A stretch of DNA of 64,000 bases from Gammaproteobacteria bacterium (GTDB taxonomy: Bacteria; Pseudomonadota; Gammaproteobacteria; Pseudomonadales; Halieaceae): assembly GCA_030433415.1 (NCBI GenBank), contig JAUIMF010000003.1, positions 1 to 64,000 of the forward strand, given 5' to 3'. The notes under the pieces were generated by a model that saw only the letters and a list, made by a program, of their open reading frames with translations, did not search any database and was not told the DNA's origin. A program made the position numbers and the translations under genes. Positions 1 through 64,000 of this stretch are shown piece by piece (the stretch's first letter is position 1; each line of letters begins with the position of its first letter).

Positions 1-1
1 C

Positions 2-1351
2 CCCGGCGCGCTGCCACCCAGCCGTTTCCTGGGTGAGCCCAACGATGGCCCTACGGAGATTGATGCCCTGGGACATCAGCTTACCTTCGAGCATCAGCTC
101 AACAGCAACTGGACTCTCCTGGGAGGAGTTGGGTACCGCGAGTCCGAGTTCGTTGGCAGCTCTTCCGGTGCGGAACTATCCGGTGGCCGACAGCTGCTGG
201 ATGATGATGGACAGACGCTCGTACGACAGCCTCGTGACCGCGACTACTCAGCGGAAGATCTGTCGGGGCGGATTGAGCTGAGCGGCACATTTGAAACCGG
301 CTCTCTGACGCACCACATGCTGGTTGGTGCCGATACCTATGACTACGAGCTGGATTCAGATCAGCGTCGCTTCAGGGTTGCGTTTGGTACGGGCGACACG
401 ACCTACGCAATTAACGTGTTCGATCCGGTGTATGGCCAAACGCGACCCCAGACGTCGCCGCAAATCGATAGATTGGAGGAGCAGGCGGCCTGGGGCGTCT
501 ACCTTCAGGATCAGATTGATCTCTCCGAGAAGTGGCGCGTCGTCCTTGGCGTCCGTTTCGACGATTTCTCCCAGGATATTCTCAATCGCTTGAATGGCAG
601 CAAGAGCTCCCAATCCCAGACACAGACCAGCCCCCGCGCGGGTATTGTCTACGAACCGACGGACCGTGTGAGTCTGTATGCCAGCTACTCGGAAGGCTTT
701 CGACCGAACAGCGGTGCGGACGCCAACGATGTCGCCTTTGAGCCGGAAGAGAGCAAGTCCTTCGAGACCGGTATCAAGTACGTGAACGATCGACTGAGCG
801 CCACCGTCGCGTTGTTCTCCATGGAAAAGTCGAACATTCTTACGGCCGATCCGATCAACCAAGGCTTCTCGGCAGCTCTTGGCGAGGCCGAGAGTGAGGG
901 CATCGAGATCGACATCACGGGACAGATCACCGACACACTTCGCGTAGTCTTCAACTATGCGTACGTTGATGCGGCAACGTCCAATGAAGTCGTGAACGCC
1001 GATTGGGGAGTTGTCGTTCCCTCTGGAAGCCCATTGATCAATATTCCTGAAAACAGCGGGAACCTCATCCTGATCAAGGACCTCAATATCGGAGGTTCGC
1101 CGGCAACACTTGGCTTTAGCGTCAATTACGTGGATGACCGTCTCGGGGAGACGATTGACCCCGATTACGTGCTGCCATCCTATACGCTCGTCAACCTCTT
1201 CGGAGCCTACGATCTCAGTGACAAGCTGAAACTGACGGTGAACCTCGACAACATAACTGACGAGGAATATTTCGTGAGCTCCTATCACAAGTGGTGGACG
1301 ATGCCAGGGGCGCCCTTCAGCTGGACACTCGGAGTACAATATACGTTTTAG
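2..1351 (+). CDS. TonB-dependent siderophore receptor, C-terminal part (partial)
   Basis: This is the C-terminal 449 residues of an outer-membrane TonB-dependent receptor; the frame is open to the left edge, so the plug domain and start lie outside the window. The visible part is beta-barrel: alternating polar and hydrophobic strands, a PSRFLGEP motif near the left edge typical of ferrichrome/hydroxamate-type receptors (FhuA/FhuE/FoxA group), a YASYSEGFRP strand, a DNITDEEY motif near the end and a terminal aromatic (QYTF) as in the BamA recognition signal. It should import an iron-siderophore or similar chelate using TonB energy. A strong intrinsic terminator follows, so it is transcriptionally separate from the Lrp gene downstream. 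Family certain; substrate inferred. Confidence 0.9.
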   Translation, partial: PGALPPSRFLGEPNDGPTEIDALGHQLTFEHQLNSNWTLLGGVGYRESEFVGSSSGAELSGGRQLLDDDGQTLVRQPRDRDYSAEDLSGRIELSGTFETGSLTHHMLVGADTYDYELDSDQRRFRVAFGTGDTTYAINVFDPVYGQTRPQTSPQIDRLEEQAAWGVYLQDQIDLSEKWRVVLGVRFDDFSQDILNRLNGSKSSQSQTQTSPRAGIVYEPTDRVSLYASYSEGFRPNSGADANDVAFEPEESKSFETGIKYVNDRLSATVALFSMEKSNILTADPINQGFSAALGEAESEGIEIDITGQITDTLRVVFNYAYVDAATSNEVVNADWGVVVPSGSPLINIPENSGNLILIKDLNIGGSPATLGFSVNYVDDRLGETIDPDYVLPSYTLVNLFGAYDLSDKLKLTVNLDNITDEEYFVSSYHKWWTMPGAPFSWTLGVQYTF

Positions 1352-1383
1352 CGCCAGACGTATCCCTTACCCGTTCCACGACT

Positions 1384-1415
1384 CACCGGCAGGGCAACTC
1401 CTGCCGGTGTTTTTT
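1384..1415 (+). terminator. Rho-independent terminator of the TonB receptor gene
   Basis: A perfect 10-bp stem (CACCGGCAGG pairs with CCTGCCGGTG), a 6-base loop GCAACT, and a run of six T directly after the stem. It lies 32 bases after the receptor stop codon. Confidence 0.92.
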
Positions 1416-1593
1416 CACCCGGGCAGCAAAGTCGTGTGTCTGTTTCGTGGGTCACCCCGAGCAGCACCGCCATGCAGCGCGGACATTGACTGCGCGACAC
1501 CAGCACGTATGCTAGCCGGCTTGATGAATCGCAGTCACGGCTGTGCCATGGGTCTCTCTGGGTAGCCGTATCCGCATGAGGCTGGGGAAAGAG

Positions 1594-2085
1594 ATGTCTG
1601 AATTCAAGCTGGACCGTATCGACCTCAAGATACTGGCTGAGCTGCAGCGCAACGGTCGCATCACCAACACGGGTCTTTCGGAGGCGGTCGCTTTGTCCCC
1701 CAGTCCCTGCCTGGCTCGGGTCAAGCGCCTCGAAAAAAACGGCTATATCGTCAGTTACAACGCGCACATTGCACTCGAGAAACTGGGTGAAACCTCCATC
1801 GTTTTCACGGAGGTTACCCTGCAAGACCATCACCGAGAAGACTTTCAGAAGTTCGAGAAGCGCATCAGCGAAGTTGACGAGGTGATCGAATGTCACCTGA
1901 TCAGCGGAGGATACGACTATTTGCTCAAATTCGTTACCCGCGGAGTCGTTCACTATCAGGAACTGATCGAAGAGATTCTTGAAAAGGATTTCGGCATTAC
2001 CAAGTACTTCAGTTACGTCGTGCTGAAATCCCCCATTGTGAAACTTCACTATCCGCTGACCACGCTTTTCAAAGCGGATCGCTGA
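1594..2085 (+). CDS. Lrp/AsnC family transcriptional regulator
   Basis: 163-residue Lrp/AsnC protein. The N-terminal winged helix-turn-helix begins with LDRIDLKIL and continues through the recognition helix around NTGLSEAVALSPSPCLARVKRLE; the C-terminal RAM ligand-binding/oligomerisation domain covers roughly residues 75-150 and includes the HLISGGYDYLLKF segment. I chose the ATG preceded by GGGGAAAGAG because family members start a few residues before LDxID; upstream in-frame ATGs at 1543 and 1576 would add residues outside the family. It stands at the head of the catabolic island, and members usually sense an amino acid and control its catabolism or transport, so it is a likely local regulator. 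Family clear; ligand unknown. Confidence 0.93.
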   Translation: MSEFKLDRIDLKILAELQRNGRITNTGLSEAVALSPSPCLARVKRLEKNGYIVSYNAHIALEKLGETSIVFTEVTLQDHHREDFQKFEKRISEVDEVIECHLISGGYDYLLKFVTRGVVHYQELIEEILEKDFGITKYFSYVVLKSPIVKLHYPLTTLFKADR

Positions 2086-2122
2086 GCAGGTCGCTGCCAT
2101 CGTCGTTCTCTACAAATCGGAG

Positions 2123-3025
2123 TTGGAGCGGGGGCGTCATTGGCAGCAGCGCTTTGCCGTCGAAGAGCCGGAGATTGCTTTCAGGGTTTGGCCGGAAGAG
2201 GGCGACCCGTTGGAGGTGGAATACCTGGTTGCATGGCAGCCTCCGGAGGACCCCTTCCAGCGCTACCCCAATCTGCGCGTGGTCTTTTCAATTGGTGCGG
2301 GCGTCGATCAGTTCGACCTGGCGTCGTTCCCGGGGCACGTGCGCCTGGTGCGTATGCTCGATCCTGGCATCCTCCAGGGGATGCGGGAGTACGCGACCCT
2401 GGCGGTGCTCGCCCTGCATCGGGACCTGCCGCACTACATGGCCGCGCAGCGTGAGGCTCGCTGGCAGGCACTACCCTCGTTGCCGGCGCAGCGGCGTCGA
2501 GTCGGTATCATGGGCCTTGGAAACCTTGGCGCGGCGGTTGCGGAAACGCTGGGCAACCTTGGCTTTATGGTGTCCGGTTGGAGTCGCTCCCGTCGCGAGA
2601 TCAGGGCAGTCGAATGTTTTGCGGGTGACGAGGAACTTGGCGCATTCCTTGCCAACACCGACATCCTCGTCTGTCTGTTGCCACTCACAGAGGCTACCCG
2701 CGGAATCCTCTGCCGGGACGTCTTCAGCCAGCTGTCACGGGGTGCCCGGCTGCTAAACATCGGTCGTGGGGCTCACCTGAATGAAACGGACCTGCTGGCA
2801 GCGCTGGATGATGGGCAGCTGTCCGCGGCGATGCTGGATGTGCTCGAGAAGGAGCCGCCGTCGGATGATCATCCTTTCTGGCGGCATCCGCGTATCCTGT
2901 TGACTCCCCATGTAGCTGCCGCTACGCAGGTGGACACGGGTTGCGATGTGCTGCTTGATAACCTCCGCAGATATCGGGCGGGTCTGCCGATGTATGGCGA
3001 AGTTAACGTAAGCGCGGGGTATTAA
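2123..3025 (+). CDS. D-2-hydroxyacid dehydrogenase, glyoxylate/hydroxypyruvate reductase A (GhrA)-like
   Basis: NAD(P)H-dependent 2-hydroxyacid dehydrogenase, closest in layout to GhrA, which reduces glyoxylate or hydroxypyruvate. The Rossmann motif is GLGNLGAAVAE with WSRSRR after the second strand; catalytic Arg lies in NIGRG, Glu in the MLDVLEKEPP segment, and His in TPHVAA. The first usual start is TTG, giving 300 residues, but GAG sits directly against it, and the in-frame codons just upstream (2099-2122) encode IVVLYKSE, which looks like the first beta strand of GhrA. The frame is open back to 2060, overlapping the Lrp gene end, yet has no ATG/GTG/TTG before 2123. The true N terminus is therefore uncertain; a rare ATC start at 2099 is possible. 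Confidence 0.85.
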   Translation: MERGRHWQQRFAVEEPEIAFRVWPEEGDPLEVEYLVAWQPPEDPFQRYPNLRVVFSIGAGVDQFDLASFPGHVRLVRMLDPGILQGMREYATLAVLALHRDLPHYMAAQREARWQALPSLPAQRRRVGIMGLGNLGAAVAETLGNLGFMVSGWSRSRREIRAVECFAGDEELGAFLANTDILVCLLPLTEATRGILCRDVFSQLSRGARLLNIGRGAHLNETDLLAALDDGQLSAAMLDVLEKEPPSDDHPFWRHPRILLTPHVAAATQVDTGCDVLLDNLRRYRAGLPMYGEVNVSAGY

Positions 3026-3027
3026 CG

Positions 3028-4542
3028 CTACTCCAGATTACCCTGGCAGAGGTACTTGAGCTGGAGATAGTCGTCAAGACCGTAGTGTGAGCCCTCACGA
3101 CCGTAGCCTGACTCCTTGATACCCCCAAAGGGTGCAATCTCACTGGCAACGACACCCTCGTTGATACCGATCACACCGGCCTCCAGCTGCCTGGATACAC
3201 GCCAGATGCGCGCAGGATCCTGCGAGTAGAAGTAGGCCGCGAGCCCATACGCTGTATCGTTGGCTTGCGAGATAACCTGTTGCTCATCGCTGAAGCGGAA
3301 CAGGGGTACGAGGGGACCGAAGGTCTCTTCGCAGTGCAGGGTCATGCTGGCGCTGGCATCCCCCAGGATCGTCGGCGCGTAGTAGAAGGGGCCGTCAGCT
3401 ATTTCGTTGCGAACGCGGTGTCCGCCAGTGATCAGTGTGGCACCCTGATCAAGCGCGTCGCACACGTGCCGCTCGATTTTCTCGATGGCGCGGCCATTGA
3501 TCATGGGGCCGATCTGCGAGTCCTTATGTTCAGCGGGCCCGATTCGCAGGGCTTCTACGGCGGCTTTTAATTGGGTAACGAATTGCGAGTATATGCCATC
3601 GTGGACGTAAACCCGGTTCGGGCTTACGCAGGTCTGTCCGCTGTTTCTGAATTTACCACGCATGAGACCGTCCACAGCCGCATCGACATCCGCATCTTCA
3701 AAGACGATAAATGGCGCATTGCCGCCCAGCTCCAGGGAGAGCCGCTTTAGCGTATCGGCAGAAGCGCGCGCGAGGTACTTTCCTACCGGCGTCGAGCCAG
3801 TGAAGGTGAGTTTGCGCACTCGCGAGTCCTCAAGCCAACTGCCGACGGTGGCCGGGGTGTTGCCCCTCGAGGCTGTCACCATGTTGATGGTTCCCGGCGG
3901 GAGTCCAGCTTCCTCGGCAAGCGCTGCCAGTGCCAGCGCGGTCAGCGGTGTATCCTCCGCCGGCTTCGCTACCACGGTGCAGCCGGCGGCTAGCGCCGGA
4001 GCAATTTTGCGCGCAATCATGGCCAGCGGAAAATTCCACGGTGTTACCGCGGCCACTACCCCGACAGGTTCACGCAGTACCAGCTGCATATGACCTGGCA
4101 TGCCAGGCACCAGCGCGTCGCCGTGGCTGCGCGTCGCCTGTTCGGCGAACCATTCAACGTACGCCGCACCGTAGCGGGCTTCTCCCATCGCCTCCGCAAG
4201 CGACTTGCCCTGCTCCCTGGACATCAGGCGCGCCAGGTCTTCGCTATTGTCCAGAATCAGACGGTGCCAGCGCTTCAGCAGATTCGCCCGTTCGCGCGCA
4301 CTGACATTGCGCCAGCTCTCGAAAGCTCTGGAAGCCGCATTCGTTGCCGCCTGCGCATCCTCCGGATCGCTGTCGGGAACGCGACTGAATACCGTATCGG
4401 TGGATGGGTCACTCACGTCGTGCCAGCGGCCACTGGCAGCGTCGCACCAGATGCCGCCAATATAGTTTTGCGTGCGTAGCAGGTCCGACCGCGAAAGCGT
4501 CAGCATGGACGGCTCCTGTATATCCTGTATGACTGCGCTCAT
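3028..4542 (-). CDS. gabD: NAD(P)-dependent succinate-semialdehyde dehydrogenase-type aldehyde dehydrogenase
   Basis: 504-residue aldehyde dehydrogenase of the GabD group, likely oxidising succinate semialdehyde or a related omega-aldehyde acid to the acid. Visible motifs: TPWNFPLAM for the cofactor loop, FTGSTPVGK, the general-base Glu in LELGGNAPF, the catalytic Cys in NSGQTCVSPNRVYV, and EETFGPLVP. The C-terminal IKESGYGREGS is typical of GabD. The ATG overlaps the stop of the upstream dehydrogenase (ATGA), so it is the last gene of an aminotransferase-dehydrogenase-GabD operon; an alternative internal ATG 12 codons in is possible. An aminotransferase plus this enzyme is the usual two-step route from an omega-amino acid to a dicarboxylate. 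Family certain; exact aldehyde inferred. Confidence 0.9.
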   Translation of the reverse strand: MSAVIQDIQEPSMLTLSRSDLLRTQNYIGGIWCDAASGRWHDVSDPSTDTVFSRVPDSDPEDAQAATNAASRAFESWRNVSARERANLLKRWHRLILDNSEDLARLMSREQGKSLAEAMGEARYGAAYVEWFAEQATRSHGDALVPGMPGHMQLVLREPVGVVAAVTPWNFPLAMIARKIAPALAAGCTVVAKPAEDTPLTALALAALAEEAGLPPGTINMVTASRGNTPATVGSWLEDSRVRKLTFTGSTPVGKYLARASADTLKRLSLELGGNAPFIVFEDADVDAAVDGLMRGKFRNSGQTCVSPNRVYVHDGIYSQFVTQLKAAVEALRIGPAEHKDSQIGPMINGRAIEKIERHVCDALDQGATLITGGHRVRNEIADGPFYYAPTILGDASASMTLHCEETFGPLVPLFRFSDEQQVISQANDTAYGLAAYFYSQDPARIWRVSRQLEAGVIGINEGVVASEIAPFGGIKESGYGREGSHYGLDDYLQLKYLCQGNLE

Positions 4543-5645
4543 GGTGCGACCGTCTCCTGCGTTGCCTCGCGGATGAGTTTGGCAATCGCGTTTCCGACAT
4601 CCTCAGTGGTTGCTGCTCCGCCGAGGTCGGGCGTGTGTGGACCAGCGGCCAGCGCCTGCTCTATGGCGCGCATGATCGCATCGTGCGCTTCGCCGCAGGG
4701 GCCATTTCCGTGACCAAGAAAGTCGAGCATCATCGCGCAGGACCAGATCATCGCGACCGGGTTGGCGATGCCCTGCCCGAAAATATCCGGCGCCGAACCA
4801 TGCACGGGCTCGAAGAGCGATGGAAACTTGCGTTCCGGATTCAGGTTTGCAGAAGGGGCCAGACCAATGGTGCCGGTGCAGGCAGGTCCGAGGTCCGAAA
4901 GGATGTCGCCGAACAGGTTTGACGCCACGACCACATCGAAACGATCTGGCTGCAGAACGAAGCGTGCACAGAGAATGTCGATGTGCTGCTTGTCCCAGGT
5001 GATATCGGGATACGCAGAGGCGATGTCCGCCGCACGTTCGTCCCACCAGGGCATGCTGATCGCCATGCCATTGCTCTTTGTCGCTACGGTCACATGGCGA
5101 CGCGCCCGACTCTGGGCCAGTTCGAACGCAAACCGCATGACCCGCTCAGTGCCGTAGCGGGTGAACACCGATTGCTGCATGACGACTTCGCGCTCGGTGC
5201 CTTCGTAGAGGATGCCGCCGATGGCGGAATATTCACCCTCAGTGTTTTCGCGCACAACCATGAAGTCGATATCGTTGCCCGCGGCGAGGGGGCCGGGAAC
5301 ACCCGCGAAGGTACGGGTTGGACGCAGGTTCACGTATTGGTCATATTCGCGACGAAAGCGCAATATCGAACCCCACAGGGAGATATGGTCCGGTACGCTT
5401 TCCGGCCAGCCGACCGCGCCGAACAACACTGCGTCAACGCCTTCCAGCTGTGCCTGCCAATCGTCCGGCATCATCTTCCCGTGGGCGGCGTAGTAATCGC
5501 AGCTCGCCCACGCGATGTGGCGGTAATGCAGTTCGATACCAAACCGCTCCGCTGCGGCATTGAGTACCTTCAACCCCTCAGGCATCACTTCGTGGCCGAT
5601 TCCGTCTCCGGGAATGACCGCCACGGTAAAACTCGATCCGCTCAT
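4539..5645 (-). CDS. Tartrate dehydrogenase / D-malate dehydrogenase-type decarboxylating dehydrogenase
   Basis: 368-residue member of the isocitrate/isopropylmalate dehydrogenase family, tartrate/D-malate branch (TtuC/DmlA), which oxidises and may decarboxylate 2-hydroxy dicarboxylates with NAD and a divalent metal. It begins VAVIPGDGIGHEV, has the substrate-loop Arg set in SLWGSILRFRREYDQYVNLRP, the family NTEGEYS motif, and the metal-binding aspartates in VASNLFGDILSDL, followed by FEPVHGSAPDI. Start: the ATG of MSGSSFTVAVIPGDGIG; longer frames upstream run into the aminotransferase gene. Only two bases separate it from the aminotransferase stop, and its TGA overlaps the next ATG, so translation is probably coupled. 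Substrate choice among tartrate, malate and isopropylmalate analogues is not resolved. Confidence 0.88.
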   Translation of the reverse strand: MSGSSFTVAVIPGDGIGHEVMPEGLKVLNAAAERFGIELHYRHIAWASCDYYAAHGKMMPDDWQAQLEGVDAVLFGAVGWPESVPDHISLWGSILRFRREYDQYVNLRPTRTFAGVPGPLAAGNDIDFMVVRENTEGEYSAIGGILYEGTEREVVMQQSVFTRYGTERVMRFAFELAQSRARRHVTVATKSNGMAISMPWWDERAADIASAYPDITWDKQHIDILCARFVLQPDRFDVVVASNLFGDILSDLGPACTGTIGLAPSANLNPERKFPSLFEPVHGSAPDIFGQGIANPVAMIWSCAMMLDFLGHGNGPCGEAHDAIMRAIEQALAAGPHTPDLGGAATTEDVGNAIAKLIREATQETVAP

Positions 5646-5647
5646 GG

Positions 5648-7027
5648 CTACGCGACAGCCTTCATCACGTCGGGCTGCTCCAGCAGTGCATCCAGAGAGC
5701 GCCACAGCCGCGAGAAGAGAATGTCGAATTCCTCTTCGGTGAAGCACAGAGCGGGGGCGAAACCAAGGATACTGTCGCCAAAGGTGCGAAACACGATGCC
5801 GTTTTCCCATGCGATCGCTGCCAGGCGCTCATGCAGCTTGACGGATGGATCGATGCGCTCTCGGGTTTGCTTGTCCGCAACCAACTCCAGCGCTCCCAGC
5901 AGGCCTCGGGATCGCGCGTCACCTACGAGGGGATGTTCCAGCATACGCTGCAGGTGCGCAGTGAAACTTGGGGTCACGGACTGGCCGTGCGATAGCAGGC
6001 CGCCCTCGTGATAGAGACGCAAGCACTCCAGCGCCACCGCCGCACTGACCGGGTGCGCAGAGTAGGTCTGTCCGTGACCTACGATAAATTCGCTCGCGTT
6101 GCCATCGGCGATTCCCGCGTAAACGGCGTCGGACATCAGGACCGCACCCATTGGTGCGTACCCCGAAGTCAGACCCTTTGCGAGGGTCATGAGGTCCGGT
6201 TCTACCCCTTCCTCCTCGCAGGCAAACAGTGGGCCGGTTCGGCCGAAGCCGGTGATGACCTCGTCCACGACGAACAAGATGTCCAGGTCGCGACAGGTAT
6301 CCTGCATGGCCTTGAGCCAACCGACGGGCGGAACCAGCACTCCGCCCGATCCAAGTATCGGTTCGCAGAAGAAGGCGGCAACACGCGATGGACCCAGCTC
6401 CTCTACGCGGGCGCGAAGGTGGCTGACGGATTCGGCGATCAGCGCTTCCGGATCGTCCCCCAGCGGATTGCGGTAGGCGTAGGGGCAGGGGATATGATGC
6501 TGGTTCGGGCGTGGCAGGTCGAAGTTCTGGTGGAAGACCGGTAGTCCAGTGAGTCCCGCACCGGTACCGCTGGAGCCGTGGTAACCGCGCTCAAGAGCAA
6601 TGAACTCCTTGCGTTCCGGCTGACCGATCGAATTGTAGTAATGGGTAATGTAGCGAATGGCGGCATCTACCGCATCTGATCCACCGAGGGTGAAATAGAC
6701 ATGCTGCAGCGAGTTCGGCGACAGTTCGACGAGGCGTCGGGCCAGTTCTATGGCGGGTTCACTTGCGAAGCTGAAATAGCCGGTGGCGTACGGCAACCTG
6801 CTCATCTGCGCTGCGGCAGCATCGACAACGCTCTGCTGCCCGTAACCGACATTGACACACCACAGTCCCGCAAAGGCGTCGAGTACTTCGTTGCCGTGGA
6901 TGTCCCGCAACCAGGAACCGTTGCCTGATTCAAGGATCGTCGCTCCGCGTCGTTCGTGGGCACGAAAGTTTGTGACGGGGTGAATCAAGTGCTGCCTGTC
7001 CCAGGCTGTGAGCTTATCAAATGACAT
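5648..7027 (-). CDS. Class III PLP-dependent aminotransferase (omega-amino acid/diamine--pyruvate type)
   Basis: About 459 residues, fold type I class III aminotransferase. It transfers an amino group, usually from an omega-amino acid, diamine or beta-alanine, to pyruvate or 2-oxoglutarate. Motifs: FAGLWCVNVGYG near the N terminus, YHGSSGTGAGLTG, the cofactor Asp in LFVVDEVITGFGRTG, and the PLP lysine in TLAKGLTSGYAPMGAV. I start at the ATG of MSFDKLTAWDRQHLIHP, the usual family N terminus, although ATG at 7036 and longer frames exist. It is first in a three-gene minus-strand operon and faces the HAD gene across a 0.5-kb intergenic region. With the GabD-type gene it suggests an amine to aldehyde to acid route. 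Confidence 0.92.
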   Translation of the reverse strand: MSFDKLTAWDRQHLIHPVTNFRAHERRGATILESGNGSWLRDIHGNEVLDAFAGLWCVNVGYGQQSVVDAAAAQMSRLPYATGYFSFASEPAIELARRLVELSPNSLQHVYFTLGGSDAVDAAIRYITHYYNSIGQPERKEFIALERGYHGSSGTGAGLTGLPVFHQNFDLPRPNQHHIPCPYAYRNPLGDDPEALIAESVSHLRARVEELGPSRVAAFFCEPILGSGGVLVPPVGWLKAMQDTCRDLDILFVVDEVITGFGRTGPLFACEEEGVEPDLMTLAKGLTSGYAPMGAVLMSDAVYAGIADGNASEFIVGHGQTYSAHPVSAAVALECLRLYHEGGLLSHGQSVTPSFTAHLQRMLEHPLVGDARSRGLLGALELVADKQTRERIDPSVKLHERLAAIAWENGIVFRTFGDSILGFAPALCFTEEEFDILFSRLWRSLDALLEQPDVMKAVA

Positions 7028-7450
7028 GACTTCCATCCGCTTCAATGATCGGTAACTCTTCAGGCTCTCCTGACCCTGTCGTTCAGACCTGCGCTTCTGC
7101 GAAAGAACGCGTGCAGCCATCTTCCCTGTAGATCAGGCACTTTTAATAACTGCATGGTAGCCATATAAGGCTTGCGCGAACTGTTGTAGTGGGTCCTGTG
7201 GAGACGGCTTTGTGTCGTTTTTCAAGGCATCTTGGCATTTTATGCCGTCGTGCTTTCATGCGCGGCTACCCGGGGCGTGAGCCGCCCGTTGCCCCCGGCA
7301 CACTATGCTGATCGCACGGAGCAAAACGAACAATTTTTCGGTGTGGTGCGGGCTAATCGGCGAGCATCTTCCAGAGTGTGCGTGTTCTAATGTCAGGCTT
7401 ACAAACCATACTCAGTTTTCGCTACGCCTTTTGCCACGACTTGTTCGACG
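7028..7450. other. Intergenic region between divergent aminotransferase operon and HAD gene
   Basis: About 420 bases without a convincing gene. It must hold the promoters of the leftward aminotransferase operon and probably of the rightward HAD/FAD/ABC set. A short inverted repeat GGCAT-TTT-ATGCC lies near 7235-7247. No clear sigma-70 box pair was found by eye on either strand. The tandem repeat listed next occupies its right end. Confidence 0.6.
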
Positions 7451-7510
7451 ACGACTTTAGCAAAGACACTAGCAACGACTTTAGCAAAGACATTAGCAAC
7501 GATTTTAGCT
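7451..7510. repeat. 12-bp tandem repeat, five units, upstream of the HAD gene
   Basis: Five head-to-tail 12-mers: ACGACTTTAGCA, AAGACACTAGCA, ACGACTTTAGCA, AAGACATTAGCA, ACGATTTTAGCT. Units 1 and 3 are identical and units 2 and 4 differ by one base, so the array is also a 24-bp repeat. It ends 24 bases before the HAD start codon. The frame shared with the HAD gene is open through it, but there is no ATG, GTG or TTG in that frame between the TAA at 7388 and 7535, so it is probably untranslated leader or a regulator-binding array. Confidence 0.85.
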
Positions 7511-7534
7511 ACGACAACCGCGGGAAGCCCTATC

Positions 7535-8203
7535 ATGAGCACGTTTAAACCCAAGTACATTACCTTCGACTGCTACGGAACACTCACGCGTTTTCGTATG
7601 AAGGACATGGCCGAAAAAATGTTCGCCGACCGCATCACTTCGGAACAGATGCCGCACTTTATCGCCGATTTTGCGGCCTACCGCCTGGATGAAGTCCTTG
7701 GTGCCTGGAAGCCGTACGAGGTGGTGCTGCGTGATGCGGTGCGTCGTACCTGCAAGAAATGGAAAGTCGAATTCAATATCGAGGAAGCCAAACGCTTCTT
7801 TGACGCCGTGCCCACCTGGGGGCCTCACCCGGATGTGCCTGAACCCCTGGCCAGGGTGGCCAAGGAGTTTCCGCTGGTCATTCTCTCCAACGCCGACGAC
7901 CGGCAGATTCACCAGAATGTCGAAAAGCTGGGCGCTCCCTTCGCCCACGTGTTTACGGCTCAGCAGGCCCAGGCCTACAAGCCCCGACTCCAGGCCTTCG
8001 AGTACATGGTCGATAGCCTCAACTGTAACCCGGAGGACCTGCTGCACGTGTCCTCCAGCTTGCGCTATGACCTCATGTCAGCGGCAGATATGGGAATCAA
8101 GCACACCGTGTTCGTCGACCGCGGCCACGGCCCGTCAAGCCCCTACTACGATTACCACGTTATCAAGGACATCGGCGGTCTGCCCGGCGTGGTGGGTCTC
8201 TAG
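7535..8203 (+). CDS. Type II haloacid dehalogenase-like HAD hydrolase
   Basis: 222 residues, HAD superfamily subclass I in the (S)-2-haloacid dehalogenase layout. Motif I is FDCYGTL with nucleophile Asp12; motif II Ser lies in VILSNADD; the motif III Lys is in AQAYKPRLQAF; the last acidic motif is SSSLRYDLMSAADMG. A good ribosome site (GGGAAG, 8 bases before ATG) fixes the start. Many genes with this name in amine-catabolic clusters do not act on haloacids, so the substrate may be a phosphorylated or 2-substituted acid. It is followed 18 bases later by a flavoprotein and then an ABC importer on the same strand, so it is likely the first gene of that operon. Confidence 0.9.
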   Translation: MSTFKPKYITFDCYGTLTRFRMKDMAEKMFADRITSEQMPHFIADFAAYRLDEVLGAWKPYEVVLRDAVRRTCKKWKVEFNIEEAKRFFDAVPTWGPHPDVPEPLARVAKEFPLVILSNADDRQIHQNVEKLGAPFAHVFTAQQAQAYKPRLQAFEYMVDSLNCNPEDLLHVSSSLRYDLMSAADMGIKHTVFVDRGHGPSSPYYDYHVIKDIGGLPGVVGL

Positions 8204-8221
8204 GCGAACGGTGTCGACTGC

Positions 8222-9502
8222 ATGAAGCCAACGTCATACTGGCTCGATTCCGCCCCGGACTTCAGTGCTCCCGCCGAGGGTGTACCCCATGGAAGCACGG
8301 ACGTCGCGGTGATCGGCGGTGGTTTCAGCGGCCTTGCAGCGGCGTTGTCTCTGGCTCGCGCCGGCGCCTCCGTATCGCTGCTCGAAGCCGGGCCCGTGCT
8401 TGGCGAGGCGTCGGGGCGCAACGGCGGTCAGTGCAACAACGGCACGCTGCAGGACTTCGCCGGCCTCTGCACGAAGCTCGGAGTCGATCAGGCGAGCGAG
8501 TATTACCGTGCCTATAACCGGGCGGTGGATATCGTCGAGTCTCTTGCGGAGTCGGAGCGTATCGAATGCGACTTTCACCGCAGTGGCAAGCTTAAAATCG
8601 CGGCGAAACCCGCACATTACGAGAAACTCGCACGTACCTGTGATGCCCTGCACGCTGCGGGGGTCGATCCGCAGACAAGATTGTTGGACAAGGCTGCACT
8701 GGCAGCAGAAATCAACTCCGACGCCTACCACGGCGGCTTCCTGCAGCCCCTCAGTGCGCAGCTTCACGTAGGTAAATTCGGTATCGGGCTGGCGGAACGC
8801 GCGGCACAGGCCGGCGCCCGAATCTACCCGGACTCACCGGTGATCCGTCTCGAACGCGATGGGTCGGCGCGGTGGCGGGTTGTCACGCCCCGGGGGGACG
8901 TGACTGCGTCTCAGGTGCTATTGGCCAATGGTGGCAGCGGCCCGGGTCCTTTTAGCTGGTTCCGCCGACGCATTGTACCGGTGGGAAGCTTTATCGTAGT
9001 CACCGAACCGCTGGGCGAGGCGCGTCTCGACAGCCTGCTGCCGGGGCGGCGTTCCTATGTCAATACCTTGAATATCGGCAATTATTTTCGGCGTACACCC
9101 GATCACCGTCTGCTGTTCGGTGGCCGGGCGCGCTTTGCGGTGTCCAATCCCCGCTCCGATGCCAAGAGCGGCACCGTGCTGCAGAGTGCCCTCGCCAGAA
9201 CATTTCCTACACTTGCGCAGGCGCGCATAGACTACTGCTGGGGCGGCACCGTTGATCTCACCGCCGATCGGCTTCCCCGGGCGGGAGAGCGTGATGGTCT
9301 GTACTACTGCATGGGTTTCAGCGGCCATGGAGTACAGATGGCGGTCATGATGGGGCAGGTGATGGCGACCATGATCCAGGGTAAGAGTGTCGCGAATCCC
9401 TGGGCAGAACTGTCCTGGCCGGCGGTGCCTGGCCATTTTGGGAAGCCGTGGTTCCTTCCGATGGTTGGTGTGTACTACCGCATGCTGGACTATCTGCAAT
9501 GA
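8222..9502 (+). CDS. FAD-dependent amine oxidoreductase of the DAO family (gamma-glutamylputrescine oxidase-like)
   Basis: 426-residue DAO-type flavoprotein. The N terminus has the YWLDSAP segment common in PuuB-like enzymes, then the FAD-binding DVAVIGGGFSGLAAALSLA with the acidic LLEAG after the second strand, SGRNGGQCNNG for flavin contact, and near the C terminus GFSGHGVQMAV, which closes the FAD site. Such enzymes oxidise a secondary or primary amine to an imine with release of hydrogen peroxide or electron transfer. It lies between the HAD gene and the transporter genes in one orientation. Family is clear; substrate (polyamine derivative, N-methyl amino acid, opine) is unknown. Confidence 0.88.
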   Translation: MKPTSYWLDSAPDFSAPAEGVPHGSTDVAVIGGGFSGLAAALSLARAGASVSLLEAGPVLGEASGRNGGQCNNGTLQDFAGLCTKLGVDQASEYYRAYNRAVDIVESLAESERIECDFHRSGKLKIAAKPAHYEKLARTCDALHAAGVDPQTRLLDKAALAAEINSDAYHGGFLQPLSAQLHVGKFGIGLAERAAQAGARIYPDSPVIRLERDGSARWRVVTPRGDVTASQVLLANGGSGPGPFSWFRRRIVPVGSFIVVTEPLGEARLDSLLPGRRSYVNTLNIGNYFRRTPDHRLLFGGRARFAVSNPRSDAKSGTVLQSALARTFPTLAQARIDYCWGGTVDLTADRLPRAGERDGLYYCMGFSGHGVQMAVMMGQVMATMIQGKSVANPWAELSWPAVPGHFGKPWFLPMVGVYYRMLDYLQ

Positions 9503-9538
9503 TGTCTGGCCCAGCCGACACCCGGGTGCATTGACCTC

Positions 9539-11113
9539 ATGAACCAAGACGGCAGTCAGTGCTCCCGCCGACAGCTGCTGCGCGGCATGGCCGAATTCGG
9601 ACTGGCTACGGGGATGGGTAGTACGCTACTGGCACCGCTGCGTCTGGCTGCTGAACAGCCGGTGGCTGAATCACCGCGCTACGGTGGGCGCATTCGGGTG
9701 GCTTCGATCGCCTCGTCGACGGCGGACACGATGGATCCCGCGGCCGGCAGCCTGTCTACAGACTACGCGCGGCACTATATGTTTTACAACGGGCTGACGC
9801 GTTACGACAGCAATCTGAAAGGGCAGCTATCGCTGGCCGAAGCAATCGAGACGTCGGACCAGCGTATCTGGCAGGTCACCCTGCGACAGGGCATACAGTT
9901 CCACGACGGCAAACCACTGGCGCCCGCCGACGTTGTGTATTCCCTCATGCGCCACCTGGATCCGGCCACGGGTTCGCGGGTGAAGCCGATTGCAGACCAG
10001 TTCGAACGCGTTGAGGTCGTCGGTCCCCGCCAGGTACGAATTCAACTGACACAACCAAATGCCGACTTGCCCGAAATTCTCGCCGATTCGCATTTCCTGA
10101 TCGTTCAGGATGGCACCACTGACTTCCGTAACGCTTCCGGCACCGGTCCTTACAAGCTGGCGGAGTTTCGTCCCGGTGTGCGCACCATCGGCAGGCGCAA
10201 CGAAAACTACTGGATACCCGGCAAGCCCTACCTGGACGAAATCGAACTGGTGGGTATCCCCGACGAAACCGCGCGGGTAAACGCACTCCTGTCCGGCGAT
10301 GTGCAGCTCGTCAATGCCATCGACCCCCGTTCCACCCGGCGACTGGAACAGTCTCCCGGTGCCCGGATCATGGAAACACCGTCAAGTCTCTATACCAGTC
10401 TCGTTATCCGCCAGGATATTCCGCCGACGAGCAGCAATGACCTGACGCTGGCGCTCAAGTACCTGCTGGACCGTCCCACCATCAAGCGAGCGTTGTACCG
10501 CGGTTTTGCCACTATTGCCAATGACCATCCCGTGCACCCAAAGCACCCGTTTTATGCTGCCGATCTGCCGCAGCGTCAGCATGATCCGGAGCGGGCTGTG
10601 TATCACCTGAAGAAGGGGGGGCTCGAGGGTTTACGTCTGCCGGCTTACGCATCCCCCGCGGCAAACGGTTCGGTGGATATGGCGTCCCTGTTGCAGTTGT
10701 CGGCGATTCCCGCCGGGCTCAAGCTAGGCGTGAACCGGGTGCCGTCGGACGGCTACTGGTCGAATCACTGGGGCAAGCACCCGCTATCCTTTGGCAACGT
10801 CAATCCGCGACCCACGCTGGATATGCTGTTCAGCCTGTTCTTTAAGTCGGATGCAGCCTGGAATACCAGCCGCTGGAACAGTCCGAAATTTGATCAATTG
10901 CTGGTGGCGGCGCGCTCCGAGGGTGATCCTGCAAGGCGTCGGCAGATGTATGTAGACATGCAGGAACTGGTCAGCAACTCCTGCGGTATCGGGATCCCCG
11001 TGTTCCTGAGCCTCATCGATGGGTACGACGTCCGTCTGCGCGGCCTGACCCCGATACCCATCGGTGGACTGATGGGTTATTCCTTCGCCGAGCACGTGTG
11101 GTGGGCAGCGTGA
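9539..11113 (+). CDS. ABC transporter substrate-binding protein, family 5 (peptide/opine/nickel type), Tat signal
   Basis: 524 residues. The N terminus carries a twin-arginine signal, SRRQLLR, followed by a hydrophobic stretch (FGLATGMGSTLLAPL), so export is probably folded and Tat dependent. The mature protein has the SBP_bac_5 features: an early GGRIRVAS strand, DPAAGSLSTDYARH, WQVTLRQGIQFHDGKPLAPADVVYS, and ASGTGPYKLAEFRPG. It would deliver an oligopeptide-like or opine-like ligand to the permeases encoded directly downstream. Tat signals are present in some members of this family. The ligand should be the feedstock of the catabolic genes around it. Confidence 0.92.
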   Translation: MNQDGSQCSRRQLLRGMAEFGLATGMGSTLLAPLRLAAEQPVAESPRYGGRIRVASIASSTADTMDPAAGSLSTDYARHYMFYNGLTRYDSNLKGQLSLAEAIETSDQRIWQVTLRQGIQFHDGKPLAPADVVYSLMRHLDPATGSRVKPIADQFERVEVVGPRQVRIQLTQPNADLPEILADSHFLIVQDGTTDFRNASGTGPYKLAEFRPGVRTIGRRNENYWIPGKPYLDEIELVGIPDETARVNALLSGDVQLVNAIDPRSTRRLEQSPGARIMETPSSLYTSLVIRQDIPPTSSNDLTLALKYLLDRPTIKRALYRGFATIANDHPVHPKHPFYAADLPQRQHDPERAVYHLKKGGLEGLRLPAYASPAANGSVDMASLLQLSAIPAGLKLGVNRVPSDGYWSNHWGKHPLSFGNVNPRPTLDMLFSLFFKSDAAWNTSRWNSPKFDQLLVAARSEGDPARRRQMYVDMQELVSNSCGIGIPVFLSLIDGYDVRLRGLTPIPIGGLMGYSFAEHVWWAA

Positions 11114-11159
11114 GCAGAGTTGTCGTGCCTTGCGGTATGAGCGGGCGGCCGTTCACGTC

Positions 11160-12110
11160 ATGACGACCATCGTTGAACTGCTCCTCAGACGTCTGGGCGC
11201 GTCTTTGGCAACGCTGCTATTGGTGTCTGCGGTCGTTTTCCTGATCACCAACCTGCTACCTGGCGACCCGGTACAGGAAATGCTCGGCCAGGCGGCGACG
11301 CCGGAGGTCGTGGAGGCCCTGCGGGCCAAGCTCGGGCTTAACGAACCTGCGTACCTGCGCTATCTGCACTGGTTGGGTTCCATGCTGAGCGGCAGCCCCG
11401 GTGTTTCCATTGCCAACAACATGCCGGTGGCGGAGCTGGTAGCCGATCGGCTGCCGAGGTCGCTCACGCTGGCGGGTATCACGACGGTGGTCGCCGTACC
11501 GCTGGCGCTGCTGGTTGGCATCGTAGCGGCCATGCATCACGGTACCCGCACTGACAGTATCATCAGCGGCTTGGTGATGTTCGTGGTTGCTGTGCCCGAG
11601 TTCCTGGTTGCTACGGTGGCGGTGCTGATTTTTGCCGTGAAATTGCGATGGTTGTCGGCGGTGTCCTATGCGCCTCCGGACCCTACGCTGGCCGAGTTCC
11701 TGGAGACCTACGCGTTGCCGGTGCTGACGTTGAGCCTTGTGCTGGTGGGGCAGATGGCGCGTATGACTCGCGCCGCGCTCATCGAGCAGTTGCAACAACC
11801 CTACATCGAGATGGCTGTGCTCAAGGGTGCGAGTCCGGCGCGGGTGGTCCTCAGACACGCGCTTCCCAACGCCGTGGGACCTATCGCCAACGCGGTAGCC
11901 CTGAGCTTGTCTTATCTCATGGGCGGGGTGGTCATCATCGAGGTGATCTTCAACTACCCCGGTATCGCCAGCCTGATGGTGGACTCGGTGACCAACCGGG
12001 ATTTCCCCTTGCTGCAGGTGTGCGCCATGCTGTTCTGTGCAGGTTATCTGATCCTGGTGCTGCTGGCAGATGTCGCCGCTATCCTGTCCAATCCGCGGCT
12101 GCGCAAGTGA
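11160..12110 (+). CDS. ABC transporter permease, DppB/OppB type
   Basis: 316-residue inner-membrane permease with about six membrane segments. It starts with LLLRRLGASLATLLLVSAVVFLI and then LLPGDPVQEML, the conserved first-helix region of DppB. The coupling-helix EAA-like loop is MAVLKGASPARVVLRHALPNA, which contacts the ATPase. The ATG at 11160 gives the normal DppB N terminus; a TTG 30 bases upstream adds ten residues and overlaps nothing useful. One base separates its stop from the next permease start. With the C-type permease and fused ATPase it makes a complete importer. Confidence 0.93.
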   Translation: MTTIVELLLRRLGASLATLLLVSAVVFLITNLLPGDPVQEMLGQAATPEVVEALRAKLGLNEPAYLRYLHWLGSMLSGSPGVSIANNMPVAELVADRLPRSLTLAGITTVVAVPLALLVGIVAAMHHGTRTDSIISGLVMFVVAVPEFLVATVAVLIFAVKLRWLSAVSYAPPDPTLAEFLETYALPVLTLSLVLVGQMARMTRAALIEQLQQPYIEMAVLKGASPARVVLRHALPNAVGPIANAVALSLSYLMGGVVIIEVIFNYPGIASLMVDSVTNRDFPLLQVCAMLFCAGYLILVLLADVAAILSNPRLRK

Positions 12111-12111
12111 G

Positions 12112-12924
12112 ATGTTCGTGAAACAGCTGTATCGCCGTCTGGGCTTGTCCGGGTGCCTCGGTCTTGCGCTCGCCGTACTATGGATTCTGCTGAGCCTTCT
12201 GGGTCCGGTACTGGCACCGCACGGTCCTGGTGAAATCGTCGACTACGAGGTTTTTCTACCCATGAGCGCCGAGCATCCGCTGGGCACGGATTATCTGGGT
12301 CGTAGCGTCCTGAGTCGGATCATGGATGGCGCCCGCTTTACGGTGGGTATCGCACTCGCCGCCGCATCCCTGGCAGCGTTGCTCGGTACTGGGCTGGGTC
12401 TCTTCTCTGCGGTTAGTAGCAAGGCCGTTGACGAGAGTGTCAGTCGCCTCATGGACGCGCTGCTGTCCATTCCGAACAAGATATTTGCACTGGTAATGAT
12501 CGCTGCCTTCGGATCCTCGATTCCCTTGCTGTTGCTGATCACGGGTGTCACCTACACCCCGGGGGTTTACCGCATCGCCAGGGCCCTGGCTGTAAATATC
12601 AATCAGGTGGATTACATTCAGGTCGCACGCGCCCGGGGAGAGGGGCGCCTGTACCTCGCCGTGTCCGAGGTGCTCCCAAATATGGTCCACCCGATGCTCA
12701 CGGACTTCGGCTTGCGCTTTGTTTACATCGTGCTGTTGCTCAGCAGTCTGAGTTTCCTGGGCCTGGGTGTGCAGCCACCCAACGCGGATCTCGGGTCCCT
12801 GGTGCGTGAGAACATGTCCGGATTGTGGGAAGCCGCCCCGGCCATCATCGCGCCTGCGGCGGCCATCGCCAGCCTGACCATTGGGGTCAACCTGTTCATC
12901 GACAGCCTGCGTGGCCGACGATGA
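12112..12924 (+). CDS. ABC transporter permease, DppC/OppC type
   Basis: 270-residue partner permease. It shows a first membrane helix near residues 14-33, the conserved HPLGTDYLGRSVLSRIMDGARFTVGIA, and the coupling loop VARARGEGRLYLAVSEVLPN before the last helices. The ATG directly after the DppB-like stop (TGA G ATG) is the natural start; an upstream in-frame ATG at 12070 lies inside dppB. It pairs with the preceding permease to form the channel. Confidence 0.93.
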   Translation: MFVKQLYRRLGLSGCLGLALAVLWILLSLLGPVLAPHGPGEIVDYEVFLPMSAEHPLGTDYLGRSVLSRIMDGARFTVGIALAAASLAALLGTGLGLFSAVSSKAVDESVSRLMDALLSIPNKIFALVMIAAFGSSIPLLLLITGVTYTPGVYRIARALAVNINQVDYIQVARARGEGRLYLAVSEVLPNMVHPMLTDFGLRFVYIVLLLSSLSFLGLGVQPPNADLGSLVRENMSGLWEAAPAIIAPAAAIASLTIGVNLFIDSLRGRR

Positions 12925-12942
12925 GAGCGGGAACTGCGCGAC

Positions 12943-14772
12943 ATGGTTGATCAACTACAGGTAGACGGGCTCCGGATTGTTGCCAGCACCGGGGACGGCG
13001 GCCGGAAGACGATTGTAAGTGACGTCAGTTTCTCCATACCGCGTGGGGAAGTGCTTGCTCTGATTGGCGAGTCCGGCTCGGGCAAGACGACCATTGCACT
13101 GTCGCTGCTACGCTACGTGCGCAGAGGCTGCCACATAGCGTCAGGATCTATCCGTCTGGGTGACAGCGACGTGATGGCGATGAGCGAGCGCGAGTTGCGG
13201 TCCCTGCGCGGACGCCGCGTATCCTACGTTGCCCAGAGTGCGGCCTCCGCCTTCAATCCATCCATGAGGATCATGGGGCAGATACTCGAAACCACGCGCA
13301 TCCATAAGACATTGCCGCGCAAAGAGGCGGAATCCAGAGCCGTGGAACTGTTCCGTGCCCTGGCGTTACCGGAGCCGGAATCCATCGGTTCCCGGTACCC
13401 GCACCAGGTGTCCGGCGGGCAATTGCAACGCCTGATGGCCGCCATGGCCCTGATCACCGAGCCGGAACTGGTTATCTTTGACGAGCCCACCACTGCACTG
13501 GATGTCACTACGCAGATAGACGTGCTGCGTGCTTTCAAGCGGGTGGTGCGTGAGCGCGGAATCACCGCAGTCTATGTCTCCCACGACCTGGCGGTCGTCG
13601 CGCAAATGGCAGATCGGGTGGTGGTGTTGAACGCCGGAGAAATTCGCGAAAGCGGACCCACGGCGCAACTGCTTCAGAACCCGCAGGACCACTACACCCG
13701 CGAACTGATGGCGGCTGCTCGGCCAGCACTGGGCTGCGCAGGGGAGGGCGTCGCAAGTGAGTCACCGGTATTGTCGGTGAAGGATTTGACCGCAGGTTAC
13801 GGCCAGCCGGGCAAGGATGGCAGACCCAAGGTCACGATTCTTGAGGCGATCAACTTTAGCATTCCGCGCGGTACCACGCTGGGGGTAATCGGCGAGTCTG
13901 GATCGGGCAAGTCGACGCTGGCGCGGGCGGTGGCCGGGCTGGTGCCGCTCGCTGATGGCACCATGACACTCAGCGAAGCGCCCTTGCCCGGCGAGATGGC
14001 GCAGCGCAACCGGGAGCAGCTGCGCAAGGTGCAGATCGTCTTCCAGAACGCCGATACGGCACTTAATCCGGCGCATACGGTAGCACGCATTCTGGCCAGG
14101 CCGCTGGCCTTTTACCATCAGATGGATGGCCCGCAACGGGATCGTCGTGTCCGTGAACTGCTGGATCTCGTGCATCTGCCGGCAGCGATCCTTGACCAGC
14201 CTTGCGTGCGCCTGTCCGGAGGCCAGAAGCAACGGGTCAACCTTGCGCGGGCGCTTGCCGCCGAGCCTGATCTGATTCTCTGCGATGAGGTGACCTCGGC
14301 GCTCGATACGGTTGTTGCGGCCGCCATCCTGGACCTGCTGATGGAACTCCAGCGGGAGCTCAAAGTGTCGTATATGTTCATCAGTCATGACATCTCGACG
14401 GTGCGTGCCATCTGTGACGATGTGCTTGTGCTCTATGCGGGACGCATCGTGGAGTTCGGTAGCCGCGAGACCTTCTCCGCTGCGCCGTTCCATCCCTACA
14501 CGGACCTGCTGATCCGTTCGGTGCCGGAGCTGGCGCAGGGGTGGCTGGAACGCTCTGGCCATCCCCCATCGAAGGGATCAGGGGGAGAGATAGCTCCGGG
14601 CCTGTGCCCCTTCCTGGACCGTTGCCCGGTGATCATTCCCGGCCAGTGTGATCGCGTGCCGCCTCCGTGGCACCACCTTGCCGCCGGCAACAGCGTGCTG
14701 TGTCACCATACCCAGGATGCGCTGGCCGGGGAGCGCGCAATGGACGAAGGCGCTCGAAGCCCTCGTGGCTGA
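12943..14772 (+). CDS. Fused dual ATP-binding protein of the Dpp/Opp importer (DppD-DppF fusion)
   Basis: 609 residues with two ABC ATPase domains in one chain. Domain 1 has Walker A GESGSGKTT, signature VSGGQLQR and Walker B LVIFDEPTTALD; domain 2 starts near residue 270 with Walker A GESGSGKSTL, signature LSGGQKQR and Walker B LILCDEVTSALD. The C terminus ends with the cysteine-containing oligopeptide-ABC tail (CPFLDRCPVIIPGQC), which in relatives can bind an iron-sulfur cluster. In most Dpp/Opp systems D and F are separate genes; fusion occurs in GsiA and YejF-type systems. It powers import by the two permeases just upstream and ends 12 bases from a convergent aldehyde dehydrogenase. Confidence 0.94.
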   Translation: MVDQLQVDGLRIVASTGDGGRKTIVSDVSFSIPRGEVLALIGESGSGKTTIALSLLRYVRRGCHIASGSIRLGDSDVMAMSERELRSLRGRRVSYVAQSAASAFNPSMRIMGQILETTRIHKTLPRKEAESRAVELFRALALPEPESIGSRYPHQVSGGQLQRLMAAMALITEPELVIFDEPTTALDVTTQIDVLRAFKRVVRERGITAVYVSHDLAVVAQMADRVVVLNAGEIRESGPTAQLLQNPQDHYTRELMAAARPALGCAGEGVASESPVLSVKDLTAGYGQPGKDGRPKVTILEAINFSIPRGTTLGVIGESGSGKSTLARAVAGLVPLADGTMTLSEAPLPGEMAQRNREQLRKVQIVFQNADTALNPAHTVARILARPLAFYHQMDGPQRDRRVRELLDLVHLPAAILDQPCVRLSGGQKQRVNLARALAAEPDLILCDEVTSALDTVVAAAILDLLMELQRELKVSYMFISHDISTVRAICDDVLVLYAGRIVEFGSRETFSAAPFHPYTDLLIRSVPELAQGWLERSGHPPSKGSGGEIAPGLCPFLDRCPVIIPGQCDRVPPPWHHLAAGNSVLCHHTQDALAGERAMDEGARSPRG

Positions 14773-14784
14773 CGACGCGGCGGG

Positions 14785-16263
14785 CTACTCCGAAAAATCG
14801 ATCAGCACACTTTTCTGGCGTAAGCTGGCCTCCACCGCCTGCCGTCCCAGATCCTTGCCGATACCGGAGCTGTGGTAGCCGCCGGTCGGGATGATGTAAT
14901 CGTGCGTACGCCCGTAGCGATTGACCCATACGGTGCCCGCCTGAATGCGGCGCACGGCACGCAGTGCGCGGTTTACATTCCCGGTATGGACGCCGGCGGC
15001 GAGCCCATACTGTTCGTGCCCGGCCAGTGCAAAACCCTCATCTTCGTCATCGAAGGACTGCACGGTTAGCACAGGCCCGAAAACTTCCTCGCGAACGGCT
15101 TCCATCGTCGACGATACATCGGTGAGGATCGTCGGAGCATAGAACGCACCGTCCCCCCTGACATCGAGACGCTGAGCCCCGATGAGGGCCGTGGCACCGT
15201 CGTCGAGCGTTCGCGTGACCCTGTCATGGATGCGCTGCAGCTGGGTGGCAGAAATTATGGGGGCAAACCCCGTATCGCTTGTCCAGGTGGCACCGGGACG
15301 TTCGGCGCTGGCAAGTGCGATCACTTTCTCCAGCAGCTCCTCCTCGATGGAACGCTCAACCAACAGACGCGAGCCGGCAATGCACACTTGTCCGGCGTTG
15401 TAGAGGATTGACCGTGCCACGGTGGCGGCGACGCGGTCCAGGTCCGGAACATCCGCGAAAACTACCTGGGGACTCTTGCCGCCGAGTTCGAGAGTGACGG
15501 GCTTGATGCCGCTCTCTGCACTGGCCTTCATGATCTCGGTGCCGGTCCGGGTGGAGCCGGTGAAGGAAATCTTGCCGACGCTCGGGTGCCGGCACAGGGC
15601 GTCACCGGTCACGGTCCCATTGCCCTGAACCACGTTCAGGATTCCGACGGGGAAGCCCGCCTCAACGGCCAGCTGAGCAAGGCGGATGGCGCTGAATGGA
15701 GTCAGCTCCGATGGCTTCAGGACAACGGCATTACCCGCTGCCAGCGGTGCAGCGATCTTGGTGATCGACTGCGTAATCGGAAAGTTCCACGGTGCAATGG
15801 CTGCGACTACCCCGTAGGGTTCCGTGACGACCATGCCGAGGTGATCGGTACGCGTGGCCGCGACGTCGCCTCCGAGTTTGTCGGCCCACTCTGCGAAGAA
15901 TCGGATGCAATCCACGGAGTAGGGGATATCGATATCCAAAACCCCCTGTATGTGTCGCGTTGAGCCGAGCGCCTCCAGCCGTGCCAATGTGTCCTTGTCG
16001 CGGTCGATGAACTCCGCCCAGCGACGCAGCAGCGCCGCGCGGGCGCGGGGTGACTCGGTGGCCCATCCTGAGCACTGGAAGGCGGTGCGGGCGCTCGCGA
16101 CGGCACGATCGACGGTGGTGGGGCCAGCGACGGGCAAGTCCGTGTACCACGCGCCGTCGGAGGGTCGATGCACCGGCAACCACTCGGTGCCTTCGCTGAC
16201 GATTACGCCGTCGATGAAATGTCCCTGTGGCACATCGAGGTCATTGGGATTGAACGCAGGCAT
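14785..16263 (-). CDS. NAD(P)-dependent aldehyde dehydrogenase (PuuC/betaine aldehyde dehydrogenase-like)
   Basis: 492 residues, ALDH superfamily. Motifs: IAPWNFPITQSITKIAAPLAAGNAVVLKP, FTGSTRTGTEIM, general-base Glu in LELGGKSPQVVF, catalytic Cys in NAGQVCIAGSRLLVE, EEVFGPVL, and a C-terminal GGYHSSGIGKDLG. A strong ribosome site (GAGGA, about 7 bases before ATG) supports the start. It lies 70 bases downstream of the HcnC-like flavoprotein in the same direction, so it could oxidise the aldehyde released when that enzyme cleaves a C-N bond. Substrate is inferred only from this neighbourhood. Confidence 0.9.
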   Translation of the reverse strand: MPAFNPNDLDVPQGHFIDGVIVSEGTEWLPVHRPSDGAWYTDLPVAGPTTVDRAVASARTAFQCSGWATESPRARAALLRRWAEFIDRDKDTLARLEALGSTRHIQGVLDIDIPYSVDCIRFFAEWADKLGGDVAATRTDHLGMVVTEPYGVVAAIAPWNFPITQSITKIAAPLAAGNAVVLKPSELTPFSAIRLAQLAVEAGFPVGILNVVQGNGTVTGDALCRHPSVGKISFTGSTRTGTEIMKASAESGIKPVTLELGGKSPQVVFADVPDLDRVAATVARSILYNAGQVCIAGSRLLVERSIEEELLEKVIALASAERPGATWTSDTGFAPIISATQLQRIHDRVTRTLDDGATALIGAQRLDVRGDGAFYAPTILTDVSSTMEAVREEVFGPVLTVQSFDDEDEGFALAGHEQYGLAAGVHTGNVNRALRAVRRIQAGTVWVNRYGRTHDYIIPTGGYHSSGIGKDLGRQAVEASLRQKSVLIDFSE

Positions 16264-16333
16264 TACTGCTTCCTCGCTATCTGAAACAATGCGGTGCGGG
16301 CGGCACCGGAAGAATAAATTTGTGCCAGCTTCG

Positions 16334-17494
16334 TCACTCGGTCGTGGCGAAACGACGGATATGAAAGCTATCGATGGGCGTTGAGGTTCTCCCGGTGGCT
16401 ATCAGCTCCGCCATGACGTCACCCACGCCCGGGCCGATCTGGAAGCCGGCGCCGCTGAACCCGAAGGCGTAGAATACGCCGGATACCTTGGCGCTTTCTC
16501 CCATGATCGGCAGGTTGTCCGGCAGGTAGCCCTCTATGCCGCTCCAGGTGCGGATGATATGCGCCTTCGCCATCGCCGGTAGCACGCGTGCCATCAGTGG
16601 TAACTGATGGAGCGTGTACTCTGGCGCCGGATAGGCACGGATAGCTTCGAGGTCCACGTCGTTGCGATAGCCTCCGCCGAAGACGATGTTGCCTCGGGAT
16701 ACCTGGCGCAGGTAAACCGTTTGCCCGGGTAGGTCGCTCTTGACGCCGATCGAGGGTTCGACGCGGTAGGGCAGTGGTTCGGTCACCCCCATTTGCGGTC
16801 CGCGCGCCACCAGCGGTACCGGCTCGCCGAGGCGAGCCGCCATGGCACCTGCCCAAGCGCCGCTGGTGATGAGAATCGCCGCGCCACGGTAGGTCGTGCT
16901 GGAGTTGTTGTGCGGGCCAGCGCGCCGGGTGGTGTTAACCTCGAAGCCATCCCCCTGGCGCTCGATAGCCAGGACTTCGGTGTTTTCGATGACCGCTGCG
17001 CCTTCGCGGACCGCCGCGCGGGCGAACGCGGGTGTCAGCAGCCGCGGATTGGCGTGGCCGTCCTGGGGACCCAGGGAGCCGAGTAGAGCATCGTGACCGA
17101 TGTAGGGATAACGGGCCCTGAGGGCCGTAGGTCCCAGTAGTTCCAGCTCCAGGCCATAGTCGCGAGCATCGTGAGCGTAGCGTTCCACATTCTGGGCAGC
17201 GTCTGCGTCGTAGCAGATGCGCAATTGCCCACAGGGCAAGAACTCGCAATCTTCCCCGAGTAACGCGGGCAGACGATTCCAGATCTCGCGGGAGCGGTTC
17301 GCCAGGGGGAGTTGCTCCAGCGGGCGTCCCTGGCGGCGTACGTTGCCGAAGTTGACGCCACTGGCCTGCTGGCCCACAAGGCCGCGTTCCAGCAGGGTGA
17401 CGGAGTAACCGCGCTGACGCAGGAAGAACGCTGCTGAAGTACCCATGAGACCGCCGCCGACCACGATGACGTCGACGTCCGTGTCGGCTGTCAC
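16334..17494 (-). CDS. FAD-dependent oxidoreductase, HcnC/opine oxidase subunit B-like (DAO family)
   Basis: 386 residues. FAD-binding motif DVIVVGGGLMGTSAAFFLRQRG, then LLERG and the flavin loop GQQASGVNFGNVRRQGR; the C-terminal FGFSGAGFQIGPGVGDVMAELI closes the cofactor site. This is the catalytic amine-oxidising subunit in the HcnABC, OoxAB/NoxAB and hydroxyproline dehydrogenase group. The GTG start has an excellent AGGAGG eight bases upstream and overlaps the TGA of the previous gene by four bases (GTGA), which indicates coupled synthesis of a complex. The likely reaction is oxidation of an amino acid or opine C-N bond, with electrons passed to the iron-sulfur subunits. Confidence 0.88.
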   Translation of the reverse strand: MTADTDVDVIVVGGGLMGTSAAFFLRQRGYSVTLLERGLVGQQASGVNFGNVRRQGRPLEQLPLANRSREIWNRLPALLGEDCEFLPCGQLRICYDADAAQNVERYAHDARDYGLELELLGPTALRARYPYIGHDALLGSLGPQDGHANPRLLTPAFARAAVREGAAVIENTEVLAIERQGDGFEVNTTRRAGPHNNSSTTYRGAAILITSGAWAGAMAARLGEPVPLVARGPQMGVTEPLPYRVEPSIGVKSDLPGQTVYLRQVSRGNIVFGGGYRNDVDLEAIRAYPAPEYTLHQLPLMARVLPAMAKAHIIRTWSGIEGYLPDNLPIMGESAKVSGVFYAFGFSGAGFQIGPGVGDVMAELIATGRTSTPIDSFHIRRFATTE

Positions 17495-18864
17495 GCTTTT
17501 TCCTCCTGGCGCGTTGTCATCGCCAGCGGTTTCACCGGTGCCTGGCCACGCAGCCTCCCGACCTGCTCCAGGGCATCGCCGCGAACTTCGGCCAGTACCT
17601 CCGCCGCCGCAGCGCCGCAGAAGCGCCCCTGGCAGCGGCCCATGCCCACCCGGACCAGTGCTTTGGCGCGATTCACTTCCGGTGCGCCCTGGGACGCGGC
17701 GGCTTCACGCAATTGCCCTGCGGTGATGGCCTCACAGCGACACAGCAGCACGTCGTCCGCCACCGCGCGTGCCAGTTCGGCCGGCCAGGGAAACGCAGTG
17801 GCGAGGCCCCGGCGGAAAGTTTCCATGCGGCGCTGGCGCCGCCGCAGCTTGTCGATCCTTGATGTCGAAACGTCCAATCCAAGATCGGACAGTGCGGCCA
17901 ATGCCGCCAGTTCGCCCGAGATTTCCGCTGCGTCGGCACCGAGAACGCGAGCACCATCGCCGGCGAGGTAGACCCCGGATGTGCTGCCGCGACCATCGGC
18001 ATCGACCTGAGGCACCCACTGCCCCAGATCTGGATCAAATGTAAAGTCGCAGCGAGCCAGGTCCGCCAATTGCGTCTCGCTGCGTAAATGAAATCCCATG
18101 CCCACCGCGTCGCAGGCGAGCTGTTCCTCTTGACCCCTGCCGGAGCGGAAACGGACCGCAGCGACACCATCGTCGCCGTCGATGGCAAGGGGAGTTACCG
18201 AGGTATGCACGGGAACACCCCGCAGGAGCAGCTGTGCCCGGTAGTAGATACCTTTGGCCAGCAGCGTGGGGCGCGCAGCCATGGGTCCCAATGCGTTGAG
18301 CTGACCGAGAAAGGGTGACGTGTCCAGTACCGCAGCCACATCCACACCTGCCGCGGCGTACTGGTAGCTGATGAGGTAGAGGAGGGGCCCGGTGCCGAGA
18401 AAAACGACTCTGCGCCCAATGGCGCAGGCCTGGGCTTTGAGGGCTATCTGCGCAGCCCCGAGACTGTAGCAGCCGGCCATCGTCCAGCCCCGGACCGGTA
18501 GCAAGCGATCCGTCGCACCGGTCGCCAGGATGAGCGCATCGAAGGGCAGGGCTTCGGCGACTTCACCCTGGACACAGTGCAGTACACCGGGGGACACATT
18601 CCAGGCCAGCGTATTCGGCCGGTAGTCGAGGTGGGGAACAAGGTCATCAAAGGTGCAGTGGATGGCTTTGGCCTTCCCCGCTTCAAAACCATAGAGCGCC
18701 TTGTATGGCCGTGTAAACTGCGCCGGCTGACGGCGGTAAATCTGCCCGCCGCTGGTGCCGCTCTCATCAATGACGGTTGGACGGACGCCGGCCTCGACAC
18801 AGGCCTGTGCCGCCCGCACACCCGCGGGGCCCGCGCCAACGATGACTACCCGCAATTCGGCCAC
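17491..18864 (-). CDS. FAD/NAD(P)-binding oxidoreductase with BFD-like [2Fe-2S] domain, HcnB/OoxA-like
   Basis: 457 residues. The N terminus has LRVVIVGAGPAGVRAAQACVE, then SGGQIYRR, and a second nucleotide site around VVFLGTGPLLYLISYQYAAAG. The C-terminal domain holds four cysteines, CRC and later CQGRFC, the [2Fe-2S] pattern of BFD-like domains fused to this family. The GTG start has GGAGG four bases upstream and lies 19 bases inside the preceding small gene; longer frames are not needed. It is the electron-transfer flavoprotein partner of the HcnC-like catalytic subunit. HcnB of hydrogen cyanide synthase, opine oxidase A and hydroxyproline dehydrogenase alpha share this architecture; the sequence alone does not tell which substrate is used. 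Confidence 0.88.
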   Translation of the reverse strand: MAELRVVIVGAGPAGVRAAQACVEAGVRPTVIDESGTSGGQIYRRQPAQFTRPYKALYGFEAGKAKAIHCTFDDLVPHLDYRPNTLAWNVSPGVLHCVQGEVAEALPFDALILATGATDRLLPVRGWTMAGCYSLGAAQIALKAQACAIGRRVVFLGTGPLLYLISYQYAAAGVDVAAVLDTSPFLGQLNALGPMAARPTLLAKGIYYRAQLLLRGVPVHTSVTPLAIDGDDGVAAVRFRSGRGQEEQLACDAVGMGFHLRSETQLADLARCDFTFDPDLGQWVPQVDADGRGSTSGVYLAGDGARVLGADAAEISGELAALAALSDLGLDVSTSRIDKLRRRQRRMETFRRGLATAFPWPAELARAVADDVLLCRCEAITAGQLREAAASQGAPEVNRAKALVRVGMGRCQGRFCGAAAAEVLAEVRGDALEQVGRLRGQAPVKPLAMTTRQEEKA

Positions 18865-19157
18865 GCATCCTCCGTTGGCGCCTGCGTGAGAACCTGCATC
18901 CCGGATATCACTTCTGTGGTGCAGGCACGCAAGCGCTCGCCCTCGGGGGTCCACATCCAGCAGTCCTGGCAGGCGCCCATCAGGCAGAATCCGGCGCGCG
19001 CGCCATCGCCAAATTCCGATTGACGCAGTGTCGATACGTGACTCAATACCGCCACGAGCAGCGTGTCACCCTGCATTGCGCTGTACGAACGACCGTCGAT
19101 CACGATCGTGACCGCAGGCCGATGCTGCTCGGCCATCCTGACGAAACGGCCTGACAT
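18846..19157 (-). CDS. Small [2Fe-2S] ferredoxin-like subunit, HcnA-like
   Basis: 103 residues. It shows the plant-type ferredoxin arrangement CLMGACQDC followed by a fourth cysteine in RACTT, plus the beta-grasp lead-in VTIVIDGRSYSAMQGDTLLVAVL. This size and motif match HcnA and the gamma subunit of hydroxyproline/opine dehydrogenases, where the protein holds one cluster between the two flavoproteins. AGGAG lies eight bases before ATG. It is first in an A-B-C-aldehyde dehydrogenase operon on the minus strand, with a 19-base overlap with the next gene. Confidence 0.87.
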   Translation of the reverse strand: MSGRFVRMAEQHRPAVTIVIDGRSYSAMQGDTLLVAVLSHVSTLRQSEFGDGARAGFCLMGACQDCWMWTPEGERLRACTTEVISGMQVLTQAPTEDAWPNCG

Positions 19158-19280
19158 GGGTTGCGCTCCTGTCGGTAAGGGTGTCGGGGTATCGGGTGAT
19201 GATTATAGGCTAGCCGATGCAGCATCAATTCCCTAATGCCTCGGGCCCTTCGATACAAAAATCCAAAAGATGCGCAGAAA

Positions 19281-19297
19281 TTGGCAGGATATTGGCT
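19281..19297 (+). promoter_or_regulatory. Candidate sigma-54 (-24/-12) promoter for the M20 amidohydrolase operon
   Basis: TTGGCAGGATATTGGCT has the invariant GG and GC exactly ten bases apart (GG at 19283-19284, GC at 19295-19296) and matches the consensus TTGGCACG-N4-TTGCW at all but two specified positions. Transcription would start near 19308, about 43 bases before the GTG at 19351. No activator site was identified. It lies in the 193-base gap between the divergent HcnABC-like and amidohydrolase operons. Confidence 0.42.
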
Positions 19298-19350
19298 GCT
19301 GTTTCGCGCTAGTCTGACTCTTTACACTTTCGCGCTCACAGCTTACCGGG

Positions 19351-20529
19351 GTGCTCCCGGGGGAACAGGAATTGGCTAACGCAAGCCTGGACATTGACGA
19401 CCTGGTGCCGGACCTCGTGGCGATTCGACGCGATATTCACGCTCATCCGGAACTTGCCTACAAGGAACATCGCACGGCGGGCCTCGTGGCCGAGGCGTTG
19501 CGCGAACTGGGCCTGCCGGTGCAGGAAAACATCGGTGGTACCGGCGTGGTTGCCACGCTCAAGCGTGGCCGCTCAGCGCGTAGCATCGGCCTGCGTGCCG
19601 ACATGGATGCGCTGCCCATCCGTGAGCAAACCGGCCTGCCGTACGCAAGCCGCCACGAGGGTGTCTTTCACGGCTGTGGTCACGACGGACATGTCGCCAT
19701 GCTGTTGGGCGCCGCGCGACACCTGTGCCGCGACGGCGGTATCGATGGCAGCGTGCACTTTATCTTTCAGCCAGCGGAAGAAGGTGAGGGAGGCGCGAAG
19801 GCCATGATCGATGACGGCCTCTTCGAACGGTTTCCCTGTGATCGGGTGTTTGCGCTGCACAATTGGCCCAGCCTGCCGTTGGGTACGGTGTCGACGCGGC
19901 CGGGCCCGATTATGGCCGCCGCAGACAAGTTTTCCATCACCGTAGAGGGACGCGGCGGCCACGCAGCCATGCCGCATAGCACGCCGGACGCGATACTCGC
20001 CGCCAGCGATCTCGTCACCCAGCTCAACACGATAGTTTCACGGCGGATTCCGCCCACCGGGACGGCCGTGCTCTCGGTTACCCGTATTGAGGGAGGCAGT
20101 TCCCACAACGTGCTGCCTGCACAGGTGCGACTGATTGGGACCGTACGCACCTTCGACCCGAAGGTGCAGGACACCATCGAGGCCGCCCTGCACCAGATCG
20201 TCGATGGCGTTGCCCGCTCCAGTGGCACCCGGATCACGGCCCAGTACGATCGCTACTATCCCGCCACGGTCAATCACCCCGGCGCTGCGGAGGAGGCCCT
20301 CGCGGCAGCAGCGCAGTTGGCGGATACGGAACGCGCCGCAGAGCCGGCGTTTACATCCGAGGATTTCGGTTTCATGTTGCAGGTCTGCGAGGGCGCTTAC
20401 ATCTGGCTTGGCCAGGGTGGTGCGGCGGAGGAGATTCCGCTGCATCACCCCGGTTACGATTTCAATGATGAGGTGCTGGCTACCGGGATCAGGCTGCACG
20501 TTGCGCTAGCGCGACGTCACCTGGGCTGA
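19351..20529 (+). CDS. M20 family metallo-amidohydrolase (hippurate hydrolase/N-acyl amino acid amidohydrolase-like)
   Basis: 392 residues, peptidase M20D. Metal-binding and catalytic features: HAHPELAYKEHRTA near the N terminus, LRADMDALPI, HGCGHDGHVAM, FQPAEEGEGGA with the catalytic Glu pair, HNWP, the dimerisation segment GRGGHAAMPH, and TSEDFGFM near the C terminus. These zinc enzymes release an amino acid from an N-acyl or N-carbamoyl conjugate in the cytoplasm. The GTG at 19351 gives full length; a TTG at 19372, with AGGAA just before it, would drop seven residues and is also possible. It is 34 bases before the next flavoprotein and probably co-transcribed from the sigma-54-like promoter. 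Confidence 0.9.
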   Translation: MLPGEQELANASLDIDDLVPDLVAIRRDIHAHPELAYKEHRTAGLVAEALRELGLPVQENIGGTGVVATLKRGRSARSIGLRADMDALPIREQTGLPYASRHEGVFHGCGHDGHVAMLLGAARHLCRDGGIDGSVHFIFQPAEEGEGGAKAMIDDGLFERFPCDRVFALHNWPSLPLGTVSTRPGPIMAAADKFSITVEGRGGHAAMPHSTPDAILAASDLVTQLNTIVSRRIPPTGTAVLSVTRIEGGSSHNVLPAQVRLIGTVRTFDPKVQDTIEAALHQIVDGVARSSGTRITAQYDRYYPATVNHPGAAEEALAAAAQLADTERAAEPAFTSEDFGFMLQVCEGAYIWLGQGGAAEEIPLHHPGYDFNDEVLATGIRLHVALARRHLG

Positions 20530-20563
20530 ACTGCAATCGCTGGCGAGTATTAGGAGTATCACG

Positions 20564-21874
20564 ATGCAGGTGACGGACCTCGCTGACAAGAATGCGCCCT
20601 ACTGGTGGGACGATGCCCCGCCGAACGTACAGCCCGAGCAGGCGATCACCGGAAAGGTGGATGTCGTGGTGGTGGGTGCGGGCTATGCCGGGCTGGCGGC
20701 GGGCATGGCGCTCGCGCGGGCAGGGCGCAGCGTAATTGCCTTTGACGCCATGGATCCGGGCGAAGGTGCCTCCACGCGCAATGGCGGTATCACCAGTGGC
20801 AATATTCGACCGACGTTTGCTGCCATCGCCAAACGCTTTGGCGAGGACAAGGCCGTTGCCATCGAGGCGGAGGGAAAGCTTGCCCGCGAGTTTCTTGGCG
20901 AATTTATTCGCAGCGAGGAGCTGGCCTGCGACTATCAGCAGACTGGCCTGTTCGTAGGCGCTATCGGCACTAAACAGTACGAGAGTATGGCGCGCGGAGC
21001 GGACAGCCTCGTCAAGCGCCTGGGTATCGACGCCTACGCCGTACCACAGGCAGAGCAACGACAGTATGCGGGTACCGATTTCTATCGGGGTGGTACGGTG
21101 CGCATGGACATCGGTGGGTTACACCCGGCGAAGTTTCACAGCGAGCTTCTACGCGTGGCAGTTGCGGCAGGCTTGGTCGTGCATGCCCGCACGCCCGTTG
21201 AGTCAATTCGACGCGACCATGACTCGTTTTCCGTTGCAACGTCGAGGGGAGCGGTAACGGCGCGCCAGGTGCTGGTATGTACTAACGGCTACACCGACGG
21301 TGCCACGCCATTCCTGCGCCGGCGCCTGGTGCCGGTGCGAAGCCGCATGATCGCCACCGAGGAGCTACCAGCGGCGCTGATGGCTCAGCTTCTGCCGCGG
21401 GGCATGATGATGGGAGAGGGGCTCAAGCTGGGCTACTACTATCGACCCTGCCCCGAGGGCAAACGCATCCTGCTCGGCGGGCGTGACGGCTCGTTCAAAG
21501 GTGATCCGGTGCGCCCGATCGTGGCACTCAAAAAAGGGCTGGTGCAGCGGTTTCCCGAGCTCCAAGGTACCCGACTTAGTCACACGTGGTTTGGCAACGT
21601 TGCCATGAACCGTGATCTTTTGCCGCGTATGTTCGAGCGCGATGGTGTGCTCTATGCAACAGGGTTCTGCGGTTCCGGTACCGTATGGGCGCCCTGGATT
21701 GGTACGCGCGCAGCCCACAAGCTGCTTGGGGACGAGAAACTGGGGAGTTCCGCCTTCGATTTCGCGCCACCTGCATCGGTACCACTTTATAACGGCAGGC
21801 CCTGGTTCATGCCGGCGGTCATCGAGGGCTATAGATTGCAGGACATCGTCGCCATGCGGCGTAGCGGCCGCTGA
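20564..21874 (+). CDS. FAD-dependent amine oxidoreductase of the DAO family (PuuB-like), second copy
   Basis: 436 residues. It has the PYWWDDAPP start typical of gamma-glutamylputrescine oxidase relatives, FAD site VDVVVVGAGYAGLAAGMALA, flavin loop GASTRNGGITSGN, and a C-terminal GFCGSGTVWAPWIG. AGGAG eight bases before ATG makes the start firm. It shares the fold with the proteins at 8222-9502 and 16334-17494 but is clearly diverged from both, so these are three distinct oxidases and not recent duplicates. Together with the amidohydrolase it could deacylate and then oxidise the released amine. Confidence 0.88.
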   Translation: MQVTDLADKNAPYWWDDAPPNVQPEQAITGKVDVVVVGAGYAGLAAGMALARAGRSVIAFDAMDPGEGASTRNGGITSGNIRPTFAAIAKRFGEDKAVAIEAEGKLAREFLGEFIRSEELACDYQQTGLFVGAIGTKQYESMARGADSLVKRLGIDAYAVPQAEQRQYAGTDFYRGGTVRMDIGGLHPAKFHSELLRVAVAAGLVVHARTPVESIRRDHDSFSVATSRGAVTARQVLVCTNGYTDGATPFLRRRLVPVRSRMIATEELPAALMAQLLPRGMMMGEGLKLGYYYRPCPEGKRILLGGRDGSFKGDPVRPIVALKKGLVQRFPELQGTRLSHTWFGNVAMNRDLLPRMFERDGVLYATGFCGSGTVWAPWIGTRAAHKLLGDEKLGSSAFDFAPPASVPLYNGRPWFMPAVIEGYRLQDIVAMRRSGR

Positions 21875-21915
21875 TGGCGGGAGAGCTGCCGTTCACCTGA
21901 AGCTGGCGTCGTCTG

Positions 21916-23079
21916 TTACCACCCGCTGATTTTCTTCCACACGCCTGTTGGCGTGCCCTGCTCAATGACGGTCATCGTGTCGTATTGCGCAGCCGTTGCG
22001 CAGGCGTGGTTGGGAAGTACGCGGAGCTGGCTTCCCAGCGGATAGGCGGAATAGTCAATACGCTCGTCAGCCGTGGCGGGGCTGATAATGCCGTGTTCCT
22101 GGTTGGCTCCGGTCATCAGCAGTGGCAGTCGGTTTCCGCGAACGTCCATCACCGCACCATAGCCGTAGTCCACGCGCTGCGAGGCTGTGCCACGATCTCG
22201 TGACAGGGCCATCCAGCCGCCGTCGGTGATGATCCAGTTCTTGCTGCGCTGGTGGCCGGTCACCGTGACCAGCACGCTGAAGGCGATATCGTCCGGCGTA
22301 CAGACACCGATATTGGCCATCACCAGGTCGAAGATGGCGTAAACGCCAGCGCGAACTTCCGTCACGCCGCCAAGATCGTCGATGGCAAATGCCGTCGGTG
22401 TGGAACCGATGGACACAATGGGGCAGGGCAGGCTGGCTTCGCGCAGGCGCTTTGCGGCCGCGACAGTCCGGTCGCGTTCCAGCCGGGCCATGGCCAGCAA
22501 TGCTTCGGCCGAGTCGCAATGGTAGCTCTCGCCGGCATGGGTCATCACGCCGCGCAGTTCGACGCCGTCCAACTCGTGAAGCAGCCGCCCGATCTCCAGG
22601 AGCGCATCGCCCTCGGGGTCTACACCGGACCGGTGTCCGTCCGTATCCAGTTCGATGATCGTTGGAAACGTGATACCCGCATTGGTGCCATAGGTTGCCA
22701 GTTGCTGGGCCATCTCCGGGGAGTCGAGGGTCACCGACAGGACACAGCCTTTCGCAATGAGGCGCCGGGCCTGGTCGAACTTGTTGGGCGAGATACCCAC
22801 GGCATAGAAAATGTCGCCAAAACCGTTGTCGAAGAAGTGTTCTGCCTCTCTCAGGGTGGAGACGGTGATTCCCCGGGTATGCCCGGCGGACTGAACTACC
22901 CGGGCGATATCGACGCACTTGTGCGTTTTGACATGAGGGCGCAGCACCCCACCGAGCATGCCCACACGCCTGGCGAGTCGCTGCGCGTTGGCCTCAAGGC
23001 GATCACGGTCCAATAGGAGTGCCGGTGTCGTGGTATTTGTCAGGCTGATTACGTTGGGTGTGTTTTCACTGTTTGTCAT
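21916..23079 (-). CDS. DSD1 family PLP enzyme (D-threonine aldolase / D-serine or 3-hydroxyaspartate dehydratase-like)
   Basis: 387 residues, fold type III PLP enzyme: an alanine-racemase-like barrel followed by a D-serine-dehydratase-like domain. The PLP lysine is Lys51 in RPHVKTHK; phosphate and ring contacts are in SIGSTPT; the C-terminal metal site is the His and Cys of PNHACATAAQ. It cleaves or dehydrates a D-beta-hydroxy amino acid. I start at the ATG with GGAGG five bases upstream, not the longer frame. It is a single gene converging with the flavoprotein at its left, and a good partner for a pathway handling D- or hydroxy-amino acids. Which of the related reactions it performs is open. 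Confidence 0.88.
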   Translation of the reverse strand: MTNSENTPNVISLTNTTTPALLLDRDRLEANAQRLARRVGMLGGVLRPHVKTHKCVDIARVVQSAGHTRGITVSTLREAEHFFDNGFGDIFYAVGISPNKFDQARRLIAKGCVLSVTLDSPEMAQQLATYGTNAGITFPTIIELDTDGHRSGVDPEGDALLEIGRLLHELDGVELRGVMTHAGESYHCDSAEALLAMARLERDRTVAAAKRLREASLPCPIVSIGSTPTAFAIDDLGGVTEVRAGVYAIFDLVMANIGVCTPDDIAFSVLVTVTGHQRSKNWIITDGGWMALSRDRGTASQRVDYGYGAVMDVRGNRLPLLMTGANQEHGIISPATADERIDYSAYPLGSQLRVLPNHACATAAQYDTMTVIEQGTPTGVWKKISGW

Positions 23080-23141
23080 GCAGCCTCCGAGGCCAGCGGC
23101 CACCGCTCCGTTGTACACAGCGCCAAAGTAGAAGCATCAAC

Positions 23142-23170
23142 AAAAAAGCCCCGCGAGAGGTTCGCGGGGC
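23142..23170 (-). terminator. Rho-independent terminator of the DUF4198/HupE operon
   Basis: Read on the minus strand: GCCCCGCGA, loop ACCTC, TCGCGGGGC, then six T. The 9-bp stem is perfect and begins 20 bases after the DUF4198 gene stop. Confidence 0.92.
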
Positions 23171-23189
23171 AGGCAGGGGGGGGAATGCC

Positions 23190-23972
23190 TTACTCGGGGA
23201 GATGGTCAAGCACAAACGACAGCGTCGCAAAGTGCTCTATCTGCCTGTACACCTTTGGCGTATCGGCTGGTCCATCATAGGTCGCGCCGATCACGTTCAG
23301 ACCCTGGTTGCGTACGGGAAAGTGCACCGTGCCGTCTTCACCGGTGATCCAGGGCTGCTGATCGGGATCGTTGACCCAGTCGCGAACCACACGTGCACCG
23401 GAGATGGGTTTGCCGTTGTACAGTACTTGCACTTTGACGATATCGCCGGCCTGGCGCGGCATTGCAGTGCCATGCAATTCGTAGGATCCGTTCTTCCAGC
23501 CCGGGGCGCCGTCGACGGGAATAATCTGCAGGGTCTGCGTGGGGAGTTGTGGGATGGCACGAAGTGGTCCCCGCAGGTGCACCGCGTACTTCATTGTTCG
23601 CTCTGAGATCACCGCATTGGGAACCTCATCGTAGCCTTTGGCGTGCCACTTGCCGTCCGGAGTCTTGGACCAGACGCCGTTGTCCATGACGCCCGACACG
23701 GCCAGTGGATAATCGTCGCCACCGACCAGCACCATGGGGCCGGCCTTGATGAGCTCCGCATCGACCTTGTTCCAGTCCTCGTCGTAACCGGTGAGGTTGA
23801 CCATCTTGTCGAAACGCTTGACCGTATCCAGGTCGTCGGCGCCCACGCCGTAAATCAGGGCGAGGGCGTCGGAGCGCTCAGCAAACCATATACCGTGACT
23901 GCTGACCTGCCCGGCGCAGAGAACGCCAGCGACGGCGGCGGTGGTGGTGAGGATTTTCTGCAGCGTGTTCAT
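23190..23972 (-). CDS. DUF4198 domain periplasmic protein, metal-transport associated
   Basis: 260 residues with a signal peptide (KILTTTAAVAGVLCAG, probable cut in QVSS before HGIWFAE). DUF4198 proteins are secreted beta-rich proteins found beside nickel, cobalt or copper transport and TonB genes; the closing part here (VKVQVLYNGKPISGARV, then DGTVHFPVRNQGLNVIGATY) is the typical carboxypeptidase-regulatory-like fold. The ATG has AGGAG five bases upstream. It is last of four genes on the minus strand ending at a strong terminator. The role, probably capturing or presenting metal in the periplasm, is inferred from neighbours and family distribution. Confidence 0.85.
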   Translation of the reverse strand: MNTLQKILTTTAAVAGVLCAGQVSSHGIWFAERSDALALIYGVGADDLDTVKRFDKMVNLTGYDEDWNKVDAELIKAGPMVLVGGDDYPLAVSGVMDNGVWSKTPDGKWHAKGYDEVPNAVISERTMKYAVHLRGPLRAIPQLPTQTLQIIPVDGAPGWKNGSYELHGTAMPRQAGDIVKVQVLYNGKPISGARVVRDWVNDPDQQPWITGEDGTVHFPVRNQGLNVIGATYDGPADTPKVYRQIEHFATLSFVLDHLPE

Positions 23973-24060
23973 GAACTCTCCTGTTGCGTAGTCGTGTTGT
24001 GAAGGTCGTGCGATCAGGTGCGTGTATCGTCCGGCTGGATCACGAGTCGTTTCGATGCGA

Positions 24061-24648
24061 CTATTTTTCGTGGATTCCCTGGTAGAAGCCGCTGACTGCT
24101 ACCGTTACCGTGATGTCTTCTTCGGTCATGTTCTGCCAGTACCAGCCGTGAGTGCCGTCGAAGCGGGCCAGCAACATACCCTGGCCGGCTACCTGTTCCT
24201 GTTCTTTCCAGTAGCTGGTGAATTCGTCTTTTCCCGGATTGGGCGGTTCGCCGTGCATATCCGTATACAGGGCCGAGCCATCGGTCTTCCAGTCAAACAC
24301 CAGGGCCTGCCCGGCCAGCATGTCGGCCTTCAGTTCGATGCCCTCATAGGCGGGAACGACAACGGTCACCGTGTCGTTGCTGATCGTGGTCGATGCGCGC
24401 GCCAGGGCCGGAAGATCGAGGCCGGATTCAATATCAACGGGCACCAGCTCGGCGGCCACTGCGCTGCTGGCAGCATTCAACTTGTCCAGTCCTAGCGCGT
24501 CGCCGACGCCCAATGGATCCACACCGTATTCGGCGGGGAGAACAAAAGTCACCAGCAGCAAGATGGCGACGACCAGGGAGATCAGCGTCGCTCGAACAAG
24601 TTCCGCCTTGCCAGGCAGCGGTTGTTCAACGGTTACGGTGGTTGTCAC
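24061..24648 (-). CDS. Single-span membrane-anchored periplasmic protein of unknown function
   Basis: 195 residues. One membrane segment near residues 19-40 (ATLISLVVAILLLVTFVLPAE) is followed by a mainly polar extracytoplasmic domain with many acidic residues, a WKTDGSALYTDMHGEP stretch, and a C-terminal WYWQNMTEEDITVTVAVSGFY. I chose GTG at 24648 because GAGGA sits seven bases upstream and it follows the HupE stop by ten bases; a TTG at 24675 would overlap HupE. Its fixed place between HupE-like and DUF4198 genes suggests a shared metal-linked role. I do not recognise a named family with certainty. Confidence 0.8.
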   Translation of the reverse strand: MTTTVTVEQPLPGKAELVRATLISLVVAILLLVTFVLPAEYGVDPLGVGDALGLDKLNAASSAVAAELVPVDIESGLDLPALARASTTISNDTVTVVVPAYEGIELKADMLAGQALVFDWKTDGSALYTDMHGEPPNPGKDEFTSYWKEQEQVAGQGMLLARFDGTHGWYWQNMTEEDITVTVAVSGFYQGIHEK

Positions 24649-24658
24649 GATTCTGTCC

Positions 24659-25384
24659 TCAGATACCTGGATCAACGAAATAGCCGGTGAGCTGGTAACC
24701 CATTAGCATGAATCCCAGTGTCATAAGCACCGCGTTGGACGCGAAGGCGTAGCGCTGGAATGCCGGGGCGCGGCGCCAGAAGCCCATCAGTATGAGAATG
24801 GCCGAGAGGGCAACAAGCTGGCCCATTTCCACGCCGATGTTGAAGGCGAGGATATTGGGCACGAGGCCGTCTTCGGACAGCGTGAAGTCCTGCAACTTCG
24901 TCGCTAGGCCAAAACCATGGAAAAAGCCGAAAATCAGTACCGCGGCCTTGGTATTTGGCTGGAAACCAAACAAGCGCTGGAATCCGCCGAGGTTGTCAAA
25001 GCCCTTGTAAACCACCGACAGACCGATAATTGCGTCGACGAGATAGGGGCTGACCTGCGTGTCGTTGAGCACCCCCCACAGCAGGGTCACGCTGTGCCCG
25101 ATGGCGAAGAGGCTGACGTAGATGCCGACATCTTTCATCCGGTAAAGGAAGAAAATGACGCCAACAAGGAACAGCAGGTGGTCGTAGCCGGTCACCATGT
25201 GTTTGGCGCCGAGGTAGACAAAGGGAATGAACTGGATGCCGCGAGCGCCTTCTATAAACGCCGAGTCACCTTCCGCGACCCCATGCGCAAGCAGCGAGCC
25301 GCTGGCGAGCATGCCGAGTAGCCCAAGCAGGCACGACATCGAGTGTTGCAGGACGCGGACCCTGGCCGATTGAAATGGATGCAT
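24659..25384 (-). CDS. HupE/UreJ-like membrane protein
   Basis: 241 residues. After a signal-like segment ending SLLAHG, it has about six membrane helices and the HupE/UreJ signature KHMVTGYDHLLFL, whose histidines and aspartate are thought to bind a metal such as nickel. Further conserved pieces are FAIGHSVTLLWG and FGFFHGFGLA. HupE and UreJ are nickel permeases, but this subgroup also occurs beside copper genes. A GTG precedes the ATG by one codon; GGGAA favours the ATG. Flanked by a His-rich secreted protein and the anchored protein, it is the likely transport component of this operon. Confidence 0.87.
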   Translation of the reverse strand: MHPFQSARVRVLQHSMSCLLGLLGMLASGSLLAHGVAEGDSAFIEGARGIQFIPFVYLGAKHMVTGYDHLLFLVGVIFFLYRMKDVGIYVSLFAIGHSVTLLWGVLNDTQVSPYLVDAIIGLSVVYKGFDNLGGFQRLFGFQPNTKAAVLIFGFFHGFGLATKLQDFTLSEDGLVPNILAFNIGVEMGQLVALSAILILMGFWRRAPAFQRYAFASNAVLMTLGFMLMGYQLTGYFVDPGI

Positions 25385-25408
25385 CACGAGATTCCCGGCG
25401 CGCCGCCG

Positions 25409-25798
25409 TTACGATTCGATATCGAACTTGCCGGCGATCTTCGAGTAACCGTCGGCCTTGGTGATGATGGCCAGCACTTTCGCACCGGGCTCCAGCGTCA
25501 CTCCTTCGGCCTTCAGACCACTGCCAGCAATCGGGGTCAGCGGGTACTCGTTCTTGCCTTCGGCCGTTTCAACCTTGAGCTTGCCTCCCATGCCAGCGGT
25601 GTCCCAGGGTTCATCGTCGAGGATGTAGATCAAAACCAGCCCGTCACCCTTCACAAGTTCCAGGGAGACATCCCCCGTGACCTTGACGATGCCGCCATGC
25701 TGCGGTTCCGTGATGCCGTGCGCGTGTACCTGCAATGCCGAGAAGGCGGGCAGGACAGCGATGATGATCGTGGCAACGATTTTCACAGTGATTGACAT
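25409..25798 (-). CDS. Small secreted His-rich protein, probable periplasmic metal-binding protein
   Basis: 129 residues. Signal peptide VKIVATIIIAVLPAFSALQVHA, after which the mature protein begins HGITEPQHGGIVK. The rest is a small beta-rich domain. The HGG...GDVSLELV pattern resembles the start of the CusB/CzcB-type adaptor encoded at 31510. AGGAA lies four bases before ATG. It is first in the four-gene minus-strand operon and has a near-perfect palindrome about 50 bases upstream of its start. A metal chaperone or sensor role is inferred; the family is not named here. Confidence 0.82.
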   Translation of the reverse strand: MSITVKIVATIIIAVLPAFSALQVHAHGITEPQHGGIVKVTGDVSLELVKGDGLVLIYILDDEPWDTAGMGGKLKVETAEGKNEYPLTPIAGSGLKAEGVTLEPGAKVLAIITKADGYSKIAGKFDIES

Positions 25799-25847
25799 GT
25801 TTCCTGGTCTCGACGCTTGCTTGGCATTCGATTAGAGCATGCCAGAT

Positions 25848-25867
25848 AAATTGATGCGCATTAATTT
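25848..25867. promoter_or_regulatory. 20-bp inverted repeat, candidate operator of the HupE operon
   Basis: AAATTGATGCGCATTAATTT is a palindrome with nine of ten base pairs matched around the centre ATGCGCAT. It lies 50 bases upstream of the first gene of the minus-strand operon, in an AT-rich patch that contrasts with its GC-rich surroundings. It does not match a Fur or NikR box that I can recall, but the position suits a metal-responsive repressor. Confidence 0.45.
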
Positions 25868-26041
25868 CTCGAACGCGCTGGCATAAGCTGTTGAAAACTG
25901 CAAGTCCAAAAGCAATTCTTGCCGTGCTCGTGCAGCTCCTACCAAGCGTTGGTCGCTGCTTGTGCACGCATAGGCATTGTTTGCTACTGAATGCTGCTGT
26001 CCATGAGCAGCGCCAGAAGTCCGGGGCAGGAAACCAATGGT

Positions 26042-26944
26042 TCAGGTATCCAGTGGCCCAACTGCCGTTGTAAAAACCGCCGTAAGTGCAAGCACCGCGA
26101 ACATCAGGATCAGCTCCAGTGACAGGGAGCGACGAAACCTGGCGCGCCCACCCGCCTCCATCAGGAGAGGGACTGTACGCCATTTGTGCAGAGCCGCGAT
26201 GGCGAACAGCAGCGCGACCAGCGACAACTTGGCAATGACGGCGGCGGCATAGGCGCTCTCGATAACTCCCGAGGGGGCGAACATCAGGGTGTACAGCAAC
26301 GCTCCGCCAGCCAACACCATTAAGAGCAGCGGGCCCGTTGCCACCAGCCCGAAGCGATGCAGTACCCGTTGCAGAGCGGTGTTATCGAGGGAGTCAGATG
26401 CTCGCCACAGCGGATACAACGCTCCGGCCCACCAGAGCGCCATCAGCACGTGCACGGTCACCGCAGCACCCCCGATCAGGCCATGCTCGGTGCTGTGTCC
26501 CTGCAGGCTGAATGCGAGGGCCAGGAGCGTAAGCGCGGCCATATAGCACAGGCCCAGCACGGGGCGTTGCCAACGGCCATCCGGCAACCGTCCGCGGGGA
26601 CATGCCGCGAGCACGATCGTGGTAAGTGTGAAACCAGCGAGCTGGTGTTGTAGCACGTTTCCTACGGGAGATTCCCAGAGAATCTGCATCAGTGGTGGGT
26701 CGAACGCGCCTGCCCACCCCATGCCCGCGAATTCCCCGACGCGGACGAAGAAGTACGCGCCACTGACGAACATCCCGAGTATGCACAGGGAGAAGATGCC
26801 ACGACGCCCCGGGACGGCCTCGTTGGCGACGTGTTTCCCGGCGCCGGCGACAAGAAACAGGGCGAAGCTACCGCCGATCGCTGCCGCCGTCGCAAGATAG
26901 ACTGAGAGCTTCAGGGCTATTCCTGCGAGCAGCCAGGGGGTCAT
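26042..26944 (-). CDS. copD: Copper resistance/transport membrane protein CopD family
   Basis: 300 residues with about eight membrane helices; the last half is the CopD domain (HVLMALWWAGALYPLW, and LSLVALLFAIAALHKWR). Histidines and tryptophans in the helices, such as HGLIGGAAVTVHVL, are the likely copper-path residues. Its ATG overlaps the CopC stop (ATGA), the standard CopC-CopD pairing in which CopC hands periplasmic copper to CopD at the inner membrane. Whether this pair imports copper or aids tolerance cannot be told; bacteria with only CopCD usually use it for uptake. Confidence 0.9.
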   Translation of the reverse strand: MTPWLLAGIALKLSVYLATAAAIGGSFALFLVAGAGKHVANEAVPGRRGIFSLCILGMFVSGAYFFVRVGEFAGMGWAGAFDPPLMQILWESPVGNVLQHQLAGFTLTTIVLAACPRGRLPDGRWQRPVLGLCYMAALTLLALAFSLQGHSTEHGLIGGAAVTVHVLMALWWAGALYPLWRASDSLDNTALQRVLHRFGLVATGPLLLMVLAGGALLYTLMFAPSGVIESAYAAAVIAKLSLVALLFAIAALHKWRTVPLLMEAGGRARFRRSLSLELILMFAVLALTAVFTTAVGPLDT

Positions 26945-27309
26945 CGCTCGACGTCGGTCCCGACAGTGAAATCAAAACTTCCGGTCATCTTGTGGCTGTC
27001 ACCACCCATGACCACCCAGTCCACGCGATAACCATCGGCGCCGAGCGGGGGCAGGGCAATCGTGAACTGTTGGGACGGTACCAAATCGCGGGACTTTTCA
27101 AGCTGAATCGGCGTTCCGCCGTCGCTGGTCAAGCGCAAATCAATCAGTCGAACGTCCGCGCCGAACAACAGTTCGATGGTCGCAGGGCTGACCTGCTCGT
27201 GTGCTCCACTGGTCGGTTTGGACCTGACCAAAGCGGTATGCGCCTGGGCCGTCGAAGTAGAAAGAATTGCGATCGCCAACGAAAGACCAGAAACCAATAT
27301 TCGCAGCAT
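26941..27309 (-). CDS. copC: Periplasmic copper-binding protein CopC
   Basis: 122 residues. Signal peptide ending STAQA, then HTALVRSKPTSGAHEQVSPATIELLF, the CopC fold with an N-terminal histidine for Cu(II). A second histidine lies in GGDSHKMTGSFDF near the C terminus, as in the Cu(II) histidine-brace site. No methionine-rich Cu(I) loop is visible, so it looks like the single-site Cu(II) class. It is the first gene of the copC-copD pair. Confidence 0.92.
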   Translation of the reverse strand: MLRILVSGLSLAIAILSTSTAQAHTALVRSKPTSGAHEQVSPATIELLFGADVRLIDLRLTSDGGTPIQLEKSRDLVPSQQFTIALPPLGADGYRVDWVVMGGDSHKMTGSFDFTVGTDVER

Positions 27310-27719
27310 GTATCACCTGTCTTTGAGCCCCGAAGAATGTCACCCCAGCAACCGTGGCCGGGTGCGATTAAAATCCTGCGCCGCCGTATACTTGCCGCGG
27401 CGGAACATAAGCAGCTTACTCCGAGTGACTGCTGCAGGATGTTGCGTTTACCCTGTCTCGGCAAAAAATCTGCTGAATCAGGCAGGGGTCACAGCATTTT
27501 CAGCGCGGTTACAAGTCGGGAGGAGCGCGGCAAATAATGTTGACCCCGGGGCCAGCAAAGCAAGAAAGCCTGCGCCCGACGCGCCAAACAGCAGATATTT
27601 TTTGTCTGTCGGTAGTAAGCTGGACGGGTGAAACGAACACGGAAAACACCGAAGAGAACACTACCGTGCGGAAACGGGAACAGCCGGGATATAGCGGGTA
27701 GGCAACCGGGAGATAGTAC
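27310..27719. other. Divergent intergenic region between copC and the DUF1624-like gene
   Basis: 410 bases with no supported gene. It contains a GC-rich hairpin at 27381-27403 (CCGCCG / CGGCGG, 11-base loop that includes TATACTTG), with no T run. A TATACT could serve as a -10 element but no convincing -35 partner was found. It probably holds the promoters of copCD leftward and of the 27720 gene rightward. Confidence 0.6.
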
Positions 27720-28901
27720 ATGAATGTTACTGCAAGTCCCTATCCGGGAGTCGCTACGGCTTCTTCAGAAGCCGTTACGAAGTCGCGCATCGCCTCCATC
27801 GACATGATGCGCGGGTTGGTGATTTTGCTGATGGCGGTAGACCACGTCAGAGAAAGGTACTTTTACCATCTGAACGTATCGGACCCGATGGATCTCGACA
27901 CCACCTCTCCCGCACTGTTCTTTACGCGGATGACCGCGCATCTCTGCGCGCCGACTTTTGTGTTTCTTACCGGCCTGTCTGCATGGCTTTATGCGCACCC
28001 GGCGCGGGGACAGCGTTCCCCGAGTGGCTTTCTTTTCAAGCGTGGGCTGTTCCTGGTGCTTATCGAAGCCACTCTCGTGAATTTTTCCTGGATGGGTAAC
28101 TTCGAAACCGTGTGGCTGCAGGTCATCTGGGCGATCGGCATCAGCATGATCGCACTGTCGGTACTGGTCAAACTACCGTTCTGGGCCATTGCTGCACTGG
28201 GATTCCTGATCGTCTTCGGGCACAACCTACTGTCGCCCATCAGTTTCGCACCGGGAGAAGCTGGCTACACGTTGTGGGCGATCCTGCACGATAGAGGGTT
28301 TGTTTATGAAGGGGCTTTCCGCATAAAGGCCAGTTACCCGGTGTTGCCGTGGATCGGTGTCATTCTTCTTGGCTACTGCGCCGGACCGCTGTATGCGCGT
28401 ACCGTCGATATGCAGATGCGTCGCAAGCTGCTGCTCGGCCTGGGATTGGGATGCTGGGCATTACTGCTGGTACTGCGCGGATTGAATATCTACGGCGAAG
28501 TCCTGCCCTGGCAATCGCAGGAAAGCCTGCTCCTGACCGTTATGGATTTCGTGAATTTCACCAAGTATCCGCCATCGCTCAATTTCGTGTTGCTGACCGT
28601 TGGTGCAGCGCTGCTTCTGCTGGCGTGGTTTGAGACGCTGAACAACTGGTTCATGGATGTGCTCGAAGTGTTCGGCTCTGCACCGATGTTCATCTATATC
28701 GTGCACCTTTACGTGTTGCTGATCAGCTATCGCATCGTGCTTGCCACGGTGGGTCCCAACGAAGGTGAGCTTTTCGCGCTCGGCGCAGTGTGGCAGATCT
28801 GGGCCATTACCGTCTTGTTGGTCTGGGCGCTTTATTATCCGACGCGCGCCTTTGCCCGCTTCAAGCACAGTACAGACATGGCATGGGTCAAGTATTTCTG
28901 A
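27720..28901 (+). CDS. Membrane acyltransferase-like protein, DUF1624/heparan-alpha-glucosaminide N-acetyltransferase-like
   Basis: 393 residues with about nine to ten membrane helices. The N-terminal RIASIDMMRGLVILLMAVDHVRERYF, with the conserved RG and DH, is the signature of the DUF1624/HGSNAT catalytic-domain family, which moves an acetyl group across the membrane. HLCAPTFVFLTGLSAWLY follows as the second conserved block. GGGAG eight bases before ATG gives a firm start. A GNAT gene starts 12 bases after its stop, so the two are likely one unit. Substrate unknown. Confidence 0.82.
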   Translation: MNVTASPYPGVATASSEAVTKSRIASIDMMRGLVILLMAVDHVRERYFYHLNVSDPMDLDTTSPALFFTRMTAHLCAPTFVFLTGLSAWLYAHPARGQRSPSGFLFKRGLFLVLIEATLVNFSWMGNFETVWLQVIWAIGISMIALSVLVKLPFWAIAALGFLIVFGHNLLSPISFAPGEAGYTLWAILHDRGFVYEGAFRIKASYPVLPWIGVILLGYCAGPLYARTVDMQMRRKLLLGLGLGCWALLLVLRGLNIYGEVLPWQSQESLLLTVMDFVNFTKYPPSLNFVLLTVGAALLLLAWFETLNNWFMDVLEVFGSAPMFIYIVHLYVLLISYRIVLATVGPNEGELFALGAVWQIWAITVLLVWALYYPTRAFARFKHSTDMAWVKYF

Positions 28902-28912
28902 AGGATCACACG

Positions 28913-29773
28913 GTGAGCTTCGAGGCTGAAAATGCCCGTCTGAGGCCCATGCATGCGGCGGACATCAAGCACGCCGTCGCGTTGACACAGGCAGAGGGAT
29001 GGCCGCATCGGGCCGAGGACTGGGCATTCCACTTGCGCCATGGTGCTGGTTGGGTACTGGAAGGCGCAGAGGGCGCGCTTTTGGGTACGTTGCTGTGCTG
29101 GGAATACGGGCGGGATGTTGCGACCCTGGGCCTGATCGTTGTGGATCGTCGCTGTCAGGGGCGTGGCCTGGGTAGTCGCCTGATGCAACACGCTGTCGAC
29201 GTGCTGGGCGGCCGAACCCTGCGGCTGGTGGCCACCGAGGCGGGCTACTCTTTGTACCGACGCTACGGGTTCGAGCCTGTTGCCCCCGTTCGGCAGTGTC
29301 AGGGGGTGTCAAAGGACGTTACGCCGGTGTCCCCTGATCCGGGTGACTTGCTTCGCCCCCTCGCGCCAGAGGACCTTGCCCAGGTCTGCGAAATAGATGC
29401 GAATGCGACAGGCATGGACCGTTCGGAGCTCTTGCGTGACCTGTGCTTTGAGGGCGAGGGATTGGTGCTGGAGACATCTGGCCAACTCGTTGGTGTTGGA
29501 ATTGCGCGCCCAGCCGGCAGAGGGGTGGTTGTCGGGCCCTTGATTGCACGAGAACAGCGCCAGGCGCAACTTCTGCTCTCGCATTTGCTGGCGGGACGTA
29601 AGGATTTCTGTCGTATCGATGTGCCGGGTAACGCCACCGCACTTGTCGACTGGCTGCAGGAGGTCGGGCTTCCGGTAATGGACAAGGTGACTGCCATGCA
29701 GTTTGGTACAATGCCCAGCCATGAAACACAGGCGTTCAACAACTTTGCGCTGGTTTCGCAGGCTCTTGGCTAA
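28913..29773 (+). CDS. GNAT family N-acetyltransferase with two GNAT-like halves
   Basis: 286 residues. The first half has the acetyl-CoA site RCQGRGLGSRLMQHAV and a YRRYGFEP end typical of a GNAT domain. The second half (LRPLAPEDLAQVCEIDANATG onwards) resembles the C-terminal GNAT-like domain found after many bacterial GNAT enzymes. The GTG start is preceded by AAGGA at seven bases; longer frames lie inside the upstream gene. The 3' end overlaps the next small gene by about 53 bases. Substrate unknown. Confidence 0.85.
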   Translation: MSFEAENARLRPMHAADIKHAVALTQAEGWPHRAEDWAFHLRHGAGWVLEGAEGALLGTLLCWEYGRDVATLGLIVVDRRCQGRGLGSRLMQHAVDVLGGRTLRLVATEAGYSLYRRYGFEPVAPVRQCQGVSKDVTPVSPDPGDLLRPLAPEDLAQVCEIDANATGMDRSELLRDLCFEGEGLVLETSGQLVGVGIARPAGRGVVVGPLIAREQRQAQLLLSHLLAGRKDFCRIDVPGNATALVDWLQEVGLPVMDKVTAMQFGTMPSHETQAFNNFALVSQALG

Positions 29774-30131
29774 GCAGAGGGTGCAGCGTTTGTCTATCCA
29801 GGGGGTTCTCGCGGCCTGCTTCTGTCTGGTTGCCCTTCAATCGATCGGTGTGCACGTGCACGTCAGCGCGGCCGAGCAGACCGCGTTGCATGCCTCCGCC
29901 TTTGATAATGCCTTCGATCATCATCAAGACCATGCTGATCGCGATATACCGCTGCTCGAGAAGCTGGGTGTCGGTGTTTTCAAACTGTTTCCTCCCGTCA
30001 TCGGTACCCTCGGCCTTCTCGCGGCCGCGCATTGGCTAGGGCTCAGGCTTCGTTTCCCGGTTGCGAGCTCCCCGGCCGGCAGGTGCCGAATGCGCTGGCG
30101 TCCCTTGCTGCGCGCCCCCCCGTCGATCTGA
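29721..30131 (+). CDS. Small membrane/periplasmic protein, CzcI-like, at head of RND efflux genes
   Basis: 136 residues. It has a hydrophobic segment LSIQGVLAACFCLVALQSI, then GVHVHVSAAEQ and a metal-ligand-rich FDHHQDHADRD, and a second hydrophobic region VIGTLGLLAAAHWLGL. Small His-rich exported proteins of this sort (CzcI and relatives) precede czcCBA genes in many bacteria and are thought to modulate induction. It begins inside the end of the GNAT gene in another frame. Similarity to CzcI is by layout, not by clear sequence identity, so function is tentative. Confidence 0.68.
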   Translation: MKHRRSTTLRWFRRLLAKQRVQRLSIQGVLAACFCLVALQSIGVHVHVSAAEQTALHASAFDNAFDHHQDHADRDIPLLEKLGVGVFKLFPPVIGTLGLLAAAHWLGLRLRFPVASSPAGRCRMRWRPLLRAPPSI

Positions 30132-30220
30132 CTGAATTCCAGGAATCTGTGGTGCGTTGCTGAGGCGACGCCCCTGGTCACTCATCCGTTGTGCGCCGAG
30201 AGGCGCGGGGGTGCTCATCT

Positions 30221-31501
30221 ATGTTGGGAATGCTTATCCGTCGCAGGCAGGGGTGGCGGTTGATCGTCGCTGCCGGCCTGATTGCCGCCGCTCACTGCGC
30301 GCATGCTGCCGGGAGCGCCATCCTGGAGCTGGAACTCGCTGTCCAGCGAACGCTGGCAAATAATCCGGGCCTGAAGTCCCTTGGCTACCAGATAGAGGAG
30401 CAACGAGGGGCGGTCACGCAGGCCCAGGTTGCTCCGGCGCTGGAGTTCGGGTTGATGGTCGAAAACGCGCTCGGGAGCGGCGATTTCAATGCGATCGACG
30501 CGGCCGAGACGACACTCAACCTCGGTTGGATACTGGAGCGTGGCAAACGCCAGTACTACATTGATGAGGCCAGGGCCGGTACATCCATGTTGGAGGCCCA
30601 GTCCGGCATCGCGCGGCTGGACGCCGTAGCTTATACCGCACGCCTTTTCTTGAACAATCTGGAAGCACAGGAGCGTCTTACGCTGGCTCGGGAGGCGGTC
30701 GACACCGCTGAAAAAACCGTGAGTGGAATTGCGGAGCGGGTGCATGCCGGTCGCACGCCGCCCGGGGATCTGTCGAGGGCCGAGACCGAACTTGCCAGCA
30801 TACGCTTGGCCGCTGAAGACCTGGAACACTCACTGGCCACTGCTCGCTACGAGTTGTCGGCGCAATGGGGCGAACTTCACCCGGATTTCCAGCGCGTTGC
30901 CGGCGACTGGCAAAACCTCCCGGCCCCGGCAGACTTTGAAGTGTTGATGGCACAGGTAGAACGCTCGCCCACGTTGACCGCCTACCTGACGCAGCGACGT
31001 CTGGAAGAGGCGAAGCTGCGGGTTGCCCAGGCGCAGGCAAAACCGGATTGGCGAATTGACGCCAGTATCCGGCGTTTTGAAGAAACCAACGATCACGCGT
31101 TCGTGGCCAGCATTATCATGCCGCTGACCTCCGCAGATCGTAATCGTGGGTCGGTGCAGCAGGCCAGGGCACGTCTCGCCCGGGTCGACGCGGAGCGCGC
31201 TGCCAGCAAATTGCAGATCGAAACGCAGCTCTTCTCCATTTACCAGGCCCTCCAGCACAGCCTGCACCGGGCCGAGTCGCTTCGTGACGAGGTTCTGCCG
31301 CTGGCAGAGGAAGCGTTAACCCAGACCCGTCGGGGTTACGAGGCCGGTCGCTACAGCTATTACGAGTTACAGCAACTTCAGAACGAGCGGCTGGCCCATA
31401 GCGTCAGCCTGCTGGAAGCATCCATCAACGCCCGTCGGTATATCGTGGAAATTGAGCGGTTGACCGGCGCCATGTTGCCGGTGGTTCAACCAACACCTTG
31501 A
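30221..31501 (+). CDS. czcC: Outer-membrane efflux protein, CzcC/TolC family
   Basis: 426 residues with signal peptide (WRLIVAAGLIAAAHCAHA). Two outer-membrane-efflux repeats made of long helices are visible: LELELAVQRTLANNPGLKSLGYQIEEQRG at the start and a second AQARARLARVDAERAASKLQIETQLF helix pair. ATG at 30221 follows a GGGGG stretch nine bases upstream; ATG at 30230 is an alternative. It forms the outer-membrane channel of the tripartite efflux pump with the next two genes. The symbol follows the operon context; the metal is not proven. Confidence 0.87.
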   Translation: MLGMLIRRRQGWRLIVAAGLIAAAHCAHAAGSAILELELAVQRTLANNPGLKSLGYQIEEQRGAVTQAQVAPALEFGLMVENALGSGDFNAIDAAETTLNLGWILERGKRQYYIDEARAGTSMLEAQSGIARLDAVAYTARLFLNNLEAQERLTLAREAVDTAEKTVSGIAERVHAGRTPPGDLSRAETELASIRLAAEDLEHSLATARYELSAQWGELHPDFQRVAGDWQNLPAPADFEVLMAQVERSPTLTAYLTQRRLEEAKLRVAQAQAKPDWRIDASIRRFEETNDHAFVASIIMPLTSADRNRGSVQQARARLARVDAERAASKLQIETQLFSIYQALQHSLHRAESLRDEVLPLAEEALTQTRRGYEAGRYSYYELQQLQNERLAHSVSLLEASINARRYIVEIERLTGAMLPVVQPTP

Positions 31502-31509
31502 GGAATGTA

Positions 31510-32751
31510 ATGAAATACCTTTATACGACTGGATTACTCACCGCAATGCTGGCTTTGGCGGGGTGCGGTGTTGAGGGCAATCCTGCCGGAGCGCAGGGTG
31601 GCCACGACGAAGCAGTGGAAGAGCAGGTTGCCATAGGCCCGCACGACGGGCGACTCCTGGTTGAGGGTGACTTCGCGCTGGAACTTGCCATCTTCGAAAC
31701 CGGTGTACCGCCGGAGTTTCGCGCCTGGGCTACCGATGAGGGTGAGATCGTTCCCCCTGAAGCGGTGAAGCTCGAGGTGACCCTGACACGCCTGGGCGAT
31801 GTCACTGACAAGATCGACTTTCGCGTTCAGGAGGACTTTTTACGCGGCGACAGCGTCATCTACGAACCGCATTCCTTCGTGGTAGATGTAGCTGCCCACT
31901 ATGGTGGCGCGAGCTATCGATGGCAGTACGACAGTATCGAGGGCCGCACGCACATAGCTCCCGATGTCGCAGCGGCCTTCGGCGTCGAGACAGAGATCGC
32001 CGGACCTCGGACACTCCACAACACCGTGTCCAGCTATGGCCGAATCCAGGTCGATCCACAGCGTATTCGGAGCCTCGCGGCACGCTATCCCGGCACCATC
32101 GAGTCGGTTGCCGTTGTGGTCGGTGATGAGGTTCAGCAAGGCCAATCCCTGGCGACCGTGCGCAGCAATGACAGCCTGACCACCTATGCGATTGCGGCGC
32201 CGATCAATGGGGTCGTCACGAAACGGTCAGGCAACCCAGGGGAGCAAACACCCAATGGCGGGATCTTCGAACTGATGGATGCGACATCGCTGTGGGTCGA
32301 GCTGGCTATATTCCCGACGCATATCGGCGAGGTTAAAAAGGGGGCGCCGGTGGTCATTGCCACCCAGGACGGCACCGTCAGACGCAGCGGTGTGATCGAT
32401 TACATCGAGCCTGTGACGCGCTCCGATCAGTCGGTGACAGCGCGAGTCACCCTGGATAACAGCGATGGTGCGCTATTCCCGGGCATGTTTGTCCGCGGTG
32501 AAATCGAAGTAGATAGCTTCGATGTAGCGCTGGCGGTCAAGCGTATTGGACTGCAGAGCTTCCGCGATTTCACGGTCGTTTACGTACAGATCGGTGACGA
32601 ATTCGAAGTTCGAATGCTTGAGCTCGGGCGCGAAGACAGCGAGTGGGTGGAAGTGCTCGAGGGTCTCGAGCCGGGCGCGCGCTACGTCACCACGAACAGC
32701 TATCTCGTCAAAGCCGATATCGAAAAGTCCGGCGCTTCACACGATCACTGA
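31510..32751 (+). CDS. czcB: RND efflux periplasmic adaptor lipoprotein, CzcB/CusB type
   Basis: 413 residues. A lipoprotein signal (MKYLYTTGLLTAMLALAGC, lipid Cys19) is followed by an N-terminal domain GPHDGRLLVEGDFALELAIFE seen in heavy-metal adaptors, then a lipoyl-like/barrel-sandwich part (RYPGTIESVAVVVGDEVQQGQSLATV) and beta-barrel and membrane-proximal domains. AGGAA four bases before ATG. It links the inner-membrane pump to the outer-membrane channel and in relatives binds and hands over metal. Confidence 0.92.
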   Translation: MKYLYTTGLLTAMLALAGCGVEGNPAGAQGGHDEAVEEQVAIGPHDGRLLVEGDFALELAIFETGVPPEFRAWATDEGEIVPPEAVKLEVTLTRLGDVTDKIDFRVQEDFLRGDSVIYEPHSFVVDVAAHYGGASYRWQYDSIEGRTHIAPDVAAAFGVETEIAGPRTLHNTVSSYGRIQVDPQRIRSLAARYPGTIESVAVVVGDEVQQGQSLATVRSNDSLTTYAIAAPINGVVTKRSGNPGEQTPNGGIFELMDATSLWVELAIFPTHIGEVKKGAPVVIATQDGTVRRSGVIDYIEPVTRSDQSVTARVTLDNSDGALFPGMFVRGEIEVDSFDVALAVKRIGLQSFRDFTVVYVQIGDEFEVRMLELGREDSEWVEVLEGLEPGARYVTTNSYLVKADIEKSGASHDH

Positions 32752-35892
<3,141 letters not shown>

Positions 35893-36166
35893 TCGCGGTG
35901 TGTCGACGTTTCAATCCAGTTTTTAGTGCTCTGCGTTTTCTTTGCTGATTTTCTTGCCTTTGCGCAGCTTCCACGTGCGCTGGCGCGGACTGCACGGCGG
36001 GTCTGTCTCTATAGTCCTTGAAATGCAGTTGGCGAACGTCCGCTCCGCCATTTTCCCTGATTTCCTTGCGTTTGCACGTGTTCGACGTATGCTGTCGCCG
36101 GCTGCTTGATGAGTCCGTAACGGTGGCCCGATAGATTCGTTTGGCAACCGCATCAGGGGCAGTACC

Positions 36167-38572
36167 TTGTCGATCAAAAAACAGTTGATTCTTCTGGGAA
36201 CGCTGCTGGCGTTTCTTCCCACGTTTATCGCCAGTCTGATCCTGAGTTTCAACTCGGTGAGTTCCGCCTCGGAAGCGTTGCGACACGACGCCGAGCAGCG
36301 CCTGGTGGCCGTCCGTGATACCACGACGCGTAGTATTCAGAACTACTACCGCACGATCCAGGATCAGGTCGTAACGCTGTCTCACAGCCTCATGATCGTG
36401 GATGCGATGCGCGAACTTCGTCCTGCATTCCAGCAGTACGATGCGCAGTTCAGCGATGCCGACATGGCGCGTCGCACCGAGTCCCTGCGGAGCTTCTACC
36501 GTGAGCAGTTTGACGCGAAGTTTCGTCGGCTAAACAACGACGCGGGGTCAGACCTCGCGGCGCTGACCAGCCTGAGCCGCGAGGCGGCAGCACTGCAATA
36601 CCTGTTCATCAGCAACAATGATGCTGCTTTGGGTGAAAAGGATGCCATGGTGCGGGCACCCGAATCGTCGCAATACAACGACATTCATGCGCGCATTCAT
36701 CCGGTTATCAGGGAATACCAGCGCAAGTTCGGCTACTACGATATTTTTCTTGTCGATGTCGATACCGGACACATCGTTTATTCGGTGTTCAAAGAGCTGG
36801 ACTTCGCCACCTCGCTAAAAACTGGCCCCTATGCCGATTCCGGCATCGCGAGCGCTTATCGTCGGGCCCTGCAATCCAGCTCTACGGAGGAGTCCTACCT
36901 GACGGACTTTGCGCCTTACGTGCCGTCCTACAACGCGCCGGCGTCCTTCATTTCCTCCCCCGTCTTTGATGGCCCCGAGATGATCGGAGTGCTGATCTTT
37001 CAGATGCCCGTCGACGGGATTAACGCGGTCATGACCCATGACCGGCAGTGGGCGTCGTCCGGGCTGGGTGAGAGCGGGGAGACCTATCTGGTGGGTGCCG
37101 ACTCGTATATGCGCAGCGACGGCCGGTTTTTGCTGGAGAATCGCGACGGCTACGCCTCGCTAATGCGTGAGGTTGGGTTGAGTGAAGATCAGGTTAAGGA
37201 ATTGCTGGCCAAAGGCACCACGATAGGCCTGCAGCCGGTCGAGACCAAGGGTACGCAAGCGGCGCTGGCGGGTGAAACCGGCTTCGATATTTTTGATGAC
37301 TACCGAGGCATTTCCGTGCTGTCGGCGTACCAGCCTGTGGAACTGGGTGGTTTGCAATGGGCAGTTTTGAGCGAGATCGACGAGGCGGAAGCCTTTGCAG
37401 CGATCTCAGCGCTGAAACGCTCGGTCATACAAACAACAGGCATCGTATGTTTGCTGGCCCTCGGCGCGGGAGCGTTTCTCGGTTCGATACTGGCCGGTGT
37501 GCTGACGGTGCCGATCCGCAACGTGATCGACACGGTCCAGAACATTGCCAGGGGTGAGGGAGACCTCACCCAGCGTCTGGCCGAGAAGGGCGCGCCCGAG
37601 ATGGCGGAGCTTTCGCGAAATGTGAATGCCTTTATCGCCAATATCGATGTCGCCTTCTCTGATTTGCTCAAGTCCGTGGTCCGCCTGGTGCCCATGTCCC
37701 ATGACCTCACAGAAGTGAATCAGACGTTGACGCTGCTCACCGATGATCAGCGCCACCAGGTCGACGACGTCAACCGCTCCATGAGCGAGGCCAATGAGGC
37801 GACGCGCGCTGTAGATGCCGAACTTGGACAGATCAGTGATGCCACCCAAGAGGGTCAGACTGTCGTGGCGGAGGGTAATCGGGCGGTGCTGGAAGTCCAC
37901 AACACCATGGTCGAACTGACCCAGGATATCGACGAATCGGTGGCGGCGATCGATCGACTCAAGGAGGGGACGGATCGTATCGAGGGAGTTATCGACGTCA
38001 TTGTGGGAATTGCCGAGCAGACCAATCTGCTGGCGTTGAATGCAGCCATTGAGGCGGCGAGGGCGGGTGAGGCCGGGCGCGGATTTGCCGTGGTGGCCGA
38101 CGAGGTGCGGGCGTTGGCCTCGCAGACCCAGGAGTCCACCGACGAGGTTACCGATATGGTCGCCGCGATCCAGGCGGGAACCGAAGAGGTCGTCAAGCTT
38201 ATGACCCACGGCAAGACCCGCGCTGACCTGTCCAACGAACAGGTCGACACCGCAACCAGCCGCCTGAACGAGGTGGCCGATGCCATGACCATGATTGCCG
38301 GGCGGGTCGAAAAGATCGGCGAGGCAATTACGATTCAGCAGCAGGGTTTTGCCGTAGTGAATGAACGCTACGATCGGATCACCGAGGGTTTTGAAAAGTC
38401 CCACGACAGCTTCATGCAGGCGAGCCTCGTGGGCGATGATATCGACAAACTCGGGGCGAAGCTGCTTGAGATGATCAAGCGCTATAAGGTCACCGATGAC
38501 AGTTGGTCGACAGATCGACGGGCTGAGTTTCGCAACGGCGATTCAAAAGGTAAACCGGGCACCCCCTCGTAG
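36167..38572 (+). CDS. Methyl-accepting chemotaxis protein with dCache-like sensor
   Basis: 801 residues. First membrane segment near residues 6-28 ([22 protein letters not shown]); a ~390-residue periplasmic region of dCache type ([20 protein letters not shown], then [18 protein letters not shown]); second membrane segment about 424-446; a HAMP domain ([19 protein letters not shown]); then the signalling coiled coil with the conserved hairpin [32 protein letters not shown] near residues 617-650. The TTG start has GGGG seven bases upstream. The ligand is probably a small metabolite such as an amino acid. No C-terminal CheR pentapeptide is visible. It stands alone. Confidence 0.93.
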
Positions 38573-38650
38573 TGCTTCTGGTAGTGGTTCTGCATCGCGT
38601 CGCTCACGCGGTATAGTCCAGCCGAACATAAAAACGACCCGGATCTATCG

Positions 38651-39856
38651 ATGGATTTACCCTTACCCGCCTCCCTCGTCACGCCGCGTACGGTCCTTGT
38701 GAAGCGCGATGCGCGCCGCGAGATCGGCGCATTGCTGCGTCAGCAGGGGCGTCGTCGACCGTTGCTGGTATCCGATGCCACCATGGGCGCCCTGGGCTTT
38801 ATCGATGACGTACTGGCACCCCTGAGCGATGAGGGATTGGCGACGGCGAAGGTGCTGGTTGCGGATCGTCACGAGCCCACTGATGAGTCCATCGCGCCCG
38901 TCGTGACAGCGCTGCGGGAACACGCGGCAGACGTACTGATTGCCCTGGGTGGCGGCAGTGTAATAGACAGCGCCAAAGCGGCAGCACTGTTGTATGCCCA
39001 TGGCGGCACGATCCCTGACTACCGTTTTCCTACGCCGATTCCATCAGGTGGCGTACCGGTATTCGCGGTGCCGACCACGGCGGGTACCGGGTCCGAGGCG
39101 ACGGCGGCCACGGTCATCACCCATGTGGCATCGGGTGAAAAGCTCTTGCTGATGGGCCCCAACCTGGTTCCAGAGGCGGCGGTCGTCGATTACACGCTAT
39201 CCATGAGTCAGCCCCAGCGTCTTACCGCCGATACCGGGCTCGATGCGCTCACGCACGCCATCGAAGCATTTGTCAGTCGCAAGGCAACCAACGACACGGG
39301 TGTGTTTGCGGCGCAGGCCATGCGAGCGATCTATGGCAATCTGAAAACGGCCTATACGGACGGCGATAACGAAGATGCCCGTCGCGAGATGATGCGGGGT
39401 GCAACGCTGGCCGGTATCGCGTTTTCCAATGCCTCGGTGGCGCTGGTACACGGCATGAGCCGACCCATCGGTGCCAGATTTCACGTACCTCACGGCCTGT
39501 CCAACGCCATGTTACTGCCAGCGGTCACTGCGTTCTCACTTAACGACGCAACCAGTGAGTACGCCCAGTGCGCGCGTATCATGGGAATCGCAGCCAACGA
39601 CCTGGGTGACGAAGAGGCGGGGGAGGCCCTTGCCGAAGCGCTGCAGAGACTGGTCACCGAGTTACAGGTGCCAAGCCTCGAGGAGTTTGGCATCAGCCGC
39701 GATGAGTTTATGGCGTCGGTAGACGACATGGCGGCGCAGGCGCTGGCCTCGGGCTCGCCGGCCAATAACCCGCGCCAGGCCAGTGACGAAGAAATCGCCA
39801 GGTTGTACCGTATGATCTTCGACGGTGCGCCGCTTCAGGACATCTATCATCTGTGA
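38651..39856 (+). CDS. Iron-containing alcohol dehydrogenase
   Basis: 401 residues, Fe-ADH family. NAD site LIALGGGSVIDSAKAAA, then TTAGTGSEATAATVI. Predicted metal ligands are Asp198 and His202 in LDALTHAIEAF, His267 in LVHGMSRPIGA, and His281 in HVPHGLSNAMLLP. It interconverts an alcohol and aldehyde with NAD(P). It is followed 20 bases later by an HCCA-isomerase-like gene, then an acyl-CoA dehydrogenase, which suggests a short operon for an organic-acid or aromatic compound. Substrate not defined. Confidence 0.9.
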   Translation: MDLPLPASLVTPRTVLVKRDARREIGALLRQQGRRRPLLVSDATMGALGFIDDVLAPLSDEGLATAKVLVADRHEPTDESIAPVVTALREHAADVLIALGGGSVIDSAKAAALLYAHGGTIPDYRFPTPIPSGGVPVFAVPTTAGTGSEATAATVITHVASGEKLLLMGPNLVPEAAVVDYTLSMSQPQRLTADTGLDALTHAIEAFVSRKATNDTGVFAAQAMRAIYGNLKTAYTDGDNEDARREMMRGATLAGIAFSNASVALVHGMSRPIGARFHVPHGLSNAMLLPAVTAFSLNDATSEYAQCARIMGIAANDLGDEEAGEALAEALQRLVTELQVPSLEEFGISRDEFMASVDDMAAQALASGSPANNPRQASDEEIARLYRMIFDGAPLQDIYHL

Positions 39857-39876
39857 ATTGAAAAAAGGGGGTCACC

Positions 39877-40518
39877 ATGAGTGAAACCGTCGATCTGTAT
39901 TTTTCGTTCCGAAGCCCCTACAGCTACCTGGCGGCGCAACTGACGCAGGCCATCGAAGACGACTTCGACGTATCGCTGCATCTGCGCCCGGTATTGCCTC
40001 TGGCTCTGCGCGAACCCTCGTTTTTCCGCGAGTCCAATATCGAGCGCGTCAAGTACCTGCTGATCGACTGGGAGCGTCGCGCCGCGATGCTGGGGTTGCC
40101 CCACGCGTGGCCCGATCCGGACCCCATCGTGCAAAACTACGAAGATATGAGCATCGCGAGCGAGCAACCCTACATTCATCGGCTGTGTCGTCTTGGGGTG
40201 GAAGCCCAGCGCCAGGGCCACGGCATCGCCTTTGCCGCAGTGGTATCTCGCCTGATCTTCGGCGGTACGAGAGGCTGGGATCAGGGTGATGCACTCGCCG
40301 ACGCCGTCAGCGCAACGGGGCTTGATCTCGCGGCCATGGAGGCGGAGATCGGTGATGGAAAAGCCCATGATGCCGTGATCGCTGAAAACCAGGCGATGCA
40401 GTCCGCGGTCGGACACAGCGGCGTGCCGCTGTACGTTTTCCGGGGTGAACCGTTCTTCGGTCAGGACCGCATCGACAGTCTGCGTTGGTGCCTGCAGCAA
40501 GCAGGCCTGGCACGCTGA
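39877..40518 (+). CDS. 2-hydroxychromene-2-carboxylate isomerase-like protein (DsbA/GST-kappa fold)
   Basis: 213 residues. It begins VDLYFSFRSPYSYLAA, the DsbA-family/GST-kappa motif in which the serine replaces the DsbA cysteines and binds glutathione in HCCA isomerases. The C-terminal HSGVPLYVFRGEPFFGQDRI contains the cis-Pro loop. GGGGG lies five bases before ATG. True HCCA isomerase acts in naphthalene breakdown; there are no other naphthalene genes here, so it more likely catalyses a different glutathione-dependent isomerisation. Confidence 0.85.
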   Translation: MSETVDLYFSFRSPYSYLAAQLTQAIEDDFDVSLHLRPVLPLALREPSFFRESNIERVKYLLIDWERRAAMLGLPHAWPDPDPIVQNYEDMSIASEQPYIHRLCRLGVEAQRQGHGIAFAAVVSRLIFGGTRGWDQGDALADAVSATGLDLAAMEAEIGDGKAHDAVIAENQAMQSAVGHSGVPLYVFRGEPFFGQDRIDSLRWCLQQAGLAR

Positions 40519-40636
40519 GCCTGTCACTTTTTATCAGCCAGATTGTACGCGCAGGTCAGTGATTCCCGGGGCCGTTCACTCCTACCATTAGCGCCGTCGC
40601 GCATTGCGCAGTTGGCTGCCATCAAGGAGATCCCCG

Positions 40637-41779
40637 GTGATACCCCGTACCGTTTATCAGGAAGAACACGAGCTCTTTCGCCGCAACGTTCGTCGTTTTC
40701 TCGAAGAAGAAGTTGCACCGCACCACGACGCCTGGGAGAAATCTGGCCAGGTGGATCGCGAGATCTGGCGCAAGGCGGGCGCCCAGGGTTACCTGGTTCC
40801 CCAGGCTCCCGAGGCCTATGGAGGGGCAGCGGCTGATTTTCGTTACAACGCGATCATTGACGAAGAGGTCTCTCGCTCGGGGTGTACCGGACTCGGCTGG
40901 GGCGTGCATAGCGATATCTGCGTTCCCTATCTCATGCGCTACGGCAACGAGGAGCAGAAAGAAAAGTACGTGCCCGGTTGTGTCACCGGTGACATCGTTA
41001 TGGCGATCGCCATGACGGAGCCCGGTACCGGATCCGATCTGCAGGGGATTCGTACGACGGCGGTGGCCGATGGCGATGAGTACGTCATCAATGGCTCGAA
41101 GACCTTCATCACCAATGGCCAACATGCGGACCTGGTGATTGTCGTGTGTAAAACGGATCCCGATGCCGGGGCCGCGGGCACCAGCCTGCTGCTGGTCGAG
41201 GCGGACCGCGCCGGCTTTGAACGTGGACGAAACCTCGACAAGGTGGGGCTCAAAGCACAGGACACCTCAGAACTGTTCTTTAACGAGGTGCGTGTTCCCC
41301 GGGAAAACCTGCTGGGGGAAGAGGGCAAAGGCTTTGTCTACCTGATGCAGGAGCTGCCGCAGGAGCGGCTGTCCATCGCCATCATGGCCATGGCGGCGAG
41401 TCGCGAAATCCTGTCCCAGACCATCGCCTACGTCAAAGAACGCAACGCGTTCGGCAGGCCCATCGCGACGTTCCAGAACACCCAGTTCAAACTCGCCGAG
41501 ATGGATACGGAGCTGACGGCCGCCGAGGTCTTTGTCGATCGATGCCTGGAGCTGTTGGTCGAGTGCAAACTCGATACCGTGACGGCCTCCAAAGCCAAGC
41601 TGCTTGGTTCCGAAGTGCAGTGCCGGATCGTTGACGAGTGTGTGCAGCTTCACGGTGGCTACGGCTTCATGTGGGAGTATCCCGTGGCCCGCGCCTTCGC
41701 GGATTCACGTGTGCAGCGCATCTACGGCGGTACCAGCGAAGTGATGAAGCTCATTATCGGGCGCACGCTGACTGCCTGA
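40637..41779 (+). CDS. Acyl-CoA dehydrogenase
   Basis: 380 residues. It begins [24 protein letters not shown] and substrate motifs include [19 protein letters not shown] and [14 protein letters not shown]; the C-terminal [15 protein letters not shown] contains the glutamate region used as catalytic base in many members. The GTG start has AAGGAG seven bases upstream; a longer TTG frame lacks a ribosome site. It introduces a 2,3-double bond in an acyl-CoA and gives electrons to ETF. Chain length or branch specificity cannot be told. Confidence 0.93.
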
Positions 41780-41843
41780 GGCGCCACTCCGGGAGCGACA
41801 CCAGGGCAATGTTGATTCTCTCAATCCCGCCTCCGATAAAGAG

Positions 41844-42893
41844 GTGGGAGTTGTCGGTGCGCGTTATACTTGGCACGAACTCACCAACGTGGTCTTGCAG
41901 TCCGTGCGCGACGAAAAGCTGATTCCCACCGTAGACGTCTCCAGCGGCGAGAAGTTTGTCAATGACCGCGGAATGGCGGTGATCAAGGATGGCATCAAGG
42001 CCAGTGCCGGTGGTTCCGCGCGCCTGCCCAAGCCCAAATGGCTGCGGGCTCGCATTCACGGTGGTGAGACCTTCGAGCGGGTGAAGGGAATTGTGCACGA
42101 GCACCGGTTGGCCACGGTCTGCGAAGAAGCCAAATGTCCGAATATGAGCGAGTGTTGGAGCGCGGGTACCGCGACGATCATGCTCATGGGCGATGTGTGT
42201 ACCCGAGCCTGCCGTTTCTGCGCCGTGAACACCGGTAACCCAAAGGGTTGGCTCGATGCCGAAGAGCCAGCGAATACCGCGCGCTCAGTTCAACTGATGG
42301 ATCTGAAGTACGTTGTGCTGACGTCGGTCAACCGCGATGACCTGCCTGACGGTGGCGCGGGGCATTACGCGGCGTGTGTGCGCGAGGTCAAAGCCGTCAA
42401 TCCTCACACGGCCGTCGAAGCGCTGACGCCGGATTTTCTTGGCAATCTGGCTGACGTCGAGACCGTGGTCGACAGCGGCGTCGAAGTGTTTGCCCAGAAC
42501 GTCGAAACCGTGCGTCGTCTGACCCATCCGGTACGCGACCCGCGCGCGAGCTATGAACAAACCCTCGCAGTGTTGGCCCATGCCAAGGCCTACCGCAGCG
42601 ATGTGCTGACCAAGACCTCCCTCATGCTCGGTCTTGGCGAAACCGAAGACGAGATCATCGAGGCGATGGATGACCTGCGCGAGGCCAGCGTGGATATCCT
42701 GACCTTCGGTCAGTACCTGCAGCCTACGCCGCATCACCACCCCATCGATCGTTACGTCACGCCCGAAGAGTTCGCAACGTATCGGGAGTGGGGGCTGAAG
42801 AAGGGTTTTCTGGAGGTGGTATCAGGTGTGCTCGTTCGCTCGAGCTATCGTGCGGAGCAGGTGCTCGAAAAGAACAACGTCGGACTTGCCTGA
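41844..42893 (+). CDS. lipA: Lipoyl synthase LipA
   Basis: Radical SAM enzyme that inserts two sulfurs into protein-bound octanoate. The auxiliary [4Fe-4S] cluster motif is [12 protein letters not shown]; the radical SAM motif is [10 protein letters not shown]; later motifs [16 protein letters not shown] and [16 protein letters not shown] are diagnostic. The full frame from the GTG at 41844 is 349 residues. The N terminus is uncertain: that GTG has GAG directly against it, further in-frame GTGs occur at 41889 and 41904 and an ATG at 41973, and core LipA homology begins around [11 protein letters not shown]. The start given is the longest option. lipB is not in the window. Confidence 0.93.
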
Positions 42894-42966
42894 CACCTGT
42901 TGAGGTGGGCCCGGGAGTGAATGGTCACGTCCCGGACCGTCGGTGCCCCGCAGGGCAGAGCAGGAA

Positions 42967-43686
42967 CTAAGGGGCTTCAGCACCTTCGGCGCGAGCACGC
43001 AGGGCCAGCAATCCGTCGTGGATCTGGCGACCCCAGGAGCTGAAGTTGCGCCGCACTTCAGACATGTTGGTCACGCTGTTATTGAGTCCCCAGGTGCTGT
43101 TGTCACTGTTGCGCGTATCCTTGATCACCGCGAGTACTTCACCACTGTCACCGTCGGCGAGCATCACAGCGATGGACATGCCGCCGGCACCCTGGGTATA
43201 GACCCGGCTGCGTCCCACGGTACGCGTGCTGGCGTCATCGCGTGGTCCCGACGGTGCGATGCTCGTGATCATGGCCTCGATGCGCAGCACGTCGTCTCCC
43301 GGACCCTCTGCAATGGCATAGGCGCCACCGGCAGTCAGGGCTTTTTCCATGGACTCGCGAAAGGCGCTACGCAGCGCTTCCTTGTCTTTGTCCGTGAGTT
43401 CCCATTCGCGGTTGTAGCGGTTCACGATGCTGGAACTGCTGCTGGGCTGCACGATTTCGACATTATCGACATCCAGGGGCGCGATCCACGCCCGCGTGTA
43501 GCGATCGTAGTCGCCGTTGGGGTCAACGTAGGCGAGTGTTACGCGCGTATTGTCGACCTTGTTCAGGCTGCCCATGATGGTCTCGGCGTCATCGCCGGTC
43601 TGAATCGTCGGATCTCCGGCACAGGCCGCGAGCAGGCCAAGCGAGAGGGTAGCAGCGAGGGTGCGAAGGCGCGGGATGGATTTCAT
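42967..43686 (-). CDS. DUF3313-like outer-membrane or periplasmic lipoprotein
   Basis: 239 residues. Signal with lipobox ATLSLGLLAAC (lipid Cys22), followed by GDPTIQTGDDAETIMG. The body has a YVDPNGDYDRYTRAWIAPLDVDNVEI segment and a long helix EALRSAFRESMEKAL, as in DUF3313 proteins, whose function is unknown. Residue after the lipid Cys is Ala, so sorting to the outer membrane is likely. GGAG eight bases before ATG. It is divergent from nadK. Confidence 0.8.
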   Translation of the reverse strand: MKSIPRLRTLAATLSLGLLAACAGDPTIQTGDDAETIMGSLNKVDNTRVTLAYVDPNGDYDRYTRAWIAPLDVDNVEIVQPSSSSSIVNRYNREWELTDKDKEALRSAFRESMEKALTAGGAYAIAEGPGDDVLRIEAMITSIAPSGPRDDASTRTVGRSRVYTQGAGGMSIAVMLADGDSGEVLAVIKDTRNSDNSTWGLNNSVTNMSEVRRNFSSWGRQIHDGLLALRARAEGAEAP

Positions 43687-43878
43687 GGCATATCTCCGTC
43701 GTTATGTTCTCAGACCACTAGTTTCCTTTCTCGCTGATTGTCATGCAAGGGCCTGGGCCGGGGGATGCCGGGTGAGGAATTTGCAATTGGTGCACGTGAG
43801 GAGCGACCCCGCCATCCGGGTCATGTTCCCCAAAGTGTCACCCCGGTATACTCACGGCTCGCAATCAGTGAAGTCTCT

Positions 43879-44760
43879 ATGAAGTCGGAATTTTCCAGTG
43901 TCGGCGTGGTGGGCCGAAGCCGTCGCGATGGGGTTGAGAGCGTGCTCGAGACGCTGCTTAAAACCCTCGACGATATCGGTGTGCGCTTACTGCTCGAAGA
44001 TCGGTTTCGCGGTCATGTACCCGAGGACTATCCGGTGCACGATCGCGATACGATCGGCGCAGCGGCGGATCTGGTGATCGTAGTGGGTGGCGACGGCTCC
44101 ATGCTGAGCGCTGCCCGCGACCTTATCGCCCACGGCAAACCCATGTTGGGTGTGAATCGGGGCCGCCTGGGGTTTCTCACCGACATCAGCCCGGATCGTC
44201 TCGAAGAGCAGATTGTGGACGTGTTGCAGGGTCGCTACACCAGTGAGGAGCGGTTCCTGCTGGATGTGCGTGTACTGCGCGAAGAGACGGTGGTATCGGA
44301 GGGAGACGCCCTCAATGACGTAGTCGTGAACTCCGGTACGACGGCGCAGATGATCGAGATGGAACTGTATATCGATGGCGAGTTCGTCAATCGGCAGCGG
44401 GCCGACGGGCTTATTGTGTCGACGCCCACCGGTTCCACCGCGTACTCGCTTTCTGGCGGGGGGCCGATCATGCATCCGTCTCTGGATGCCTTGCTGGTTG
44501 TGCCCATGTTTCCCCATGCCCTGTCGAGCCGTCCCATCGTGATTGGCGGCGATAGTGAAATCCGCATTGATGTGCTGGCGAGAAACCGCATTCATCCACC
44601 CGTAACCTGTGACGGTCAGGTCAATATGACCGCACGCCCGGGGGATTCGGTTGTCCTGCGTCGCAACCCTGCCGTACTGACATTGCTGCACCCGCCGGGC
44701 TACAGCTTCTATGCCAGCTGCCGCGACAAGCTTCACTGGAGTGGCGCGCTCGTTGACTGA
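43879..44760 (+). CDS. nadK: NAD kinase
   Basis: 293 residues, ATP-dependent NAD kinase. Motifs: VVGGDGSMLSAARDL (GGDG), GVNRGRLGFLTD, NDVVVNSGTTAQMIEMEL, and STPTGSTAYSLSGGGPIMHP. The ATG at 43879 gives standard family length; longer frames upstream have no homology. It makes NADP from NAD in the cytoplasm. The stop overlaps the likely TTG of the rhomboid gene by eight bases. Confidence 0.96.
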   Translation: MKSEFSSVGVVGRSRRDGVESVLETLLKTLDDIGVRLLLEDRFRGHVPEDYPVHDRDTIGAAADLVIVVGGDGSMLSAARDLIAHGKPMLGVNRGRLGFLTDISPDRLEEQIVDVLQGRYTSEERFLLDVRVLREETVVSEGDALNDVVVNSGTTAQMIEMELYIDGEFVNRQRADGLIVSTPTGSTAYSLSGGGPIMHPSLDALLVVPMFPHALSSRPIVIGGDSEIRIDVLARNRIHPPVTCDGQVNMTARPGDSVVLRRNPAVLTLLHPPGYSFYASCRDKLHWSGALVD

Positions 44761-45604
44761 CGATCTCAGGACACTCTACCGCGCTGCCATCGAAGAAGAT
44801 CTGCGTCCCCTGAGCGGCCTGCTCTGGCATCAGGGCATCGCCCATCTGATAGTCGAGCAGGGCGGTGAGCAGGTCGTGGAGCTGGCTGATGGCGGGCAGA
44901 TGACGGTCGCGCAGGAGACGCTCCGGCGCTGGCGCGATGGCGAAATACAGGTAACGCTGGTGCCTCGGCCCCAGCGGTCCGGGGGCGCTCTACTGGTAGC
45001 GTTGGCTCAGGTTCCCGTTACCAGCGCACTTATTCTGCTCAGCATCATCGGTTTTTTCCTGGTGTATCTGGGCGATGGTACGGCGGTCTCGCTGCTGAGT
45101 TATCGACCCTTCGAGATCGTCAACGGCCGGCCGGTTTTTACCGAAGCGGGGCTGGACCCCTGGCGCCTGATCACGCCGGCGTTTCTCCATTTCGGCTGGA
45201 TGCACATCGTTTTCAACTGTCTCTGGTGCTGGGAACTGGGGCGCCGTATCGAGCGACGTCTCGGTGCATTGAATCTCTTTGGACTATTTATCGCGACGGC
45301 CGCCATGTCCAACTTTGCCCAGGATGTCGTATCCGGACCGATCTTGTTCGGAGGGCTATCGGGCGTGGTGTATGCGTTGCTGGGGTTTGCCTGGGTTGCG
45401 GGGCGTCTGAATACGGCATGGAGAGAGCTGACCCCGTCGACCCCCGTGATGTTGTTCATGGTGGGCTGGCTGCTGGTGTGCGTATTCGGCCTGGTGAATG
45501 TATTGGGCTTTGCCGTGGCCAATGCCGCGCATGTCGGTGGGTTGCTCAGTGGTGCGTTTATCGGTCTGGTGCTCGCGCTGGGCAACCGCGTCGGCAGAGT
45601 CTGA
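44753..45604 (+). CDS. Rhomboid family intramembrane serine protease, GlpG-like
   Basis: 283 residues from TTG at 44753. A small N-terminal cytoplasmic domain (LLWHQGIAHLIVEQGGEQVVELADGG) resembles that of GlpG. Six membrane helices follow. Rhomboid hallmarks: HFGWMHIVFN in the first core loop, catalytic Ser203 in GGLSGVVYALLG, catalytic His260 in NAAHVGGLLSG. It cuts helices of membrane proteins inside the bilayer. The start is uncertain: the TTG overlaps nadK by eight bases, while an ATG at 44711 would overlap it more. Confidence 0.91.
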   Translation: MTDDLRTLYRAAIEEDLRPLSGLLWHQGIAHLIVEQGGEQVVELADGGQMTVAQETLRRWRDGEIQVTLVPRPQRSGGALLVALAQVPVTSALILLSIIGFFLVYLGDGTAVSLLSYRPFEIVNGRPVFTEAGLDPWRLITPAFLHFGWMHIVFNCLWCWELGRRIERRLGALNLFGLFIATAAMSNFAQDVVSGPILFGGLSGVVYALLGFAWVAGRLNTAWRELTPSTPVMLFMVGWLLVCVFGLVNVLGFAVANAAHVGGLLSGAFIGLVLALGNRVGRV

Positions 45605-45624
45605 TCCAACGCAGGGCATGCGCG

Positions 45625-45630
45625 TATAAT
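45625..45630 (+). promoter_or_regulatory. Consensus -10 box (TATAAT) upstream of the DUF1315 gene
   Basis: TATAAT lies 26 bases before the ATG of the DUF1315 gene, just after the rhomboid stop. The hexamer at the -35 distance (TGATCC) is poor, so this would be a weak or activator-dependent sigma-70 promoter. Confidence 0.35.
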
Positions 45631-45655
45631 CGCGCGTCTCGCTACAGGAAGTCGC

Positions 45656-45919
45656 ATGAACTATCAGGAATTGGTCGCTACGCTCAGTCCGGAGATGCTA
45701 CGCCGTTTTCGTCGCGCGGTAGAAACGGGGCGTTGGCCCGATGGCAGCGAAGTGAGTGCTGAGCAGCGCGAACACTGTCTGCAGGCCATCATCGCGTGGG
45801 AACAGAGTCGCCTGCCTGAGCAGGATCGCGTGGGCTATATCGACAAGGGCTCCAAAGGCGAAGTGCAGCCCGAGGCTGCGCCGCTGCGTTGGGCCGACGA
45901 TGGGAGCACGGACGCGTGA
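45656..45919 (+). CDS. DUF1315 family protein (YeaC-like)
   Basis: 87 residues. It starts MNYQELVATLSPEMLRRFRRAVETGRWPDG, the clear signature of the short YeaC/DUF1315 family, soluble and without known function. AGGAA lies five bases before ATG. Its stop overlaps the next GTG (GTGA), so it is coupled to the DUF2797 gene. Confidence 0.9.
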   Translation: MNYQELVATLSPEMLRRFRRAVETGRWPDGSEVSAEQREHCLQAIIAWEQSRLPEQDRVGYIDKGSKGEVQPEAAPLRWADDGSTDA

Positions 45920-46764
45920 GCTGCTGTGAAGTAGCCCGCGGTGGCTTGCGTAAAATGGCGACCACGCTCGAAGCGGGTGTTGCCCAGTACCAACTTCCCC
46001 TGGGTGAGGAGCGCATCGAACTCAACCCGCTTCTGGGGCGACAGCTGCGTCTTAGCTACCTTGGCGCGATTCACTGCGTCGCCTGTGGTCGTAAAACCAA
46101 AAAGAGCTTCAACCAGGGCTACTGTTACCCCTGTTTTCAGCGTCTCGCCCAGTGTGACAGCTGCATCGTCAGCCCCGAAAAATGTCATTTTGCTGCGGGT
46201 ACCTGTCGCGAGCCCGAGTGGGGTGAAGCCCATTGCATGATCGATCACGTGGTGTATCTGGCCAATACCTCGGGGCTCAAGGTCGGTATTACCCGGGGCA
46301 CACAGGTGCCCACACGATGGATAGATCAGGGTGCCACGCAGGCACTGCCGATTTTTCGCGTAGCCACGCGCCTGGATTCCGGTCTGGTCGAGGTATTACT
46401 CGCCCGTCACGTAGCCGACAAGACGGCCTGGCAGCGTATGCTCAAGGGGGCCAATGAGGCCATCGATCTTGCCGCCCGTCGCGACGAACTACTGGCAACC
46501 GTGCAAAACGAATTCGACGCCTTACAGGCGGAGCGCGGCTTGACTGCAATAGCGTCGCTGCCTGATGCAGAAACCGTGTCCATCGATTACCCCGTACTGC
46601 AGTATCCAGAGAAAGTGCGATCAATGAACTTTGACAAGCAGCCCGAGGTGGCAGGGGTGCTGCAGGGGATCAAGGGGCAGTATCTGATCTTTGACACCGG
46701 CGTTATCAACATGCGCCGCCACGCAGGTTACGACCTGTCGCTAGCCGTTCACGAGGAAGCCTGA
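45916..46764 (+). CDS. DUF2797 family zinc-ribbon-like protein
   Basis: 282 residues from GTG. The N-terminal third has cysteine pairs: CVACGRKTKKSFNQGYCYPC, then CDSCIVSPEKC, and CREPEWGEAHC, enough for two zinc sites. The central VVYLANTSGLKVGITRGTQVPTRWIDQGA has the GIY-YIG-like arrangement (VYL...KVGIT) reported for this family. The function is unknown; nucleic-acid contact is a reasonable guess. It ends two bases before pepN, so all three genes from DUF1315 form one unit. Confidence 0.86.
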   Translation: MSCCEVARGGLRKMATTLEAGVAQYQLPLGEERIELNPLLGRQLRLSYLGAIHCVACGRKTKKSFNQGYCYPCFQRLAQCDSCIVSPEKCHFAAGTCREPEWGEAHCMIDHVVYLANTSGLKVGITRGTQVPTRWIDQGATQALPIFRVATRLDSGLVEVLLARHVADKTAWQRMLKGANEAIDLAARRDELLATVQNEFDALQAERGLTAIASLPDAETVSIDYPVLQYPEKVRSMNFDKQPEVAGVLQGIKGQYLIFDTGVINMRRHAGYDLSLAVHEEA

Positions 46765-46766
46765 TC

Positions 46767-49415
46767 ATGCGCGACGCCCAGCCCCGCACTATATTTTTGA
46801 AGGACTACGAGGCGCCCGCCTATGGCATCAGTCATACGGCGCTGCACTTTGAGCTGTTTGACGATCACACGCTGGTACATGCCGAGCTGCGTTTCGAGCG
46901 CAACGCCAAAGCACCTGCCGACGCAGCACTGGAGCTCAATGGCGTGGACCTCGAACTGCTCAAACTGGCGATCGACGGCCAGGAGCTCGACAGCGAAGCC
47001 TATGCCCTCGGCGACGAAACGCTGCGCATTGCCAATGTTCCGGCGCAGGGCGTACTCACCAGTACGGTGCGTCTGCGTCCCCAGGACAACACCTCTCTGG
47101 AGGGCCTCTATCGGTCACGGGGATTGTTCTGTACCCAGTGCGAAGCCGAGGGCTTTCGCAAGATAACCTGGTTCCCGGACCGTCCCGATGTGATGTCGAC
47201 CTATCGGGTGACGATCGACGGTGACCGCGACGCCTGCCCCGAGATGCTCAGTAACGGCAATCCCGTAGGCTGCGAAGAACTCAGCGATGGCCGCCACCGG
47301 ACGGTCTGGGAGGACCCGTTCCCCAAGCCCAGCTACTTGTTTGCGCTGGTGGCCGGGCAACTGGAGCGTTTCACGGACAGCTTCACCACCGCCAGCGGCA
47401 AGACCGTGGAGCTGGTGATCCTCGTCGAACCCAAAGACCTGGACAAGTGTGATCACGCTATGGATTCCCTCAAGCGTGCCATGCGCTGGGACGAAGAACG
47501 CTTTGGCCGCGAGTACGATCTGGACGTATTCCACGTGGTGGCGGTCGACGATTTCAACATGGGGGCCATGGAGAACAAGGGCCTCAACGTGTTCAACACC
47601 TCCTGTGTACTCGCTGCTCCAGATACCACGACGGATCTTGGCTACCAGCGCATCGAGGCGATTGTGGCCCACGAGTATTTTCACAACTGGTCCGGCAACC
47701 GGGTGACCTGTCGGGACTGGTTTCAGCTCAGCCTCAAAGAAGGCTTTACCGTATTCCGTGACGCCGAATTCTCCGCCGACATGGGCTCCCGCGCGCTCAA
47801 GCGGGTCGAAGACGCGGGCGTGATGCGCACGATGCAGTTTGCCGAGGACGCTGGCCCCATGGCGCATCCCGTGCGTCCCGCCTCGTTCATTGAGATTTCC
47901 AATTTCTATACGCTCACCGTCTATGAAAAAGGCGCCGAGGTGGTGCGTATGCTGCACACGCTGCTCGGCGAACGGGATTTTCGCCGGGGCTGTGATCTGT
48001 ATTTTGAACGCCATGATGGTCAGGCCGTGACCTGCGATGATTTTGTTAACGCCATGGCCGAGGTGTCGGGGGAGGACCTGACGCAGTTCCGTCGCTGGTA
48101 CTCCCAGGCGGGAACACCGGAGCTGACGATACGCGACGACTGGGATGAGGCCGCAGGCCAGTACCGGCTGCATGTGCGTCAGAGCACGCCACCGACGCCT
48201 GGTCAGGATGAGAAAGAACCCCTGGTGATTCCCCTGGCCATGGGCCTGCTGGGTGACGCGGGAAATCTGCGGCTGGAATTGGAAGGGGAGAGCCCCGATC
48301 CTGAAACCGCCGACAACACGCACCGCGTCCTGATTGTGGATCAGGCCGAACAGAGCTTTGTGTTTACGGGACTTCCCGAGCGCCCGATTCCGTCGCTGCT
48401 GCGGGGCTTCTCGGCGCCGGTGCGGGTCGACTATCCGTATACGCGCCAGCAGCTGTTAGGACTGGTGAGTCGCGACGATGACGGGTTTGCGCGCTGGGAC
48501 GCCATGCAGAAACTGATGGTGGCGGTACTCGAAGAACTGCAGGAGACACCCGATGCGCCCCTTGACCCACTCCTGGCAGAGGCGGTTTCGGCCATCGTTG
48601 CGCAAGCAACCGATCCCGCTATTCGCGCGGATATGCTGCGTCTGCCTTCCGAAACCACGCTCGCCGAATTGGCCAGTCATCACGGTGCCATTGACGTACA
48701 CGGCATTCACCGTGCTCGCGAAGGTCTGCGCCAGCGCCTTGCGCAGCATCTGGGTGAGCGCTGGCGCGAGCTCTACGCAGCAGTGCGGGTGACCGAATCC
48801 TATGAAGCCAGCGGTGAGCAGATCGGTCGTCGTGCCTTGGCAAATGTGGCGCTCGACTACTACGCCACCTCGGGGGAGCAGGGACTCGCGCTGGCCAACG
48901 AGGCCTACTACAGCGCCGATAACCTGACGGACCGCCTGGTCGCTTTGCGGATCATGGTACGCGAAGACGCAACCGGTGCCGAAGCGCTACTGCAGGACTT
49001 TTACACGCGTTTCGGCAATGAGACCCTGGCGGTAAACCACTGGTTGCAGGTACAGGCAGAGGCGACCTCGGGTGACGCTATAGACCGTATCAGGCAGTTG
49101 ATGTCGCACGAGGCCTATGACGCGCGTAACCCGAACAAAATCCGCGCGGTAGTGGGGGGCTTCAGCAATATCAACGCAGTGAATTTTCACCGGGAAGACG
49201 GCGCGGGTTATGCGCTGTTGGCCGACGTGGTTGAAGAACTCAACGAACGCAACCCGCAGATTGCGTCCCGCCTGCTCACGCCACTCACGCGCTGGCGAAA
49301 GTTCCCCGCTGGCGGGGCGATGATGCGCGCTGAGCTCGAGCGCCTTGCCGCATTGCCTTCGTTGTCGCCAGACGTTTACGAGGTCGTGAGTAAGTCTCTG
49401 GCGGATCCGACGTAG
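46767..49415 (+). CDS. pepN: Aminopeptidase N
   Basis: 882 residues, M1 zinc aminopeptidase of the E. coli PepN type. Substrate motif MGAMENKGLN near residue 265; zinc site HEYFH near 302 with the downstream Glu in LSLKEGFTVFRDAEF. The C-terminal helical domain is complete. It removes N-terminal residues from peptides in the cytoplasm. It follows the DUF2797 gene by two bases and converges with batD, leaving only four bases. Confidence 0.97.
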   Translation: MRDAQPRTIFLKDYEAPAYGISHTALHFELFDDHTLVHAELRFERNAKAPADAALELNGVDLELLKLAIDGQELDSEAYALGDETLRIANVPAQGVLTSTVRLRPQDNTSLEGLYRSRGLFCTQCEAEGFRKITWFPDRPDVMSTYRVTIDGDRDACPEMLSNGNPVGCEELSDGRHRTVWEDPFPKPSYLFALVAGQLERFTDSFTTASGKTVELVILVEPKDLDKCDHAMDSLKRAMRWDEERFGREYDLDVFHVVAVDDFNMGAMENKGLNVFNTSCVLAAPDTTTDLGYQRIEAIVAHEYFHNWSGNRVTCRDWFQLSLKEGFTVFRDAEFSADMGSRALKRVEDAGVMRTMQFAEDAGPMAHPVRPASFIEISNFYTLTVYEKGAEVVRMLHTLLGERDFRRGCDLYFERHDGQAVTCDDFVNAMAEVSGEDLTQFRRWYSQAGTPELTIRDDWDEAAGQYRLHVRQSTPPTPGQDEKEPLVIPLAMGLLGDAGNLRLELEGESPDPETADNTHRVLIVDQAEQSFVFTGLPERPIPSLLRGFSAPVRVDYPYTRQQLLGLVSRDDDGFARWDAMQKLMVAVLEELQETPDAPLDPLLAEAVSAIVAQATDPAIRADMLRLPSETTLAELASHHGAIDVHGIHRAREGLRQRLAQHLGERWRELYAAVRVTESYEASGEQIGRRALANVALDYYATSGEQGLALANEAYYSADNLTDRLVALRIMVREDATGAEALLQDFYTRFGNETLAVNHWLQVQAEATSGDAIDRIRQLMSHEAYDARNPNKIRAVVGGFSNINAVNFHREDGAGYALLADVVEELNERNPQIASRLLTPLTRWRKFPAGGAMMRAELERLAALPSLSPDVYEVVSKSLADPT

Positions 49416-49419
49416 CGCT

Positions 49420-51042
49420 TCAGCGCGCTGGATAGAGCGTGGGCAACGCGCTTTGGGTGGTCTGGGCCGACGGTTCCTTGAGGTCCTGAATAGCCCGCGC
49501 CAGGGGCTGGCCATCCCACGCGGTGTCGCCTGCGCCATAACGCGCTTTGAGTAGATCGCTGACCGCCTGCGCCAGTTGCGGATCGTTCCATTGCGCGGCC
49601 CAGGACTCACAGGTACCACGATGACCCGTGGCTGTGAGCCAGTGCCGTAACTCCCGTTCTGCGCGGGGGGCGTCATTGGCCCTGCAGGCGTTCAGTACCT
49701 CGGTTGGCGTCGTACGTGGTTTGGCGGGCGCTTCAGCAATGGCGGGGCGGGGTCGGTTACGCAACCACAACACGGTTGTGACCAGCCAGCCGATACCGCA
49801 GACGGCGGCGATCCAGGGCCACAGACCCTGTTCCGTTATCGGTGCTCCCGCGGAGGCGCTTGATTGCTCGGCATTGACGGGTGCGATTTCGACGATCGGC
49901 GCTGGTGCGCGAACGCGGATGGTCTGTTCCGGAAGGCGCGCGACCTCCATTCGATTGCTGCTCGTGTTCCACCATGGAACTTCCACCGCTGGAATGTGGT
50001 ACTCCCCGGGCTCCACGGCCACAAGGGCAATGCTTTCGCGGCGTATTCCCGTAATGCCACCGTCGCCGTTCGCGTTGTCGATGCCCGGCTGGTCCGGGTA
50101 GACCCGCAGACCCGGTTGTTCGCTGATCTCGATGGGCGGCAGCTGAGCGCCCTGCAGGCCGTCGGCGGTGATCGTCAGGCTCCGGGTCAGGGTGTCGCCC
50201 ACCTCGAGCTCGCTCAAGGAAGAGGACCAGGATTCCTCAAGATTCAGTGCCGCCGCCGGGAGCCAGGTCGTGTCAGGAAAATCTGCGGGCCTGGGCAATA
50301 CATCGATGCGCAGTTCGTCCGTCGTTCGGCGGACCAGCCGTCCAGCGGGGCGTGTGTCAAAGAGCGAACGTCGACCCGAGCCCAGGCGTCCCGAGAACGT
50401 CTGGCCCGGGATCACCAGTTCGCCACTGGACTCGGGGAACACGGCGTAGCGAATCTCGTGCACCAGCCAGGGTCGGCCATTGATTGTGCGCTGGAATGAA
50501 TTCTGGCCCAGGCTCTCGACATAGGCACCGTCAATGGCGAGGTCGGTAATGGATCGCGAATCGAGATTGACCGCCTGCTGGATGCGGAAGGTCAGTAATA
50601 ATTGCCCCTGTACGTACAGTTCCGTGCGATCCACCTCAGCCTCGAAGACCACAATCTCGTCTGCTCCGGTCGCTTCCGGCACCGGGCCCACGTCCACCGA
50701 CAGGGCTTCGCTGCGTACTCCGCGTATCTCGAAGGGTGGAATTACAAACGACCCCTGCCGGCGCGGCGTCAATTCAAGGGACAGGCGGTTTTCCTGGCTG
50801 CGCTGGCCGTTGATGATCTGGGTGTTGAGCGAGGTGGAACGCTGCAATATCTCAAAGTGCTCTTCGAGAGCGCTCAGATCCGCATCGCCGGGATCGCGGT
50901 CATCGTCGCTGCTGAGCGTGAGACGCACAGTATCGCCCATGGCAATGCGGTAGCGATCCAGCGAAGCGTGGAGCGCGGCCTCGGCGACACTGCTCAAAAG
51001 CAGTGCGACGAGCATGAGGCTACCAGATCTGAGCTTTATCAC
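49420..51042 (-). CDS. batD: BatD family protein (aerotolerance operon)
   Basis: 540 residues. Signal peptide LRSGSLMLVALLLSSVAEA, followed by repeated beta-sandwich domains with the BatD pattern (YRIAMGDTVRLTLSS; RRQGSFVIPPFEIRG; YAVFPESSGELVIPGQTFSG), a membrane helix near WPWIAAVCGIGWLVTTVLWL, and a cytoplasmic tail. GTG at 51042 has AGGGA about seven bases upstream and overlaps the previous gene by 23 bases; ATG at 51066 is an alternative. BatD is periplasmic and partners the VWA proteins. Last gene of the operon. Confidence 0.88.
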   Translation of the reverse strand: MIKLRSGSLMLVALLLSSVAEAALHASLDRYRIAMGDTVRLTLSSDDDRDPGDADLSALEEHFEILQRSTSLNTQIINGQRSQENRLSLELTPRRQGSFVIPPFEIRGVRSEALSVDVGPVPEATGADEIVVFEAEVDRTELYVQGQLLLTFRIQQAVNLDSRSITDLAIDGAYVESLGQNSFQRTINGRPWLVHEIRYAVFPESSGELVIPGQTFSGRLGSGRRSLFDTRPAGRLVRRTTDELRIDVLPRPADFPDTTWLPAAALNLEESWSSSLSELEVGDTLTRSLTITADGLQGAQLPPIEISEQPGLRVYPDQPGIDNANGDGGITGIRRESIALVAVEPGEYHIPAVEVPWWNTSSNRMEVARLPEQTIRVRAPAPIVEIAPVNAEQSSASAGAPITEQGLWPWIAAVCGIGWLVTTVLWLRNRPRPAIAEAPAKPRTTPTEVLNACRANDAPRAERELRHWLTATGHRGTCESWAAQWNDPQLAQAVSDLLKARYGAGDTAWDGQPLARAIQDLKEPSAQTTQSALPTLYPAR

Positions 51043-52876
51043 GTTGCGTTCCCTGACGTTGGTCATTGCTTTGCTGTTGGCGACGCCGGCTTTCATAGCG
51101 GAATTTCTCTCTCAGCAATCCCGAAGGGTCATCGGGCACGCGGCGTAGCCACTGCTCCATGGCCTGATCGCGTTCAATATTCTCCTGCATCTGGCTCGTG
51201 TCGATCTGGGGCTGAGGCGTAGACAGTTCGGGGGCTTCACTCTGTGATTCGCTGCCGGGTGAGCCCTGTTCATCCCGGTTGCCATTGGAAGATTGCTGCC
51301 GTTGTTGATCCTGTTGATCCCTTTGTGGGTCTGATGAGCCCTGTTCCTGATCGTTCTCATTGCCGTCGCCGTTCTGAGACTCCTGAGACTGGGGATCCGA
51401 CGATTCGCTGTCGTTTTGCTGGGAATCCGAATTCTGCTCGGACTGCTCGGGGGAATTTTGCGAGTCCCCCTGCTGGTTCTGCTGGTTTTGTTCCTGCTGC
51501 TGCTGTTCTTTAAGTTGTTCTACGATCTGTCGATTTTTCATTGCGTCTGCGCGATCCGGAGCGCGCTCCAGAGATTCGTCGTAGGCGTTGAGTGCTCCCT
51601 CGTAGTCCCCGGCTGCCGCCAAGGTATTGCCCAGGTTGTACCAGTCATCAGCGCTGTCACCAGCAGCGAATCCGCGACGGGCGGTGTCATAGTCCTGCGC
51701 TTCAAAGGCGGCGGTGGCCTGCCAGCGAGGATCTTCGAACAAGGCGGCAGCGGCGTCTGCATCGCCATTCTGCAGGGCTCGTCGCCCCTGCTGGTCACGG
51801 GTCTGCCAGAGGTCTTCCCACGGGCCCGCCTGCGTGTCCGGTGATGGTAGACCGAGTGTTATGCAAAGCAATACGGAATAAACCCAGCCCCTGCGAAAGC
51901 TCACCAGCGCCGCCAGCAGCAGGGGAATCACCAGCCAGTGGCCCATGTCTTCCCAGCGGTCCGCCTGACGGTCACGATTGATCGTGTTCTCATCATCTGC
52001 GAGCAGGTCGGGGGCCAGCAACGTGTCGAGATCTGAATCATCTACGCTCAGGTCTTTGTAGGCACCACCGACGGCGCGGGCCAGCGCCTGCATGGGTTGC
52101 CGGTCCAGGGCCGGTACCACGATCTCGCCACCCCGATCACGTAGAAAACCGCCATCCGGCAGGGGGATCGGCGCGCCGACATCGGTGCCCACGCCCAGTA
52201 TGGCCAGGCTGCGTGGCTCGCCTTCAAGGCGCTGGGTGATGCTTTCAGTGTCGTCCTCGGTCAATCCATCGGTTACCAGCAGCAGCCGTCCACGTCGCAC
52301 GCCCGCAGAGTCCAGGAGCGCCAGAGCCCTGTCGATGGCATCCGCAGGATTGGAGCCGGGCAGGGGCATCATGGCCGGATTCAATGCGGGCAGAAGATTG
52401 GCAATGGTGGGGTTGTCGTCTGTGAGGGGCGCGACCACATGGGCATCGCCGGCGTAGGCGATCAGTGCCGTCAAACCCTCGCGCCGATCCCGCAGCAGGT
52501 CCAGAAGCTTGCGCCGCACGCGATCCTGACGCGAAGGCTCCAGGTCCGTCGCGAGCATGGAGTAGCTCAAATCCACCATCAATACCAGGGCATCCTGCTT
52601 CTGTAAAACGGGCTGGGGTATCTGCTGCCAGCTCGGTCCCGCCGCCGCCAGTACCGCCACGCACCAGAGCGCGAGCAGGGCGGGAATGCCACTGCGACTG
52701 CGGCGCACGGAGTCCTCGCTGATCAGGTGGGGAAGCAGTTCCGGGGCCACCACGCGTGACCAGTCTCCCTCCTGTCCCCGCTGACGCCACAACAGCCACG
52801 CCAGCAGCACACAGGGCACCAGAGCCAGGAGCCAGAGGGGCCGCAGAAAATGCAGTTGGCTCAGCGCGTCGATCAC
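51020..52876 (-). CDS. batB: BatB-BatC fusion: VWA domain plus TPR and Q/N-rich tail
   Basis: 618 residues. Two N-terminal helices (PLWLLALVPCVLLAWLLW; IPALLALWCVAVLAAAG), then a VWA domain with the metal-binding MIDAS motif DLSYS at residues 102-106, a further membrane segment after residue 300, then TPR repeats (DDWYNLGNTLAAAGDYEGALNAYDESLERAPDRADAM) and a roughly 100-residue tail very rich in Gln, Asn, Ser, Asp and Glu. In many bacteria BatB and BatC are separate; here the BatC-like TPR part is fused. It overlaps batA by four bases. Confidence 0.9.
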   Translation of the reverse strand: MIDALSQLHFLRPLWLLALVPCVLLAWLLWRQRGQEGDWSRVVAPELLPHLISEDSVRRSRSGIPALLALWCVAVLAAAGPSWQQIPQPVLQKQDALVLMVDLSYSMLATDLEPSRQDRVRRKLLDLLRDRREGLTALIAYAGDAHVVAPLTDDNPTIANLLPALNPAMMPLPGSNPADAIDRALALLDSAGVRRGRLLLVTDGLTEDDTESITQRLEGEPRSLAILGVGTDVGAPIPLPDGGFLRDRGGEIVVPALDRQPMQALARAVGGAYKDLSVDDSDLDTLLAPDLLADDENTINRDRQADRWEDMGHWLVIPLLLAALVSFRRGWVYSVLLCITLGLPSPDTQAGPWEDLWQTRDQQGRRALQNGDADAAAALFEDPRWQATAAFEAQDYDTARRGFAAGDSADDWYNLGNTLAAAGDYEGALNAYDESLERAPDRADAMKNRQIVEQLKEQQQQEQNQQNQQGDSQNSPEQSEQNSDSQQNDSESSDPQSQESQNGDGNENDQEQGSSDPQRDQQDQQRQQSSNGNRDEQGSPGSESQSEAPELSTPQPQIDTSQMQENIERDQAMEQWLRRVPDDPSGLLREKFRYESRRRQQQSNDQRQGTQRDKAQIW

Positions 52877-53907
52877 AGCGCCTCCGTTGCTTGCGCTGTC
52901 TGATGGCGACCGCGCCAGAGCTGACGCAGGACCAACGCAAAGCTCAGCGCGAGCGCCAGGCCCAGGGGAAGGGCGAGCAGGGACTGGCGTGGTCGGTAGA
53001 TGGTGGTATCCACCTCGACGGGCTCAAGTTCTTCGAGCACCGCGTAGATCTGCGCGAGCTCGCGGGGATCGCGGGCGCGGAAGTAACGGCCGCCGGTGAT
53101 CTGGGCAATGGCGATCAGGCTTTCTTCGTCGAGGTCTGCCGACGGATTGACGGTACGTGATCCCAGGGGAGACCCAAGCAGACCGGGCAACGTCATAGAG
53201 TCAGCGCCGATGCCGATGGTGTGCACACGCACCCCGAGTTGCCCGGCCAGACGCGCCGCCTCGATGGGATCGACGGTACTGGCGGTATCTTGCCCATCGG
53301 TCAGCAGAATGAGAACCCGACTGCTTTCCTCACGCTCCTGCAGTCGTTTCACAGCCAGGCCGATAGCGTCGCCGATGGCGGTTTCTTGGCCGGCAAAGCC
53401 AATCTGGGCTTCGCGCAGAAAACGCTGCACGGTCTGAATGTCGAAGCTGAGCGGGGACTGCAGATAGGCGCGACTGCCAAAAAGAATCAGACCGAGCCGG
53501 TCGCCGCTGCGCCGGGCCATGAAGTCGCTACCAAGCTCTTTCACCGCATCGATGCGGCGAACACCGCGGTTGGCTACTTTCATGTCTTCAACCCGCATGG
53601 AGCCGGAGATGTCCACGGCAAGCATGAGGTCGCGACCACTGTTGGGTAACTCGATGGCCTTGCCGATCCAGAGGGGGCGGGCAGCCGCCAGCAGTAGTAA
53701 TAACCAGATGAGCCAGAGGAACAGCGCAGGCAGGCGCTGAGCAGAGTGCACCAGGGTTGTACCTTCGTCAGCAGCAAGGCGTTCCCAGCTACGAAAGAAG
53801 GGCGCTCGCAGCGCGGGTTGTTCCGTGACACGCGGCGACATCAGGCGGCGCGCGATCCAAGGTAGTGGCGCAAGCGTCAGCACCAGGGGCCAGGTGAGCG
53901 TTATCAT
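52873..53907 (-). CDS. batA: VWA domain membrane protein BatA
   Basis: 344 residues. A membrane helix near residues 61-78 precedes a VWA domain with a perfect MIDAS motif, DISGS, at residues 99-103, and a later TDGQD. A C-terminal helix (LLALPLGLALALSFALVL) anchors the other side. BatA and BatB are thought to act with the MoxR ATPase as a chaperone-like complex at the inner membrane. The ATG overlaps the stop of the DUF4381 gene by four bases. Confidence 0.92.
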   Translation of the reverse strand: MITLTWPLVLTLAPLPWIARRLMSPRVTEQPALRAPFFRSWERLAADEGTTLVHSAQRLPALFLWLIWLLLLLAAARPLWIGKAIELPNSGRDLMLAVDISGSMRVEDMKVANRGVRRIDAVKELGSDFMARRSGDRLGLILFGSRAYLQSPLSFDIQTVQRFLREAQIGFAGQETAIGDAIGLAVKRLQEREESSRVLILLTDGQDTASTVDPIEAARLAGQLGVRVHTIGIGADSMTLPGLLGSPLGSRTVNPSADLDEESLIAIAQITGGRYFRARDPRELAQIYAVLEELEPVEVDTTIYRPRQSLLALPLGLALALSFALVLRQLWRGRHQTAQATEAL

Positions 53908-54371
53908 GCCGGGCGCCCCAGGCGGTCGAGCCAGCGCGAGGTTTGCGCGACGAGGGCAGACACCTGGTCCTCGGAAACAGTGGGCTGATACGCGAGCACC
54001 AGCAGGTCGGGGTCAAGGGGGGCACTGTTGTCCCGTGTCAGGCTGTTGAGAAAGTCAGCCCAGGCGGGCCCGGTCAGTCCTGCGGCGTCGCGACGTGGTG
54101 CAAAAGCCAGGCACAGGCGCCGTTGCAGGGTGTTGACCTCGCTCGCGCAGCGCTGGGGATCCCGGGTCATAAGCGCCAGCTTACGGAGCGAGTCCCGCGC
54201 TTCGCGTAGCACGGCACCGCGCTGGTAGTAGCGCCACAGGTGGTAAAGGCCGAACCCGCTCGCAATAAGCACCACGGCCAGCAGCATCCACCAGCCCGGA
54301 GCGAGTGGCCACCAGCCGACGGGTTCGGGGGTTCGGAGCGGTTCGAGCAGCGTTGTGATGTCGGGGTTCAT
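53904..54371 (-). CDS. DUF4381 membrane protein of the Bat operon
   Basis: 155 residues. One membrane helix (GWWMLLAVVLIASGFGLYHLW) after a short periplasmic start, then a cytoplasmic helical domain that includes NTLQRRLCLAFAPRRDAAGLTGPAWADFL, as in DUF4381. Members sit between DUF58 and BatA genes in proteobacteria. ATGA overlaps on both sides point to coupled translation. Function unknown. Confidence 0.88.
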   Translation of the reverse strand: MNPDITTLLEPLRTPEPVGWWPLAPGWWMLLAVVLIASGFGLYHLWRYYQRGAVLREARDSLRKLALMTRDPQRCASEVNTLQRRLCLAFAPRRDAAGLTGPAWADFLNSLTRDNSAPLDPDLLVLAYQPTVSEDQVSALVAQTSRWLDRLGRPA

Positions 54372-55303
54372 GCCACGCCATCTCCGTAAAGGCGGCGCAG
54401 CAGGCTCAGAGGGGCCTCGTCGGTGCGGGCCATGAGCAGTGGGATGCCCAGACGCTGCAGACGTTCCCGATGGGCTTCAAGTGCCAGGCGTGATTCCTCT
54501 GCATAACGTGAATTGAGTGACGGGGCAGCCGTGTCCAGATCCAGTCGATTCACACCATCGGTAATGGCGTAATGGCCTGCCGGTGGCAGTGCCTGTTCGA
54601 GAGGATCGCTGCAGTGGATGGCGGTGATTTCTGTGTGGCGTGCCAGGCGAAACATCTCTTCCTGGGCATCGTCACGATCGGCGCCGGCAAAATCGCTGAG
54701 TAGAAAAACGCTCGTTCCGGGCCTGGCAACACGACGGGCGCTGCGCAGCATGTCCACGAAGCGCGCTTCCTGCGCCGCATCGGCCGGGTGGGCTGGCCGC
54801 GTTTCTGCAAGCGCAGACAACACGGCGAGCACCGTGCGTCGGCTGTTGCGCGGTCGCATTTCCCAGTGTTCATCGTGACGCAGGATCAGGGCGCCAACGC
54901 GTTCGTTGCTGCCCAGTGCGCTCCAGGCGAGCAGGGCAGCGAGCTCCGCGGCCAGCACGCTCTTAAAACAATAACGTGAACCGAAGTCCATGGCGGGGCG
55001 GTGGTCCACCACCAGTAACACGGGGCGCTCGCGCTCTTCGTGGAACATCTTGGTGTGGGCGCTTCCGGTTCGCGCTGTGACACGCCAATCGATGGCGCGG
55101 ATATCGTCACCGGCCTGGTACCCGCGCACTTCCTCGAACTCGATACCACGGCCGCGAAAATTGGACCGCTGCCCGCCCGACAACTGTGCCAGGGCGCGCC
55201 GCCGCCGGCGAATATCGAGCTGACGGGCGGGAAAACGCAGCGCCAGCAGGCGATGCAGGTCCGCCTGGGCGCCACTCGCGGGTGTCGTCGGATCGATCAA
55301 CAC
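54368..55303 (-). CDS. DUF58 domain protein of the Bat operon
   Basis: 311 residues from GTG (TTG next to it also possible). The DUF58 signature is FRGRGIEFEEVRGYQAGDDIRAIDWRVTARTG near residues 55-90, followed by VLLVVDHRPAMDFGSR, which belongs to a VWA-like fold. No membrane helix is seen, unlike longer DUF58 proteins. It begins one base after the moxR stop. It is a standard partner of MoxR ATPases. Confidence 0.9.
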   Translation of the reverse strand: MLIDPTTPASGAQADLHRLLALRFPARQLDIRRRRRALAQLSGGQRSNFRGRGIEFEEVRGYQAGDDIRAIDWRVTARTGSAHTKMFHEERERPVLLVVDHRPAMDFGSRYCFKSVLAAELAALLAWSALGSNERVGALILRHDEHWEMRPRNSRRTVLAVLSALAETRPAHPADAAQEARFVDMLRSARRVARPGTSVFLLSDFAGADRDDAQEEMFRLARHTEITAIHCSDPLEQALPPAGHYAITDGVNRLDLDTAAPSLNSRYAEESRLALEAHRERLQRLGIPLLMARTDEAPLSLLRRLYGDGVA

Positions 55304-55304
55304 T

Positions 55305-56261
55305 TCAGGCAGCAGGCACCAGACGCAGAAGTTCGTCGATGACCTGATCCGTCTCAACCCCCGCCGCTTCGGCCTCAAAGCTAAGCAGAAGGCGATGGCG
55401 AAGCACATCCGGTGCGACGGCCTGCACATCGTCGGGGGCCACAAAATCCCGGCCACGCAGCCAGGCATGGGCACGGGAGCAGCGGTCCAGCGCAATCGTT
55501 GCCCTGGGACTACCGCCATAATCCAGCCAGTGGGCCAATTCGTCGCTGTAAACGCCAGGGTCGCGCGTTGCCACCACCAGTTGCACAATGTATTCCTCTA
55601 CAGCCTCCGCCATGTGCAGGCCGAGGGCTTCTTCGCGGGCGCGGAACACGCTCTCCTGACTAAGCTGCGGCGCCTGTGCATCACTGGTGGCCGCAGCCTC
55701 CGCGCGGGTCAGTTGCAATATTCGACGCTCGGCCTCCACGTCGGGGTAATCGACTTTCACGTGCAGCAGAAAACGATCCAGCTGGGCTTCGGGCAGGGGA
55801 TAGGTGCCTTCCTGCTCAATGGGATTCTGTGTGGCCATCACCAGGAACAGTCTGGGCAAAGCGTAGCTCTCACTCCCCACCGAGACCTGTCGCTCAGCCA
55901 TGGCTTCGAGCAGCGCTGACTGCACCTTGGCGGGGGCCCGGTTGATCTCATCGGCAAGGACCAGGTTGGAGAACACGGGGCCCTGCTGGAAGTGAAAGCT
56001 GGCCTGCTGCGGGCGGTAGATCTCGGTGCCCGTCACGTCACCCGGTAACAGGTCCGGCGTGAACTGAATGCGGTGAAAGCTGCCTTCGAGCGCGTCGCCG
56101 AGGGATTTGATGGCGCGGGTCTTTGCGAGCCCGGGCGCGCCTTCGACCAGCAGATGACCATCGGCAAGCAGGGCGACAAGCAGTCGTTCGATGAGGTGTG
56201 CCTGGCCCACGACCTGTTGGTCCAGCCATTGCTCCAGTTCTCTCAGATCACTACTGCTCAA
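55305..56261 (-). CDS. MoxR family AAA+ ATPase
   Basis: 318 residues from TTG, which has GGAGG four bases upstream; a longer frame has no family homology. Walker A GAPGLAKT, Walker B LVLADEINRAPAKVQSALLEAM, sensor region FLVMATQNPIEQEGTYPLPEAQLDRF. MoxR ATPases act as chaperones that load cofactors or remodel complexes with VWA partners, encoded downstream here. First gene of the six-gene operon, divergent from the glutamate dehydrogenase. Confidence 0.93.
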   Translation of the reverse strand: MSSSDLRELEQWLDQQVVGQAHLIERLLVALLADGHLLVEGAPGLAKTRAIKSLGDALEGSFHRIQFTPDLLPGDVTGTEIYRPQQASFHFQQGPVFSNLVLADEINRAPAKVQSALLEAMAERQVSVGSESYALPRLFLVMATQNPIEQEGTYPLPEAQLDRFLLHVKVDYPDVEAERRILQLTRAEAAATSDAQAPQLSQESVFRAREEALGLHMAEAVEEYIVQLVVATRDPGVYSDELAHWLDYGGSPRATIALDRCSRAHAWLRGRDFVAPDDVQAVAPDVLRHRLLLSFEAEAAGVETDQVIDELLRLVPAA

Positions 56262-56475
56262 GTCGCCTCCCTGGCTACGCCGCTCACTATCACTGAATCT
56301 GCCGCACCCGGGTGGACAGAGGCGTGATTCTATCCAACCCCGGGCTCCGGGACATCCTGTGTAGCCAACAGACGGCAAAAATCTGCGAAAGTTCCCCGCC
56401 GTCCGCCGACGCGGTGAATGCGGCTTTGCGATACACTTCAGGTCCTCACAACGCCGATGCTGAAGGGGACGGGTG

Positions 56476-59400
56476 ATGGCGTGGGAAGCGACAAGAGACG
56501 CACTGCTGGAGGAAACCGCGGCGCTGGTTGATGCGCGTGCTGACACCGAATACCGCGAAATCCTGCACCGGTTGTCGGATGCGTTCTACGGGCGGTTCTC
56601 CCCCGAGGACATGCGCAACCGCTCCGCCGAGAATCTCTACGGCTTATTGTATTCCCTGCAGGACCTACTCGAGGACTGGAACGGTGAGGGCGTAAAGCTC
56701 GAACTCTTCAATCCCACCATCGGCAGTAACGGCTGGGAGAGCCGGTCGACGGTGCTGGTGATTCTCTGTCGGGATATGCCCTTTACCACGGCGTCGGTAC
56801 GCGGCGAGATCAACCAGCGCAATATCGGCATCCATTGCCTGGCCAGTTGCAACCTGCGGGTTCGTCGTGATGAATCCGGGGCGCTGCAGGAGCTGCTCGA
56901 TAGCGATGACGAAAGCGGCGTCGGTGAGAGCATTCTCTACTTCGAAATCACCCGGCACAGCGATCTTACGTGTCTGGACGAACTCGGCTTCGCCCTGGAG
57001 TCGGTCATTGCGGAGGTCGATGGCGTTGTCAGTGATTTTCCCGCCATGCGGGAGCGCCTGGACGAAGTGCGCGAGCTGATCGAACACAACAGCCCCTGTG
57101 TCGACGAAGACTATCGACGCGAAGCGATGACCTTCATCGACTGGCTGCGTAAGAACCATATGACCTTTCTGGGCTATGAGTATCTGGGCGTTGACGGTGA
57201 CGAAGTGTCGGTGGATACGCAGCGTAGTCTCGGTGCATTGCGGGTGCGCGAAACGCGTGGACAACGCGATCTCGAATACGACCTCAACAATCTGGGGCGG
57301 GACGAACTGCTGCGCAAGCAGTTGAGTTTCAGTAAATCCCGCCAGCGCTCCCGGGTACACCGCCAGGCCTACCCGGACTACGTCGAGGTAAAGGTTTTTG
57401 ACGAGAAAGGGAACGTGCTCGGTCAGCATCGATTCCTCGGGTTGTTTACGGCAGACGTGTATTCACTGGACCCCATGCGCATTCCGATCCTGCGACGAAA
57501 GGTAGCGCTCGTGCTCGAGCAATCAGGTCTGTCGGATGCGGAACACGATGGGCGCGAGCTGAAACGGGTGCTGGAACTCATGCCTCGCGACGAACTCTTT
57601 CAGTCATCCAGCACGGACCTTTACAACACCGCAGTAGCGGTCAATCGCATACAGGAGCGGCGTCATACACGCCTGTTTGTGCGCAGGGACGTGCACGGCA
57701 AGTTCGTCAGCTGTCTTGTGTATATGCCCCGGGATCGCTACACGACGCAACGGCGTCAGCGCATTCAGGGCATCCTCAGCCGGGCGTTCAAGGCTGAGGA
57801 GTCCGACTTCAACACGCAATTCACCGAGTCGATTCTGGTGCGCGTGTATTTTGTGCTACGCGTGGATCCGACCCACGACCATGCCTACGACATTAATGAG
57901 ATCGAGGAGCAGATAGTGCAGGCAACGCTTGACTGGAAGGACCGGCTGCGGCTGCGCCTGCTGGAGGAATTCGGCGAGGAGCGGGGCGAGCAGCTGATGC
58001 GCAGCCTGGGTCAGGGCTTCGCTCCCGGGTATCGCGATGATTTTGATCCTCGCGTTGCGGTGCAGGACATTCAGTACATTCTGAAGCTGGGCAACAGCGA
58101 ACAGCTGGGTATGAACCTCTATCGTCTGCTCGAAGAGGCCGACAATCACCTGAAGCTCAGGCTCTACCGTCGAGACGTCGCGCTCCCGTTGTCGGATGTA
58201 TTGCCGATTCTCGAAAATCTCGGGTTGCGCGTGGTGGCGGAGCGGGCGTATCCCGTGCGGGCAGAGGATGGTGTGCGTTTCTGGATCCAGGAATTCTCGC
58301 TCATCTACTCTCTCGCGGCAGCTATCGATCTCGACGAAGTAAAAGATGAGTTCGAAGATGCCTTTGGCCGTATCTGGTTCGGCGAGGCTGAGAGCGACTC
58401 CTTCAACAGGCTGCTGCTCGGCAGTCGCATGAGTTGGCGAGAGATCGCGCTGCTTCGAGCTTATGCCTGCTATCTGGGCCAGATTAATTTTCCCTATTCC
58501 CGCGCGTACATTGCCGAGACGATGGCCGACCACCTGCCGATCTCGGCGTCGATCGTCGAGTTGTTTCTCACGCGGTTTTCGCCCGCGTTCGACGGAGATG
58601 ATGAGTGGCGCTCGCAGCGCGAAGAAGCCATTGAAACGCGCATCACCCACGCCCTGGACGAAGTAGAGAACCTGGGGCAGGACCGGATTATTCGCCAGTA
58701 CGTGGATCTTATTCGTGCGACGTTGCGCACGAACTTTTTCCAACACGATGACCGTGGTGCAGGCAAGGGCTACTTCTCGTTCAAGCTGCGTCCCGCAGAC
58801 ATCCCCGATATTCCGCGCCCTGTGCCGTTGTACGAGATTTTTGTTTATTCGCCCCGGGTTGAAGGCGTGCATCTGCGAGGCGGAAAAGTCGCGCGGGGAG
58901 GACTGCGCTGGTCTGACCGGCACGAAGATTTTCGTACCGAGGTGCTTGGATTGGTCAAGGCACAGCAAGTCAAGAATGCGGTGATTGTGCCCGTTGGGGC
59001 CAAGGGTGGATTTGTCGCCAAGCGGCTGCGTCCGGACATGACGCGCGAGCAGGTGCAGGAAGAGGGTATCGCGTGCTACCAGACGTTTATCTGCGGCCTG
59101 CTCGATATCACCGATAACCGCGAGGAGGACCGCGTTGTTCGCCCTGAACTGACGGTGTGCAAAGACGATGAAGATCCCTACCTCGTTGTCGCCGCCGACA
59201 AAGGTACGGCGACATTCTCTGATATCGCCAATGCCCTGTCGGCGGAGTATGGCTTCTGGTTGGGCGACGCCTTCGCCTCGGGCGGTAGCGTTGGCTATGA
59301 CCACAAGAAAATGGGTATCACAGCCCGTGGCGCCTGGGTCTCGGTGGAACGTCATTTTCGTGAGATGGGCCTGAATACATCGACCACGGATTTTTCGGTT

Positions 59401-61311
59401 GTCGGCGTCGGCGATATGTCCGGTGACGTGTTTGGCAACGGTATGCTGCTGTCAGAGCACATTCGCCTGGTGGCGGCCTTCAACCATCTGCATATTTTTG
59501 TGGATCCGGAACCCGACGCGCAGAAGGGCTTTGCCGAGCGCAAACGTCTGTTCCAGCTGGATCGATCCTCCTGGTCAGATTACGACAGCGCGCTGATCAG
59601 CGAGGGCGGCGGAGTGTTCAGCCGTTCTGCAAAATCCGTTGCGATCAGTCCGCAGATGCAGGAGCGATTCGGGATCAGTGAGTCGCAGCTCACGCCGACG
59701 GCGCTTATTCAGGCATTGCTGCGGTCCGAGGTGGATCTGCTCTGGATGGGAGGCATCGGCACCTATGTGAAATCCAGTGCAGAGACGCATATGGATGTGG
59801 GCGACAAGGCCAATGACGCCCTGCGTGTGGATGCTCGGGATCTACACTGCAAGGTCGTGGGCGAAGGTGGCAACCTCGGCATGACCCAGCTGGCGCGTAC
59901 GGAATTCGCACTGCAGGGCGGTCGTTCAAACACGGATTTCATCGACAACGCCGGCGGCGTGGATTGCTCTGACCACGAGGTCAATATCAAGATCCTGCTC
60001 GATACGATTGTGGCGCGAGGTGACCTCACTGAAAAGCACCGCAACGTGCTGCTCGAAGACATGACGGAAGCCGTGGCGGAGCTGGTGCTGGCCAACAACT
60101 ATCGCCAGACTCAGGCCATCAGCATTACCGAGCGCGAAGCGTACGCGCGAAGCGGAGAATACCAGCGTTTGATCGTCAGTCTTGTGGACCGGGGACGCCT
60201 GGACCGGGAGCTGGAATTTCTGCCCGGTGATGAGGCACTCGCCGAGCGTCGTATGCAGGGTAAGGGTCTGACGCGTCCCGAGCTGTCTGTGCTGATTTCC
60301 TACAGCAAGGCGATCCTCAAAGAGGAACTGATTGCGTCGGATCTGGGTACCGATCCTCATTTGTCCGGTGCCGTAAAGACCGCGTTCCCTTCAAGCCTGG
60401 TGGAGCGTTACGCCGAAGAGATCAGCGAACACCGTCTGCAACGCGAGATCATGTGCACCCAGGTGGCGAATGACATCGTCAATCGCATGGGGCTGAACTT
60501 TATGCTGCGCCAACGCAAAGCAACGGGGGCTCCGATTGCCGACGTGGCGCGCGCCTACACCGCGGTGATGGAGATTTTTGAACTGCGCGCGCTTTGGCGG
60601 GACATAGAACTGTTGGACTACCAGGTAGATGCCGATATCCAGCTCGAGATGATGCTTGACGTGATCCGGCTCGTGAAGCGCGCGACACGCTGGCTGCTGC
60701 GAAACCGGCGACACAATATTGCACCCACGCTGACGATAGAGGAGTTCAGCGAGGGGGCTCGCCAGCTGATGACCAGGTTGCCCGAGATGTTGCGGGGGGA
60801 CGCCGCGGAACGTCATGTAGAGCGCAGTCGCCACTATCGCGATGCCGGCGTGGACGAATCCATCGCGGAGCGCGTTGCGGCGTGTCTGCATTCATTTACT
60901 GCCCTGGCTATTGTCGATGTTGCGGTACACGCGGACTGCGATCTCGACGAGGTGGCAACGCTCTACTATCACCTTGGTGAACGCCTGGAGCTGGACTGGT
61001 TCGGTGCGCAGATTCTTGCCAGCAACGTCGACAACGAGTGGCAGGCAATGGCGAGAGAGGCGTACATGGAAGACCTGCAGTGGCAGCAATGTACGCTGAC
61101 ACAGGGGGTGCTAGCGCAGCGCTGCGGCGACGCGGTCGACATGGTGAGTTGTCTGGAGCGCTGGGAGGCGCAGGAGCAACCGCTACTGCAGCGTTGGCGC
61201 GATATGCTCAGCGAACTTCACAGCACCACTTCACCGGACTTCGCCATGTTTGCGGTGGCTAACCGGGAACTGCTTGATCTCGCCCAGAGTAGTCGGCGAA
61301 ACGGACCGTGA
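56476..61311 (+). CDS. NAD-specific glutamate dehydrogenase, large (180-kDa) class
   Basis: 1611 residues, the size of the L-GDH/GdhB class found in Pseudomonas and relatives. The long N-terminal half holds ACT-like regulatory regions; the catalytic part includes LRGGKVARGGLRWSDRHEDFRTEVLGLVKAQQVKNA and PVGAKGGFVAKRL with the catalytic lysine, then the NAD-binding VVGVGDMSGDVFGNGML. It deaminates glutamate to 2-oxoglutarate and ammonia, mostly in catabolism of amino acids. ATG at 56476 has AAGGGG nine bases upstream; a GTG one codon earlier is equally possible. It ends 17 bases from the convergent rmf gene. Confidence 0.96.
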   Translation: MAWEATRDALLEETAALVDARADTEYREILHRLSDAFYGRFSPEDMRNRSAENLYGLLYSLQDLLEDWNGEGVKLELFNPTIGSNGWESRSTVLVILCRDMPFTTASVRGEINQRNIGIHCLASCNLRVRRDESGALQELLDSDDESGVGESILYFEITRHSDLTCLDELGFALESVIAEVDGVVSDFPAMRERLDEVRELIEHNSPCVDEDYRREAMTFIDWLRKNHMTFLGYEYLGVDGDEVSVDTQRSLGALRVRETRGQRDLEYDLNNLGRDELLRKQLSFSKSRQRSRVHRQAYPDYVEVKVFDEKGNVLGQHRFLGLFTADVYSLDPMRIPILRRKVALVLEQSGLSDAEHDGRELKRVLELMPRDELFQSSSTDLYNTAVAVNRIQERRHTRLFVRRDVHGKFVSCLVYMPRDRYTTQRRQRIQGILSRAFKAEESDFNTQFTESILVRVYFVLRVDPTHDHAYDINEIEEQIVQATLDWKDRLRLRLLEEFGEERGEQLMRSLGQGFAPGYRDDFDPRVAVQDIQYILKLGNSEQLGMNLYRLLEEADNHLKLRLYRRDVALPLSDVLPILENLGLRVVAERAYPVRAEDGVRFWIQEFSLIYSLAAAIDLDEVKDEFEDAFGRIWFGEAESDSFNRLLLGSRMSWREIALLRAYACYLGQINFPYSRAYIAETMADHLPISASIVELFLTRFSPAFDGDDEWRSQREEAIETRITHALDEVENLGQDRIIRQYVDLIRATLRTNFFQHDDRGAGKGYFSFKLRPADIPDIPRPVPLYEIFVYSPRVEGVHLRGGKVARGGLRWSDRHEDFRTEVLGLVKAQQVKNAVIVPVGAKGGFVAKRLRPDMTREQVQEEGIACYQTFICGLLDITDNREEDRVVRPELTVCKDDEDPYLVVAADKGTATFSDIANALSAEYGFWLGDAFASGGSVGYDHKKMGITARGAWVSVERHFREMGLNTSTTDFSVVGVGDMSGDVFGNGMLLSEHIRLVAAFNHLHIFVDPEPDAQKGFAERKRLFQLDRSSWSDYDSALISEGGGVFSRSAKSVAISPQMQERFGISESQLTPTALIQALLRSEVDLLWMGGIGTYVKSSAETHMDVGDKANDALRVDARDLHCKVVGEGGNLGMTQLARTEFALQGGRSNTDFIDNAGGVDCSDHEVNIKILLDTIVARGDLTEKHRNVLLEDMTEAVAELVLANNYRQTQAISITEREAYARSGEYQRLIVSLVDRGRLDRELEFLPGDEALAERRMQGKGLTRPELSVLISYSKAILKEELIASDLGTDPHLSGAVKTAFPSSLVERYAEEISEHRLQREIMCTQVANDIVNRMGLNFMLRQRKATGAPIADVARAYTAVMEIFELRALWRDIELLDYQVDADIQLEMMLDVIRLVKRATRWLLRNRRHNIAPTLTIEEFSEGARQLMTRLPEMLRGDAAERHVERSRHYRDAGVDESIAERVAACLHSFTALAIVDVAVHADCDLDEVATLYYHLGERLELDWFGAQILASNVDNEWQAMAREAYMEDLQWQQCTLTQGVLAQRCGDAVDMVSCLERWEAQEQPLLQRWRDMLSELHSTTSPDFAMFAVANRELLDLAQSSRRNGP

Positions 61312-61328
61312 TCTGGGCGAGGGCTGCG

Positions 61329-61532
61329 CTATTGCATGCGCAGTCGGTGGACGCCGGAAATACCAATGAGGCCATCCTGTTGGTCTTCGCGGCCTTCGCG
61401 CCAGCCAGTGATCCAGTTCACACGTTGCTGCTCACTGGCATGGGGACAGGATTCGCTGCTTCGCCCTGAAACTCCGGCCTGATAGCCACGCTCAAAGGCT
61501 CTCGTGTTCATGTCCCGCTTCTGTCGGCGCAT
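61329..61532 (-). CDS. rmf: Ribosome modulation factor
   Basis: 67 residues. It begins MRRQKRDMNTRAFERGYQAG, then GRSSESCPH and NWITGWREGRED, which line up with E. coli RMF. RMF joins 70S ribosomes into inactive 100S dimers in stationary phase or stress. This copy is about 12 residues longer than the 55-residue E. coli protein, with an extra C-terminal DGLIGISGVHRLRMQ tail. GAGGA lies seven bases before ATG. An AT-rich leader lies upstream. Confidence 0.92.
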   Translation of the reverse strand: MRRQKRDMNTRAFERGYQAGVSGRSSESCPHASEQQRVNWITGWREGREDQQDGLIGISGVHRLRMQ

Positions 61533-61589
61533 CGCTGTTCCTCTCGATTGCTGGTGGTCACGAAGCCCTATCTAAGCAAAGAGGGGACA

Positions 61590-61690
61590 TCGCGGCTACT
61601 ACCTTTTTGTTACTAGTACAATCACATCTATGTCGGAATAATCTAGAAAAATACCAGAACTGAGCTATGAACCTTTTTTTGGTGCGTTTT
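61590..61690. promoter_or_regulatory. AT-rich intergenic region upstream of rmf
   Basis: About 100 bases with long A and T runs (TTTTT at 61605, TTTTTTT near 61677, TTTTTT near 61690) in an otherwise GC-rich window. It sits upstream of rmf on the minus strand and downstream of glcF. No clear -35/-10 pair was found; the composition suits a growth-phase promoter or nucleoid-protein binding site. Confidence 0.4.
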
Positions 61691-61693
61691 TTG

Positions 61694-62947
61694 CTATGTC
61701 GTCGCTATGGCGTCGTGGGCTAGCTCAAGCCAATGCACCACGGGCGGCGCTGCATCATCCTGCAGGTGCAACTGGCAGCCGATGTTGGCCGTGGCGATCA
61801 CATCTGCCTGTTCGACAGTGAGGTCCTTGAGCTTCTGGCTCCGCAGACGCTGGCTACGCTCTTTCTCGAGTATGGAGTAGGTGCCGGCGGAACCACAGCA
61901 CAGATGGTTATTGCGTACGGGTACCAGAGTGTAGCCAAGGGCGTCGAGAATCGGTCCGGCTCCGCCAGTGTGGCCAAGACCGTGCACCTGGGTACAGGGG
62001 GTATGCAATGCGACGCGCTTACCGCCGGCGCCAGTTGGTACCAGTTCCGCCAGATGATGCAGGATTTCGTCACGGCCCAGAAAGGCAGCGACGTCCGCCG
62101 TCAACGCTGCGATGGCCCTGGCCTTGGCTGCGTAGTCTTCATCTTCGGCCAGTAGCTGCGCGTATTCGTGAAGCTGCACACCACAGCCGGTTGCGCTCGA
62201 CAGTATGGCGTCCACGCCGCTTTGTACCTGCGGCCACCACGCGTCGATGTTGCGGCGCGCCATTTGCTGCGCTTCGCCCCGGTGACCGAGATGTGCGGGC
62301 AGGGCGCCGCAGCAGCCCTGGCGCGGTGTTTCGACTACCTCGATCAGCAGCCGCGCCAGCACATTACGTAATGCACGACTGGTATTGGGGGTGGTCGCGC
62401 TCTGAACGCAGCCGTCGAGCAGCAGCACCCGTGCGGCCCTGGTTGAGGTGTGTTTGGTCGAGGGAAGCAGGGGTATCAATGCCTGGCGCGGAGGCAAGGC
62501 CTCCCGAAGTCTCTGAGGTAACAGCGTTTGCAAGTTTCTGCCGATACCGAGTCCCAGCTGCAACAGACGGCGCCGCGACAGCAGTTTGCGTAGGCTCCAA
62601 CGTGTCAGGCGGGCGGACAGGGGGCGACGTACCCTCGGCTCGAGCAGGGTCCGGCCGCCGTCCAGAATGTCGCTGTACATCACCCCGCTGGGGCAGGTGG
62701 TCTCGCAGCTTCTGCAGGTCAGGCACCGGTCCAGATGGCGCAGCGTTAGCGCTTCATGCTGGTTGGTCTCCAGAAACTGTTTGACGAGGTATATCCGTCC
62801 CCGGGGGCTGTCACGTTCGTCGCGGCGGTCGAGATAGGTCGGACAGGTGGCCAGGCAGAAGCCGCAGTGCACGCAGGCGGTAATTGCGTTTGCGGTCGCC
62901 TCGGCGCGGGGCTCGTCGCGCAGATCGGTATGCAGATCGACTTTCAC
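61694..62947 (-). CDS. glcF: Glycolate oxidase iron-sulfur subunit GlcF
   Basis: 417 residues. Two [4Fe-4S] motifs CVHCGFCLATCP and CLTCRSCETTCP near the N terminus, followed by two CCG domains (GCCGALPAHLGH and NHLCCGSAGTYS). It passes electrons from the GlcD/GlcE flavoproteins of glycolate oxidase, converting glycolate to glyoxylate. It begins ten bases after the glcE stop. Glyoxylate made here could feed the GhrA-like reductase at the other end of the window. Confidence 0.95.
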   Translation of the reverse strand: MKVDLHTDLRDEPRAEATANAITACVHCGFCLATCPTYLDRRDERDSPRGRIYLVKQFLETNQHEALTLRHLDRCLTCRSCETTCPSGVMYSDILDGGRTLLEPRVRRPLSARLTRWSLRKLLSRRRLLQLGLGIGRNLQTLLPQRLREALPPRQALIPLLPSTKHTSTRAARVLLLDGCVQSATTPNTSRALRNVLARLLIEVVETPRQGCCGALPAHLGHRGEAQQMARRNIDAWWPQVQSGVDAILSSATGCGVQLHEYAQLLAEDEDYAAKARAIAALTADVAAFLGRDEILHHLAELVPTGAGGKRVALHTPCTQVHGLGHTGGAGPILDALGYTLVPVRNNHLCCGSAGTYSILEKERSQRLRSQKLKDLTVEQADVIATANIGCQLHLQDDAAPPVVHWLELAHDAIATT

Positions 62948-62957
62948 GGTTTACGTC

Positions 62958-64000
62958 TCACATCCACGGGTAGAGTCGACCGGGGTTAAGAATGCCGTGA
63001 GGGTCTACGGCGTGTTTCAGACGACGTAGCAGGGCGCGGGTGGCCGCTGCCGGTGCGGGGAGCGCCTCAGCGTCCTCCCGACCCGCTCCATGGCGGACGG
63101 CATAGCCGCCACGGCCAGCGAGTATCTGGGCCCGATCCTGCGACACGGTGCCGGCATACCAGCGCCGCGCGCCTCCCCAGTCCACCAACTCGCAGGGGTT
63201 TTCGGTACTGTCGGCACGAGCGGGTGCCAAGTCCAGCACCCAGGGCATCGATGTCGGCGTCTGCGGCGGCAGCTGCCACTCCCTGAGGTGGTCCCAGAAC
63301 GCTGGCTGTCCCGCGGTCGCGGCGTCCAGTCGGCGCGACACGGTGTCCAAGGCGGCAGGTGATCCTTCAAAACGCAGTTGAAGCTCGCCATCGAACCAGC
63401 TGGCACCGCTGAGCGGTAACGGTGACACACACAGGCGGCGCATACGCGGTATGGCATCGCGCAGGCTACAGGGGCTCGCGAAGTACGCCCGGGCCCGAGG
63501 TGCCGGAAGCAGCCTCAGGCTGACATCCAGCATCAGGCCAAAACACCCGAGGGCACCGGCCTGGAAGCGCGACACATCGTAGCCGGCAACATTTTTAATG
63601 ACTTCGCCACCAAAGCGCAGTATTTCACCCTGTCCGTCGATCAGGCGCATCCCCAGGACCGCGTCGCGAAGACTGCCCTGCCAGGGACGGGCGGGCCCGA
63701 GCAAACCACTGGCCAGGGTTCCCCCGAGCGTTCCCAAACCACCGAACTCCGGTACATCGCCGGGCAGTACCTGCCCCTGCTCAGCCACCACGGATTTGAT
63801 TTCTGAAATCGGGGTGCCGGCCCGCGCTGTGATCACCATTTCATCAGGCCGGTAGCTCACGATGCCCCGGTGCTCACCCACTGGCAGGGGAACGGCCTCG
63901 CAGTTGCGGCCGACCAGTGCCTCCTTGGTGTCGGCACCGACGATACGCACGGGCTGACGGCGTCTCACCGCCTCCCGAATGCGATCGGAGAGGCGTTGGC
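62958..64000 (-). CDS. glcE: Glycolate oxidase FAD-binding subunit GlcE (partial)
   Basis: 347 residues of GlcE; the frame is open to the right edge, so the true start is probably just beyond it. The first visible residues are RLSDRIREAV, the usual lead-in. FAD-binding (PCMH-type) features: VSYRPDEMVITARAGTPISEI, GGTLASGLLGPARPWQGSLRD, and GEVIKNVAGYDVSRF. The C terminus HGILNPGRLYPWM is complete. A GTG at 63968 is not taken as start because homology continues upstream of it. glcD should lie outside the window. Confidence 0.93.
   Translation of the reverse strand, partial: QRLSDRIREAVRRRQPVRIVGADTKEALVGRNCEAVPLPVGEHRGIVSYRPDEMVITARAGTPISEIKSVVAEQGQVLPGDVPEFGGLGTLGGTLASGLLGPARPWQGSLRDAVLGMRLIDGQGEILRFGGEVIKNVAGYDVSRFQAGALGCFGLMLDVSLRLLPAPRARAYFASPCSLRDAIPRMRRLCVSPLPLSGASWFDGELQLRFEGSPAALDTVSRRLDAATAGQPAFWDHLREWQLPPQTPTSMPWVLDLAPARADSTENPCELVDWGGARRWYAGTVSQDRAQILAGRGGYAVRHGAGREDAEALPAPAAATRALLRRLKHAVDPHGILNPGRLYPWM

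Follow-up and report, generated by a model that had tools for sequence, protein, structure and literature searches.

Neighbouring exported proteins with a predicted N-terminal histidine, and a possible link between their metal-handling genes and a catabolic island

In a 64,000-nucleotide stretch of DNA from a gammaproteobacterium of the Halieaceae (the window, meaning the whole stretch analysed), four exported proteins predicted to mature with an N-terminal histidine (His1) are encoded within one six-gene run. His1 is conserved, the genes for DUF4198, a small exported protein, HupE and a membrane 'anchor' recur together as a module, some relatives have HupE and the anchor domain as one fusion, and a catabolic island surrounds the module in several lineages. 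As a tentative reading, held at somewhat under an even chance, the four His1 proteins together with the anchor and CopD may be the metal arm of an island whose task would be to import and degrade a chelator of the amine or amino-acid kind.

The CopC, small-protein, HupE and DUF4198 genes all lie on the minus strand, with CopD and the 204-aa anchor interspersed among them:

26941-27309, minus strand: CopC, predicted mature from His24 (codon from 27240); PF04234, 63.6 bits (cut-off 23.3)
26042-26944, minus strand: CopD membrane protein; PF05425, 53.9 bits (cut-off 32.1)
25409-25798, minus strand: small exported protein of an unnamed family, 129 aa, predicted mature from His27 (codon from 25720)
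24659-25387, minus strand: short HupE_UreJ_2 permease, predicted mature from His35 (codon from 25285); PF13795, 186.3 bits (cut-off 24.5)
24061-24675, minus strand: 'transmembrane anchor protein', putative HupE partner (from alignment and fusions)
23190-23972, minus strand: DUF4198 protein, predicted mature from His26 (codon from 23897); PF10670, 45 bits (cut-off 34)
23148-23170, minus strand: terminator-like hairpin with a T run, 3' of DUF4198; 9 pairs, 8 of them G-C, tail TTTTTTGTTG; a match to the consensus only

The six-gene order is identical in two MAGs, and the four-gene module DUF4198-small protein-HupE-anchor is present at 13 loci in alpha-, beta- and gammaproteobacteria. By alignment, the anchor has a single membrane helix and, in the periplasm, a domain that carries DxHG and FDGxHGWxW motifs; 8/29 loci have this domain fused to HupE, and the anchor gene is, as far as its sequence tells, a HupE partner, an assignment new here. 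Neither the anchor gene nor the catabolic island had been remarked on in the preliminary description of this DNA.

That description had read the four signal peptides as ending just before a histidine, and the reading holds up: each protein has a plausible signal-peptide end before His, and relatives keep the residue. A home-made signal-peptide score placed its best cut before His in three of the four (CopC, DUF4198 and the small protein); for HupE the best cut fell four residues further upstream. Despite the upstream cut, relatives of HupE support histidine at +1: Ala at -1 and His at +1 are found in 42/42 sequences (35 aligned rows, the window gene and six plasmid loci), the histidine standing 31 residues before the end of GA[KT]HM, or 28 in nine divergent sequences; 3/3 further sequences agree in these two residues. 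His1 was present in 30/30 DUF4198 proteins examined, with none failing the search pattern (the partial relatives L123 and L127 were left out, and L124 and L128 are one gene). CopC has His1 in 4/4 aligned sequences and also in US6-1, but in the copy at locus L004 position -1 is Pro, which makes a poor site for cleavage. Among the small proteins, 13/13 module-type members have His at +1; in 30 relatives linked to RND genes, the +1 residue (read by eye) is His in 12, Asp in 13 and another residue in 5, and one of the 12 with His has Thr at -1.

It is very improbable that, for any of the four, His at +1 is a coincidence unrelated to metal. A deliberately lax rule, any AxA-type site followed by His, picks out 9/151 other signal-peptide-like proteins in 587 kb of the same genome. 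Clustering of at least four His among five consecutive signal-peptide-like genes arose in 116/20,000 label shuffles, a statistic adopted after the stricter one, four of four consecutive genes, had given an observed value of 3 because CopD also scored as signal-like. The many small-protein relatives with Asp at +1 likewise favour coincidence. Chance alone is nevertheless rejected, since the families conserve His1.

The role of His1 as a copper or nickel ligand in these families is well grounded by analogy and largely prior knowledge: the excerpted text of PMC12537917 (2025) describes metal binding by an N-terminal His in DUF4198 (Ni), in the Ang domains on HupE/UreJ-2 (Cu/Ni) and in CopC. This much of the earlier suggestion of a shared way of binding copper or nickel is therefore backed by published relatives; a single shared mode is unsupported, because the four sites differ. 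CopC, which matches its Pfam domain but scores below the NCBIfam CopC equivalog cut-off, has the predicted ligands His1, Asp104 and His106 (precursor numbers), invariant in 4/4 aligned sequences. It resembles known CopC/CopD copper proteins in family and in these ligands and differs in belonging to a six-gene run with HupE, the anchor and DUF4198. The DUF4198 protein shares the N-terminal His and the fold of IsDUF4198 (PDB 9GCB; Z 22.4, 208 residues aligned), whose Kd for nickel is given as 18 nM in the same excerpts. Unlike in IsDUF4198, however, Val18 occupies the place of the expected second nickel ligand His18, and His85 is added (mature numbering). Val18 and His85 co-occur in 14/14 module-type DUF4198 proteins, the window gene included. 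The HupE_UreJ_2 permease with its N-terminal His resembles the Ang-1/Ang-2 anglerases as far as the available text of PMC12537917 describes them. Unlike these, it goes from His1 to the permease without a beta-sandwich Ang domain, only 27 residues separating His1 from an HX5DH motif, and it is accompanied by an anchor partner, a separate small His1 protein and a catabolic island.

The mature small protein begins HGITEPQHGG, so that its candidate ligands are His1 and His8. It matched no Pfam or NCBIfam family. Its AF2 model (pLDDT 95.1) aligns with CrdA (9ll4) at Z 10.3, rmsd 2.6, 92 residues and 8% identity, with a Foldseek E of only 2.9e-3; searched by sequence against the PDB it gave nothing relevant, CrdA being absent among the matches listed. 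On this model it is a member of an unnamed family with a predicted CrdA-like fold, which is new here. Helicobacter pylori CrdA, of the CrdAB-CzcBA system, resembles it in fold, and relatives of the small protein adjoin CzcA-like genes. In contrast, CrdA lacks His and has a Met-rich site, according to the portion of PMC9182242 available, whereas the small protein has His1 and His8 and its sequence contains no CrdA-type Met-rich copper site motif. The small protein was also considered as a stand-alone CzcB N-terminal domain; the alignment covered no more than the HGG/HDG region, at an hhalign probability of 18.9, and this assignment was not adopted.

The six-gene run is bordered by the island and by metal efflux genes:

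1-23118, no strand assigned: first part of the catabolic island, common to Massilia (L140), Novosphingobium (L141 and L142) and MAG contig G039
7535-8200, plus strand: HAD type II enzyme; TIGR01428 above cut-off, with PDB matches
9539-14772, plus strand: ABC importer with a substrate-binding protein, two permeases and an ATPase, 54-65% identical to those of Massilia and Novosphingobium
27720-29773, plus strand: the island's HGSNAT-like membrane protein and GNAT acetyltransferase
30191-35892, plus strand: CzcCBA-type RND metal efflux genes; CzcA-type, TIGR00914, 1454.5 bits (cut-off 701.45)

The first part of the island encodes a TonB receptor (incomplete at the window edge), Lrp, GhrA, SSADH, tartrate dehydrogenase, a class III aminotransferase, the HAD enzyme, a flavin oxidase, the ABC importer, ALDH, flavin/2Fe-2S oxidase subunits, M20, a further flavin oxidase and a D-threonine-aldolase-like gene. 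The HAD enzyme has both an (S)-2-haloacid dehalogenase and L-azetidine-2-carboxylate hydrolase among its near matches (single-sequence search, best 3smv at 4.6e-25; profile search, 8hp5 at 7e-28, 3smv at 1.6e-25 and 1jud at 5.6e-11). From its gene content, the island, common to distant bacteria, looks built for the uptake and digestion of a nitrogen-rich, possibly metal-carrying compound. In the catabolism of L-azetidine-2-carboxylate, as the accessible part of PMC8016842 presents it, a HAD-type enzyme acts, the product is used via an aminotransferase, and an acetyltransferase helps; HAD, aminotransferase, SSADH and GNAT genes are likewise found in the island. Unlike that pathway, the island adds flavin oxidases, an ABC importer and the metal arm, and its link to that substrate is putative.

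In the favoured reading, the chelator would enter the periplasm with a transition metal, for which copper is the first candidate and nickel the second. The released metal would be held at exposed N-terminal histidines: in CopC (His1/Asp/His), in the CrdA-like small protein (His1, His8) and in the altered DUF4198 (His1, perhaps His85). Transport of the metal across the inner membrane may fall to CopD and to HupE with its anchor, a pair that brings a His1 of its own, and the nearby CzcCBA could expel any surplus. The ABC importer would bring in the ligand, to be broken down by flavin oxidases, aminotransferase and dehydrogenases. That metal is relayed to membrane carriers, as raised in the preliminary description, is plausible since the module is conserved and HupE occurs fused to the anchor domain. 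The conserved His1, the published binding by relatives, the six-gene order shared by two MAGs, the 13 module loci, the fusion, the CrdA fold, the CusA/CzcA neighbours of distant small-protein relatives, the Val18/His85 pairing and the island genes at 7/13 module loci speak for the metal arm, as do the different copper genes that further island copies, in Massilia and Phyllobacterium, carry. Against it stand the often module-free island, with HupE (E <= 1e-30) in 0, the small protein in 1 and a DUF4198 match in 3 of 27 other sampled genomes with the island HAD gene; the Acidovorax and Paraburkholderia island copies, with no annotated metal genes within 12 kb except an Acidovorax TonB siderophore receptor; and 29/29 HupE loci free of island genes, within stretches of 2.9-3.7 kb only. 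Also against it, nickel strongly induces a HupE/UreJ gene of a Sphingobium efflux cluster (available text of PMC5557971), which fits resistance as well as uptake. That NreB/CzcCBA/HupE cluster of strain ba1 resembles the locus here in combining a gene of HupE/UreJ type with RND genes among other metal genes; it differs in having no catabolic island, and the available text mentions no DUF4198 or small protein.

The 0/27 count for HupE favours an alternative that is nearly as likely as the chelator reading, namely that these are ordinary copper/nickel homeostasis or resistance genes, separate from the catabolic genes and brought beside the island through plasmid gene traffic, His1 being an independent trait of each family. 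Metal-resistance plasmids that lack the island commonly carry HupE-anchor (382 records), and CzcCBA lies close by in the window. Conversely, island genes were seen at 7/13 module loci across three proteobacterial classes (the island spans 1-29773 in the window), and a residue pattern of its own marks module-type DUF4198. Nickel or cobalt uptake, in which DUF4198 would carry nickel to HupE for use in a nickel enzyme, is unlikely. It would agree with nickel binding by IsDUF4198 and with the nickel permeases among HupE relatives (excerpts of PMC12537917), and the ABC binding protein is of the peptide/nickel/opine-binding type, with matches to NikA-type families below cut-off. However, Val replaces the nickel ligand His18 both here and in 13/13 other module-type sequences, and copper genes accompany the module at several loci. 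Decidedly unlikely is a periplasmic accessory of RND copper/metal efflux, in which the small protein would hand metal to CzcCBA as proposed for CrdA. Its CrdA fold, the CzcCBA genes of the window and a CusA/CzcA-like gene adjoining the small-protein family in 30/30 distant loci point that way. Within the module, by contrast, the small gene adjoins HupE, in the window it is not adjacent to the CzcBA genes, and the examined stretches of L003, L004 and Massilia L006 gave no CzcA match.

A more specific version of the chelator reading has the island take up and break down a plant metallophore with an azetidine group (nicotianamine or mugineic acids), the His1 module being a dock that keeps its copper or nickel, a split 'anglerase' with free His1 baits and a HupE-anchor permease. 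It is improbable, its likelihood lowered by the lack of HupE in the 27 other HAD-gene genomes, and nicotianamine or mugineic acid as substrate is a guess. Pseudomonas fluorescens SBW25 is reported to consume grass phytosiderophores, with genes only proposed (PMC7786132, in part). No report of the module or island, or of nicotianamine catabolic genes, was among the matches listed in open-licence literature. If the island does such a phytosiderophore job, it would offer candidate genes and a view of how a cell handles the metal on its food. Independently of the substrate, the fixed His1 of the short HupE, the HupE-anchor fusions and the Val18/His85 pattern would allow direct tests of the choice between copper and nickel at N-terminal His sites. 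Besides the unnamed small family, its CusA/CzcA neighbours and the anchor as putative HupE partner, the module in three proteobacterial classes and its island link are new here.

A promoter scan of the region found 2 against 1.7 expected, and terminator-like hairpins numbered 7 against 4.2 expected.

The larger find is a conserved, putative metal module of exported proteins with a predicted N-terminal histidine (His1) and what is very likely a HupE-anchor device, both placed in a catabolic island (window 1-29773). The genes concerned lie in one run:

23190-27309, minus strand: copC, copD, the gene for a small exported protein (129 aa), hupE, the gene for a 'transmembrane anchor protein' (204 aa) and the DUF4198 gene

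Signal-like ends stand directly before His in CopC (AQA), the small protein (VHA), HupE (LLA) and DUF4198 (VSS). The four exported neighbours with such a predicted start, noted in the preliminary description, are confirmed, and relatives keep His1 in each family. When cut sites were ranked by a home-made signal-peptide score, the cut before His was chosen in three of the four, but that of HupE was put four residues upstream. HupE homologues, including 29 genome loci (30 loci fetched, own included, out of 37 matches in 33 genomes), all carry Ala at -1 followed by His at +1 (42/42 sequences), and three of three further ones agree; His +1 to the end of GA[KT]HM spans 31 residues, or 28 in nine divergent sequences. 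His1 is also present in 30/30 DUF4198 relatives examined (partial matches L123 and L127 left out), in 13/13 module-type small proteins and in 4/4 aligned CopC sequences as well as in Novosphingobium pentaromativorans US6-1; the CopC of locus L004 has Pro at -1.

This conservation inside each family is a stronger argument against chance than the clustering statistics. In 587 kb of the same genome, window included, a lax rule called 155 of 525 genes signal-peptide-like, and outside the four a candidate site was followed by His in 9/151, several of which resemble membrane proteins. His in four of five consecutive signal-like genes was reached in 116 of 20,000 shuffles; four of four consecutive genes did not occur in these 587 kb, because CopD too scored signal-like. 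Elsewhere in this genome, a DUF6702 protein (L070:334-828; G000:C35) has His behind an AxA-type site; DUF6702 is another family treated in the signal-strapping paper (PMC12537917). A small DUF6488 protein on a Sphingobium plasmid (L005:8629-8952), downstream of HupE and anchor, starts with AHGD and is possibly another His1 protein.

The idea of His1 as a mark of such metal proteins has been published: PMC12537917 (2025) reports it for DUF4198 and for Ang, the N-terminal metal-binding domain of HupE/UreJ-2 proteins; the gene arrangement here is new. According to that paper, 79% of DUF4198 proteins have an N-terminal His, nickel is bound by His1 and His18 (Kd 18 nM; structure 9GCB), fused Ang domains of HupE/UreJ-2 are associated with Cu and Ni, and DUF4198 is common near Ang-1 genes. 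The metal-binding chemistry proposed as common to all four neighbours has only partial support, as the sites differ among CopC, DUF4198, HupE and the small protein. CopC retains its His1, Asp and His ligands (alignment, 4/4). The DUF4198 model (pLDDT 88.6) shares the fold of 9GCB (Z 22.4), yet the nickel ligand His18 aligns with Val18. Val18 and His85 co-occur in 14/14 module-type sequences (from the 13 loci that also encode small protein, HupE and anchor, and from L135, where a stretch of 8.7 kb showed no such partners). In three solo relatives, position 18 is Leu or Glu and position 85 is Leu or Phe; among 13 canonical relatives, eight have His18 and none His85, and three of the remaining five have His one position later. 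Zcp (PDB 9mhi-9mhn; zinc, copper or cobalt bound) also has the DUF4198 fold (Z 17.1-17.6). The window HupE lacks an Ang domain, unlike the Ang-fused HupE/UreJ-2 proteins described in PMC12537917. In the small protein, His1 and His8 are the candidate ligands.

The small protein has no family match in Pfam or NCBIfam, and its four-sequence profile found matches in 31/398 genomes of the phylum, own included. A CzcA-like gene adjoins the homologue in all 29 fetched loci besides its own, and in Polaromonas; TIGR00914 (CusA/CzcA) scored top in 8/8 tested, seven of them fragments below its cut-off. His1 is not invariant in this wider family, since +1, read by eye in 30 CzcA-linked relatives, is occupied by His 12 times, by Asp 13 times and by another residue 5 times; an HGG motif is almost invariant. 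The model (pLDDT 95.1) is an eight-stranded sandwich, closest in fold to CrdA at Z 10.3, with FetP/P19/FtrA proteins next (Z 8.2-9.6), and Foldseek returned nothing at E <= 0.001. CrdA, as described in PMC9182242, has a Met-rich site and no His, whereas the small protein has His1 and His8; it therefore folds like CrdA and is not called CrdA.

Across 29 HupE loci (L084-L112), the anchor gene is separate in 20, its periplasmic domain is fused to the HupE C-terminus in eight (L105-L112, from several families of the phylum), and neither occurs in one. Since this fused domain matches the anchor family (probability 99.9%, E 9.6e-36, 35% identity), and its profile recovered 39/40 anchor-bearing ORFs (the eight fused included) and 0/800 shuffled ones, HupE and anchor very likely form one device. 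With its conserved DxHG and FDGxHGWxW motifs, the anchor domain is another candidate for metal binding. The HupE matches of L085 and L095 each have one in-frame stop (possible pseudogenes or sequencing errors). The anchor protein, annotated 'transmembrane anchor protein' or hypothetical, occurs in 382 plasmid records; 147 of these are from Klebsiella, so plasmids also carry HupE-anchor among clinical bacteria.

The DUF4198-small-HupE-anchor module was found at 13 loci: the window, two gammaproteobacterial MAGs, Massilia, Indioceanicola, one Sphingobium and seven Novosphingobium. The module is accompanied by CopC/CopD in Massilia and the two MAGs, as it is in the window; in US6-1 they lie ~18 kb off. 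One island is common to the window, Massilia, Novosphingobium ES2-1 and US6-1, and the MAG contig bearing L004.

Identity of island proteins
Lrp: 62-70%
SSADH: 49-63%
Aminotransferase: 62-70%
HAD: 56-69%
ABC proteins: 54-65%
Tartrate dehydrogenase: 64-65% (the two Novosphingobium)
M20: 63-64% (Novosphingobium)
ALDH and flavin/2Fe-2S subunits: 58-63% (Massilia)

Of the 13 module loci, seven showed island genes; the stretches fetched for the remaining six span only 8.7-12.2 kb. The association does not hold in reverse. The HAD gene occurs in 28/398 genomes, adjoined by a homologue of the island flavin oxidase or binding protein in 18 of 19 fetched loci besides its own (the exception, L152, has a 33% GNAT match alone), and HAD-bearing genomes are mostly without the module: among the 27 others, none has a window-type HupE, one has the small protein and three have a DUF4198 match. 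Island copies also differ in metal genes, so the metal arm looks optional and variable. The Acidovorax and Paraburkholderia copies have no annotated metal genes within 12 kb save an Acidovorax TonB siderophore receptor, a solo DUF4198 lying elsewhere on the Paraburkholderia plasmid; the Phyllobacterium copy (L166, root-nodule plasmid) lies amid genes for a metal (copper) P-type ATPase, a copper oxidase, an azurin-like protein and a copper-binding protein, and Massilia has a copper oxidase in addition.

In a single-sequence PDB search, the HAD protein best matched L-azetidine-2-carboxylate hydrolase (3smv); a five-sequence profile placed (S)-2-haloacid dehalogenase (8hp5) slightly above 3smv and classical enzymes far lower. 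Azetidine hydrolysis is described as yielding 2-hydroxy-4-aminobutyrate, then used via transamination (PMC8016842). Such a route would fit the island aminotransferase and semialdehyde dehydrogenase. DoeB2 is matched by M20 and BhcC by the aldolase-like gene, in each case below cut-off. The HAD gene occurs in 330 plasmid records, a biased collection with 140 from Rhizobium and 73 from Sinorhizobium. An azetidine ring is part of nicotianamine and the mugineic acids, which are tight binders of Cu(II) and Ni(II). From the ring, the Cu/Ni binding, the HAD match and the plasmid hosts, one might guess that nicotianamine or a mugineic acid is the island substrate; much of this would also fit a metal-free compound, an opine or some other amine chelator.

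The genes, their conservation, the fusion, the predicted folds and the island are shown here; we infer that metal would reach the cell together with its ligand, be held at exposed His1 sites and then cross via HupE-anchor or CopD, or exit through CzcCBA. Transport may run either way: relatives of HupE are nickel importers (cited in PMC12537917), but a Sphingobium efflux cluster contains a HupE/UreJ gene reported as strongly induced by 10 mM nickel (PMC5557971). Directly after czcA, the window encodes a chemotaxis receptor with an MCP signalling domain (36167-38572, plus strand), a possible metal or substrate sensor.
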